Shown here piece after piece: positions 1 through 41,589 of a DNA stretch of 41,589 nt. Under the pieces are notes generated by a model. The model was not told the DNA's origin. It saw only the letters and a list, made by a program, of their open reading frames with translations, and did no database searches. Location of the stretch: positions 1 through 41,589 of the IMG/VR virus record IMGVR_UViG_3300024346_000165. One strand, written 5' to 3'. The position numbers and the translations under genes were made by a program. Within the stretch, counting starts at the first letter, position 1. Each line of letters starts with the position of its first letter. The stretch comes from a virus.

Positions 1-1386
1 CGCCGCTACACTACAGACGTGTCCACACTGAAAGCCAGCGACACAGATGTCCGCGTAGTTTACAGTGGTGTAGATGTTAACAACGTTAAACACGTTGTCT
101 ACGAGGTAACAGAGCTAGACGCGATCACCATACGGAATGCAGCCGCCGACGAGATTGCCTTGAAAGAATCAGAGCAGTGGGGCTTCCTTGAAAAGACTCG
201 CCGTTACACTGACGATATCTCCGCCCTGCAAGGAACTGACTTAGACATCCGCGTAATCTACAGTGCAATTGACTCTTCTGGTGTTAAGCACGTTGTCTAT
301 GAGGTCACTGAGATGGACAGCATTGATGTATATGATCAAGAAGCTGACGAAGTCCCTGTAGTAGACGCCGAGCAATGGGGTCTGCTAAACCGAGTGCAAC
401 GCTACACCACAGACATCTCAACACTGAAGGGAACCAACCTTGACGTTCGTGTAGTCTACCGAGGAATTGACTCGGCTGGTGTCAAGCAAGTGGTATACGA
501 TGTCACCGAGCTAGATAGTGTTGAAGTCCGCGACGCAGCAACTGATGAGATTTCGCTCAAAGGTGCAGAGCAGTGGGGCTTCCTCGACAGGACACGCCGC
601 TACACTACAGACGTGTCTGCCCTGAAAGCCAGCGACATAGACGTCCGTGTGGTATTCAGTGGTGTGGATGTTAACAACGTTAATCACGTTGTCTACGAGG
701 TAACAGAGCTAGATGGTATTACCGTAAGGAATACCGCCGCCGACGAGATTTCACTCAAAGGTGCAGAGCAGTGGGGCTTCCTCGACAGGACGCGCCGCTA
801 CACTACAGACGTGTCCGCACTGAAAGCCAGCGACACAGACGTCCGCGTAGTCTACAGTGCAGTTGACTCTTCTGATGTTAAGCATGTTGTCTATGAGGTC
901 ACTGAGCTAGACGCGATCACCATACGGGATACCGCCGCCGACGAGATTGCCTTGAAAGAATCAGAGCAGTGGGGCTTCCTTGAAAAGACTCGCCGTTACA
1001 CTGATGATATATCCACCCTGAAAGGAACTGACTTAGACGTCCGCGTAGTCTACAGTGCAGTTGACTCTGACGATGGTAAGCACGTTGTCTATGAGGTCAC
1101 TGAGCTAGACAGCATTGAGGTCTTTAATGCAGCAGAAGATGAAATACTGACAGAGACTGTCGAGAGATGGGGTTCTACCGAACGCACTAGAAGGTTTGCT
1201 ACATCACCAACCAGTGCGGCTTCCGACAGCAATACCCGTATTGTTTATAGGGGTGTCGATTCTGAGGATGGTAAGCACGTTGTATATGAGATTGATGAGC
1301 TTGAGACAGCCACTGTTGATACCAACATAGAGTTCCCTGATGTCGAAGCTAGAGATTTTGGAACTCTCAAGAGAACTATTAGGTAT
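1..1386 (+). repeat. 198-bp in-frame tandem repeat array
   Basis: Seven copies of an exactly 198-bp unit start at 1, 199, 397, 595, 793, 991 and 1189, all in the same reading frame, so copy number can change without a frameshift. Units at the 5' end share long runs of identical DNA. From about 1189 they diverge, and the following units shorten to about 189 bp (about 1378 and 1567). Copies are mosaic: a block reading VDVNNV alternates with blocks reading VDSSGV or VDSDDG, and the flanking blocks assort independently. The array continues past the left edge. Confidence 0.9.
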
Positions 1387-2706
1387 GACTCAAATGTAGA
1401 CAACCTTACGGCAACTGTTGTAGATATTGACGTTGTCTTTAATGAGAAGAGTGCTGATGGCACTAAAAATACATTTTACGAGATCAATGAACTCGACTCT
1501 GTTGAAGAGTACACGGACGAAATAGATACAGTTGAGGTTACAGCTTGGGGTAAACTTAAGAAAAAGCTGAAGTATTCTTCTGACTTAGATACAGATGTTA
1601 AATCTGATGTATATACGGCTCGAATAGTATTTAGAGGGAAAGGTTCAGATGATACTGACTATGTTATTTATGAGCTAGAACAAGTCGCATCTGTTGAGTT
1701 CTCAGGCAAAGCGGAACTTTCATTCTCTGAGTCGACACCACAAAGCTGGGGGTATCTTGAAACGACCACGTATTACTCTGATGTGGATGAAACTCTTAAA
1801 GAGAATTCAGATGTCGACGGCTCTTCTAGTGTTGTATTCAATGCGGGTAAGCTGGTAGATCAAGCATCAGGAAAAACTATCTATCAAATCAGAGAGACAA
1901 AGCCGTATGCACTCGGGTGCAGTAAAGGGGATGAACAGAGCTTTATTGAACTAGAAGACTCTTTTGAGGAAGACATATACAGAAAAAGGACAGTAACATT
2001 CAAGTATACTAACCGTCCGTATGAGGAAGGTCAAGACCTACCCCCACCACCTGCGCTGGGTAAGTCACGGTTAATTAGACAACAGTCTGTTTACCAATCT
2101 AAGAACCATGAGATCTACCGCATTGAGACAGAACAGCTTGAGCCTGTTGCCACAGATTCTGATCCTGTTCAGTATGACTCATCAGTGGACTACACGTGGC
2201 CACGTGTGCTGGACAAGATAGTAGAGACGACGTTCTTAGGTAAAGACGATAACCCAGACGTGACCACTTTCCATGTCACATTTTTGCATGAGTATTACAG
2301 TGGTCCGTGCCGAGCACGGGTGAAAGAAACGTGGAGTGTTGACCCCCCTAACCTAACAGCAACTGGTCAACCAGAGAAACTCACCGATCCAGCAATGACC
2401 ACAACTGAGTGTATAATTGATTGGCCTGTTATGCAGGTAAGAACAGGACAGTGTCTGCATGGAGATGTTCAGTTCAACTGGTTTACTGGTTTAAATACTC
2501 AAGACGATTGGAAAGATAGTGAGACCTATACACAAGATTTCCCTGCAACACCTTACACCACATGGCCTGACAATCTAATTATTGAGAATGAAAGCTCACC
2601 TGCATTAGGTGGGTTTATCACGCGTGAAATTACGGTGTATCCACCTGATCAACCACAAACACCTCAATCAGGTCAGACTTACCAGATATCCATTGCCACC
2701 CAATAA
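1..2706 (+). CDS. Tandem-repeat virion/tail protein, 5' partial
   Basis: The reading frame is open from the first base, so the true start lies left of the window; the GTG at 19 is only an internal codon. The visible 901 codons begin with about seven near-identical 66-residue repeats (198 bp period: 1, 199, 397, 595, 793, 991, 1189). Each carries RRYTTDVSALK, a DVRVVYSGVD strand, HVVYEVTELD and an EQWGFL end. Two or three degenerate copies of about 63 residues follow to about 1770, then a non-repetitive C-terminal region with several Cys residues. No signal peptide, membrane segment or enzymatic motif is visible. Beta-rich repeats next to other tail-like genes suggest a tail fibre, adhesin or other surface protein. 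The next gene follows after 9 nt. The structural role is inference; the repeats are seen directly. Confidence 0.8.
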   Translation, partial: RRYTTDVSTLKASDTDVRVVYSGVDVNNVKHVVYEVTELDAITIRNAAADEIALKESEQWGFLEKTRRYTDDISALQGTDLDIRVIYSAIDSSGVKHVVYEVTEMDSIDVYDQEADEVPVVDAEQWGLLNRVQRYTTDISTLKGTNLDVRVVYRGIDSAGVKQVVYDVTELDSVEVRDAATDEISLKGAEQWGFLDRTRRYTTDVSALKASDIDVRVVFSGVDVNNVNHVVYEVTELDGITVRNTAADEISLKGAEQWGFLDRTRRYTTDVSALKASDTDVRVVYSAVDSSDVKHVVYEVTELDAITIRDTAADEIALKESEQWGFLEKTRRYTDDISTLKGTDLDVRVVYSAVDSDDGKHVVYEVTELDSIEVFNAAEDEILTETVERWGSTERTRRFATSPTSAASDSNTRIVYRGVDSEDGKHVVYEIDELETATVDTNIEFPDVEARDFGTLKRTIRYDSNVDNLTATVVDIDVVFNEKSADGTKNTFYEINELDSVEEYTDEIDTVEVTAWGKLKKKLKYSSDLDTDVKSDVYTARIVFRGKGSDDTDYVIYELEQVASVEFSGKAELSFSESTPQSWGYLETTTYYSDVDETLKENSDVDGSSSVVFNAGKLVDQASGKTIYQIRETKPYALGCSKGDEQSFIELEDSFEEDIYRKRTVTFKYTNRPYEEGQDLPPPPALGKSRLIRQQSVYQSKNHEIYRIETEQLEPVATDSDPVQYDSSVDYTWPRVLDKIVETTFLGKDDNPDVTTFHVTFLHEYYSGPCRARVKETWSVDPPNLTATGQPEKLTDPAMTTTECIIDWPVMQVRTGQCLHGDVQFNWFTGLNTQDDWKDSETYTQDFPATPYTTWPDNLIIENESSPALGGFITREITVYPPDQPQTPQSGQTYQISIATQ

Positions 2707-2715
2707 GTAAAACCA

Positions 2716-3315
2716 ATGCCTCGCCAAGTACCAGCATTCCCTTCCTATGGTGGGAGGAGCATCCGTAAGGAAGAATACCACAATGACTACAACTGGAAAA
2801 GACCTGTAGAGGTAGTTGCTGGCACTGGTGGTGGAGGTATCGCTTTATGTGTTCCGTGGGATGCTACTATTACTAATGTTAGTGAAAACGGTGATCCTGA
2901 GTGGGAAGTGTTTCTCAACGTAGGAACAATTAACAACTTCGTTAACCCCGCCTTCGGCGAAGGCGTAAGTCTGGGCACAGGGGATCTTGCGGACATAGAT
3001 ACGAAGTATCTCATCTTTGATATAACACTTACAAACGGAAGGGTATCTGGGCTGACTTACAAAATCGAGAATTCCTTACCTAGCCCACAGGAAGCTTTCC
3101 CTGTCGAGGAGAATGAAATTCCGACTGGAATAAAAATTGTTGCGGGAGTGTTTAACGACAGTAATATATGTATGACCTACCACACCAACTTACAACTACT
3201 ACCAGAAATAGCATTCAAACAAGACAGGCCAACTCCAGACGCTCTTTCTCCACCATACATTAACTGGTGGACACTAAAGATATCTGGCATGGATACTACG
3301 ATCAACGTCACCTAG
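2716..3315 (+). CDS. Probable tail-associated structural protein
   Basis: A 199-residue protein without a recognised enzymatic motif. It starts at ATG 2716, 9 nt after the stop of the repeat protein, behind the short leader GTAAAACCA rather than a Shine-Dalgarno sequence. The N-terminus is Pro/Tyr/Arg-rich (MPRQVPAFPSYGG), followed by a glycine cluster (GTGGGG, about residues 36-41) and alternating hydrophobic stretches that look like beta strands, including a VGTINNFVNPAFGEG loop. Such short beta-rich proteins are common among phage tail fibre and baseplate genes, and both neighbours are tail-like. It is probably co-transcribed with them. I do not recognise a named family; the structural assignment rests on context. 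Confidence 0.65.
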   Translation: MPRQVPAFPSYGGRSIRKEEYHNDYNWKRPVEVVAGTGGGGIALCVPWDATITNVSENGDPEWEVFLNVGTINNFVNPAFGEGVSLGTGDLADIDTKYLIFDITLTNGRVSGLTYKIENSLPSPQEAFPVEENEIPTGIKIVAGVFNDSNICMTYHTNLQLLPEIAFKQDRPTPDALSPPYINWWTLKISGMDTTINVT

Positions 3316-3319
3316 GCAC

Positions 3320-5386
3320 ATGGGCAGGTTTGTTACACAGGTTTATGGGATGGTAAATGCGGACAAGCCTTACCGAACTGTGACCGAGTCATATAGTGTT
3401 GAGTGGGTGAGAACCTTTAGCACTTTTAACCAAACCGCCTTTGTTTACGGCACTGATGGGACGGGTTGTGACCAGCCCTTTAATGACGATCAGGTATGTG
3501 CTACTGTATTGCTGAATGGTGCTTTTACTGAGGTGTATGGGGATTTTACTTTTACACACCCTCCCTCTAACAACACTGGCAGAACACCTACTTCTTATAT
3601 GGGAACCAATGAAACCATACAGGTCTCGACCACATTTCAAACTAACGTAAGTATTGACTACACCATACCGTACAATTCTTTTGAGACTGCCCAAAGCACT
3701 ACGCGAACTGGCACGGGTTTGAACCCTCCAGTGGTCAGCACTGAAGTAACAACCAAGACTGTATGCACTACTACGACGGAAGAAGTAACAGGTAACCATA
3801 AAACTGCGGTTAACTCAGTAGTGACTAATGGGGGTTGGAGCACTGTTTATAGCATAGTGACGTCGGGTTCAATGGGATCTAATGGCTTCGTAAATGCTAC
3901 TAGTTATTACGTACCTGATGGGTTTTATGCTCTCTCCTTCATAGCAGCGTCTGGTCTTTCTGTAGAAGACCCAAAAAATTCTGATTACTACACGTTAATT
4001 ACTAGCTCTACATTCAGCCGCGACAACAATCGTCCCTTTACAGGAAAAATATTAGCAAACCCAGACACAGCTACTGATTATACTCCTGTTACTAAAACAA
4101 TAGATGCGAATTTGGTTGACCCAAGACTCATTAACGATACTACTTTTAACGGAGAACTGGGATCAGTTTTAACGGGAGTCGAGTCTTGGACGTACTTGGG
4201 TTCAGAAGATAATTATGCCTTGACACCAACCACAACTGAAATTCCAGTTTCTCTTCCAGCCACGGAGTCCCAGTACAACGGGAACAACACGTATGATGAG
4301 ACCGTAGTCTCTTATATAAGCACTCTTGTAACGGAGACTTTCCCTTACGTTAGTTATTATTCTTCGACTACCCTTGATGATGGCGTAACGGTTACCACTA
4401 GTGTAGCCTTAGGGCGTGTCACAAAAACGCACGAAGCATACAAAGAAACTAGAGCAACGACAGTAGTTGTTGCTACTGATGGAGGAACAACTTATTCTCC
4501 GATTCAGCTACCCGCAAACGGAGAATCATCTGAATTAGTTGTGAGTGAAACTGGCGCAACTCACCTCATAGTTAAAAGCCAATTTGCTGTCCTTAATGGG
4601 ACTTCTGGAGCAAACCTACTAGACTATGCTACTGTTTTTACTCCGAGCTTACCCTACGGTTGGGCTGGTTTTGGTAATAAGTTTAGTTCAACAGATTCAA
4701 TATTCTTTGAGATATCATCTAGCAGTCAGGGGAGCACTTTTACTTCCGATAATTTTTCTTTTGATACAGATTACGGCTCACCAGAAGGGCATTACGTTTA
4801 CCCGAATGTCAAAATAATACCAACATCATGCTATGACTTTAAGGTTAAAAGCGCCACCACATCTCTTCTGATAACAGACTCAACCACAACAACAGACTCA
4901 GCAACGAGAGGCACGTTGTATGCTACATTTTCAACATCTACCCGCACCAGCAAACCCGCCCCGCAGACGGGAACCACTACGATTAGAGTAGACAGAACTG
5001 CTGAGTACGAAATTGGGTTTAGTCGCCCCTACGTTGATGCGTCTAGCTATTACGATATGGAAACCAATCTTATTAATTTAGGGTATGAAGAATATATTGC
5101 CCCCCTTAAAACTCAAACAGGGATGATTGGATACGAGGGGCTTATTGATGATCCGCGGAATCAGGTGGTGTGTTTTCCCGCAGGAAAATATAAAGTCACA
5201 ACACGTAGTGCGGAAGCACCATCATCAACAGCGAAGACCTATAATTTCACCGACAATGTAAACTATTTTTCTGTGCAAGAGAGTGGTTTTGCGTATATTA
5301 GAGTCTCACCGACATTTTACGTTAACGGATATGATATCCACCCAATTATTACATTCGTAGAAGCGTCCAAGTACAATGGGATATGA
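3320..5386 (+). CDS. Thr/Ser-rich tail or surface structural protein
   Basis: A 688-residue protein strongly enriched in Thr, Ser, Tyr, Asn and Val, with many short TT, TTT and ST runs (for example STEVTTKTVCTTTTEE) and almost no long helices. This composition fits an extended beta-structured tail fibre, spike or adhesin. No signal peptide, transmembrane segment or catalytic motif is seen. It starts at ATG 3320, 4 nt after the preceding stop. Its stop overlaps the start of the glycosyltransferase gene in the pattern ATGA, so the two are likely translationally coupled. The very high density of hydroxyl residues next to a glycosyltransferase makes it a candidate glycosylation substrate, but that is inference. 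No named family is recognised. Confidence 0.7.
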   Translation: MGRFVTQVYGMVNADKPYRTVTESYSVEWVRTFSTFNQTAFVYGTDGTGCDQPFNDDQVCATVLLNGAFTEVYGDFTFTHPPSNNTGRTPTSYMGTNETIQVSTTFQTNVSIDYTIPYNSFETAQSTTRTGTGLNPPVVSTEVTTKTVCTTTTEEVTGNHKTAVNSVVTNGGWSTVYSIVTSGSMGSNGFVNATSYYVPDGFYALSFIAASGLSVEDPKNSDYYTLITSSTFSRDNNRPFTGKILANPDTATDYTPVTKTIDANLVDPRLINDTTFNGELGSVLTGVESWTYLGSEDNYALTPTTTEIPVSLPATESQYNGNNTYDETVVSYISTLVTETFPYVSYYSSTTLDDGVTVTTSVALGRVTKTHEAYKETRATTVVVATDGGTTYSPIQLPANGESSELVVSETGATHLIVKSQFAVLNGTSGANLLDYATVFTPSLPYGWAGFGNKFSSTDSIFFEISSSSQGSTFTSDNFSFDTDYGSPEGHYVYPNVKIIPTSCYDFKVKSATTSLLITDSTTTTDSATRGTLYATFSTSTRTSKPAPQTGTTTIRVDRTAEYEIGFSRPYVDASSYYDMETNLINLGYEEYIAPLKTQTGMIGYEGLIDDPRNQVVCFPAGKYKVTTRSAEAPSSTAKTYNFTDNVNYFSVQESGFAYIRVSPTFYVNGYDIHPIITFVEASKYNGI

Positions 5387-6483
5387 AAGGAAACAGGAAA
5401 AAAAAGCTAGCAATTTATGCGTGTGCCACTGAGGGCTACACGTATGCTATTCACGCCCAAGTAAGACGCGTACAGAGTTGTCTGGAGTCAGCTAGTGAGG
5501 CTGGGTATTCTCTGGATGTTTTTGTCATCCTTGTTGGGGATGGTTGTACTGGTCTGAAAAATGCGGCAGAGTTATACTCTATTGTCCTCCCTGATGCAGA
5601 TGTTAAATGCGTTGTTATGTCTGACCTAAGCACTGGTCACAAGAACTACAACAACTCTGCCCAACTCCTTATTGCTCAGATGAGGACTGCGGCTTCACAG
5701 GAAGCCCGTGCATGGAGCGCCGATTTCTGTTGGAGTTTAGACAGTGATGTATTGCCCCCACATAATGCCTTGCGGTCTATGTTGGATATGCTTTACTTTG
5801 ATAATGGGTATTATCAAGTGGCTGCCTGCCCTTACCCATCGCAGGGTGGCGGGTCATTCCTATGTGGCAGAGGAACTCCAGAGCGCCCCATTCTACCCTG
5901 TTTTTACGACGACGAAAAAACAATACCTAAGACTCTTATAACCAAGCGAGACAGACTTCGTAAAAAACTATCCACATTTTCTTCAAAAGGGAAGAAGCCA
6001 CCTAAAGAACTGCTTACAGAGTATCAAAGCATAGACAAAAAAATTGAAGCTATACCTCCTAACGAAAACGTGTTTACGTTGAATGGGAAGAAGTGGAGAC
6101 AGCGCGGCTGGTTTGACAACGCTTACCCAGCTATTGGTAAGGGTGCTGTAGTCCCCTCGGACTGGTGTGGGTTTGGGTGTACGCTCATGAGCAAAGAAGC
6201 TTTGGCATTGTGTGACTGGTCTGGTTATGACGGTTCTGGGACAGAAGATTTGTTTATTAATTGGCACAAGTGGCATCACCACGACATACGCATAGCAGCC
6301 ATACCTCATGCTCCATGTGACCATGTTGTGCGCAGCAGAAGCCAAGAAGGAAAACTTATTCACCTGATGACTTCCCATGAACGTAAAGGGGAGTGTGTCG
6401 GACACTTGAGGCAGGAAGCACGACCATGGTATGATCATAGTTGTGGGGAAGAGTTTGATCCGAAGAACGACGGGGACTTATGA
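5383..6483 (+). CDS. GT-A fold glycosyltransferase
   Basis: A 366-residue protein that looks like a nucleotide-sugar-dependent glycosyltransferase of the GT-A/GT2-like type. Near the start is a beta strand opening (KLAIYACATEGYTYAIHAQV) and a VFVILVGDG strand. The metal-binding DxD is visible as WSLDSDV (residues 117-123). Farther on, SDWCGFGCTLMS and GTEDLFINWHKW resemble the acceptor-side and catalytic Glu-Asp region, and a late HAPCDHVVR histidine could complete the metal site. A Lys-rich helical insert lies around residues 190-230. It acts in the host cytoplasm. ATG 5383 overlaps the previous stop by 4 nt (ATGA), and its own stop overlaps the next start the same way, so the enzymes form one coupled unit. 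Donor and acceptor are unknown. Confidence 0.8.
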   Translation: MKGNRKKKLAIYACATEGYTYAIHAQVRRVQSCLESASEAGYSLDVFVILVGDGCTGLKNAAELYSIVLPDADVKCVVMSDLSTGHKNYNNSAQLLIAQMRTAASQEARAWSADFCWSLDSDVLPPHNALRSMLDMLYFDNGYYQVAACPYPSQGGGSFLCGRGTPERPILPCFYDDEKTIPKTLITKRDRLRKKLSTFSSKGKKPPKELLTEYQSIDKKIEAIPPNENVFTLNGKKWRQRGWFDNAYPAIGKGAVVPSDWCGFGCTLMSKEALALCDWSGYDGSGTEDLFINWHKWHHHDIRIAAIPHAPCDHVVRSRSQEGKLIHLMTSHERKGECVGHLRQEARPWYDHSCGEEFDPKNDGDL

Positions 6484-6956
6484 AGGTGGGCTTTACGGCA
6501 GGAAACTTTGACTTGTTGCACTATGGCTACACTGTCACCTTTGAGGAGGCTAAGAGACACTGTGATCGGTTTATTGTGTTCTTACAGAAAGACCCTTCCC
6601 AGACCAGAAACACCAAATATAGACCTGTCATCCCATATTATGAGAGATACAAAACTCTCAAATCCATTCGCTATATTGATGAGGTTTACTGCTATCAAAC
6701 AGAGGAGGAGCTATACGATTTGATCGTGTTCTTCGAGTGCAATGTCCGTATCCTCGGAGAGGATTATATAGGAAAGGATTTCACAGGAAGCGACTTACCA
6801 ATCAAAACCATATACACGACAAGGTCACACGGGTGGTCAACTACAAAACTAAAAAACAGAATCGCGGCAATGGTATATTCACAGGCTCCTGAATTTGTTA
6901 GTTTAATTGATCCCGACCAAGTATTGGCAAGTAACTTTAACTGCATAGAAGAATGA
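6480..6956 (+). CDS. TagD/RfaE-like cytidylyltransferase
   Basis: A 158-residue nucleotidyltransferase of the cytidylyltransferase superfamily, the fold used to make CDP-glycerol, CDP-ethanolamine or ADP-heptose. The N-terminal signature GNFDLLHYGY (residues 8-17) corresponds to the family G-T-F-D-x-x-H-x-G-H motif; the first His (H14) is kept and the second is Tyr (Y17). ILGEDYIGKDF (91-101) matches the G-x-D-Y/W region, and SHGWSTTKLKNRI (116-128) matches the R-x-x-x-I-S-T-T/S motif that binds the nucleotide phosphates. Length is normal for a single-domain member. It overlaps the neighbouring genes by 4 nt at both ends. It probably activates a phosphorylated polyol or sugar for the adjacent glycosyltransferase; the exact substrate is not visible. 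Confidence 0.8.
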   Translation: MKVGFTAGNFDLLHYGYTVTFEEAKRHCDRFIVFLQKDPSQTRNTKYRPVIPYYERYKTLKSIRYIDEVYCYQTEEELYDLIVFFECNVRILGEDYIGKDFTGSDLPIKTIYTTRSHGWSTTKLKNRIAAMVYSQAPEFVSLIDPDQVLASNFNCIEE

Positions 6957-7726
6957 AAGATACAATTGTCTTAGGTCGAGGATATCTTGGGCGTGAGTTT
7001 GAGAGGATGGGGTATGATGTTTTAGATCGGACGTCTTTCTCATGGCCGTGCCAGCTTGACACCCTTGAGGATTACGACACCATCATCAATTGTATAGGTA
7101 ACGCGGACACACGTGCCTGTGAAGACCCTTGCAATTGGAATCAGGTGTCTTCCGTGAACACATCGTTAGTAGGTGAGTTGTCTGCGTTCTGCTCTAAATG
7201 GGGTAAGAAGTTTGTGCACATATCCACAGGCTGCGTCTATGATAAGAACAATACACCCCAGAAGGAAGATGGGTTCTTATCATCACATTGTCGTTATGTA
7301 GTAAGCAAGCTAGCCGCAGAGTTCTTGTGCCACTCAGACGACCTTATTATTAGACCTCGGTTGTTCTTCAGTGCAACCTCACACCCAAATAACTTATTAT
7401 CTAAGCTACCTAGCTTCACACACCACCTGACTGAGATCAACTCATATACAAGTACAAAGACGATTGTGGAGGCGACCGAAGCCCTGCTCCATGCAGACCA
7501 GAAAGGTGTGTTCAATGTAGCACAACAAGGCTACGCATCCATTGAGCAGATATGTGAACACCTCACCATACCACACCAGCCGCCAATAAGTGGGTCAGAG
7601 CTTCAGGCTTCCCAAGGTGTCGCTTTAGTGAATAATATTCTCGACATAACCAAACTGCGTAGGTTTTACCAGCCACGGGAGATATTCCAAGAAATAGGAA
7701 ACGCTTGGTTTAACCTCCACCCTTGA
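6953..7726 (+). CDS. RmlD-like NAD(P)-dependent sugar reductase (extended SDR)
   Basis: A 257-residue Rossmann-fold protein of the extended short-chain dehydrogenase group, most like dTDP-4-dehydrorhamnose reductase (RmlD). The dinucleotide-binding loop is VLGRGYLG (residues 6-13). IINCIGNAD (44-52) corresponds to the second nucleotide-contact strand. The catalytic set is visible as HISTGCVYD (89-97, Ser/Thr) and YVVSK (Y115, K119). It is slightly shorter than typical RmlD (about 290). It overlaps the cytidylyltransferase stop by 4 nt, completing a three-enzyme set for making and transferring a modified sugar or polyol. Its stop codon lies inside the -35 box of the next promoter. The real substrate could be any nucleotide-linked 4-keto sugar. 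Confidence 0.75.
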   Translation: MKDTIVLGRGYLGREFERMGYDVLDRTSFSWPCQLDTLEDYDTIINCIGNADTRACEDPCNWNQVSSVNTSLVGELSAFCSKWGKKFVHISTGCVYDKNNTPQKEDGFLSSHCRYVVSKLAAEFLCHSDDLIIRPRLFFSATSHPNNLLSKLPSFTHHLTEINSYTSTKTIVEATEALLHADQKGVFNVAQQGYASIEQICEHLTIPHQPPISGSELQASQGVALVNNILDITKLRRFYQPREIFQEIGNAWFNLHP

Positions 7727-7751
7727 CCCTGATTCACACATCTGATATGCT
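7723..7751 (+). promoter_or_regulatory. Sigma70-like promoter, nearly leaderless
   Basis: TTGACC (7723-7728), a 17-nt spacer, and TATGCT (7746-7751). The predicted transcription start falls about 7 nt after the -10 box, on or next to the ATG at 7758, so the mRNA would have almost no 5' leader. The -35 box overlaps the stop codon of the reductase gene. Prediction by eye only. Confidence 0.5.
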
Positions 7752-7757
7752 TAAATC

Positions 7758-8747
7758 ATGCCAGCACTGACTTTATCTTCGATCAACGAGTCCCTGAATG
7801 ATTACGTTCGCCCTGATTTTGACTTTATTAATTCCTTAAATATGGTTCTGCCGAGGCTCTATAACATGGGCTACTGGCGTGACTTGGTTTACGAAGATAC
7901 CATTGCCACTGACCATAGTTATTTTTCCCTGCCTGACACCGCCGACTCTTTGCTCGCAGCTACGGTTGATGATAACTCCACACAGATTCGTTCGTTGTGG
8001 CATGACTACAAGATAAGTGGAACAGGTAGCTTGACTAATTTTAATGGTCCCGACCCTCTATATGGCATTGTAGATGATGGCTACTCCCCAACGATCATCG
8101 ACCTTGATAGGGAGAAAGAACACGTGCTATATATCAGACCCATGAAAGAGGGTGATATGTTACCTGACTGTGGGCGTGTGATTGCCACATTCATTACTAG
8201 TGATGGTGACCTCGACGAAGAAGTTTTCCAGATGGATGAGTCAATGTCTATTACAGGAACCAAGAATAATGGTTCACGGATCACGTCAGTTATTTATGAG
8301 AACATCCCTTTTCCAGTGAAGCTCGTTGCTGTTGACACAGACAATGTGGGAACAGTAGACTTCGATGTCGCCTCAGAGGACTGGTCTAATGGCGTCATAC
8401 TGACCTTAGCGCGTGCAGAGGGTAATGAAGCACTCAGATATCGCCGCTACAGGATGTCTAATACTAACAATGAGACCAGAAACGTGCGCGTTCTACTGAA
8501 GAGAGCCTTCAAACCACTCAATAACGTGAACGACATTGTTCATTTAGGGAATCTTAACGTTATCAAGCACGGTCTCCTAGGGTTTATTGCTGAAGATAAC
8601 GCTGATGTTGAGCGTGCCAACTACCACTGGGGCACATGTAAGATGCTCTTAGAAGATGAGATGGATGCTCACCGTGGGGCTGCTCGCCCCACAGTGAAGT
8701 TTAATCCAGTCGGTGCAGGTGCTACGGCAGTGCATAACTTGATGTAG
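7758..8747 (+). CDS. Probable head-tail connector/neck protein
   Basis: A 329-residue protein with its own predicted promoter directly upstream and no Shine-Dalgarno sequence. The N-terminus (INESLNDYVRPDFDFINSLN) is helical. The middle is beta-rich. The C-terminal third has the pattern ALRYRRYRM, then NVRVLLKRAFKPL, then a long helix with GLLGFIAEDNADVERANYHW and a KMLLEDEMDAH end. A strand-rich core followed by a helix of the form A-x-x-Y-x-x-x-L-L-x-x-E is common in small phage neck or adaptor proteins encoded near tail genes. No enzymatic motif is seen. Its last 26 nt overlap the 3' end of the leftward primase-helicase gene. The assignment is a pattern-based guess plus context; an unrelated minor virion protein remains possible. 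Confidence 0.6.
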   Translation: MPALTLSSINESLNDYVRPDFDFINSLNMVLPRLYNMGYWRDLVYEDTIATDHSYFSLPDTADSLLAATVDDNSTQIRSLWHDYKISGTGSLTNFNGPDPLYGIVDDGYSPTIIDLDREKEHVLYIRPMKEGDMLPDCGRVIATFITSDGDLDEEVFQMDESMSITGTKNNGSRITSVIYENIPFPVKLVAVDTDNVGTVDFDVASEDWSNGVILTLARAEGNEALRYRRYRMSNTNNETRNVRVLLKRAFKPLNNVNDIVHLGNLNVIKHGLLGFIAEDNADVERANYHWGTCKMLLEDEMDAHRGAARPTVKFNPVGAGATAVHNLM

Positions 8748-10899
8748 ACAGGAGCTTCTCTAGCTCATGAATGTCGTACTTGTGCTCAATATTGATATAC
8801 CATATTGTGCCACCCCCTGTACTCACTGACCACACTGGTCGCACAAGAGGGTTGGATTTAGTAGCTTCTTCCATCGAAGAGAGTCCTCGACGTATAAACT
8901 CTGGGTTGTTTGAGCGACCTACGTGCCTACCCTCGTTGAGGTTGAGTAGCCCATTCAGAAACTCCGTAAGAGTCCCTGACCAGTTGACTCTTCCTTCGTC
9001 GGATACATTTCTTACGCCACGCGCGAAGAAGTCGACAAGCTCTGCGACACTACTGCGGCTAGAGTTATCGTATGCGGCATTGGCAATCTTCTCGTCAATA
9101 AAGCTCTTTACCCCGAACCTAGCTCCTACGAGCACTTCCTCTGGAGGCTCCCATTCAAGCAGCCAACTTGCAAAGTGTGGTAGCTCCTGTGCTATGGTTG
9201 CCTCTAAAATATGATTAGGGGGGAAACTAGTTGTCGAGTCTTCTGATATAAGAAGAGCCATGATCTTATCTCTATTAGAGCTATCAAGCGCAGGGATGAC
9301 TGACAGTGAGTTCGCGTCCATATTTAGTGACATGACTACCCTACCCGTCCACGGTAGTGACATGGAGTCAGCATACTTCGCCATATACTCCATTCTTGGG
9401 TTGGCTACAGCACGCTTGATTAGCTCAGTTGCTTTCAGTTGATCCTGAAACTGCGCTGCTGATGTCGTGTCATCAACAACCCATGCAGCTACCCTCGCAA
9501 GGTCTTTGTTAAAAACGCTAGCCCCACTCAGATACTCGCTCGCATCAGCAAAACCACCTACGAGTGCAGAGATCACCTTATTAGATAGAAGCGACTTCCC
9601 ACGGTTAGTCGGACCGACCAGTAAGAGTGCTTGCCCTTGTGTCAGTGTGGGTGTTGTTACCGCGACATAGAACCTCTGCAACCACGCAAGAAAATAATCT
9701 ATGGTTGGTCTATCCCCTGAGTTCTCAAACAACTGACGAAGCCACTTGTTTAGAAAAGGCCAGTGTACTGGGTCGCTGGTTTTAGAGGGGTGAATAGGGT
9801 TGATGTGTCCTGTATTCAGGATGCGATTACTGTTGTAGTGTACAATCCTCTCCTTAGAGAATATCACAGGAGCAATATCATTAACCCTGTTGACATTGTT
9901 TATTGTAAGGATTGCATCTTCTACCTCAGTTGTTGCTCTCCCTCTCTGACGCCTACTGTTAAAGCCAGCTTGCTTTAACTCCCTGACAAGCTGTTGTTCG
10001 TTGATAGACACGGCTTGATCATAGAGGATTTTAAAGTGGCTCTTCCCGTTATACCAATATTCGTCAAGTAGACTACCCATTTTCTGGTTCTCATAGTCCT
10101 TTACAAACTGGCTGCCAAAGATTTCTCTCCAGCTAAGAAAGCCCTTACCCGCACGATCAGAGTAGCATACCATACCATCCTCGGATACTTGACAACCTTC
10201 TCGCTCGATACCGTCATCAATCCAGAATAGAGGACCACGCTGACCAACCTCGAAATCAGTCTTCCATCTATCAGGGAATCTTTCTTTTACTTCTGCTGCC
10301 AACACACCTATAGGTATCGCTGTGTCATTAGACTGGGGTGGCTTGACTGATGCTGCTTTCAGCATTGAAGTCTGTGTGATAGTAGAGGGGACACTCACAC
10401 CAATCTTTCGCCACTGCGTACCAAGCTCGAAATACTGAGTAGGCTTCAGTGAAGATGAATCTAACCCAGCATGTATTTTCTTCATGCCTAGAGCCAGTGA
10501 TATCTCCTTCATGAAAGGGCTACATAGGTCTTCAGTGGTAGGCACGGGAGCTTCAAATTCCCACACCAGTCTCATATAGTCAGACCATGTCTTTGTTATC
10601 CATGTTGGTGGTACGTCCAGCTTGCTTAGTTTGTCTTCGACTGTTGTCCAGTCCACTGCGGCATCATAGTCACCCACCACACCATAGATCATACGGGGCG
10701 GGTTATCATGAGCAACTCTTTCTGACGCCTGACACCCCTCTACAGTGCTGTAGAATACATGGTCTGTGTTCTCGTTGGCGCACCACGTCCTGTATTTAGG
10801 CTTTATTGTGAATGATGGTGTAGTGCTTTTTTCTTTAGATATGTCGGGGGTAGTCGTTACATCTCTAGACCTCAAGTTCTTTATATAGTAATATTTCAT
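8722..10899 (-). CDS. Primase-helicase (PrimPol-like region plus SF3/D5-type helicase)
   Basis: A 725-residue replication protein. The C-terminal half holds a helicase ATPase of the D5/P4/VirE-like type: Walker A LLVGPTNRGKSLL (residues 426-438), Walker B AAWVVDDT (471-478), and a sensor strand RVVMSLNMDAN downstream. The N-terminal part (GVVGDYDA, residues 73-80, and the following 200 residues) resembles an archaeo-eukaryotic primase-like domain, but the acidic triad is only partly evident. It would prime and unwind phage DNA at the fork. It starts 6 nt after the polymerase stop, so the two are co-transcribed. It is the last gene of the leftward operon and overlaps the convergent rightward gene by 26 nt; no terminator is seen. 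The helicase half is certain; the primase half is likely. Confidence 0.85.
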   Translation of the reverse strand: MKYYYIKNLRSRDVTTTPDISKEKSTTPSFTIKPKYRTWCANENTDHVFYSTVEGCQASERVAHDNPPRMIYGVVGDYDAAVDWTTVEDKLSKLDVPPTWITKTWSDYMRLVWEFEAPVPTTEDLCSPFMKEISLALGMKKIHAGLDSSSLKPTQYFELGTQWRKIGVSVPSTITQTSMLKAASVKPPQSNDTAIPIGVLAAEVKERFPDRWKTDFEVGQRGPLFWIDDGIEREGCQVSEDGMVCYSDRAGKGFLSWREIFGSQFVKDYENQKMGSLLDEYWYNGKSHFKILYDQAVSINEQQLVRELKQAGFNSRRQRGRATTEVEDAILTINNVNRVNDIAPVIFSKERIVHYNSNRILNTGHINPIHPSKTSDPVHWPFLNKWLRQLFENSGDRPTIDYFLAWLQRFYVAVTTPTLTQGQALLLVGPTNRGKSLLSNKVISALVGGFADASEYLSGASVFNKDLARVAAWVVDDTTSAAQFQDQLKATELIKRAVANPRMEYMAKYADSMSLPWTGRVVMSLNMDANSLSVIPALDSSNRDKIMALLISEDSTTSFPPNHILEATIAQELPHFASWLLEWEPPEEVLVGARFGVKSFIDEKIANAAYDNSSRSSVAELVDFFARGVRNVSDEGRVNWSGTLTEFLNGLLNLNEGRHVGRSNNPEFIRRGLSSMEEATKSNPLVRPVWSVSTGGGTIWYINIEHKYDIHELEKLLSTSSYALP

Positions 10900-10905
10900 T
10901 GCTTC

Positions 10906-12675
10906 TTATTTCTCATAGTGTGTTAGTATGCTGCCCTCTGCATCCAAGGGTATGTCTGGTATCCACGCTGGAGGCGTTCGCATCACGTTGATCACATCTT
11001 CAATATGGTCGGCAGCAACTTCCTCATCGGTTTCTATAATAACTTCGTCATGGACATGAAACAATATTTTATGCCCTTTTTCGTCCAGTCTCAGCATTAT
11101 GTCAGCAAATACATCCCTCGCCAGACCCTGCGCAAGGTTCTCTGTGACAAGCCCATGCCACATTCGGACAGGGGTTCTACGACTATTGCGCATAAGGATT
11201 GCATGAATGTTTGAGTAGCCGTGACTAGGGCTATTAATCTTGGTCATTTTTCCATAGCGAATAGACCTAAGAGGTAGCTCCTCCGCATACTCTGCGGTGT
11301 GCCCCTCAAAAAAACATCCGTTTATATTAGATCGAATAGTGCGCCATAGCGCGGACACTTTAGGTAAGGAGTTCTTATAGACCGCGAGCAGAGTATTTGC
11401 CTCAGACTCTGGGATACCATAAGCAGCAGAGAATGCTTTACTACCCGCACCAAACCCCGCACCAAGAACCACTGCCTTTACCTTGGCTCTCAGATCTGGA
11501 TCTGACTTCAATGGTATGTTTTTATCTTTCGTCCAAAGACCCATCTCTCTTGCAAACGTTTCGTATATGTCATCAGACTCAGCTACGTTCTTCAGCATTC
11601 TGGTGTCTTTTGCCAACCATAGTAGAGTTCTAACCTCAATCTGAGCTAAGTCGGCAACGATAAGACGCTTCCCTTCGGGTGCTTTAATGAGCTTACGCAG
11701 GTCGACACCAAACATTTCTTTGCGTGGCAGGTTCTGGAGGTTAAGGTTCCCCCCTCCCCCGCTGAAACGTCCTGTGTGAGCACCCCAATACATAATGTTT
11801 CCGTAGTATCTACCATCAGGCATAGTCGCATTCTCTATTGCCTGTAACTTCTTCATCAGCGAGTTAATGCGCCGCCACTCACTTACCGCCTGAATCCATT
11901 TATACTTCTCTCCGTGCTTCTTAATCCACTCTTGCGCCGCGACATCTGTTTTGGCTAGAGAGGTTGGGGGTGTAATGCCTAGGCTGCGGCACTGTTCATT
12001 AAACGCTTTGCGTGACAGTGTTGGTTTTTCTCCTATCCAAGGTATGCAGGACTCTGCATCAAAGAGGCGTTGTTTGATAGTTGATTGGTATTCTGCTAGG
12101 AGTTCAAGATCAATAGGGATTCCGTTATGCATAACCTCTCTATTCATGCGGCTAATATTCTGTTCTTGTTGAGGCCATGAGTCGTGTAGCTCTTCCCATA
12201 ATTTAAGGCAGAGTTCTGAGTCAATAAGAGCGTAGTCTTCCACCTCTTTTTTGAAGTCTTGCTCCATAGTCTCCCATCGCTTACCCATCATAGCAGAGCG
12301 GGTCGATTTGTCGGGTGCAATACCTAGAGCAGATTCAGATGCTCCTGCCAAGTTGCGGGGCAACCCACAGTAAGCTGCCAGATCTGCTGTGCAGTGCCAT
12401 GCGGCGTAATCAACCTCTGGCCACCATTCTTTCGTGACCCCATATTTGTAAAGGGTTTGGTCGAATGATGCGTTATGGGAAAGGACAACGCTGTCAGCCA
12501 GCATCCCCCAGTCAAATTTATCAGGGTGACCCACGAACTTGAACCCATTATCTCCGACAACGGAGACCATGTAGCAGTCAAAATCTGGGTGTGAAAAGTA
12601 GCCGAGTGCCCCAAGCGTTCTAATGGAGCATGTTTTATCGTAGTATGTTTCGTAGTCTAATGCGTAAATATTCAT
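10906..12675 (-). CDS. Family A DNA polymerase with 3'-5' exonuclease
   Basis: A 589-residue replicative polymerase of the PolA/T7 gp5 type. The proofreading exonuclease is at the N-terminus: Exo I ALDYETYY (D7, E9), Exo II LSHNASFD (N68, D72), Exo III EDYALIDSE (Y148, D152). The polymerase domain shows TGRFSGGGGNLNLQNLPR (301-318), motif A IVADLAQIEVR (339-349, catalytic D342), motif B around RAKVKAVVLGAGFG (396-409) and motif C FHVHDEV (539-545, H542-D543-E544). It is shorter than bacterial Pol I and lacks the 5' nuclease, as usual for phages. The ATG follows the A/C-rich leader CAAACGACACAACTATA. An intrinsic terminator sits 33 nt upstream, so expression needs read-through or an undetected promoter. 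Identity is secure. Confidence 0.95.
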   Translation of the reverse strand: MNIYALDYETYYDKTCSIRTLGALGYFSHPDFDCYMVSVVGDNGFKFVGHPDKFDWGMLADSVVLSHNASFDQTLYKYGVTKEWWPEVDYAAWHCTADLAAYCGLPRNLAGASESALGIAPDKSTRSAMMGKRWETMEQDFKKEVEDYALIDSELCLKLWEELHDSWPQQEQNISRMNREVMHNGIPIDLELLAEYQSTIKQRLFDAESCIPWIGEKPTLSRKAFNEQCRSLGITPPTSLAKTDVAAQEWIKKHGEKYKWIQAVSEWRRINSLMKKLQAIENATMPDGRYYGNIMYWGAHTGRFSGGGGNLNLQNLPRKEMFGVDLRKLIKAPEGKRLIVADLAQIEVRTLLWLAKDTRMLKNVAESDDIYETFAREMGLWTKDKNIPLKSDPDLRAKVKAVVLGAGFGAGSKAFSAAYGIPESEANTLLAVYKNSLPKVSALWRTIRSNINGCFFEGHTAEYAEELPLRSIRYGKMTKINSPSHGYSNIHAILMRNSRRTPVRMWHGLVTENLAQGLARDVFADIMLRLDEKGHKILFHVHDEVIIETDEEVAADHIEDVINVMRTPPAWIPDIPLDAEGSILTHYEK

Positions 12676-12707
12676 TATAGTTGTGTCGTTTGTTATGTCT
12701 GGACATG

Positions 12708-12738
12708 AAAAACCCGCACCCTTTTCAAGGTGCGGGTT
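12708..12738 (-). terminator. Intrinsic terminator inside the replication operon
   Basis: A perfect 10-bp stem (AACCCGCACC / GGTGCGGGTT) with an 8-nt loop. Read leftward it is followed by five T residues. It lies between the small coiled-coil gene and the polymerase gene, so it would reduce expression of polymerase and primase relative to the upstream recombination genes. Confidence 0.75.
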
Positions 12739-12750
12739 GCACTCCTTCGG

Positions 12751-12776
12751 TTAGGATATTGTGTTTAGGATATTGT
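12751..12776 (-). repeat. 12-bp direct repeat over a stop codon
   Basis: TTAGGATATTGT occurs at 12751-12762 and again at 12765-12776. The second copy contains the end and stop codon of the leftward small gene. It looks like a local duplication; no function is evident. Confidence 0.6.
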
Positions 12777-12959
12777 AAGGTCTACTGTAAGCGGAAGTTC
12801 TCCCTGCTTATCGACCCTAGATACAGCTATCTCGAAAGCAGACTCAAGAACATTGAGTCGCTCAAGAGTACGTTCCAAGCCTTCGATTTGTGTTTCAACC
12901 TCGCTCCGCATTTCACAGATCGTGGCAATCTCTTCGTTGATCGTCGTTACAGCGTCCAT
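12765..12959 (-). CDS. Small coiled-coil protein in the replication operon
   Basis: A 64-residue acidic, helical protein. Heptad-like Leu/Ile/Val spacing across ETQIEGLERTLERLNVLESA suggests a short coiled coil. I chose the ATG at 12959, 4 nt after the stop of the upstream gene; a longer frame from a TTG at 12995 would overlap that gene and is less likely. It lies between the SSB-position gene and the terminator in front of the polymerase. A role as a small replication or recombination accessory protein is possible from position alone. No family is recognised. Confidence 0.55.
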   Translation of the reverse strand: MDAVTTINEEIATICEMRSEVETQIEGLERTLERLNVLESAFEIAVSRVDKQGELPLTVDLTIS

Positions 12960-12963
12960 TTCT

Positions 12964-13617
12964 TTAGAGGGAAAAGGTGTTTGCAAAGTCACCAACAGGC
13001 TCTTCTACGTGCTCCTCCGTTGCCGTCAACGTAGGGATAAACCAGCTATGCTTACCCCGTGTCATCAACTGGGTCTCAAATTGCCAGACGCGACTGTTAA
13101 TAGGGGTTGTGGGGTTGAACAGAGCAAATCGCGTAAGGCGCTTGTATGTGTTCTTGTAGCCGTCTTTCTGCACGTTGATGCGCCCCATGGCGTATCTCTT
13201 ATCTGCAATAGGGAAGTCGTAGACTTCGGGGTTACTGTCGCCTTCTGGTTCGGGGAACAAAAGAGTGATCTCCGCGAACTCAATCACGCCATACTGACTC
13301 TCTATCTCCAGTGCCCTTGCCTCTTCTTTGGTATACCTGATCTCAGGCATCTCTTCAACTTCGAAGGGGATGTTCTCACGCCACATTTTGGCGGCGCTGA
13401 GTACAACACAATCAATCTTGATATCACGTTGTGTAATCTCATGCATCTTGTCAATGACCAGTGACCCAACCTCAAAGTCCATGTCAGAGGTCTTCTGCAT
13501 GATGTTCAGGCGTGGCAGGTCAATATCTTCTTTGTCAATGTGCATGTTGTTTAGGTTAGCACTTATCTCCAGAGGAGACTCCTTTGTTTCGTTTTTTACG
13601 ATTAGTTCTTCGGACAT
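12964..13617 (-). CDS. Probable ssDNA-binding protein (SSB position)
   Basis: A 217-residue acidic protein. The open frame extends upstream to 13704, but I chose ATG 13617 (MSEELIVKNE) because it follows a G-poor leader with AAACCAAGAAACC and leaves the nuclease gene intact. The central region has alternating strands (GSLVIDKM, IKIDCVVLSAAKMW, YGVIEFAEITLLF) and many aromatic and basic residues that could fit an OB-like fold, with an acidic C-terminal tail (EEHVEEPVGDF) as is usual for SSB proteins. In many phage operons the gene between a DUF2800-type nuclease and PolA is an ssDNA-binding protein (DUF2815-like). The assignment rests on position and composition; no diagnostic motif is visible. 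Confidence 0.6.
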   Translation of the reverse strand: MSEELIVKNETKESPLEISANLNNMHIDKEDIDLPRLNIMQKTSDMDFEVGSLVIDKMHEITQRDIKIDCVVLSAAKMWRENIPFEVEEMPEIRYTKEEARALEIESQYGVIEFAEITLLFPEPEGDSNPEVYDFPIADKRYAMGRINVQKDGYKNTYKRLTRFALFNPTTPINSRVWQFETQLMTRGKHSWFIPTLTATEEHVEEPVGDFANTFSL

Positions 13618-13645
13618 AATTTTATGGTTTCTTGGTTTATTTTTA
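13618..13645 (-). promoter_or_regulatory. A/C-rich leader in place of a Shine-Dalgarno
   Basis: Upstream of the ATG at 13617 the minus strand reads TAAACCAAGAAACC and then an A/T-rich spacer. It is almost free of G and has no anti-16S match. Confidence 0.5.
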
Positions 13646-13649
13646 GTTG

Positions 13650-14783
13650 TTAGCGGAGAGTAAATCTCTCCTTTTGTTTTTCGAGGATACCTGCGGAATT
13701 GCATTTATCCAGAAATTCTGTAGCTCGCTCGCCTTTCTCACCTTTCTCAGCTTGGTCTCCGACCAGTTTAGCTGACTTGGTGACTGGGAATGCGGCTAGC
13801 TCTAGGAGTTCGGAGGAGTCGACACCCATTTCTTCAGCTATATCAAGCAACTTGTTGTTGCTCACTATCTTGCTAGGTGCTCCCATGCTGATAAGGCGCA
13901 GGGATGGGAACTCAATCCCATCTTTTGCCATATCGACTGCCCTTGTGCGTAAGCGTTTAGCCCATGCCTCGACGATCTTTGAAATGTTCCATAGCTCTTC
14001 GATAGCTGCGGGGTCTTCAACGGACTCGATGTCAATATTGGTGAAGTCTTGCCTCTTCAGGTTGGACGCCACATCTAGGACTAAGCCGCCCAAAGATGGG
14101 CATCGGTCTTCGTGGAGGCAGAACCTACAATACTGAGTGGGTGTGCAGTCAGAAGCATCTGGGCATTGACCACCACCCCACTGAGGGCGGACACGCTCAC
14201 CTTCCTTGATGATGCGGCTAAGAACCTCAGTCAGGACTGACATCTCACTCCGATCAAATGACCCAACAATAGGGTCGCTTGATCTTTGTGGCACATAGAA
14301 GGCAAACTCAATACGCTCAATGTCAGGGTGTTTCTGGAACACACCTAGGGTGTAAGCCATTGCTTGCTGGTTGCTGTGTGGTGGGTCAATTAGGCTGATG
14401 CCTGTCTTGTAGTCAGCGAGAACGGCAAACTTACCATCCTCGGAGATGGACAGACGGTCACATGTACCAAATGTCTCACACCCATCAAGACGAATCTTGA
14501 GGAAGACCTCGTGATAATCATCTATCAGTTTTAAATTAGGGAATGATTCAAGTAAGTGATCATCTTCCATCTCTGCACATCGTGTGTAGAGATCAAGCTC
14601 CTCTTCGTTATGTAGTGCGCTTGGGTCACGCACCTCTAACGCTTCGTGGATGCGGGTTCCCATCTCAGCAGCGGCACTTGTACCACTGCGTCCTTGAAAA
14701 CCCGCACATGAAGCGATGTACTTTAACTGGCTGGGGCTGAACTCAGCGTGTCCCCTGTCAGCGTGCGGCTGCTTAGCTGGCAT
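13650..14783 (-). CDS. PD-(D/E)XK nuclease, Cas4/RecB-like (DUF2800-type)
   Basis: A 377-residue nuclease. The catalytic core is visible: MGTRIHEALE (H46), EVFLKI (E92), FGTCDRL (D109) and VLADYKTG (D124, K126), which match the H, GxxD and (D/E)xK elements of RecB/Cas4-type exonucleases. A cysteine group follows (CPDASDC...YCRFC...DRCP), as in members that hold an iron-sulfur cluster. It would resect or process DNA ends during recombination and replication. The start ATG overlaps the end of the upstream 60-residue gene by 11 nt. Together with the SNF2 helicase, RuvC-like resolvase and SSB-position gene it forms a recombination module common in phages. Family confidence is high; exact polarity of digestion is unknown. 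Confidence 0.85.
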   Translation of the reverse strand: MPAKQPHADRGHAEFSPSQLKYIASCAGFQGRSGTSAAAEMGTRIHEALEVRDPSALHNEEELDLYTRCAEMEDDHLLESFPNLKLIDDYHEVFLKIRLDGCETFGTCDRLSISEDGKFAVLADYKTGISLIDPPHSNQQAMAYTLGVFQKHPDIERIEFAFYVPQRSSDPIVGSFDRSEMSVLTEVLSRIIKEGERVRPQWGGGQCPDASDCTPTQYCRFCLHEDRCPSLGGLVLDVASNLKRQDFTNIDIESVEDPAAIEELWNISKIVEAWAKRLRTRAVDMAKDGIEFPSLRLISMGAPSKIVSNNKLLDIAEEMGVDSSELLELAAFPVTKSAKLVGDQAEKGEKGERATEFLDKCNSAGILEKQKERFTLR

Positions 14784-14955
14784 CGGATGCTGCTTTTAGT
14801 TTTTTCACTAAAGCGAGTAGCTCATCGTTGGTCATTTCAGAGTCCGCATCTGTGTCACCTACGGCATCGCGTAGATCACGCATGAAGGCTAACAGAGCTT
14901 TACTGAACTTACAGTTTGCAAGGCAGTCGTTTAGTTCGATTTCTTTTTCTGGCAT
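14773..14955 (-). CDS. Small acidic protein of unknown function
   Basis: A 60-residue acidic protein (MPEKEIELND...). It looks helical, with an Asp/Glu-rich middle (DTDADSEMTNDE) and a Leu/Lys C-terminus. It starts behind one of the clearest A/C-rich leaders in the window (14956-15000) and ends inside the start of the nuclease gene (11-nt overlap), so it is probably real and may mainly couple translation. No family is recognised. Confidence 0.6.
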   Translation of the reverse strand: MPEKEIELNDCLANCKFSKALLAFMRDLRDAVGDTDADSEMTNDELLALVKKLKAASDAS

Positions 14956-15000
14956 AATGGTTTTTGGTTTTAGTTTATGTTTTGGTTTTGGTTTATCTGC
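14956..15000 (-). promoter_or_regulatory. Long AACCAAAA-type leader
   Basis: The minus strand reads AAACCAAAACCAAAAC and again AAAACCAAAAACC before the ATG at 14955. It has no G between the preceding stop region and the start codon and no Shine-Dalgarno match. It is the longest such tract in the replication operon. Confidence 0.6.
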
Positions 15001-16294
15001 TATTCATGCAGTCTAGGTTGCTCAGACGTCGTTGCATGGATTCCATAACAACTTCCTCCACGCTATCATTTGCAACTAAGATCTTTTGGAGAGCGTCAGA
15101 CTTCATACCGTTGCGGTGTATGCGTCCTAGCACTTGTATGTGGTCTTTAGCCGACCACTGTGGGCTTATGAGGCTAGCGCGAGGTCTCTCCCCACGTGTA
15201 TCGTGTAGAGATATTCCAGTACCTCCCGCAGCCGTGTTCACAACCACACAGTGTGTGCGGTCAGAACAAAAATCATCAATCACCTGCTGCCTGTCTTTCC
15301 TCCCACCCTCAATAGCACCACATCCTAGCTTCGTGCATAGTGCTTCGACTGTCGCTCTGAATGAGACAAATATGACTACACTTATGCCTTCTAATATGAG
15401 GTCTTCAGCCATTTCAACAATGTCTGGGACTTTGAGTATCTCTGATAGCGCTCTAGCTTTCATGATATTAACAACCACGTGATCACTATGTTCCACGGAA
15501 CCCGTCTCAATGTATTCCTTTAGGATCTCAGGAGTGATGCCTAAGTCTTTATAGGCAGACTTGATCTTTGCCAAGTTTTTAAACTCAATAGGTTCAATAA
15601 AAATCCTGTTCTCTCTAAAGGCATCAGGCAAATCAGCTACAGCAAGGCGCTCGGTAGAGACTCCATACAACTGTGGCTTTAGCTGTGCTAGGCTTGATCT
15701 CGTTTTGAGATACCACTTGCCCCAAAAGTCTTGATCACAGCCGTACTGCTTCATCCAAGAGTACCAGTTTTTCTTACCTTCAGTAGCTTTCTGCAAGCTG
15801 TGAAGCCTTAGCATATAACCGAGCGACCGCATCTCTGTCGGGTCTTCTGCGGCTGTAGCTGACATTCCATGAACTGAGAATCCCTGATCAACTAGGCTGA
15901 CAATAAGCTGGCAGTTCTGCGTGTAGGGTCCTTTACACTTGTGTATCTCATCAGCTAATATGATAACGTCCGCAGGTAGATGCCAAGTCATAAGCATCTT
16001 GCCTTTCTTTGTCATCCACTTTGTCCTGCCTGTTCTTATTTTCTCATAGTTCAAAACAAACAACGGCTCTACTTCAGCATCTGCGAGTTCCCGCTCCCAT
16101 GCAGGTATGACTTGCTTGGGGCATAAGACAGCCACAGGTCGCTTAGATGAACTGGCGAGGTGGGCAGCTACCACAGTCTTGCCTGTACCAGCATCGCTGG
16201 TATCCAAGGTGTTAAACCCTTTACTCTGCACGTCCTTAAAAAAGTTACACGCCTCAGATTGTCTATCGAACAGTTGCTTCACTGAAGAGACCAT
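14993..16294 (-). CDS. SNF2-family SF2 helicase
   Basis: A 433-residue DEAD/DEAH-like ATPase of the SNF2 type. Motif I is TSDAGTGKTVVA (residues 32-43), motif II ADEIH (114-118), motif III MSATA (144-148). The C-terminal RecA-like domain shows VVIFVSFRATVEAL, TAAGGTGISLHD (motif V) and HIQVLGRIHRNG (motif VI). It would remodel or branch-migrate DNA during replication and recombination. It is compact for SNF2 proteins, as usual in phages. ATG 16294 lies 31 nt after the resolvase stop; a GGATAAGG stretch before it may act as a weak ribosome binding site. Identity is secure; the DNA substrate is not known. Confidence 0.9.
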   Translation of the reverse strand: MVSSVKQLFDRQSEACNFFKDVQSKGFNTLDTSDAGTGKTVVAAHLASSSKRPVAVLCPKQVIPAWERELADAEVEPLFVLNYEKIRTGRTKWMTKKGKMLMTWHLPADVIILADEIHKCKGPYTQNCQLIVSLVDQGFSVHGMSATAAEDPTEMRSLGYMLRLHSLQKATEGKKNWYSWMKQYGCDQDFWGKWYLKTRSSLAQLKPQLYGVSTERLAVADLPDAFRENRIFIEPIEFKNLAKIKSAYKDLGITPEILKEYIETGSVEHSDHVVVNIMKARALSEILKVPDIVEMAEDLILEGISVVIFVSFRATVEALCTKLGCGAIEGGRKDRQQVIDDFCSDRTHCVVVNTAAGGTGISLHDTRGERPRASLISPQWSAKDHIQVLGRIHRNGMKSDALQKILVANDSVEEVVMESMQRRLSNLDCMNSR

Positions 16295-16325
16295 GCCTTA
16301 TCCGCTGGCGGTGTTCAAGAACTTT

Positions 16326-16811
16326 CTATATTTTTTTCTCTAGGGCATACATCCCTATCAAATAGGCATCTACAATACCATCATGGGGTTTATTGCCACG
16401 TGACGAGCACCATTTTTCACTGGGCGCTAGCTGCCTAGCTTTGCGGAGGGCTGCTCGCTTCGACTGCCCTTTTGGGAAATAGCCAAGCATAGCGTTTTGC
16501 CATGCTCTCACATCTATCCCTTCATGTCTCCACCCTAAACCCGCACACAAACCCTGTATTTGACCATAGCAAAGAGCCATTGACCTCATTGCCTGAACCG
16601 ATCTAGAGAAAGTAAGGGGTCGCTCCACAGCCACAAGTGACACAGGCTCTTCCCACATTTTCACCCACTCCACAAACTCCTCTAAGACTAGCTCTTTAGG
16701 CTGCTTCTTGGGTTTGTAAGCAGGTAGTCTAGTGTAACCAAGAACCTCGCCATCATCAGTGAGGGCTACCATAGCCCCAGAGCAAGATCCATTATCAACA
16801 CCAACAATCAT
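16326..16811 (-). CDS. RuvC-like Holliday junction resolvase
   Basis: A 161-residue RNase H-fold nuclease. The acidic residues of RuvC are visible: IVGVDNGSCSGA (D6), LVAVERP (E63), and KPHDGIVDAYLIG (D144, D148, with H143). Length matches RuvC (about 170). It cleaves branched DNA such as Holliday junctions, needed to resolve replication or packaging intermediates. Its ATG overlaps the upstream gene's stop by 4 nt (ATGA), so translation is coupled. It sits upstream of the SNF2 helicase in the leftward operon. Confidence 0.9.
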   Translation of the reverse strand: MIVGVDNGSCSGAMVALTDDGEVLGYTRLPAYKPKKQPKELVLEEFVEWVKMWEEPVSLVAVERPLTFSRSVQAMRSMALCYGQIQGLCAGLGWRHEGIDVRAWQNAMLGYFPKGQSKRAALRKARQLAPSEKWCSSRGNKPHDGIVDAYLIGMYALEKKI

Positions 16812-17077
16812 AGAAGTGGTAGGAACTCTTCCATCACCAGCACACCATCACCATCCCATGGAGCAAACACATTATGTCCATGGTCTAAGGATCGGATAAA
16901 ACAAATTTCTTGCCATGTGCTAGGCACGACTCGCGCAAACCTTTTATCAATCTGGCTGAGTGTGAAACGAAAGTCTCCTTCCTTCGTGGGCACAGAGAGA
17001 ATTACCATGGCTGGCTTTTCAATTGTTCTGACAGGGAAAAGCTGCCGATTTGTAGATCTATTATATGTCGATATCAT
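16808..17077 (-). CDS. Small protein of unknown function
   Basis: An 89-residue basic protein (MISTYNRSTNRQLFPVRTIE...). I chose ATG 17077, which overlaps the 3' end of the HTH gene by 17 nt and follows the A/C-rich leader GACAAACCTAAGACAACCC. It contains a strand-rich core (AMVILSVPTKEGDFRFTLSQ) and ends with an acidic loop (APWDGDGVLVMEEF). Its stop overlaps the RuvC-like start by 4 nt. No family is recognised; the position suggests a replication or recombination accessory. Confidence 0.6.
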   Translation of the reverse strand: MISTYNRSTNRQLFPVRTIEKPAMVILSVPTKEGDFRFTLSQIDKRFARVVPSTWQEICFIRSLDHGHNVFAPWDGDGVLVMEEFLPLL

Positions 17078-17645
17078 GGGTTGTCTTAGGTTTGTCGGCT
17101 GCTGCTGCCGCTGCATTGTTGAGGATGTTGATGTCTATAGACAGCGAGTTTGCTCCGCCTCCTTTTTGTTGGTCTAAACCAAAGTGACGGCGTGCAATCT
17201 TGTCCAACACCTCCATCTCTCTGACATTGGTGGGGGGTCTCATTCGGGCAATACCATCACGCATTAGCTTCACTGCATTACTCGCCATGTAGCTTTGATA
17301 CTGGTCAGCAGGACTAGACTGGGCTGCTGCTATTGTATCAAGCCTCTCCTCCTCTTCTACCTGAGCGGCTAGCGCTGCTTCCTTTACAGCAATGGGGTTC
17401 TTCAAGTGCTCTGTCCCATCAAAAACTTTAGCTGCATCTAGTGGTTTCCCCGTCAAGTTCCGCTCACCTTTTTTCTGGGGAGGGACACCAGCGTCGCGGA
17501 GCCATCTACGTAGCGTAGAGATATGAACCTCGCATTGCTCTGAGATTGTGGAGAGCGAGTAGTCCTGCTCATATAGATACAAAGCTCGCGGCAGCATTAC
17601 CTTCTTCTTGCATTTACGAAGTTGTTTATTTTTATTGTCGCTCAC
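17061..17645 (-). CDS. HTH protein, probable small terminase subunit
   Basis: A 194-residue protein from GTG 17645. The open frame continues upstream to 17789, but that part overlaps the promoter and the large-terminase start on the other strand, so the GTG just after the predicted -10 box is preferred. The N-terminus is Lys-rich and followed by a helix-turn-helix (YEQDYSLSTISEQCEVHISTLRRWLRDAGV, split here as SLSTISEQCEVHISTLRRWL). A long helical region and a Gly/Ala-rich tail follow. This HTH plus helical-oligomer layout fits small terminase subunits, and it is divergent from the large terminase. It is encoded on the opposite strand from its presumed partner, which is unusual; a transcriptional regulator is the alternative. 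Confidence 0.65.
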   Translation of the reverse strand: MSDNKNKQLRKCKKKVMLPRALYLYEQDYSLSTISEQCEVHISTLRRWLRDAGVPPQKKGERNLTGKPLDAAKVFDGTEHLKNPIAVKEAALAAQVEEEERLDTIAAAQSSPADQYQSYMASNAVKLMRDGIARMRPPTNVREMEVLDKIARRHFGLDQQKGGGANSLSIDINILNNAAAAAADKPKTTHDIDI

Positions 17646-17662
17646 TGTATTTACATTATACT
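17635..17662 (+). promoter_or_regulatory. Rightward promoter for the large terminase
   Basis: TTGTCG (17635-17640), a 16-nt spacer, TATACT (17657-17662). The predicted start is about 20 nt upstream of the terminase ATG. Its -10 box overlaps the -10 box of the leftward promoter. Confidence 0.55.
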
Positions 17663-17682
17663 TACTGCGACACCCATGACAA
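17655..17682 (-). promoter_or_regulatory. Leftward promoter for the replication operon
   Basis: On the minus strand TTGTCA (17682-17677), a 16-nt spacer, and a perfect TATAAT (17660-17655). The predicted start falls about 3 nt before the GTG at 17645, so the transcript would be almost leaderless. Arms GTCGC (17637-17641) and GCGAC (17667-17671) flank both -10 boxes. Confidence 0.6.
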
Positions 17683-17688
17683 CAATAA

Positions 17689-19467
17689 ATGGAAACAAAG
17701 ATTGACCCAAAGTTTGAGCCATACATCCAGCCTTCGACTACGAAGATGGACATTGGGGGGATGAGCATCCCGCCGACAAGTTTGCTCACTGCCCTTCTCT
17801 ACGGCTTTGGGAACCACCACCTTGATTCGGCACGGGAGTATTACTTCTGGCGCATATGTGACATTATGTGGAATAGACCTGATCTTCCTGATGCCTTAAT
17901 GCAGAGGAACCCTTGGGCAAACCAGATCATTAAGACGTGTATTCAGAACAAGTTCGTAGCTGTTGGTGGTGCTGCTTCTTCCTCCAAATCACACACTATG
18001 GCTGCTTGGGGAATTGTGAACTGCCTTGCTCGACCTCAGGACACCTTGGTTCTCATTACCTCGACCACGCTCCGTGAGGCACGGAAAAGGATTTGGGGTT
18101 CAGTGATCACTCTGCTTGCCGTGATTGAGGATATGCCGTTCAAGATACGGGATTCAATAGGCAACGTCGCATATGTCACTGATAAAGGGACATTGCTGGA
18201 AAAGAGTGGTTTATCACTCATTGCCGCAGAGAAAAGCAGAACACGTGAAGCTGTAGGTAAATTCATTGGTATTAAGAATAAGCACGTTATTGTCATAGGA
18301 GACGAGCTATCAGAAATATCTGAGGCTGTAGTCCACGCAGGTCTTACAAACTTATCAGCTAACCCTGACTTCAGTATGATCGGGATGTCTAACCCATCCT
18401 CTAAGTTTGATGCGTTTGGGGTCTGGTCGGAGCCAGAAGATGGGTGGGACTCTGTTGACACTAACGTCGATGATGGGTGGCGTACCAAATGGGGAGGAAA
18501 ATACATTCGTCTCGACGGTGAGCGCAGCCCCAACATTTTAGCGGGGGAAGTTGTGTATCCGTTTTTGCCTCGCCTTGATCAAATTAATGAGAAGCGTGCT
18601 CTTCTTGGAGAGTCATCGCGTGGTTATATGCGAATGGTTCGTGCCGTGTTTTATGATGCGGACGAAGATGAGGGCATATACTCAGAGACAGAACTGACGC
18701 AGAGTGGCTGCATGAATAAAGTCTCTTGGGCATCAACCCCCACGAAAGTGGCAGGACTCGACCCTGCCTTTACCAACGGCGGGGACAGAACAATCCTGTA
18801 TACAGGCTATGTTGGGCTAGACGATAAAGGCAACTACGTTTTTGAGATTGGGGATTACTTCCAGCTTAACGATGATGCAACAAATAAGGCTGTGCCACGC
18901 ACTTACCAGATTGTTCAGCAGGTCAAGAAGATATGTGAGCGCGAAGGCATAGCCCCCGATGATCTTGCTGTAGACGCTACTGGAGCAGGGGCATCATTCT
19001 GCGATGTGCTCGCAGGTGAGTGGTCTTCAAGGTTTTTGAGGGTTATATTTGGGGGGAAGCCATCGGAGAAGAGGGTCAGCGTTAACTCGCAGATGACGGG
19101 TGTTGAGATGTATACGAACAGGGTGTCAGAGCTTTGGTTCGTAGGGAAAGAATTGATTAGAACGCGCCAGTTGTATGGTCTTAGTAATGATCTTGCCCAA
19201 GAAATTGTGGGGAGAACATACGAATTACTTAAAACAGGCTCACTAAAGGTGCGCATTGAGTCTAAACCAGAGTTCAAAGCCCGTATTGGTAAAAGCCCCG
19301 ACCTTGCAGATGCTGCTTTCCTAGCCTTAGACCTCGCCAGACAGCGTCATGGGCTTATAGCCTTGGAGCCAAGGGAAGCTGACCTGACCAAGGGATACCG
19401 CAGACCTCCTCGGAGTATCAAGGGTTTAAAACAAGCGCTGCACAACGAGTCTGCCTACTTGCCTTAA
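17689..19467 (+). CDS. terL: Large terminase subunit
   Basis: A 592-residue packaging motor with ATPase and nuclease domains. The Walker A-like loop is VGGAASSSKSHT (residues 92-103), with Ser where many terminases have Gly before the Lys. Walker B is HVIVIGDELSE (199-209). The RNase H-like nuclease domain shows VAGLDPAFTNGGDRT (first Asp D358), LAVDATGAGASFCDVL and the C-terminal KSPDLADAAFLALDLA, which supply the acidic metal ligands. It translocates DNA into the prohead and cuts the concatemer. Length is typical. ATG 17689 follows the leader CATGACAACAATAA and a predicted promoter. It is divergent from the HTH gene. The stop is followed by a second promoter for the downstream structural genes. 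Confidence 0.95.
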   Translation: METKIDPKFEPYIQPSTTKMDIGGMSIPPTSLLTALLYGFGNHHLDSAREYYFWRICDIMWNRPDLPDALMQRNPWANQIIKTCIQNKFVAVGGAASSSKSHTMAAWGIVNCLARPQDTLVLITSTTLREARKRIWGSVITLLAVIEDMPFKIRDSIGNVAYVTDKGTLLEKSGLSLIAAEKSRTREAVGKFIGIKNKHVIVIGDELSEISEAVVHAGLTNLSANPDFSMIGMSNPSSKFDAFGVWSEPEDGWDSVDTNVDDGWRTKWGGKYIRLDGERSPNILAGEVVYPFLPRLDQINEKRALLGESSRGYMRMVRAVFYDADEDEGIYSETELTQSGCMNKVSWASTPTKVAGLDPAFTNGGDRTILYTGYVGLDDKGNYVFEIGDYFQLNDDATNKAVPRTYQIVQQVKKICEREGIAPDDLAVDATGAGASFCDVLAGEWSSRFLRVIFGGKPSEKRVSVNSQMTGVEMYTNRVSELWFVGKELIRTRQLYGLSNDLAQEIVGRTYELLKTGSLKVRIESKPEFKARIGKSPDLADAAFLALDLARQRHGLIALEPREADLTKGYRRPPRSIKGLKQALHNESAYLP

Positions 19468-19475
19468 CATTATCC

Positions 19476-19504
19476 TTGTCATTACAATGTAATCTAGGTA
19501 AGAT
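19476..19504 (+). promoter_or_regulatory. Promoter with a palindromic spacer
   Basis: TTGTCA (19476-19481), a 17-nt spacer, TAAGAT (19499-19504). The region includes the 13-bp palindrome ATTACAATGTAAT (19480-19493 area), which could be an operator. The predicted start is about 18 nt before the ATG at 19529. Confidence 0.5.
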
Positions 19505-19528
19505 TGCCCCACTACTATTCAAGTTGAT

Positions 19529-19984
19529 ATGCCAAGCCTAGATGACGAACTAAAAAAATTGCGACAGCAACAACAAATCCTTGAATTTGCAAGGGAGAGA
19601 CAAGCTGTGAAAGTACAGGGAGCCAACCAACTGGACTCTGCTCGATCCATCGGTTCAGCAAGAGAGTTGGATCCTGATGTGCAAAGTGCAGCGGCAGAAA
19701 GGCAGCAACGCAATCCGCTCTTACAGAGAATCCAAACTCCTGCTGATCCCACGCCGCGTTTAGCCACAGTAGAAGAGGATGAAGCTGAGGACTCTGGTGT
19801 TATTGAACCACCTACAGGGCAGACCCCTGTATCAAATCAAGTACAGGAAACTGCACAGGGTATTGCAAATGAATCTCCATCTACCGACCCTTTCGACATA
19901 CAACAAGCAGACCCAGCAGCAGAAGAAGATGAAGAAGAGGATGATGGCATCCTTAATAGGATTAGAAGCATATTTAACATTTAA
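19529..19984 (+). CDS. Acidic, disordered virion or assembly protein
   Basis: A 151-residue low-complexity protein. The N-terminus is a Gln/Leu-rich helix (LKKLRQQQQILEFARERQ), the middle is Pro/Thr-rich, and the C-terminus is strongly acidic (AAEEDEEEDDG) followed by an amphipathic helix LNRIRSIFNI. It has its own predicted promoter and no Shine-Dalgarno sequence. The next gene starts 5 nt downstream. Position after the large terminase and composition fit a scaffolding-like, head-assembly or internal protein, but no family is recognised and a specific role cannot be shown. Confidence 0.65.
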   Translation: MPSLDDELKKLRQQQQILEFARERQAVKVQGANQLDSARSIGSARELDPDVQSAAAERQQRNPLLQRIQTPADPTPRLATVEEDEAEDSGVIEPPTGQTPVSNQVQETAQGIANESPSTDPFDIQQADPAAEEDEEEDDGILNRIRSIFNI

Positions 19985-19989
19985 TAAAG

Positions 19990-21360
19990 ATGACTGTTTA
20001 CGCACCAAACTGGCACACACTTGACCCCAACGCGAGAAAACCTACCCCTAAGGATACTCCCGCGCAGAGAAAGGCAAAAGAAGAGGCTGCAAAAACGAAA
20101 GCAGCAGAGGAGGCAGCAGCAGCGGCAGCAGCAGCGGCAGCAGCAGCAGCAGCTAAGGATAAGCCATCCTCAGGAACTAATTTACAAGAACCAGAATACC
20201 AAGCGATTCTAGACAAGGGAGCCTTCTTTGACGCGCCACGCGCAGGGGTGGAAGTAGAGGGTACGGGTGCAGCCCCAGAAAAAGGCAACAAGCCTAAACC
20301 AAAGCTGAAATCTACCACACCCAAAAGTGATGCTCAGTATTTTAACCAAGCAAAAGTCTTACCAACTTACGACTACCGTACAGGTAAGTCACGTGCCCCA
20401 ACAGCACGCGAGCTTCGCATGATGGAGGGCATGGTGAATGAAAATGAGAAGCGCAGAATACAGATTGGCGAGCGCAAAGCCTTTGCTGTAGATTTGCAAA
20501 GCGCACGCTTCGACCCAGCCAAAGCAACTTCCCAGCAACGGGCTGAGTTTTATAAGCGTGGTCATTCCATGGGGCTGACACCAGAGCAGATTAACACATA
20601 CACCCAGAAATATCTCGGGGGTGGGAAGAAGTCAACGTCTGGAGGTGGAGGTCGTTCGTATAGACCAACTTATCCTCAAGGCGGGAGGCCCAAACCCATG
20701 CCGGGTTCCGACTCGCAGAGGCCGTTGGGTGGTTCTGGTTCTTTGTGGACAGGGAGCACAAGTGACCCTGCGAAACCAGTCGGACCTAGCTACAGTAAGT
20801 GGAAGAAGTTAGCCAAAGAAGCACGTGCCTCAGGCAACACCCAAGCAGCCAACTATGCCTACATGAGATACATGCAGGACAAATCAACCACACCAAACAT
20901 CCGCTCACAGGCGTGGAGACAGCAGGAAGAAGCACGCAATCGTGCGCTAGGCGCAGCCCGTGGCTACGGCTACGGTGGGGGAGGCAGCGGCGGTGGGGGA
21001 GGCGGTGGAAGCAGGAGCCGAAACAGAGCGCCTTCTTATTCGGGGTATGATGATCGAACAAATGCTTACAGGAGACAAGGCGCTGGTGCTGGTATATTTG
21101 CTTACGGCAGTGGTGCTGGTGGGAATGCCAACTCTGGGTTAAGCAGAAGCCAGAAAACCGCAATGGATATTGTAAGCAATAGAAAGTTCGGTTCTAGGAA
21201 ACCGAAAGATTATGCTGGAATAAGTAAAGACTTCTTGGCAAAAGAAGACGCGGCTAAGCGCGCAGCTATGAGCACACTAAGTGACGCAGAGTTTGAGCAG
21301 TATAAAAAGCACTTGAAGTCTGGCATGAATGCTCAGTCTGCAATGAAGCTAATAAGATAA
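19990..21360 (+). CDS. Ala/Gly-rich structural or internal virion protein
   Basis: A 456-residue basic low-complexity protein. After a Pro/Lys-rich start it has a 14-Ala run (codons at 20113-20154), a Lys/Pro linker, and a long disordered middle. Residues about 320-350 are a Gly/Tyr/Arg/Ser stretch (YGYGGGGSGGGGGGGSRSR). The C-terminal 90 residues look like a folded helical domain (SDAEFEQYKKHLKSGMNAQS). It starts 5 nt after the previous stop, and its stop TAA overlaps the next ATG by 1 nt (TAATG), so the genes are translated together. An internal or ejected virion protein fits the position before the giant gene; no family is recognised. Confidence 0.65.
   Translation: MTVYAPNWHTLDPNARKPTPKDTPAQRKAKEEAAKTKAAEEAAAAAAAAAAAAAAKDKPSSGTNLQEPEYQAILDKGAFFDAPRAGVEVEGTGAAPEKGNKPKPKLKSTTPKSDAQYFNQAKVLPTYDYRTGKSRAPTARELRMMEGMVNENEKRRIQIGERKAFAVDLQSARFDPAKATSQQRAEFYKRGHSMGLTPEQINTYTQKYLGGGKKSTSGGGGRSYRPTYPQGGRPKPMPGSDSQRPLGGSGSLWTGSTSDPAKPVGPSYSKWKKLAKEARASGNTQAANYAYMRYMQDKSTTPNIRSQAWRQQEEARNRALGAARGYGYGGGGSGGGGGGGSRSRNRAPSYSGYDDRTNAYRRQGAGAGIFAYGSGAGGNANSGLSRSQKTAMDIVSNRKFGSRKPKDYAGISKDFLAKEDAAKRAAMSTLSDAEFEQYKKHLKSGMNAQSAMKLIR
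20113..20154 (+). repeat. GCA/GCG trinucleotide run coding polyalanine
   Basis: Fourteen consecutive alanine codons, almost all GCA with GCG and a final GCT. The trinucleotide period allows slippage without loss of frame, so length may vary between relatives. Confidence 0.8.
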
Positions 21361-22208
21361 TGTTTAACATTCAGGATGATATCAGCCCTTTAAGGGGGGA
21401 GTTCTTTGGGCGAGACAGTGGCCTGAACAACCGCGAAGTTGCGGGGATGGCTGAGAGGTGGGGTGAGGTGGATGCCGCCCACCTTGAAAGCATGAAGGTC
21501 ATAGATGCCTACGATAAAAAAAGAGCACGCGACTTAGACTACGAGATAAATGTCCAGCGTCTTCAGGATATGAGGGACAAGTCTGAGCGTGAGCGTGACT
21601 CCATAGATAAGATGCCATCTCTAATGGAGGATCTCTACAGTGTCATGGATAATGAAGAACTTGACCCATACTCTAAGCAAGCAGAAATTGGTGCTCTTGC
21701 CCTACGGTATCCTTTCTTGGTCGCTAATAACAAAGTGGCTGGGACTATGTTGGATGGGGCAAACAATGTGCTTAGCTCTGATATCAAGAGGGCAACTGAC
21801 GCTGCGACAGCAGACGCGCGGGGCAATAAAGATGCTGTTGGTTTTGCTAAGGAGCAGTCAGCTTGGGCTAAAGGAGTAATAACTAGTCTCAGAGGCATCA
21901 AGCCAATGACTCGGGACGAAGTGATAGAGGAGCAAGCTCTGGACAATGAAGAAGATTATCAACCTAAACAGGGCGGAAGTTGGCGTAAATCAGACCTTGA
22001 AATCCTCGACGAGCTAGCGAGGAACTCTGGTCTCACAGAGACAGAGATATCCAAATTTAAAGAAACAGAAGATGTTCGTGGCATGAAAGCAGAGATTGCT
22101 AAGAGGGTCGCGCAACTTCAACGTAAGAAAGATCGAGCCGCAGGTTTGGGAATAAGAACCCAAGCCGAAACCGAGCAAGACCGCATCCAAGGCGGCTTTA
22201 CTCAATAA
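21360..22208 (+). CDS. Helical protein upstream of the giant virion gene
   Basis: A 282-residue, charged and mostly helical protein with coiled-coil-like stretches (LDYEINVQRLQDMRDKSERE at about residues 60-80, and a Lys/Arg-rich C-terminus). No membrane segment or catalytic motif is visible. Its ATG shares one base with the preceding stop (TAATG). It lies directly before the 12.1 kb gene and is likely made with it. A role as an internal virion or ejection protein is plausible from context only. Confidence 0.65.
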   Translation: MFNIQDDISPLRGEFFGRDSGLNNREVAGMAERWGEVDAAHLESMKVIDAYDKKRARDLDYEINVQRLQDMRDKSERERDSIDKMPSLMEDLYSVMDNEELDPYSKQAEIGALALRYPFLVANNKVAGTMLDGANNVLSSDIKRATDAATADARGNKDAVGFAKEQSAWAKGVITSLRGIKPMTRDEVIEEQALDNEEDYQPKQGGSWRKSDLEILDELARNSGLTETEISKFKETEDVRGMKAEIAKRVAQLQRKKDRAAGLGIRTQAETEQDRIQGGFTQ

Positions 22209-22232
22209 CACATACACCAAACCGTTTCAGTT

Positions 22233-25200
22233 ATGCCTGAACAAAGAACACAATTAAGACCACTGGGAGTTTATGACGACCCCGAAAGCAAGCCCGTAGA
22301 CTTTAGCTCCTTCTCCACGTGGGCAGCAGAAACCAATGCTGATGTCGACGATGCTAAGAGTAGATCTCAATATGGGGATTACGTCCGCAATAGTTACTTA
22401 GAAGCTGGGCTTCTTGACAACCCCGAAGAGGGTGGGAAGATTGAGTCTTACATTCAGGAGGGTGTCATCACATCATTAAGTGAGGGAGGCTTTGTGGATC
22501 TCGACGACCCAGAGGCTGTGGAAGAAATGATGTCGTTCGGTAACGACACACCCTTAGACAAAAAACTAGGGTATATTCAAAACTACTATGACGAGGACTC
22601 GGAGGAGTGGAACATTGCTGAGAAATATCTACGGAACAATGAGGCTCTCGGTCAGGCAACGTCAGACGTTGCGGAAGACGCTGATGTATTAGACCGCGCA
22701 TCCTCCTACGAAGAACAAGCTCTCGCTCTCATAAACGGAGACGCTTACCAGAAAGCTTTACAGTATGCTGTGGACTCAGGAGCTACGCCCATGGCGCGGT
22801 TACGTGATAAGGAAACAGGGGAAGAATATTACAAAGGCGGAAAGATGCTTGATGGCATGTCTTACGCTGACGCTGTAAAAATCTCTATTGCTAATGGCTC
22901 ATTGTCCCCTTCAGACTCAGGGTTTGCGGGGTCTCTTTTCCAGAAGCAAAGAGGATCAGCCTTGCCTGAATACAAACGTGCTGCGCTATCTAAGACAGAC
23001 AGGATGTTGTCTGTGATGTCTAGTAGAGACGAAGAGGGTGGTGGTATGAACGACGAGGCAACCATCATGAAGATGGATGTCATTAATGAGAAGCTTGAGG
23101 ACGGCGAGGACGCAGACAAAGAGCTAGCAGAGTTATACCAATACCTAGAATACTCACGTCTCTTGGACAAGGGTGAGTTACCAGATTTCGAAGACTTTAA
23201 AGTAGCAGCGACGGAAAACATCAAGAAGCAGAACTTGTACAAAAAAGAAGTCAAGGCTGCTGGCGACGCTGACGTAGGCAGTAATCTGCTGTTGTCTCAA
23301 TACAATGACCCTGTGCTACACCCTGCCGCCGCAGTAAATGATGAGGTGTTTAGAGCAACATTACTCGCACACCCAGAACTGGGGGAGGATCAAATCAAGG
23401 CTCTTGTTCAGAGCCGAGAAGATTTTATTACTGCTAACTACGGTTCTTATGGTGAGATCCTGTCTAAGAGTAAATACGCAGATAAGTGGAATAAGCATAG
23501 AGATGCTGGTCTTGCCGCAGGTAAGAAGAAGCGGGATATACTCACAGAGTACATGTCCGACCCAGACAACTACAACCAAACCAGTGACTTCTGGTCTGGG
23601 ATTGGTGCATCCATAACTGAGGCTTATGAAGGATTAGGAGCAGCCATACCTGCTATAGTGTTTGACTCTGAGTGGGGGAAGGGTGTACTCCAGAAGAATG
23701 CGGAAGACTCCATGGTTCGTCGCGAGGTTGCGAGCATGTATGGAAATGAATACGGGATGACGCGAGACGTAGCCGAGACTCTTGCCCCAATGTTGGCTGA
23801 CATGGCTGTGTCGACAGCACTGGCAGTAGGCACGGCTCACGCTGGTGGAGCGGGTGGTGTTGCCTACGCAGTGGGTGCTTCTGCTGCTCGCAACGCAGCG
23901 ATGAGTGCAGCTAAGGCTGGTATCAAAGGTGCAGCTTCCAAGTTCGTACAGTCCAAAGCGTTCACCGCCTCTTACGCACGGCAGTTCGGGAAGACCATAA
24001 AGACAAGGGCGTTCATGCCAAAGATTGGCGAAGGGGTTGAGGAGGCTGCTGAGCGTCTCGCCCTTACTAACAAGATCACGGGAGGTGCTAAGGCACTCAA
24101 AGACGGTAGTGCTGTCGAAGCAATTAAGGCATACAATAAAACATTCACTGGTAAGTATGCGGCACAGGTGGGGGTAGCCCTTCCTGCTGCCAACCGATCC
24201 GCAGGAGCTACATATGGAACCGTTTATAACCAGCTTGATGGTCTGTATGAAGACATGGGTGAAGAGGAAAAGAACGATATTGCTATGGGGGCAGCCTTGC
24301 AAGCGGGTGCATTCACAGGTCTACTGACTAGCGCATTCGGTATGTTTGGCTTTGGTGGTATTGATGATGCTCTCTTGAATGGAGCCACTGCAAGCCAGCT
24401 TCGGACAGTGATGGGACCTCTGTTGTCCCGTGGTGGTGAGCCAATGTCTAAGGGAGTATTTAACAAGGTAGCCTCTGGTTTGATGACGGAACTCATCAAG
24501 AAAAATAGGTTACTGTCTGTACAGGGACTCAAGGAGTCTGCTACAGGAGCTATTGAGGAAGGTTTAGAGGAGGGTATTGACGAGTTTGTAAATGGGTTAG
24601 TGATTGATGCGTCCACGGATCAGGAAACACCTTTCTTAGATAGAATGTTGCAGTCATTCCACGCCGCTCAGGTTGGTGGAATCATTGGTGCAGGTGTTCC
24701 CGTCGTGCAGCGAGTGGGTGCTTTTGCAAATGCAAACAAAGCACTCGCACTAGACCCGAACAAGGGAGCCAGAATCGAGGCTGACTTCACTAACGAGCTT
24801 ACGAAGAGGTTGAGTGATAAAGGTAGTCCTCTCTCTGCTGATGTTGTCAGTGGGATACTCAACTCCAGTGCAAGAAATAAAGACGTCTTATATGAAGACA
24901 GGTTGTCTGCGCACAGCATCGTCAAGAAGAACTTGCAGACTTTGAATGAAGCGCAGAACGCTACGCCTGATGAGCTAGCAGAGTTGTCAGGTGTAACGGA
25001 CTTTGACATGCCTACGGGTGATGCGCCTATCCCTAAGAACACCCCAATTAGTGACCTCAGTGCCGAGCAGCAAAGAACCTATGCTTTCCAACGTAGGATG
25101 AGGGAGGTGCAAACCGAACCCATGGGTGAAAGCACACGCATGGATGTAATACTGGGGGAAAGAAAGATTGAGGCTGGCACACCACTGTGGGAATTATCAG

Positions 25201-28200
25201 AACGAGAATACACTGACTACACACGCGCTGAGAATAAAATAGCAGAGCTTCGTGGAGACTCGGCGCCAGACATACCAGCGTATGACAGCAAGCTGATGTC
25301 TCAGAAACGTGAGACAGCGAGACTAGCGGAGGAAGAAGTCACGCAGGAGCAGAGTAAAAAAAGATCTAAAAATATTAAAGACGAGGTTCCAACTGATGAA
25401 GCTCCTGCCTTTAGACCTATCCCCACCATTGAGTCAGACATCAATAACATCACTGCTGATCTTGAGAAGGAGACTGACGAAGGTGTCGTACTAGCTCTAG
25501 AAGATGAGAGGGCTACGTTAATTAATGAGTTGGATGAGGCTGTTCAGAATGAAGCGGAAACAGGCGTAGACCAAGCAGATGTAAACGCTCAGCTTAATGA
25601 GGAGACTAATCCTTTAGAGACGAAGACTGGAAAAGACACCCCTCCAGCTAAACCCGTAGCAGCCGAGGCGGAGACTGAAGAGGAAGTTGAGGCTGAAGAG
25701 GAAGATGTCCCAGAAGCTGCTGCCCCTGCGATGGATGAGGTGAGGAAGAATCTCAAGTCCGTTAATGCTAAACTCGCTCGCCTAAGAAAGAAGCATAATG
25801 CCTTAAAGGATGCCAATACAACTGCGCAAACTGACACTGAGGTTGAGCCAACAGAGAGGAAGCACTGGACGGACGACCCAGAAATTTATAGGCAAGTCGC
25901 TGAGCTTGGTGCAGAGATCGCACCACTTAGAGAAGAGGCTGCAAGCTTGAAGGCAACTTTGGAGGAAGCCAAAGAACAAGCTAAAGCGGTAGCTAAACCC
26001 GCTAAGCAGACAGAGACTACAATTACTGAAAGTGGTGCTGAACTAGACAACGGAGAAGCAGGTGAGGATATCGAAGGGGAGACACCAGTCAAGAAAGTCA
26101 AGTCAACTAGGAAGACTAAGTCCAAGACCTATGGTAGAATACCTGCTAAAGATATTAAGGCAGGTACATCTATTGTTTATTACGCAGCAGACGCTAGTGG
26201 TCCACTACAAATGGTGACTGCTAACATGAGTGCGTCAGAATTTTCGGTGCTGCCTGAAGGTGACGAGACAGACACACGTGTCGTGGAGGTTACCGACGCT
26301 GACACAAGAGAGGTATACTACCTCGTTGGTAAGGACGACACACCCCTAGTAGAGATGGAGCGTGTCTCACCGAATGAAGAGTTCGCTGGCATCAATACCG
26401 AAGACCCGTCTCTAGTTGCATACCCATCAAAGGATGTGCGTAAAGCTCGTCGCAATCAGAGTATGGATGCTCTGACAAACCCCGACCAACTACGCTCACT
26501 GGAGTCAGTTGCTGTTGAGAGGCTGCGTTCTAACCCCCTTGACATAGAGGCACAGACTCAGATGGGTTATGCCCAATCGAAGTTAGCAGACATGGGTGAG
26601 GCGAGCTTTGTGGACACGGAGAAAGCACGACAGGTGGATGAGAAAGAGACCGAGCAAGCCAACAGGATTCTTACCGCATGGGAAAGACAAAGCAGATCCT
26701 CCGCCGACCCCGACGACGCTAATTTTGTACCGCCAAAACAGGAGTTTGCAGCCGAAGCTGCGCCCACAGAAGACGATCTCAATGGTAAGAACATCAAGCC
26801 ATGGCCGTATAAGCCCACCGACAACGAGCGTGAGGCTGCTCTTTTAGATGCTCTGTCTGATGAAGCGCTTGCTGAGTTGGTTCCGATTGATAGTGCTCCT
26901 CAGAAACTAGCATCCCTACGAGGGGAACAGGCGTTGTCCTCGCCTGAAGCGGTTCAGCAGTGGCAGATCAATCAGATCCGAGACATTATCCTCAGTGGAT
27001 ACCCCGTCACTATTGGGCAGGGTGAAGCCAGAGGGCTGCTTCCTCAGTCAAAAGACTTCTTGTCACAGGTTGACTTGCCTGAAGGTGAAGACATCAAGAG
27101 TTGGCGTAAATATTTCCGCCATGTGATATCCTCAAAGATTGCGGAGGTATACCCAACCATTGACACTAGCACATATGTCGAAGCATCACAATCAAACGTG
27201 GAGTTGGCAAAGAAGCGTGCGGCGAAAGCATCTCAGACCGCAGCTTATGTTGAGTGGTCACCACCAAAGCTACAGGTGCAGCGGTTAATGGAGAATGACA
27301 CTAAGTTTTCTAATGAGATTGATCTTGAATCTAAGACGCAGTGGTCTGACGATGAAATTACTAGGGCTGAACAAGTGTTCTCTAAAATTTCACAAGACCC
27401 AGAGCTTCATTCAGCTACCAAGAGAGCAGCAGCAACACAACTCAAGGCAATCGCTCAAGCACGAAAGGATTCAACTCGACCTAAGTTTAAGCCTGACCTT
27501 TCTAAAGGTATCCAAGCAGTCAAGACTGACAGCAAGGTGACTAACTATGCAGTTAACGAGGATGGTTCGATCAGCTTGATGGATTCTGGTAAAGCTACTT
27601 ACTTCATCAACAAAAATGGGTCTGGTATATTCAACAATGATCCTGTTATCATAGCAGAGATGCTGCTTAGTGGCGTGCCTGTGAAGATACCTAAAGCTAT
27701 CTTAACAAACACAGGTGAGGATAGCACCAACATCACTCGGTCGCAGATCAACCCAGCTATTAAGTATGACCAGCAGGGTAATGTGTACCGTGTGCTTCGA
27801 TTGAATGGACAGGGTAATAACTATGAGGTAGTTCAACACTCATCCAGACTGTCGGGCGTGATGCCTGATGAAGGATACAGTGAGAAGACGGCGTCGGTCG
27901 TGAAGGCTATTAACGCACAAGCTGTTGATTCACTCAGAGTTAATGCAGCCAACCTAGCTTCCGATGCTAAAGCCTACTCTGAAAACAGTAACCACATTAT
28001 TCTGGAAGCACCAAAAGAATCATATGAGGTAAGCCAAATACTGGATTCCTTTGAGGGCTTCATAGAATCAGCGAGACGATGGCTTGATTCCTATGGAGGT
28101 AACCCTGTCCCAGAAAGTATTGAGGGGGAATCACAATCACGGAGAGATCGACGCGCTGAGATGGAAAGGGTTAATGCACGGCAAGCCGCATTCAACCTTA

Positions 28201-31200
28201 CTGGACTCTTCGGGTTAAACCGTGCCTCTAATAAAGGTAGGACTATGGATGACTTTGATTCAGCCCCACTGCTTAATGGTTTGTGGGCTGAGTATACTCT
28301 CATGGTTAACCTTGCAGGGATCAGGGCACAGCTTGCAAAGGAGCAGTTGATATCTTCGGAGACAAAGAATGGTAAGTCGACAGGTAAGTTTGTTGCCAAG
28401 ACAATTAACGGCAAGACAGACAAAGCCGTTGATAGATTCTTAGAGTTCTTTAAATTCGATAGCACAGAAGAAGCCGCCGCAGTACTGGGGGAGAGGATGA
28501 GAATCCAGCGTTCATTCTACGACCCAGCAGAACGCACCTACCAAGCCATGAGTGCGGAAGCTAAGGTAGCGAGGAACAAGAAGGTGGTGCTTGCTTACCT
28601 TGAGCAGCACGTGTTGAACCATGACCGATTGAGTGATGGTGTCGCGCCTTCGTTAACTGACATTGGTCGGACAGTGCGTGACAGGATCAGAGGACAGAAT
28701 GAGGTGAGGTCAGGACGTGATCCACTAGCAAATGCTACCTCTACCTCAGGTGATAGTGAAGGTAACATGATGACAGATACCGAGCGTGCCGCTCTGTATG
28801 AGAGACAAGGGATGGCTGGTGTTGTAGAAACTAAAACTAACCTGACCGATCTAGACCGCACCGACGATGATGCGGTGGGAACAGAAGAAACTGATGGGTT
28901 TAACATTGGTATGACTGAGGAACAAGTTGCTACCCTTGGGCAACGGTTCTTAGACCAGAGATTTAAGGAGGCTAATGCTAGTGTAGTTGAAACGATTAAC
29001 GCAGACCCCAAAGCTAAGCGTGCTTTTGTTGACATGCTACGCACAACAATCCACGCAGATCAGCACAGACCAGATAAGTTTTATGAGACGATGAACGTGT
29101 CCATGTTGTGGAGTGCCATGGCGGGTAGCGTGACTCATGCTACGCACAAGCACAACGCTGACATGCTCAGCTTCTTGAAGCTGCTGAAGTTTAATGCATT
29201 GGAGTCTCAGCGTGACATGGTTGATGCTGTCAAGTATGTGCTGTTCCCTGACAACGTGAGTGAGACCTTCGCTAAACCATACCAAGAGCAGTTAATTGCA
29301 TGGGGTGTGCCAGTGTCAGGGAAGGCAGGTCTTGTGAAGACTATGGGCTTCCTCAACAACCTGAGTAAGACTCTCCAGTCTCACCACGCAGAAGCGGCAA
29401 TCACTGAGGCGCAGCGTGGTGATGCTATCATCGCCAACACAGCAGATGCTGAGCGATTAGGTTTAGTTAATGGTGACCCATCATCAGTCGTCAAAGCGTT
29501 GAATGTAATCAAGCAGACTTCGGCTAATGAGAACCACAAGCTAGTTGCTGAGCTACTGCTTGAAGATCCCGACTTTATCCAGAGTGTGGACTTCCGTATG
29601 AGCAAGCAGTCTGACTTATCGGGTGGTCGTTATGACCTAGGAACCGACGGGTCACACACAGTGAGCCTGAACATAGCAGGGTATAACGGTCGCGGGTTAG
29701 AGAACGTGCTGCTTGAAGAATACATACACGCCTACCTGTCTGAGACACTGAGCAAGCCAGCGTCACAGTTGACTGCTCAGCAAAAAGCAGGGGTTGAGAG
29801 ACTCAAGGGGCTACACAAATTAGCAAAGGCTGCGTATGAAAAAGAGGGTATCAAACATTCATCAGTAGAGTATAGCTTACAGAACATGACTGAGTTCGTA
29901 GCTGCCCTCCTAGTCAACCCAGATTTCCAGACGTTCATTAAGTCTATCGAACCACAAGGTAAGCAGAGAGGCTTGCTTCCCCGCTTAGTGGAAGCCATCT
30001 TCAATATGCTTAGGTCTATTGCTGGAAAGAAGCTGACTGAAACTGAGGCAAGTGCATATCAAGAAGCACTCACTGATGTGATTGACCTAGCTAGGTCATC
30101 AGCAACAAGCGACCGACCTAGCTTAGAGGCTCTTGCTGGTAATGTTATAGCTGAGAAGATCAAAGATAACACAGCACGCACTGACTCAATCAAGAACCTA
30201 CTTTCTATAGCCCCATCTATGGAGGGCACAACCCTACGTCCTGCACCCAATACCATCCCTCCTCTAGTTGATGCGGGACGTGATGTGTTCAAGAAGCAAC
30301 CCATCATGAAGGAGATGTGGGACACTGACATGGATGCTGATCAGCTTACGGATTATATAACTGATACCGCTATCCCATTCATTCGCGCATTCACACCAAG
30401 TGAGGTTGAGGTTGTCATCGTTAACCAGACACCCAAGCCACACGGTCAGGAGCACGCTATGTTTATGAAGGGTGGCAAGCTTTACGTTAGCCCCCGTGGT
30501 CTAGCTAGTCTGGTCGCACAGATTGAAGGAGACGGTAAGAACAACAGCACTGCTCTTGAAGCTACGTTCCTTTCTATCATTGATGAGGAGGTGAGCCACG
30601 TCGCGAGCTACCTTCAGCTATCTGCTACAGAGATAACACAGGTGGGGAAAGCTCTCGGCATGGATGGACTGAGCGAGGTGGCAAGAGAATACTACACTAC
30701 CCCTGAGCAAGCCGACGCTGCTATCGCTAGGCTTAGGTCAGAGAATCCTGATGAAGCAAAGGCGGAGGCAGATACACTAGTCGAGGAGCACCTACGAATG
30801 CAGTCGCAACGAGCACTGCGTGGGTATACCACTGAGGAGGACTTACTATTCTACCGCACGAACCCATCACTATTCAAGGTCTTGGGTCGATACATCTTTG
30901 GTTCTATCAAGGCGCTGGTCAACAGGCTCGCAATACATAAGAGGAAAGATTTGATTAACACCAAGGTGATCAGGCTGACTGCTGAACTGCGGCGCATCAA
31001 GGCAAGCTACCGCAGTGGAAAAACGGTAGAGTTGTTTGATCCTAACAACCCAGAGCATAACATCAATGTGCTGCGTGCTATAAGCAACGAGCCTATGACG
31101 CAGGAGATTGAAGCCTTGATGAACGAGGCTGTTACGGAGCGTGCTGAAGAGGTAGACACACCAGCCGTGAACACCATGGCTGGTCTTGGTCTGGACATGA

Positions 31201-34200
31201 GCAAGCTAGACTTTGACCATGTCCCCCACTTATTTGAGATGCCAGCTATAGCATCAGGTGCTTATGCTAAACCCAATAAGATTAGCCGTCTGTTCATGGG
31301 TGATGCAGACCCACGTGTCACTAGACTTTACCAGCAATACCAGTCATGGATGAAGGAAGGTGAGGAGACAGTAAGAAGATTTGAAACTACATTCCACAAG
31401 CTTGTCGTAAGTGCATACGGTTCTAAAGAAGAAGCACCACACTCTGTGATTGCTAAGGCTATAGGCACGAACATGACTATTGACATTGACCCTGAGATAA
31501 GGGCTGCAATCGAGGACTCACTTGATGCTGAACTCAAAGCAATCAACAAAAACCAATCCCTTAAAGGTGATGCTCAAGTAGAGGCACGCAAAGATGCAAG
31601 GGCTGGGGCACGTAAGAGATACGCTGACAAATTAAAGGATGCCTTTGATGCACGTCTCGCCTCAACAAGAGTAGAGCAAGAGCAAGCTATCAATACTATT
31701 AAGAGCACCTCGCCTGAGTTAGCTGAGCACATCCTAGTCATGCGTAATGACCTGATTGATGAGCTATCTAAGATCATAAAGAATACATACAACACTAAGG
31801 ATGACGGTGGAGTAGACAACTACTTGGGTATTAAGATTGATGCATCGTTAGGTGTCTACGTCACACGCTCTTACCGTATGTTCACTGACCCAACTTACTA
31901 CCAGACCATCAGAGATAGCTTGGCACTAGGTAAAGAGGGTGACCACGAAGCTTTGATCAATGAAGCCGAGTCTCTATTCAGAACACAATACATGGAGACA
32001 CAAAGGGAGAAGAACAGCAAGCTCATGCAGGACAACCGCAAGTCTGATGAGGAGGTAGATCAAGAGTCCCTTCGTTTCTTACAAGAGAACCCAGACTACG
32101 CACGCGAACAGCTACTGAAGTTCGTTGACTCCTACCAGTCTTCACGAACAGGAGGTAGTAATGCAGGGCTAGACCCAGTAACTGATAGCTTGAAGCGTAA
32201 GGAAGACTTGCCCGAAGTATTAAGGAAGGCACTCGGTGAACACACCAATGAGGAAGAGGGGCTGACAAACCTGCTCCGCTCATATGCCACTGTCATGACC
32301 ATGGCAAGCAAGCAGTCCTTCCTTAATAACGTAGTCACTCTCGGTCGTGCCCTCCATGATTCGGAGGCTACGATAGAAGACAAGTTCCTCATGACTCCTG
32401 AAGAATGGGAAGAAGCTAGAATGGTAGACCCTGACCGCTATGGTGGGTGGCAAAAGATTCAAGGTTCACGAACCAGTATACATGATCCATTGCTAGGGCT
32501 GCGTGCACCACCTGAAGTGGTAGAAGATCTCGCCAACCTGACAGCGAGCATGATGCACGACCCACACAACGATGCCGCAAAACTTATGAGGCGAATGAGC
32601 ACAGGGTTGTCAAGGGCATCGGGTGCAGCCATGGGTATCAAGACACTTGGTAACCCAGGATTCTACGTGCGTAACGCGGTATCTAACGTGCTCTTCTTCG
32701 GTCCCTCACAAGGTTTCTTTGACGTTCCGAAGATGGTATCACAATTCAAACAAAGTCTAAGAGACATGAGTGTTGATGGTGTGGATGCCAGACTCATCCG
32801 ATACAACGGGCTTCGTCTGCTTGGTGACAACATGAGGACAGAAGTTATTCGTGAGTTGCTACATGGAAAGGCGGAGGAGAATGATGTGATGCGTGAGCTT
32901 AACATCATCCAAGAAAAGATCAGCAAGATAGAGGCAGCAGAAGGACTAGGAAAAGCTGGAAGTTGGGTCAGTCAGAAAACTGAGAAGCTATATGAAAGGG
33001 CGCGAGACTTGGCAGATGCAATGGATGCCTTCTACAAGATAGCTTACTTCGAACACGAACGTGGTATCCTGCAAGACGCTAAAGACTTGGGTATGGGTGA
33101 CCGCTACAGTGAGATGAGTGATCGTCAACTAGAACTAGAGGCTGCACACAAGGTGCACAAGACAGCACAGATGGCTAGCCAACGAGTCGAGATAGCTAAG
33201 GAGTATGCCAAATCCCCAGCAGGTTTCTTGTTCGCACCATTCATAGGGTTCACTGCTGATGTATTCAGGATACCCATCAACACATGGAAGATGGTGAAGG
33301 AGGAGATTAGTGATGCTAACCCTGTCATCCGTAGACGTGGCACACGTAGACGCACAGGTCTACTGTCTGTGATGGTTGGTGGTAGTGCTATTCTACCTAC
33401 GGCTCTGACCATCCTTGCTTCTGGTCTAGACTTAGAGGAGAAGGACGCGCTAATGCAGGGCGAGAAAGACTACAACAAAGGTAAGTCATACTTCTTCTTT
33501 AGGAAAGCGGATGGGACTATCGTGTATGTAGACATGACTTACATTAATCCCTTCGCCATGCTAGTTGACCCAGCCTTACGTGCGGGAGAACAATTGTTCC
33601 TCGGTAACTTTAAGCAGACTGCGGTTGCCATGATGAAAGGGTGGGTCGGTGATACCATAGCTAAAGAACAGATCTTTGCGGGAGCAGCTTGGCAACTATT
33701 CAGGAATCAGGATGCAGCAACAGGCGCACCTATCTATGACATGAAGGTGGATGGTATTGATGAGCTACTCATAAAGATGGGCGACCATCTGTGGACCAAT
33801 GCCTTTGAACCAAACCTAGCTAGGGTAGGTGGTGAGGTATTGAATCGTGCTGGTATGGAGACTGAAAGCTTTGATGAATCAGCCTTTGGTCAAGCTGCCT
33901 CTCTGATCTACCCCACTAGAATAAAGACCTTGGATGTAGAGCGGAACTTCAGACGCATGATGTTTGCTGAGAAGGACTCCGCAAACAACTCACGCAAGCA
34001 ACTGTTTGAACTATACAAGCGTGCACCTATGACTGATGAAGCAGTGCGCGACATCTACACTGACTACTATGAACGTAGCTACAAGCATGACCAGAGGTTA
34101 TACAGATACACCAAAGCATTCCAGAGTTTAGGTATCACAGACTACCAGATGCGCACACTGATGGTGAAGGGTGGCTTCGGTAAGAGACACACAGATAACA

Positions 34201-34343
34201 TACTCTACCTTGGTATCACTGAGTCACCGAGTATCAGTCCACGATTGATGCAAGGTCTTGAAGAGCGTGGTCTAATAACTAGAGCCAACGCGTACTTCAA
34301 AGCGTACGCTAATGCAGTGCGCGTGCGCTCACTGCGTCAGTAA
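22233..34343 (+). CDS. Giant polyvalent internal/ejection virion protein
   Basis: A 4036-residue protein, the largest feature here, read from ATG 22233 after the leader ACCAAACCGTTTCAGTT. Visible parts in order: charged helical N-terminus; Gly/Ala-rich hydrophobic, membrane-active-looking segments at about 520-570, 685-710 and 810-840; a long acidic disordered stretch at about 1110-1320; a small beta domain near 1310-1390; helical regions; two zincin-like segments with EExxH (2495-2499 and 2785-2789); long coiled-coil regions; a segment NPGFYVRNAVSNVLFFG near 3474; and a hydrophobic helix VMVGGSAILPTALTIL near 3712. The C-terminal third resembles the shared core of large polyvalent phage proteins, which enter the host with the genome. 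I see no RNA polymerase motifs. Domain boundaries are rough. Confidence 0.8.
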   Translation: MPEQRTQLRPLGVYDDPESKPVDFSSFSTWAAETNADVDDAKSRSQYGDYVRNSYLEAGLLDNPEEGGKIESYIQEGVITSLSEGGFVDLDDPEAVEEMMSFGNDTPLDKKLGYIQNYYDEDSEEWNIAEKYLRNNEALGQATSDVAEDADVLDRASSYEEQALALINGDAYQKALQYAVDSGATPMARLRDKETGEEYYKGGKMLDGMSYADAVKISIANGSLSPSDSGFAGSLFQKQRGSALPEYKRAALSKTDRMLSVMSSRDEEGGGMNDEATIMKMDVINEKLEDGEDADKELAELYQYLEYSRLLDKGELPDFEDFKVAATENIKKQNLYKKEVKAAGDADVGSNLLLSQYNDPVLHPAAAVNDEVFRATLLAHPELGEDQIKALVQSREDFITANYGSYGEILSKSKYADKWNKHRDAGLAAGKKKRDILTEYMSDPDNYNQTSDFWSGIGASITEAYEGLGAAIPAIVFDSEWGKGVLQKNAEDSMVRREVASMYGNEYGMTRDVAETLAPMLADMAVSTALAVGTAHAGGAGGVAYAVGASAARNAAMSAAKAGIKGAASKFVQSKAFTASYARQFGKTIKTRAFMPKIGEGVEEAAERLALTNKITGGAKALKDGSAVEAIKAYNKTFTGKYAAQVGVALPAANRSAGATYGTVYNQLDGLYEDMGEEEKNDIAMGAALQAGAFTGLLTSAFGMFGFGGIDDALLNGATASQLRTVMGPLLSRGGEPMSKGVFNKVASGLMTELIKKNRLLSVQGLKESATGAIEEGLEEGIDEFVNGLVIDASTDQETPFLDRMLQSFHAAQVGGIIGAGVPVVQRVGAFANANKALALDPNKGARIEADFTNELTKRLSDKGSPLSADVVSGILNSSARNKDVLYEDRLSAHSIVKKNLQTLNEAQNATPDELAELSGVTDFDMPTGDAPIPKNTPISDLSAEQQRTYAFQRRMREVQTEPMGESTRMDVILGERKIEAGTPLWELSEREYTDYTRAENKIAELRGDSAPDIPAYDSKLMSQKRETARLAEEEVTQEQSKKRSKNIKDEVPTDEAPAFRPIPTIESDINNITADLEKETDEGVVLALEDERATLINELDEAVQNEAETGVDQADVNAQLNEETNPLETKTGKDTPPAKPVAAEAETEEEVEAEEEDVPEAAAPAMDEVRKNLKSVNAKLARLRKKHNALKDANTTAQTDTEVEPTERKHWTDDPEIYRQVAELGAEIAPLREEAASLKATLEEAKEQAKAVAKPAKQTETTITESGAELDNGEAGEDIEGETPVKKVKSTRKTKSKTYGRIPAKDIKAGTSIVYYAADASGPLQMVTANMSASEFSVLPEGDETDTRVVEVTDADTREVYYLVGKDDTPLVEMERVSPNEEFAGINTEDPSLVAYPSKDVRKARRNQSMDALTNPDQLRSLESVAVERLRSNPLDIEAQTQMGYAQSKLADMGEASFVDTEKARQVDEKETEQANRILTAWERQSRSSADPDDANFVPPKQEFAAEAAPTEDDLNGKNIKPWPYKPTDNEREAALLDALSDEALAELVPIDSAPQKLASLRGEQALSSPEAVQQWQINQIRDIILSGYPVTIGQGEARGLLPQSKDFLSQVDLPEGEDIKSWRKYFRHVISSKIAEVYPTIDTSTYVEASQSNVELAKKRAAKASQTAAYVEWSPPKLQVQRLMENDTKFSNEIDLESKTQWSDDEITRAEQVFSKISQDPELHSATKRAAATQLKAIAQARKDSTRPKFKPDLSKGIQAVKTDSKVTNYAVNEDGSISLMDSGKATYFINKNGSGIFNNDPVIIAEMLLSGVPVKIPKAILTNTGEDSTNITRSQINPAIKYDQQGNVYRVLRLNGQGNNYEVVQHSSRLSGVMPDEGYSEKTASVVKAINAQAVDSLRVNAANLASDAKAYSENSNHIILEAPKESYEVSQILDSFEGFIESARRWLDSYGGNPVPESIEGESQSRRDRRAEMERVNARQAAFNLTGLFGLNRASNKGRTMDDFDSAPLLNGLWAEYTLMVNLAGIRAQLAKEQLISSETKNGKSTGKFVAKTINGKTDKAVDRFLEFFKFDSTEEAAAVLGERMRIQRSFYDPAERTYQAMSAEAKVARNKKVVLAYLEQHVLNHDRLSDGVAPSLTDIGRTVRDRIRGQNEVRSGRDPLANATSTSGDSEGNMMTDTERAALYERQGMAGVVETKTNLTDLDRTDDDAVGTEETDGFNIGMTEEQVATLGQRFLDQRFKEANASVVETINADPKAKRAFVDMLRTTIHADQHRPDKFYETMNVSMLWSAMAGSVTHATHKHNADMLSFLKLLKFNALESQRDMVDAVKYVLFPDNVSETFAKPYQEQLIAWGVPVSGKAGLVKTMGFLNNLSKTLQSHHAEAAITEAQRGDAIIANTADAERLGLVNGDPSSVVKALNVIKQTSANENHKLVAELLLEDPDFIQSVDFRMSKQSDLSGGRYDLGTDGSHTVSLNIAGYNGRGLENVLLEEYIHAYLSETLSKPASQLTAQQKAGVERLKGLHKLAKAAYEKEGIKHSSVEYSLQNMTEFVAALLVNPDFQTFIKSIEPQGKQRGLLPRLVEAIFNMLRSIAGKKLTETEASAYQEALTDVIDLARSSATSDRPSLEALAGNVIAEKIKDNTARTDSIKNLLSIAPSMEGTTLRPAPNTIPPLVDAGRDVFKKQPIMKEMWDTDMDADQLTDYITDTAIPFIRAFTPSEVEVVIVNQTPKPHGQEHAMFMKGGKLYVSPRGLASLVAQIEGDGKNNSTALEATFLSIIDEEVSHVASYLQLSATEITQVGKALGMDGLSEVAREYYTTPEQADAAIARLRSENPDEAKAEADTLVEEHLRMQSQRALRGYTTEEDLLFYRTNPSLFKVLGRYIFGSIKALVNRLAIHKRKDLINTKVIRLTAELRRIKASYRSGKTVELFDPNNPEHNINVLRAISNEPMTQEIEALMNEAVTERAEEVDTPAVNTMAGLGLDMSKLDFDHVPHLFEMPAIASGAYAKPNKISRLFMGDADPRVTRLYQQYQSWMKEGEETVRRFETTFHKLVVSAYGSKEEAPHSVIAKAIGTNMTIDIDPEIRAAIEDSLDAELKAINKNQSLKGDAQVEARKDARAGARKRYADKLKDAFDARLASTRVEQEQAINTIKSTSPELAEHILVMRNDLIDELSKIIKNTYNTKDDGGVDNYLGIKIDASLGVYVTRSYRMFTDPTYYQTIRDSLALGKEGDHEALINEAESLFRTQYMETQREKNSKLMQDNRKSDEEVDQESLRFLQENPDYAREQLLKFVDSYQSSRTGGSNAGLDPVTDSLKRKEDLPEVLRKALGEHTNEEEGLTNLLRSYATVMTMASKQSFLNNVVTLGRALHDSEATIEDKFLMTPEEWEEARMVDPDRYGGWQKIQGSRTSIHDPLLGLRAPPEVVEDLANLTASMMHDPHNDAAKLMRRMSTGLSRASGAAMGIKTLGNPGFYVRNAVSNVLFFGPSQGFFDVPKMVSQFKQSLRDMSVDGVDARLIRYNGLRLLGDNMRTEVIRELLHGKAEENDVMRELNIIQEKISKIEAAEGLGKAGSWVSQKTEKLYERARDLADAMDAFYKIAYFEHERGILQDAKDLGMGDRYSEMSDRQLELEAAHKVHKTAQMASQRVEIAKEYAKSPAGFLFAPFIGFTADVFRIPINTWKMVKEEISDANPVIRRRGTRRRTGLLSVMVGGSAILPTALTILASGLDLEEKDALMQGEKDYNKGKSYFFFRKADGTIVYVDMTYINPFAMLVDPALRAGEQLFLGNFKQTAVAMMKGWVGDTIAKEQIFAGAAWQLFRNQDAATGAPIYDMKVDGIDELLIKMGDHLWTNAFEPNLARVGGEVLNRAGMETESFDESAFGQAASLIYPTRIKTLDVERNFRRMMFAEKDSANNSRKQLFELYKRAPMTDEAVRDIYTDYYERSYKHDQRLYRYTKAFQSLGITDYQMRTLMVKGGFGKRHTDNILYLGITESPSISPRLMQGLEERGLITRANAYFKAYANAVRVRSLRQ

Positions 34344-34352
34344 TCTGGGCAC

Positions 34353-34391
34353 AAAAAAAGCCCCGCCTCTCCAGTGAAGGAGGGCGGGGCT
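34353..34391 (-). terminator. Strong intrinsic terminator for the leftward block
   Basis: A G/C-rich hairpin with arms AGCCCCGCC/GGCGGGGCT plus a CTCC/GGAG extension (one bulged T) and a 6-nt loop. Read leftward it ends in seven T residues, so it terminates transcripts from the 41589-34408 block. On the plus strand it lies just after the giant gene and could also stop that transcript, though no U-tract follows there. Confidence 0.9.
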
Positions 34392-34407
34392 GTCGTATCA
34401 TGGAGCT

Positions 34408-34590
34408 TTAGGACTCCACTATATTATCATGGTGGCAGGGTAGGGGCTTGCCACAAATGCAGGTAGCTTTCAATCTTGCGTCCCGCTTCTGCCAGAACAG
34501 GGCTTCCCTATATTTCTTCGGGTCTGTTCTAATGTCACGGTCACCTTTGCCACCAGTTGCTTTGTCGTATGGGTGTGTTGAATCAGACAT
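34408..34590 (-). CDS. Small Cys/His-containing protein
   Basis: A 60-residue protein (MSDSTHPYDKATGGKGDRD...). The first half has a DKATGGKGD stretch like those seen in other short phage proteins. The second half has CICGKPLPCHH, a C-x-C-x5-C-H-H cluster that could bind zinc. ATG 34590 follows the leader GCAACCCACTACTAGAC. It is the last gene before the terminator. Function unknown. Confidence 0.6.
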   Translation of the reverse strand: MSDSTHPYDKATGGKGDRDIRTDPKKYREALFWQKRDARLKATCICGKPLPCHHDNIVES

Positions 34591-34676
34591 GTCTAGTAGT
34601 GGGTTGCGTATCCTAGTGATATTAATCTCTCATTGATATTCACATTGTCAAGCCAGATAGTGCCAAGCCATCTGCC

Positions 34677-34946
34677 TTACCACTTGACCTTATCCGCCCA
34701 GTATGCTGCTGACATCTTGCCCTTGTTTATGTTCTTGGCGTGCCGAGCTTTGAAAGAAGCTTGGCGCTTGGTGGGTTGCTTGTCTCCTGTCACACCCTGT
34801 TGTCCAAACCGTATAGTCTTTTGTTTCCCCCCTTCCGAGGCGACAACTACATGACTCTTGGTTTTGTGCTTGGGTGTGCGCTTGGGTTTGTTGACCCCAG
34901 AAAGACCCAGTCTTTTTACAGTAGCATTAACACGATCAGATGGCAT
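34677..34946 (-). CDS. Small basic conserved-type phage protein
   Basis: An 89-residue, very basic protein. I chose ATG 34946 (MPSDRVNAT); a TTG six codons upstream is possible. The pattern ASEGGKQKTIRFG, then KRQASFKARH, then MSAAYWADKVKW resembles a family of short uncharacterised phage proteins of the general form G-K-x-x-x-R-F-G ... F-x-x-R-H ... Y-W-x-x-x-x-W. High Lys/Arg content suggests nucleic-acid binding, but no function is established. It lies in the small-gene end of the leftward block, 86 nt before the next gene. Confidence 0.7.
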   Translation of the reverse strand: MPSDRVNATVKRLGLSGVNKPKRTPKHKTKSHVVVASEGGKQKTIRFGQQGVTGDKQPTKRQASFKARHAKNINKGKMSAAYWADKVKW

Positions 34947-34983
34947 GTGAATAACTTTACACAAGTTCTACCTAAGCGTCAAC

Positions 34984-35412
34984 TCATTCAATATACTCTG
35001 CTCCTTTGGATGGGTGTTGAGCATAGGCTTGCACCGCTAGCCACATGGCTTTGGATGCTAGCCAGAAGGGATAGAACTGACTTGATGTGTCAATAATTTC
35101 AGCACTAAATTGCCCTTCTATTTTTTCAATCACCTTAGACATCTCACCTTGAGACATCAACTCTTCAAGGTCGTCCTTGATGGTATCACTCAGGCTTGCA
35201 TGTGAGTTGCGTGATACAAAGTATGTGATCCATAGCATGATGTCGATCATGATTGATGACGGCACTAGTGTTTGTCCATGTGACTTGAACTTGTCTCTGT
35301 ATTTAGTAGGCATGCACTCGTATTCATCGTTGGCGAGGACTCTTATCTCATCGTCGAAGATAGACTGAAATTCTTTCAGCAGTTCGACGTTACTTGTTGT
35401 TGGTATTTCCAT
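34984..35412 (-). CDS. Helical protein of unknown function
   Basis: A 142-residue, mostly helical, mildly acidic protein. A central hydrophobic helix (SSIMIDIMLWITYFVS) and an aromatic C-terminal helix (FYPFWLASKAMWLAVQAY) are visible; neither looks like a clear transmembrane segment with flanking charges. ATG 35412 lies inside the end of the DnaA-like gene (23-nt overlap) and follows the leader AATAAACCAACTGATAAAAT, again without a Shine-Dalgarno sequence. No family is recognised. Confidence 0.65.
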   Translation of the reverse strand: MEIPTTSNVELLKEFQSIFDDEIRVLANDEYECMPTKYRDKFKSHGQTLVPSSIMIDIMLWITYFVSRNSHASLSDTIKDDLEELMSQGEMSKVIEKIEGQFSAEIIDTSSQFYPFWLASKAMWLAVQAYAQHPSKGAEYIE

Positions 35413-35686
35413 AGTATTTTATCAGTTGGTTTATTATTTGGTGTAGTTCTTTATCATGTTTCAATCCCTCAATCTTATTGCAGCCATGTATGATGGTGGA
35501 TGTGTGTCGGTTGAAGTATGCTCCTATCTCAGCGAAGGTTAAACCCTCATGCCTGAGCACATAGAACAAGGACGTCCGCCACATGGTCAACCTCTGCGTG
35601 CGGGACGAGGACTTGAAGTCAGCCACGCTGAAGCCAGAGAGTTCGCTAGCATAGGAGGCTAGCTGTTCACTAGAGTTAGTCATCAT
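35390..35686 (-). CDS. DnaA domain IV-like DNA-binding protein
   Basis: A 98-residue protein consisting mainly of a helix-turn-helix like the C-terminal domain of DnaA. LTFAEIGAYFNRHTSTIIHG followed by CNKIEGL aligns with the DnaA signature (L-x-x-I-G-x-x-F-x-x-R-x-H-x-T-V-x-H-x-x-x-K-I), keeping the IG, F, R, H, T, I, H and KI positions. The ATPase domain is absent. It may bind DnaA boxes, at a phage origin or on the host chromosome. It starts at one of two tandem ATGs (35686 or 35683) after a good ribosome binding site (GGAGGA, 35700-35695), and overlaps the upstream membrane peptide by 4 nt. Family resemblance is good; the role is inferred. Confidence 0.75.
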   Translation of the reverse strand: MMTNSSEQLASYASELSGFSVADFKSSSRTQRLTMWRTSLFYVLRHEGLTFAEIGAYFNRHTSTIIHGCNKIEGLKHDKELHQIINQLIKYYGNTNNK

Positions 35687-35886
35687 GGTCTGTCTCCTCC
35701 TATTACTATGCCAGTCCAATAGACTAGCACCACCATGGAGAGGATGATCAGCGCTGCTACGCAGCTTGATCTGAGGGTAGCACCCTGCGTCTCAGCCTTG
35801 GTTGCCTTACGCCACTTAGGTAGGGGTCGGGCTGCTGCTTCTATAACCTGATACATAGGTTGCATTGGTGGTCTTCGCTTACGCAT
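35683..35886 (-). CDS. Small single-pass membrane protein
   Basis: A 67-residue protein with a basic N-terminus (MRKRRPPMQ, then KWRKATKA) and one hydrophobic helix near the C-terminus (CVAALIILSMVVLVYWTGIV, about residues 42-61), giving an N-in single-pass topology. Start ATG 35886 has an AGGAG (35897-35893) 6 nt upstream. Its stop overlaps the next start as ATGA. The upstream gene overlaps its start by 8 nt. Small membrane proteins in phage accessory blocks can be holin-like, exclusion or host-takeover factors; none of these can be shown here. Confidence 0.65.
   Translation of the reverse strand: MRKRRPPMQPMYQVIEAAARPLPKWRKATKAETQGATLRSSCVAALIILSMVVLVYWTGIVIGGDRP
35687..35700 (-). promoter_or_regulatory. 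True Shine-Dalgarno for the DnaA-like gene
   Basis: GGAGGA on the minus strand (35700-35695), 8 nt before ATG 35686. Noted because most genes in this window lack such a site. Confidence 0.7.
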
Positions 35887-36091
35887 TGCCGTCTCCTCTC
35901 CCTACCCCCTGCCTTATGATGTCATGTGCATGGAGTGTGATGTCCTTAGGGGAGCAGCCAAAGGACATGGCTACTACCTTGAATGGTTCGTGGTCATCCT
36001 CGTCAAGAGATCTGAATGTGATGACCTCAAAGCCAAGGTGCTTGGAACACCACATCATATTACTTAGGATTAGTTTTCTTATTAGCTTCAT
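35879..36091 (-). CDS. Small protein of unknown function
   Basis: A 70-residue protein (MKLIRKLILSNMMWC...). The N-terminal 13 residues are amphipathic, and a strand pair follows (FEVITFRSLDED, FKVVAMSFGC). Its ATG overlaps the MarR-like stop by 4 nt (ATGA), and the end overlaps the next start by 8 nt, so it is part of a tightly packed translational unit. The leader AACCCAACAACATC lies inside the upstream gene. No family is recognised. Confidence 0.6.
   Translation of the reverse strand: MKLIRKLILSNMMWCSKHLGFEVITFRSLDEDDHEPFKVVAMSFGCSPKDITLHAHDIIRQGVGRGDGNA
35887..35901 (-). promoter_or_regulatory. Shine-Dalgarno for the membrane peptide
   Basis: GGAGAGGAGAC on the minus strand, with AGGAG (35897-35893) 6 nt before ATG 35886. 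It lies inside the end of the upstream gene. Confidence 0.65.
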
Positions 36092-36393
36092 GATGTTGTT
36101 GGGTTAACGATTGAGCTAGCAAGTGCCTTGCCCTTATCAGTTAAGGTTATGAGTACTGATCTTCTGTCGGAGTAGCTTCGATATCTCTTAGCATACCTCA
36201 ATCTCTCAAGTTTGTCGATGATACCAGTCATCGCACCCGCACTCACACCGATCTCTCGGGCTATGCTATTGGTGCTGCGTGGTGCATACATACTAAGGGA
36301 TAGTAAGGCAAGCGTCTGTCTCACACTGAGTGGGGCTGATGCGGCAGCCTTGAATTGCTCTTGTGTTTTCTTTACGTTGTTCAATATTAACAT
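36088..36393 (-). CDS. MarR-like winged-helix regulator
   Basis: A 101-residue protein with a MarR-type winged helix. STNSIAREIGVSAGAMTGII is the helix-turn-helix, DKLERLRYAKRY leads into the wing with the family-typical S-D-R-R (YSDRRSVLITLT), followed by DKGKALASSI. It is shorter than most MarR proteins (about 140) and lacks most of the dimerisation helices, so oligomeric state is uncertain. It likely regulates transcription of the accessory block or host genes. ATG 36393 follows the leader CACAAACCAATAGAACC. Its stop overlaps the next ATG by 4 nt. Confidence 0.8.
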   Translation of the reverse strand: MLILNNVKKTQEQFKAAASAPLSVRQTLALLSLSMYAPRSTNSIAREIGVSAGAMTGIIDKLERLRYAKRYRSYSDRRSVLITLTDKGKALASSIVNPTTS

Positions 36394-36411
36394 GGTTCTA
36401 TTGGTTTGTGG
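36394..36411 (-). promoter_or_regulatory. A/C-rich leader of the MarR-like gene
   Basis: The whole 18-nt intergenic region reads CCACAAACCAATAGAACC on the minus strand, from the upstream stop to ATG 36393. It has one G and no Shine-Dalgarno match. Confidence 0.55.
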
Positions 36412-36933
36412 TTATTCGTAGATGGCAATAGGGGAGATGTCCACTGCATGGGTGTAGTTGTCCCCCTCGTCATGCACCACATACTTGATAGTGAACTGAG
36501 GGAATGACTGGCTGGATACCCATTCGGGAATGTCATCACAGGTTACTTGGTTCACACAGTGTTCATCCATGAGGGCTTCAGTGAGTAATGACTTCAGCTT
36601 AGGTAGGTCGGTCATGTCAATGTCAGCCAGCACGGCAATAGCTGGCGTGTCTAGCGATGGGATTACGAGTAGTAGGTTTAGTTTCCTTTTCATTGGTTTG
36701 TTATTGGTTTGGTTTGGTTTGGTTTGGTCTGGGTTTAGTCTTCGGACATCATCAGCAAGGGCTTCAATGTAAGACCACACGTTAAGTGCGGGGTGATCCT
36801 CAAATACTTCCCACGGATGAGCTTTGATGTGCTCAAGGATGTCATCCTCATCACCATACTCGAAGATGTCGGCAGGGAATGGTGTTGATAAGAAGTGTGC
36901 ACTTGCCCACACTAGGCTTTGTTCTTTAGTCAT
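36412..36933 (-). CDS. Two small ORFs fused in frame through a leader repeat
   Basis: One open frame of 173 codons from ATG 36933 that looks like two genes. The first part (MTKEQSLVWASAHFL..., 65-70 residues) is acidic and helical. Then comes a linker NPDQTKPNQTNNKP coded by AAACC repeats, and at 36693 an ATG starts a second module (MKRKLNLLLVIPSLDTP..., 93 residues) with alternating strands. The linker DNA looks exactly like the A/C-rich leaders that precede other starts here, so the second module is probably also translated on its own from 36693. The extension upstream to 36984 uses TTG and is rejected. Neither module matches a family I know. An assembly indel in the repeat is an alternative explanation for the fusion. 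Confidence 0.6.
   Translation of the reverse strand: MTKEQSLVWASAHFLSTPFPADIFEYGDEDDILEHIKAHPWEVFEDHPALNVWSYIEALADDVRRLNPDQTKPNQTNNKPMKRKLNLLLVIPSLDTPAIAVLADIDMTDLPKLKSLLTEALMDEHCVNQVTCDDIPEWVSSQSFPQFTIKYVVHDEGDNYTHAVDISPIAIYE
36706..36730 (-). repeat. Pentanucleotide (AAACC)n repeat
   Basis: Four perfect GGTTT units on the plus strand (36706-36725) plus one variant GGTCT (36726-36730); AAACC on the coding strand. A 5-nt unit means any change in copy number shifts the upstream reading frame. Confidence 0.85.
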
Positions 36934-36950
36934 TGGTTTGGTTTGGGTTA
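36934..36950 (-). promoter_or_regulatory. AACCCAAACCAAACC leader
   Basis: The minus strand reads TTAACCCAAACCAAACCA directly before ATG 36933, with no G and no Shine-Dalgarno match. It is nearly identical to the leader at 40256-40282. Confidence 0.6.
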
Positions 36951-36999
36951 AGACCCCCACCCCTGATAAAAGAGGCAGGGTCAATGATGCAGTGTTCAG

Positions 37000-38052
37000 T
37001 TACCCAGCAATCTCAAGCACGCGTGTTGCCTCATCCACTACGGAGAGGTGATCGTTGTCTACTAGGTAGCGACCGAAGTCTACCTTCCGAGTAGCAGCAC
37101 CACCAAACTCAGAGGAGAATACCTGCTGACCTACTGGGGTAGAGATACCAGTGCCATCACCATGTGTGTAATACTCAGTCACACCATTGAAGATGTCATA
37201 GAGTGTCTCACCCCTGTTGCCCCGACCATGTCTAGCAAGGTCAGCAATACCATTGATGTGGTTGCTGGTGCGTGTGCCAAAGCCAGCACTGAGGTCAGTC
37301 CCTGCATTGACAGCAGCCTTCAAGAAGTAACCACCGATGATGGGTGCAATGTCTGTGTCTGCTACTGGTGTAGCACGTAGCTGATCCATTGCCTCAATGA
37401 ATCGCTGCCTCTCAAGCAGCACCTCATTGATCTGATTACCCATGTCCTCACACTTAGCAACGGTGTTGCCACGGTGCTGCACCTTGAGCTTGAAGCTGTG
37501 ACTACCACGCAGTGATGCTTGACATGTATTCATACACACAGTGCGGACGGCTGAGTCCATACCTACGAGGGTGATCTCCCCTGTGTGGCTCGTCATGAAG
37601 TTCAGGTTGCCTAGGTATTTATCATCACCAACCATGAAGCCGCCGTCTTCATCACCGATGGCTACTGATAAGAAGAACCAGCCCAACCCACACAGTGTGC
37701 CAGCACACGTTAGCTTATAGGGCATGTCGATACCACGCAGTGCGAGGCTCAGTGTATCCCATACCATCTCATTGGAGATGATGCTATACCTCTGGCTGCT
37801 GATGTGTAGAGGGTGGAGTTCACCATCCATTGACCGAGCAACCAAGGACTTGTGGTTGGGTAGGGTGACGTGCCTACCACCCACACTAGCAGTTACTGCG
37901 CCCTCTAAAATTTCGGGGAACAATCCGTTGCGTCGTGCGTCCGCCTTCGTGAGGCGATCAGTAGCGCATACAGTTTCGAGATTGTGCCAAGTGCGGTAAG
38001 CCTTGCCTTGTGGTACGATGATAGTATCTTTTTCTGTTTTACAATGTGACAT
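37000..38052 (-). CDS. DUF932-type protein
   Basis: A 350-residue protein of the DUF932 (phage/plasmid-like, TIGR03299-type) family. I chose ATG 38052 (MSHCKTEKD) over the upstream frame to 38118 because it follows an A/C-rich leader and leaves the hairpins at 38094-38158 untranslated. Family-like features are the LHISSQRYSIISNEMVW block near the N-terminus, GWFFLSVAI, LNFMTSHTGE, the AVRTVCMNTCQAS segment where the family has a conserved Cys-x-N, and a long helical middle (NQINEVLLERQRFIEAMDQL). DUF932 genes are frequent in phages and plasmids, but no biochemical function is established. It lies downstream of the cysteine peptidase gene in the leftward block. Confidence 0.8.
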   Translation of the reverse strand: MSHCKTEKDTIIVPQGKAYRTWHNLETVCATDRLTKADARRNGLFPEILEGAVTASVGGRHVTLPNHKSLVARSMDGELHPLHISSQRYSIISNEMVWDTLSLALRGIDMPYKLTCAGTLCGLGWFFLSVAIGDEDGGFMVGDDKYLGNLNFMTSHTGEITLVGMDSAVRTVCMNTCQASLRGSHSFKLKVQHRGNTVAKCEDMGNQINEVLLERQRFIEAMDQLRATPVADTDIAPIIGGYFLKAAVNAGTDLSAGFGTRTSNHINGIADLARHGRGNRGETLYDIFNGVTEYYTHGDGTGISTPVGQQVFSSEFGGAATRKVDFGRYLVDNDHLSVVDEATRVLEIAG

Positions 38053-38093
38053 AATGTTTTTGTTTTCTATTTTTAGTTGTTGTTTTGGTAGCG

Positions 38094-38158
38094 GTTTCAA
38101 AGAATATGAAACACGCATAGCTGCTCACTAACGCAAGGCTAGTGAGCAGGTGATGCGT
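38094..38158 (-). promoter_or_regulatory. Tandem hairpins between peptidase and DUF932 genes
   Basis: A 10-bp perfect stem CTGCTCACTA/TAGTGAGCAG (38121-38130, 38140-38149) with a 9-nt loop is extended by an outer ACGCAT/ATGCGT pair (38113-38118, 38153-38158). Next to it is GTTTCA/TGAAAC (38094-38099, 38107-38112). No clear U-tract follows on the minus strand. It could be a weak terminator, a processing site or a structured leader for DUF932. Confidence 0.55.
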
Positions 38159-38162
38159 AGTC

Positions 38163-38876
38163 CTATTGTTTGTTTGCGATTTGGAACTCGCCGTTAAGGA
38201 ACTCTACTAGTTCCTCGACTCGCGTCAGTGCGTCGTCCCAATCATGACGGCAACGCTCGTCATCAAGGTAGCTTGGCACGTCGACACCTTCAGGTTCATA
38301 CACCCAGCATCTGAAGTAGTCATCGTAACGCTCGACATCTAGGGTGATGCCATACTTATCAGCTAAGCGCATGACCTTAGCCCGTGCTGCATTGACCTTA
38401 GCCTTAGCCTTGAGTGCATTGACCTGAGCCTTCTCACTCACAGGATGTGGGTAGGCAGGAAGCTTTGCCTTGCCTGTCATCTCATACACTTGAGCAACAC
38501 GTGACCTGCGCTTGACAGCATCTGCTCTGATACTGATTAGCTCGCGGGTTCTGCCACAGATGTAGCGTCTACCCGTGACGATCTGGAAGTGGTGACCTGC
38601 CACCACTAAGAACACACGACCTGCCGTGCGCTGCTTAACGGAGTGCTTGAACCACTGGTTCAGAGTCAGCCCCCTCACCTTGGTTTGGTTGGTGGCATGT
38701 AGCCCGAAGTCAGACAGCGCACGTATGAGGTGTGTCGTCTGTGCTCCACGCACTGCTCGTTGCTTGGAGTGATGCCTGATTGCAGTGGCTGCGTCATCAG
38801 TTGTCACACCTGTCAGTGCTGCGATTACTGCGGGTCCGCAGTATTTATTCTTACCTACTATATCATATAGTTTCAT
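38163..38876 (-). CDS. C39/papain-like cysteine peptidase domain protein
   Basis: A 237-residue protein from ATG 38876 (MKLYDIVGKNKYCGPA). An in-frame ATG at 38915 would add 13 residues, but the downstream one follows the leader AACCCAAACAAG and places the catalytic motif at the N-terminus as usual. NKYCGPAVIAALTG (nucleophile Cys13) followed by helices and GRVFLVVAGHHFQIVTG (His95/96) gives the Cys-His arrangement of C39-like and papain-like peptidases; the third acidic residue is not obvious. A Lys/Ala-rich helix and an acidic aromatic C-terminal domain follow. It could cleave peptides or isopeptide bonds. It lies directly downstream of the amidotransferase-cyclotransferase gene. The fold call is good, the substrate unknown. 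Confidence 0.75.
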   Translation of the reverse strand: MKLYDIVGKNKYCGPAVIAALTGVTTDDAATAIRHHSKQRAVRGAQTTHLIRALSDFGLHATNQTKVRGLTLNQWFKHSVKQRTAGRVFLVVAGHHFQIVTGRRYICGRTRELISIRADAVKRRSRVAQVYEMTGKAKLPAYPHPVSEKAQVNALKAKAKVNAARAKVMRLADKYGITLDVERYDDYFRCWVYEPEGVDVPSYLDDERCRHDWDDALTRVEELVEFLNGEFQIANKQ

Positions 38877-38905
38877 TGTTGTTTCCTTTCTTGTTTGGGT
38901 TATGT
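38877..38905 (-). promoter_or_regulatory. A/C-rich leader of the cysteine peptidase
   Basis: The minus strand reads ATAACCCAAACAAGAAAGG and then AAACAACA before ATG 38876. The AAAGGA stretch may give weak 16S pairing; otherwise it matches the AACCAAA leader class. Confidence 0.45.
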
Positions 38906-38913
38906 TGTTACTC

Positions 38914-38943
38914 ATTAATGATTGCTTGTTGGTAACTAGTCAA
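38914..38943 (-). promoter_or_regulatory. Possible promoter before the cysteine peptidase
   Basis: TTGACT (38943-38938), 18-nt spacer, ATTAAT (38919-38914) on the minus strand. The start would fall after the first ATG (38915) and make 38876 the first usable start codon. The -10 match is only moderate. Confidence 0.3.
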
Positions 38944-38947
38944 TAAC

Positions 38948-40255
38948 TTATTTACACAATCTGAATAACTCTGGGATGGGGTTGGTGTTGTAGCATTCAG
39001 TCCACTCAGCATGCTTGGGTGCATCATGTGTAGCATAATACATCCATGCTTGTAGGACTTCGCCGTTGTCAAGCTGGACATCAGTCAACTCACGATGGTA
39101 GTGAGTGGGCACACCCTCCAGTGAGTCAAGCTGTGACCACGTGGACTGTGAGTTAACCTCGACTACCTCTACTACAATCTGATGACCTTCTGGATGATCA
39201 CCCTCATAGGTGTAGGGTATACCCTTGTCTTCCATGCGTAGCCTGTCAACGCTACGACCAGCACCCAACCACTGATCACTGTCAGTGAACAGTCGGTCGT
39301 TGCCACCGCCACGCTTGAGTGTGCCATACACTGCGACTAGCTCGCCGTTGGCAGGTAGCTCGGGCACGTTCAACAGTTCACGATAGTGTGCCTCATTGCC
39401 AATGTCCATGTCGTAACCATTGCACTCGTCAACAGCTTTGATTCGATTGTAACACTCATCAAGTATCCAATCTAAACTGGATGGTAGACTACCACTCAAG
39501 TCTTGAGCATACTCAAGCAAGGCTGTTGCACTGTAGACTTCATCAAGGTCTGCCATGTGCACGCTGTAGTCTATGTTCTCTTCGATGTGAGTCAGTATGA
39601 TATCGGCACTTTTGCCTAGATGCTGCATGGTATCACACTCATCATGCAACAGGCTGGTCACTGTCTCCTCTTCACCATCAGTGGTGCTGATCTCATGAGA
39701 CTCATAGTATGACTCATCATAGTATGAGTCAGTAGGGTAGTAGTCCTTGGTGTAGTAACTACCATGCCAACTGGCAGCAGACTTGAAGCAGTTGTCCTTG
39801 GAGTAGAACACACCCTTCTTATCATACCACTTGCCATAGGTCAGCACCTCTAGTTCCTTGTCAACCACTACGAATCTAGTGTCAGTCATGCTGAGCAACG
39901 TAGCCCAATGCTCACGAGGTATTGACTCAAGGTAGCCAGCCACGACTCGGGTGTCACTAACCTTGTCACATCCAAGAGGCACAGTTCCATTGGAGAATAC
40001 ATGACCAATGGCACAGGGTGCAGGGTGAATGTTCTTCTTGTTGATCTTACCTTGCGTGGCATACCTGAAGTGTGCAACGAACGGACGCTCTACATTTACA
40101 AGAGCATCAACACTCTTGTAGTCTAGGGTCTTGATCAACTCGCCGTTGTCAAGATACAGGATGCCGAAGCCATCGGGATTGATACGCTTGGCATTGCTAA
40201 GATACTTACTTGGAATCTTAGACTTGTGGTTTGGTTTGTATATAATTAAACACAT
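38948..40255 (-). CDS. Class II glutamine amidotransferase fused to gamma-glutamylcyclotransferase
   Basis: A 435-residue two-domain enzyme. The N-terminal domain (about 1-190) is an Ntn-hydrolase glutamine amidotransferase: MCLIIYK gives the N-terminal nucleophile Cys2, NPDGFGIL (26-33) and FVAHFRYATQG (59-69) with H77 fit GATase-II substrate motifs. A linker of about 110 acidic, Tyr-rich residues follows. The C-terminal domain (304-435) is a GGCT/AIG2-like cyclotransferase: VAVYGTLKRGGGN (307-319) and LDSLEGVP (376-383) with the expected catalytic Glu380. One half releases ammonia from glutamine or cleaves a gamma-glutamyl amide, the other cyclises gamma-glutamyl groups to oxoproline. Leader AACCCAAACCAAAC. 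It is 47 nt downstream of the amidoligase gene. Domain calls are firm; the reaction in vivo is inferred. Confidence 0.85.
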   Translation of the reverse strand: MCLIIYKPNHKSKIPSKYLSNAKRINPDGFGILYLDNGELIKTLDYKSVDALVNVERPFVAHFRYATQGKINKKNIHPAPCAIGHVFSNGTVPLGCDKVSDTRVVAGYLESIPREHWATLLSMTDTRFVVVDKELEVLTYGKWYDKKGVFYSKDNCFKSAASWHGSYYTKDYYPTDSYYDESYYESHEISTTDGEEETVTSLLHDECDTMQHLGKSADIILTHIEENIDYSVHMADLDEVYSATALLEYAQDLSGSLPSSLDWILDECYNRIKAVDECNGYDMDIGNEAHYRELLNVPELPANGELVAVYGTLKRGGGNDRLFTDSDQWLGAGRSVDRLRMEDKGIPYTYEGDHPEGHQIVVEVVEVNSQSTWSQLDSLEGVPTHYHRELTDVQLDNGEVLQAWMYYATHDAPKHAEWTECYNTNPIPELFRLCK

Positions 40256-40282
40256 AGTATTATTTAGTTTGGTTTGGGTTGT
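40256..40282 (-). promoter_or_regulatory. AACCCAAACCAAAC leader of the amidotransferase fusion
   Basis: The minus strand reads CACAACCCAAACCAAACTA before an A/T spacer and ATG 40255, with no G and no Shine-Dalgarno match. Confidence 0.6.
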
Positions 40283-40302
40283 GAATTAAATCCATTTAAT
40301 TC
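40283..40302. repeat. 9+9 bp A/T inverted repeat at the amidoligase stop
   Basis: GAATTAAAT-CC-ATTTAATTC, perfect arms with a 2-nt centre, ending at the last base of the amidoligase stop codon. It is too tight for a good RNA hairpin; a protein binding site is as likely. Confidence 0.6.
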
Positions 40303-41589
40303 TATTGGTTCTCAATGAACTCCTTGATGTCGGGATGCACCACGTCATTGAGGATGTAGTCGTTGAACAGATAAGCGTATCGTCTGATATGCTCACGCTT
40401 GGTGGGGCTAGGATACATGTCACGCAACACGTCACGTGTCCGCCGCATGAATCCCTTGAAGGTCAGCTTGTTTTCCACAGCATATGCTAGCTCGCGGAAC
40501 AGCTTGAACCTGTTGATCAAGTTGCCCCCATGCTCAACACGCCGAGGCAAGCGACACTCCACCATCCTACCAGACTTGAGGTAGAAGGGTGCATACTTGG
40601 TGTTGTTATCGGGACACATCTTCTTATTGCATGCAGTGTAGCTACGATGCAAACGCTTGCGGTAGATAGCATAGATCAAGCCAGCGTAGGGGTGGAACTG
40701 TTCAAGGGTCATACCTGCCAGCACTTCAAACCTAATACCACCATCGTTCATGCTGAGCCGTTTGTTATTCACTAGGTTCACGTGCCCACCACATCTCTGA
40801 TCACTTGGCTCATCAGTATAGCTAGATCTCCGCACGTGATCCACGAATAGTTTATACCCCCATTCAGTAAGAGGATAGGCATGAGTGATACCTTCTACCC
40901 CACACGATGAGTCAGTCTCCCATCCTGCAAACAGTGGCTGCTCTCCAACGTATGCACCCTCGCTGTCTTCACCATCCACTGTAGTCTTCTCAACTTCAAA
41001 GCCAACAGTCCAGTGCTTGATGCACTCATACTTATCTTGTGTATTCTTGGGGTGGTCATAGATATGCACACTCGGACTGCTGTGATACTCATTGATGTGA
41101 TCGGGTGAATCACTAGTATTATCATCAATGTCATCAATGTGACGGTATTCCTCAGTCCTGTCACAGTATGCGTAGTCCTCATCACCATCATTAACATACG
41201 TGTCCCGCGATTCTATCCACCAGCAGTTGCTTCGGTAGTTGTATTCTTCACCATTGTAGGTAGTCACCACCTCGTCATCATGTTCGTGGGCATACTCACA
41301 ACAGGATTCAATCCACACGCATTCATCAGTCTCATACCAGTCACCACAAGCAATCTGTGTGATGTCTCGTAGGGGGATGACATCACCATTGGTTGTCATG
41401 GCAATATGATGACAGCAGTCGTTGTCAGTGTCGGGTTCATGGTCGGGGGGTAGGTGATAGTGTAAGCCATCCACCTTACAGGATATCGCGTCCTCACCAT
41501 CACAGTATTGACCATCATATCTACCATCATTAAGGAGGATGGCACTACTGGCAGCTATTACCTCATCGCGGTAGTCGGTGACAGTATCT
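40302..41589 (-). CDS. GCS-like amidoligase, 5' partial
   Basis: The frame stays open to the right edge, so the N-terminus is missing; the GTG at 41474 is internal to the open frame. At least 428 residues are visible. The upstream half is Cys/Tyr/Asp-rich and repetitive (short blocks like NDGRYDGQYCDGED, ECVWIESCCEYAHEHDDEVV, CWWIESRDTYVNDGDEDYAY). The C-terminal half has the layout of the putative amidoligase family of the glutamine synthetase/GCS fold: TVGFEVEK (41006-40983), WETDSSCGVEG, RCGGHVNLVNN and, after a helical stretch, RMVECRLPRR. These supply the Glu, Asp and His metal and ATP ligands. It would join an amine and a carboxylate using ATP. The three genes downstream also handle amide bonds. 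Fold assignment is good; substrate unknown. Confidence 0.75.
   Translation of the reverse strand, partial: DTVTDYRDEVIAASSAILLNDGRYDGQYCDGEDAISCKVDGLHYHLPPDHEPDTDNDCCHHIAMTTNGDVIPLRDITQIACGDWYETDECVWIESCCEYAHEHDDEVVTTYNGEEYNYRSNCWWIESRDTYVNDGDEDYAYCDRTEEYRHIDDIDDNTSDSPDHINEYHSSPSVHIYDHPKNTQDKYECIKHWTVGFEVEKTTVDGEDSEGAYVGEQPLFAGWETDSSCGVEGITHAYPLTEWGYKLFVDHVRRSSYTDEPSDQRCGGHVNLVNNKRLSMNDGGIRFEVLAGMTLEQFHPYAGLIYAIYRKRLHRSYTACNKKMCPDNNTKYAPFYLKSGRMVECRLPRRVEHGGNLINRFKLFRELAYAVENKLTFKGFMRRTRDVLRDMYPSPTKREHIRRYAYLFNDYILNDVVHPDIKEFIENQ

Follow-up and report, generated by a model that had tools for sequence, protein, structure and literature searches.

In Cluster K mycobacteriophages, the SAS/ESAS elements are short asymmetric repeats that lie just before gene starts and are associated with translation starts (PMC3203893). 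Phage gene-boundary sequences, in a model summarised in PMC3233612, are short conserved border sequences at which inter-phage homology begins or breaks off. Shine-Dalgarno (SD) sequences are scarce in Bacteroidota and some Verrucomicrobia, whose SD-independent initiation uses SD-less, adenine-rich start regions (PMC10783764). The CTTCT tracts of the Neisseria opa genes are pentanucleotide tandem repeats in which a change of unit number shifts the reading frame; the repeat lies inside one gene, usually has at least five units and varies among strains (PMC5953494).

The locus described here lies in IMGVR_UViG_3300024346_000165, a virus record of 41.6 kb that encodes a DNA polymerase, a helicase, an exonuclease, a resolvase, a terminase and a minus-strand block of small genes. 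All 41,589 nucleotides of it were analyzed (hereafter the window). When IMG/VR was searched, 390 related stretches were found, of which the nearest longer record was IMGVR 3300000115_000069 (G001; TerL 83 % identical). In the small-gene block, a tandem array of AAACC units stands between two ORFs, within an A/C-rich leader. Like SAS, the leader repeat recurs within one genome, predominantly in a single orientation, 5' of numerous small genes that are unrelated to one another, and it is conserved on different genes across the window, G001, G012 (IMGVR_UViG_3300021185_002143) and G014 (IMGVR_UViG_3300028600_000176). SAS is a fixed 13-mer (GGGATAGGAGCCC), whereas the element here is depleted in SD motifs, made up of short units and of variable length, and in many cases takes in the stop codon of the preceding gene; being A/C-rich and G-poor, the leaders do not match the SAS consensus. 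The leader thus works like SAS but is outside the SAS family. It resembles the gene-boundary sequences in lying where inter-phage homology starts or stops, whereas the repeat here is of low complexity and tied to start codons, and recombination at it is something that we infer. Its SD-less, adenine-rich start regions recall those of Bacteroidota and some Verrucomicrobia, but sampled Flavobacterium starts are A/T-rich and not A/C-rich, and the AAACC leader is rare in bacteria. In contrast to the opa tracts, the array has four to five units and is located in a leader between two unrelated genes.

We consider it probable that the array is a start leader in enlarged form, placed between two gene cassettes that can be exchanged, that the fusion of the two ORFs is read-through resulting from the unit count, and that the downstream start is kept.

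The array and its reading frames

The initial annotation described four AAACC units between two small ORFs, and a recount gave the same number, at 36725-36706 on the minus strand. They lie inside a perfect period-5 run of 25 bp (36704-36728), which contains four whole units in the AAACC register and five in the ACCAA register. Read on the minus strand, the layout is ...CTAAACCCAG, then ACCAA x5, then TAACAAACCA ATGAAAAGG, and the full inter-ORF sequence is CTAAACCCAGACCAAACCAAACCAAACCAAACCAATAACAAACCAATG. It is the only period-5 run of at least 16 bp in the window. When 200 first-order Markov simulations of the window were generated, the longest period-5 run was 17 bp and the mean of the maxima was 12.6.

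Reading frames were recomputed for 0-9 AAACC units. The outcome follows a cycle of three units: the ORFs are fused with 1, 4 or 7 units, the upstream ORF ends at TAA with 3 or 6, and ATGA is formed with 2, 5 or 8. With four units, as assembled, there is a single 173-aa frame (P0001; 36933-36412, minus strand). With three, the upstream ORF stops at a TAA 7 nt before the downstream ATG, and with five, its TGA overlaps the downstream ATG as ATGA. The frames worked out by hand in the initial annotation were therefore correct, and the ATGA coupling that it reported from elsewhere in the genome is indeed present at other places in the minus-strand gene block that contains the array. The TAA of CCAATAAC in the window leader is the counterpart of the leader stop in relatives; it is out of frame with four units and would be in use with three.

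A change of unit number shifts the frame here, as simple-sequence-repeat phase variation demands. Among 20 leaders from the window and G001, 7 show the same three-outcome pattern (the frame of the ATG open, both others closed), and most of these 7 lack a tandem array. The length of the array exceeds chance; the three-outcome frame pattern does not.

Start leaders and gene cassettes

Many small genes in the window and G001 have A/C-rich stretches 5' of the start (e.g. TAACCCAAACCAAACCAAACAAAACCAATG and AATAAACCAAACCAAACCAATAGAAACCAAACCAATG). In the 40 nt preceding the start codon, AAACC was present at 7/33 starts of the window and 16/45 of G001, compared with 5.7 % and 5.5 %, respectively, expected from coding DNA, and AAACCAAACC was upstream of 4/45 starts (0.1 % expected). 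In both genomes the regions upstream of starts are A-rich and G-poor. SD-like motifs at starts are less frequent than in the coding background (0.07-0.17 versus 0.17-0.22), which holds for the window, for G001 and for the wider TerL family, and the mean folding energy of start regions was -1.85 kcal/mol versus -8.67 for random 50-mers from the same genomes. The leaders thus combine the lack of an SD motif with weak structure, both of which are features of SD-independent start regions.

Three such leaders surround the two ORFs. The upstream gene is preceded by TAACCCAAACCAAACCA (36934-36950, minus strand), whose G001 orthologue is exactly 10 bp longer (TAACCCAAACCAAACCAAACAAAACCA). The leader of the downstream gene (36694-36740, minus strand) includes the array and the TAACAAACCA element, has no Shine-Dalgarno sequence and is predicted to be nearly unstructured (-0.8 kcal/mol for -30..+20). 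The third, CCACAAACCAATAGAACC (36394-36414, minus strand), joins the stop TAA of the downstream ORF (36414-36412) to the leader of the next gene, a MarR-like gene (36088-36393, minus strand). Counted on the sequences, both leaders that flank the upstream gene show a length difference of exactly 10 bp, equal to two units, when the window is compared with G001; as leaders differ by whole units between relatives, unit-wise change happens over evolutionary time.

Leaders often hold the stop of the upstream gene (CCAATAGAAACC...ATG). Many upstream genes terminate within the leader, at the TAG of CCAA(A)TAGAA, and have leader-encoded C-terminal tails in relatives (NPNQTK*, TPNQ*, IPTQTK* and YYNQTK*), so that the leader is a combined stop-and-start linker. 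The idea that a leader was evolving into coding sequence, raised in the initial annotation, is supported in that the leader is translated as gene tails in relatives and is read through here.

The upstream cassette has a conserved part of 67 residues (36733-36933, minus strand), with stand-alone homologues in G001 and two Vibrio phages. The G001 gene encodes a stand-alone protein of 72 aa (92 % identical in the DNA match; 96 % amino acid identity over 67 residues), with 10 synonymous and 3 non-synonymous codon changes relative to the window. Its stop is a TAG within the leader, the next gene is an unrelated one, and at the place of the array the G001 leader is non-tandem and has an internal stop. 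Vibrio phages BUCT194 and vB_VpaP-MS02, one of which is recorded as Schitoviridae, contain a 71-aa homologue alone (35-38 % identity).

The downstream cassette encodes 93 aa from its own ATG at 36693 (36412-36693, minus strand). A single-sequence search for relatives of this ORF returned none; homologues with 29-37 % identity were found in G012 (two copies) and G014, where they start at the equivalent ATG and occur without the upstream cassette. Since the upstream gene stands alone in some relatives and the downstream gene alone in others, two separate cassettes meet at the leader, and the fusion is a local read-through.

The main match between the window and G001 in the gene block spans 246 bp at 92 % identity, beginning at -16 of one ATG and extending to -1 of the next. 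The homology takes in leader, gene and leader and goes no further; apart from it, only the 30-bp leader itself and one stretch of 78 bp in the MarR-like gene match in this block. Among four genomes, 8 of 24 match ends lie at most 30 nt upstream of a start codon, the leader-to-leader match being excluded. Match ends at leaders would be expected from cassette exchange there, and intergenic divergence may explain part of them; conserved genes beside fast-changing intergenic DNA would also yield leader-ended matches, which counts against the leader explanation.

From these comparisons, the leader is an A/C-rich, unstructured, SD-less linker of 20-40 nt that is composed of AAACC-like units, in many cases together with a CCAA(A)TAGAAACC element; it terminates the upstream gene and would start the next by acting as an SD-independent initiation signal. 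Small gene cassettes would be swapped between phages by recombination at such leaders, and units would be gained or lost by slippage. Because the frame of the upstream ORF misses the leader stop at the present unit number, upstream ribosomes would run on and possibly yield a 173-aa read-through product. This would be a tolerated by-product, and the downstream protein is most likely still initiated at its own ATG via the leader. If this is right, it shows how a widespread family of uncultured phages marks the starts of its genes in the absence of SD sequences and exchanges small genes in the form of cassettes; the gain or loss of leader units becomes a concrete route for fusing or separating neighbouring phage genes. 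We regard as rather unlikely a broader version, in which the A/C repeat combines the roles of stop-linker, SD-independent start signal and recombination handle, and unit slippage sets cassettes as separate, coupled or fused, with fusions arising in evolution or even within a population.

A GC-rich, hairpin-forming stretch (36954-36980, minus strand) is located between a DUF932 gene (37000-38118) and the first leader. It has a counterpart in G014 (contig L163, about 136-160), a perfect hairpin in the same place and with a similar shape and a different sequence. The hairpin could be a terminator or a processing site.

Phase variation, true fusion and assembly error

According to the initial annotation, slippage by one AAACC unit would switch between a fused and two separate proteins, in a way resembling phase variation. 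As a rival explanation, slipped-strand mispairing in replication would toggle the products between fused, separate and translationally coupled proteins. The frames are exactly as such a switch needs and the array is perfect and beyond chance, with orthologous leaders of the window and G001 two units apart. In the ACCAA register its five units equal the cut-off of 5 that the Neisseria phasome study applied to tetra- and pentanucleotides (PMC5953494), although in the AAACC register there are only four. The array is also longer and cleaner than the other AAACC leaders in the window and G001, and slippage under selection could be an alternative to the leader explanation. Against this, the three-outcome pattern is common in array-free leaders, and G001 does not retain the repeat and the gene pair together: its downstream gene is a different one and its leader is non-tandem with a stop. 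The array length was equal in each of three near-identical contig pairs (L015/L020, L016/L024 and L022/L023) and the arrays of contigs L106, L125 and L126 were of the same length, in a small sample that is partly biased by the search pattern; the proposed check of copy number in related contigs thus revealed no variation in the few near-identical pairs available. No family match of the ORFs pointed to a surface or receptor-binding role, and our literature search on pentanucleotide phase variation in phages found nothing apt. With the two ORFs apart in relatives as well, unit slippage as phase variation was left unsupported, and we consider it unlikely. If the enlarged start leader is the right explanation, a frame-shifting repeat in a phage need not mean phase variation.

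The 173-aa protein might also be a real product, as the fused frame is open in the assembly. In that case it would be a genuine, functional fusion with a repeat-encoded linker (NPDQTKPNQTNNKP), a hydrophilic segment that joins a predicted all-helical part to a predicted alpha/beta part in a model of very low confidence (mean pLDDT 38.7). Relatives nevertheless contain each part on its own, the ATG and leader of the downstream part are retained at the corresponding position, and a search of 50 related or leader-bearing records revealed no other fusion, which makes a true fusion improbable.

It is highly improbable that the unit count is an assembly or sequencing error and that the true genome has three or five units with separate ORFs: the array locus is known from a single virus record and two single-base indels in 6.5 kb between the window and a second contig of the same phage (L049) mean that such errors may exist in one of them, but an ordinary short read exceeds the 25 bp of the array, and L049 and the window agree fully in an A/C-rich repeat leader at 14956-15000.

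Host, relatives and repeats in other contigs

A phage without SD signals points to a host with SD-independent starts. When (AAACC)3AATG was searched in 84,980 bacterial and archaeal genomes, it was found in 21 scattered places, mostly away from gene starts, and a host-wide AAACC leader was rejected as a candidate. In 28 genomes from the order of an Akkermansiaceae MAG, leader matches numbered 7 versus 3 for the control, and counts of AAACCAATG in 11 genomes did not single out a host. In searches with TerL, the 289 genomes from the phylum of the Akkermansiaceae MAG yielded one remote match, and the 296 from the phylum of a Flavobacterium yielded none. Among 50,697 phage records, no match was found for TerL or for another structural gene.

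An ORF of 4036 aa (22233-34343) occupies almost a third of the record, and G001 has a 3495-aa ORF at the same place. A 198-bp repeat is present in about 5.6 imperfect copies at positions 1-1110 of the window, nearly all of it inside the ORF at 19-2706. L049 is a 6.5-kb contig that does not extend to the array locus; its two indels relative to the window compensate each other and lie at 20156-20168, just past an AGC repeat. They represent either a local frameshift or a sequencing error in the window or L049.

In G012 (contig L162, 262-5570), an intergenic repeat of 94 nt is present in about 5-7 copies before small genes. It consists of GTTGCAATATGATATTTCAAC, the hairpin ACCCCTTAAGGGGT and then AATGACTGTCCTACTTAGACTAACGACAACACAAACC, and an ATG within it is in frame with the gene at 2845. 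It looks like a repeated promoter/leader unit. In G014 (L163, 3036-3082), about 12 units form an (AACC)n array of 47 bp that separates the stop codon of a MarR-like gene from the start codon of a gene for 146 aa. It is a better candidate for a length-variable leader than the array in the window; a search with the flank of this (AACC)12 leader found its own contig only.

(AAACC)3-5 stands directly 5' of ORF starts in L014, L017 and 12 other viral contigs. As these contigs are apparently unrelated, such leaders exist beyond this family. On the minus strand of L106 (about 14613-14639 of the reverse complement), four units of the 7-bp repeat AGAAACT lie immediately before an ATG, and this leader is equal in length to those of L125 and L126, with one substitution.

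Follow-up and report, generated by a model that had tools for sequence, protein, structure and literature searches.

Here we show that the four neighbouring leftward genes at the right end of a viral metagenome record are two separable pairs, not one conserved cassette, and that one of these pairs, a putative amidoligase gene and a gene encoding a fused glutamine amidotransferase-gamma-glutamylcyclotransferase (GATase-GGCT), is conserved across viral contigs. The window analysed is the whole IMG/VR viral record IMGVR_UViG_3300024346_000165 (G000 in the analysis), a marine phage fragment of 41,589 bases. An earlier note on this DNA had read four adjacent open reading frames (ORFs) at 37000-41589 as a single amide-bond cassette. 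All four are present there, the enzyme identities given to them hold once the starts of the C39-like and DUF932 genes are corrected, and the residue numbers C2, E380 and C13 fit the sequences. The cassette itself does not survive, as surveys of relatives yielded no other locus with all four genes. The note had named a lack of linkage in relatives as the outcome that would argue against it, and this is what was found for the four-gene set; the same surveys tied the amidoligase very tightly to the GATase-GGCT fusion. The GC content of the region is unremarkable, promoter and terminator scans gave results at chance level, and a PADLOC search for anti-phage defence systems returned no match.

The fusion gene (ORF 38948-40255, minus strand) encodes a class II GATase domain (residue 1 to about 160) and a GGACT-type gamma-glutamylcyclotransferase domain (residues 307-416), separated by an insert of about 130 residues. 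The latter domain matches Pfam GGACT (PF06094) with E=1.9e-16 as well as 2kl2/1vkb (AIG2-like), and its YGTLK motif and E380 are kept in 83/83 fusions. The GATase domain of the window protein gives a Pfam match below the cut-off only; across the 83 fusions, its Cys2, Arg64, Asn89-Gly90 and Asp101 are kept without change in 81-83. Since the residues of both domains are invariant, both are predicted from sequence to be active. The GATase half need not be an ammonia donor; it may work simply as a glutaminase, or as a gamma-glutamyl transferase. The same fusion, 36-43% identical in the alignment and with an amidoligase upstream, is present in Caudoviricetes MW202828 and phage C75C1, where it is annotated only as "gamma-glutamyl cyclotransferase". 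In contrast to the window protein, these two fusions lack the inter-domain insert, and C75C1 carries an amidoligase of the PF12224 type in place of the window family.

The amidoligase gene (ORF 40302-41588, minus strand) has 428 visible codons and an open 5' end; its start is missing or uncertain, as the end of the record falls within the gene or directly ahead of it. The N-terminal part of the protein is rich in cysteine and acidic residues, and the homologue in a distant relative (locus L105) has a similar N-terminal part with little extra compared with the window protein. The catalytic core spans residues 190 to 428 approximately and contains the motifs GFEVEK, ETDSSCG...E, CGGH and ECRLPRR (E-R-LP). 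In an alignment of 39 sequences G196, E198, E200, K201, G267, G268, H269, E344, R346 and R360 are invariant, a set of conserved residues that is glutamine-synthetase-like. The window protein has no Pfam match, and none of the 39 family members scored above the gathering score of Amidoligase_2 (PF12224), one of them matching at E=0.033. Profile-profile comparison with the PF12224-type family by hhalign, on the other hand, gave a probability of 84% (E=7.4e-6), and the window-family profile detects amidoligases of Bacteroidales with E=2.9e-7. An AlphaFold model built from the family alignment has a core pLDDT mostly above 90, and its top 38 PDB matches in Foldseek are all glutamine synthetases (GS) or GmaS, with E-values of 3e-5 to 9e-4 that are significant despite low TM-scores against GS, of about 0.2. 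In BFVD the model matches phage proteins annotated as "Amidoligase enzyme", among them the ones from Pseudomonas phage tf and Salinivibrio phage CW02. Profile and fold together thus support remote homology to PF12224, and the product of 40302-41588 is most likely a divergent GS-fold ATP-dependent amidoligase. Of the two folds on which the earlier note had staked its assignments, that of GS is given by the PDB matches of the model and that of GGCT by the Pfam GGACT match.

The association of these two genes was examined in metagenome contigs, which are mostly fragments. Scans of viral contigs with the single amidoligase or fusion sequence gave no matches, so that alignment queries were needed. 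Among the best 80 of 202 viral contigs with fusion relatives, ranked by similarity to the window, the amidoligase adjoins the fusion in 73, and the remaining seven fusions start less than 2 kb from a contig edge. After redundancy reduction, an amidoligase lies beside the fusion at 34/34 loci at 70% identity and at 15/15 at 50%. The partner belongs to the window family at 50 loci and to the PF12224 type at 23, never to both together by these profiles; one PF12224-type partner matches PF12224 with E=3.7e-20. The pair is not always a tight operon, because at roughly three in four loci small genes intervene between its members (median gap, 919 nt). The fusion sits among replication genes. In Bacteroidales (loci L267, L270 and L276-L279) an unfused class II GATase directly follows an amidoligase of the PF12224 type, as in the pair, but no GGCT domain is present; the pair may descend from such an arrangement in a cell or prophage. 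As a separate observation, the window encodes at 34677-34964 (minus strand) a protein of 95 aa that has no Pfam match and is 84-85% identical in the related genomes G007 and G009; relatives of it occur in 17 of the 80 best fusion loci, mostly in unrelated phages.

The second pair consists of a C39/papain-like cysteine-peptidase-fold gene and a DUF932 gene. In the case of the former (ORF 38163-38915, minus strand), the protein probably starts at Met14 (ATG at 38876), after AGAAAGGA, giving a likely gene at 38163-38876. Pfam and other profile searches gave no sequence-profile match. Cys26, G27, His109 and Q111 (ORF numbering) are invariant in 38 sequences, thus including the Cys-His pair, and the best PDB match of the AlphaFold model (pLDDT 87) is the C39 peptidase of PCAT1 (6mpz, probability 0.99); support for the C39 fold is moderate, as the E-value of this best match is only 3.4e-3. 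Weak phrog_899 and tblastn hints had suggested that the protein corresponds to the small gene between COOH-NH2_lig and the amidoligase in LUZ24 and Bjorn, an identity that we rejected because Bjorn orf21 has no NxYCGP motif. The DUF932 gene (ORF 37000-38118, minus strand) encodes a TIGR03299-like phage/plasmid protein that matches Pfam DUF932 with E=3e-18, above the cut-off, and TIGR03299 with 6.9e-19, below its cut-off. Its relatives begin at MSH, position 38052, and the ATG there is probably the start (likely gene, 37000-38052). For a role of DUF932 as a single-strand annealing protein we found no supporting paper or solved structure. Between the two genes lies a hairpin at 38113-38160 (minus strand), whose arms at 38121-38130 and 38140-38149 extend outwards. 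It has a stability of -29.8 kcal/mol (z=-5.3; 0/200 shuffles as stable) and no other inverted repeat of 10 nt or more within 40 nt occurs in 34300-41589. It is a possible terminator or processing site for the transcript from upstream.

The two pairs keep different company. All four genes together were found at no other locus among the best 80 fusion, the best 80 C39 (of 240 viral contigs), the 35 DUF932 and the 45 terminase (TerL) relatives. Neither the fusion nor either type of amidoligase lies near the C39-like gene in any of its 80 best loci; the fusion is absent from all 29 C39- or DUF932-bearing records, and C39 from all 36 fusion-bearing records, with positive controls in both searches. 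The amidoligase-fusion pair occurs at none of the 35 DUF932 loci, and the fusion was not found in the 45 terminase-related records. At DUF932 loci, the C39-like gene lies just upstream in 5/35, and DUF932 adjoins a convergent giant-protein gene in 21/35. DUF932 is a backbone gene of a giant-protein phage lineage, outside the amidoligase pair. In the TerL relatives G008 and G009, genes for replication, DnaA, MarR and DUF932 occupy similar positions, and the C39, fusion and amidoligase genes were not found. In L105, a distant relative with the giant protein, the fusion is flanked by two amidoligases of the window type (8592-13757), near a DnaA-like gene, where the window has C39 and DUF932. These comparisons indicate that the stretch next to the giant gene varies and that the window joins two modules otherwise found apart.

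Other genes of the lineage deserve a brief mention. The giant protein of the window (22233-34343, plus strand; 4,036 aa) has no Pfam or PHROG match, and its relatives across the lineage are 28-37% identical. A cytidylyltransferase-like gene (PF01467) at 6480-6956 (plus strand) is 93-96% identical in G008 and G009, where its flanking genes are 61-68% identical, which reflects either strong constraint or recent exchange. At 36412-36984 (minus strand), 81 residues are 93% identical in G008 and the rest is unmatched, while the G009 copy is 36% identical; by its sequence this appears to be a mosaic gene.

What could the conserved pair do? On balance, we lean towards a two-gene unit in which an ATP-dependent GS-fold amidoligase and a bifunctional GATase-GGCT act together, likeliest on peptidoglycan-type peptides. 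The GATase, with Cys2 made N-terminal by removal of the methionine, would strip ammonia from glutamine. At a two-metal site like that of GS, the amidoligase would use ATP to activate a carboxylate and would join it to this ammonia or to an amine. GGCT would clear away gamma-glutamyl caps or side products by cyclising gamma-glutamyl amines to 5-oxoproline, which frees the amine. The likeliest target during infection would be a peptide with gamma-glutamyl or DAP-type carboxylates, e.g., the stem peptides of peptidoglycan or their precursors. All these reactions are inferred and the target above all: peptidoglycan stem peptides are our guess, just as the cell wall is a published guess for the target of the phage amidoligase module. 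The logic would be that of the wall-precursor amidation by MurT-GatD and AsnB/LtsA, with a trimming step added, and the C39-like protein and DUF932 would act apart from the pair.

Several other explanations can be weighed against the same data. That all four genes serve one pathway, with the ligase producing a conjugate (gamma-glutamyl or peptide), the C39-like protein acting as acyltransferase or peptidase, GGCT deprotecting the product and DUF932 assisting, would recall butirosin synthesis (ligation by BtrJ, papain-like acyl transfer by BtrH, cyclotransferase BtrG). The genes do share a strand and have short gaps, a GGACT-type cyclotransferase is present, and C39 is a close relative of the BtrH_N acyltransferase domain (PMC10318531). 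We nevertheless hold such a pathway to be very improbable: the four genes recur together at no other surveyed locus, the two reciprocal searches (0/29 and 0/36) leave C39 unlinked to the fusion, a strong hairpin sets DUF932 apart, and the main ORFs contain no acyl carrier protein and no ATP-grasp enzyme of the BtrJ type. Much the same low credence applies to the analogous proposal that the two pairs have merged in the phage of the window alone, in which case the amidoligase and GATase-GGCT would make or trim a conjugate of the gamma-glutamyl type; the C39-like enzyme, as in butirosin synthesis, would transfer this conjugate to a surface peptide or cut it from one, and the resulting phage-made tag would block competitors.

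If, instead, the pair served small-molecule nitrogen or gamma-glutamyl metabolism during infection (glutathione, polyamine or glutamine turnover) and not a polymer, this would fit with the presence of GmaS, a gamma-glutamylmethylamide synthetase, among the PDB matches, and GGACT enzymes act on gamma-glutamylamines. The amidoligase family, however, differs from GS and GmaS and goes without Pfam recognition, and the related phage module has further peptide ligases, suggesting peptide substrates, so we regard this role as rather unlikely while giving it some weight. A further possibility is that the pair attaches amino acids or amides to the bases of phage DNA, as happens in phages with hypermodified genomes; amidoligases and GATases occur in some base-modification clusters, and the location of the fusion among replication genes would suit such a role. 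5-Hydroxymethyl pyrimidines usually come from an enzyme of the thymidylate synthase family, yet none was found in 44 records (controls positive in nine named genomes), and the main ORFs of the window show no ThyA-family enzyme either; this absence makes DNA modification less likely, and we consider it improbable. We are equally doubtful about a tagging role, in which the pair would attach amino acids or amides to proteins of the host or phage and thereby alter host machinery. Iyer-type predictions do include protein modification, and the neighbouring ATP-grasp ligase within the known module is annotated as RimK-like, but the 43 fusion-bearing records contain no RimK-type ligase, and no conserved small protein resembling a substrate was identified.

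The favoured reading, that of a two-gene unit acting on peptidoglycan-type peptides, bears on a claim repeated for 15 years, that the phage amidoligase module modifies the cell wall, for which we found no experimental test or demonstration in the literature. The statement of the earlier note that it knew of no established role for a phage unit of this composition needs qualification: for a larger phage module in which these three enzyme types also occur, a role in peptidoglycan change and superinfection exclusion had been predicted. The two-gene pair is the smallest form of that module seen here, in which GATase and GGCT form a single chain and either of two amidoligase families serves as partner, and, as it would be easy to express and assay, it makes the old cell-wall prediction directly testable. 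About 200 viral contigs carry the fused gene hidden under the label "gamma-glutamyl cyclotransferase" or under none.

Among known systems, AsnB/LtsA catalyse the glutamine-fed amidation of peptidoglycan precursors. MurT-GatD likewise forms amides on wall precursors at the expense of glutamine (PMC3267633) and offers a comparison of working principle; both systems differ from the pair in their ligase folds and in having no cyclotransferase. Closer is the phage module of COOH-NH2 ligase, amidoligase, GATase, ATP-grasp and GGCT, carried by phiEco32, LUZ24, tf, UFV-P2, Bjorn, RIO-1/PSA-HP1, PhiM6 and U17, and proposed to alter peptidoglycan and prevent superinfection (PMC3890496, PMC10580990, PMC5498523, PMC11945000, PMC6256558). 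In three of these papers (PMC5498523, PMC11945000, PMC6256558), that role is a prediction resting on Iyer 2009 and/or Hardies 2013. With the module of the phiEco32/LUZ24/RIO-1 type the pair shares an amidoligase, a class II GATase and AIG2/GGCT, their location together in an early/replication region, and podovirus-like phages as carriers. Of these features the window has the GS-fold amidoligase, which unlike that of the module is of a divergent family, and the class II GATase and GGCT, which here form one protein. A RimK-like ATP-grasp ligase and the second ligase, COOH-NH2_lig (PF14395), were each found in 0/43 fusion-bearing records, the control phage Bjorn being positive for both, and the main ORFs of the incomplete window contain no ATP-grasp enzyme. 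As both ligases are absent, we file the pair as a reduced, fused variant and not as a full member of the module. Having sought earlier reports of the fusion in open-licence papers, we describe the pair as a slimmed-down variant of the phage peptidoglycan-modification module.
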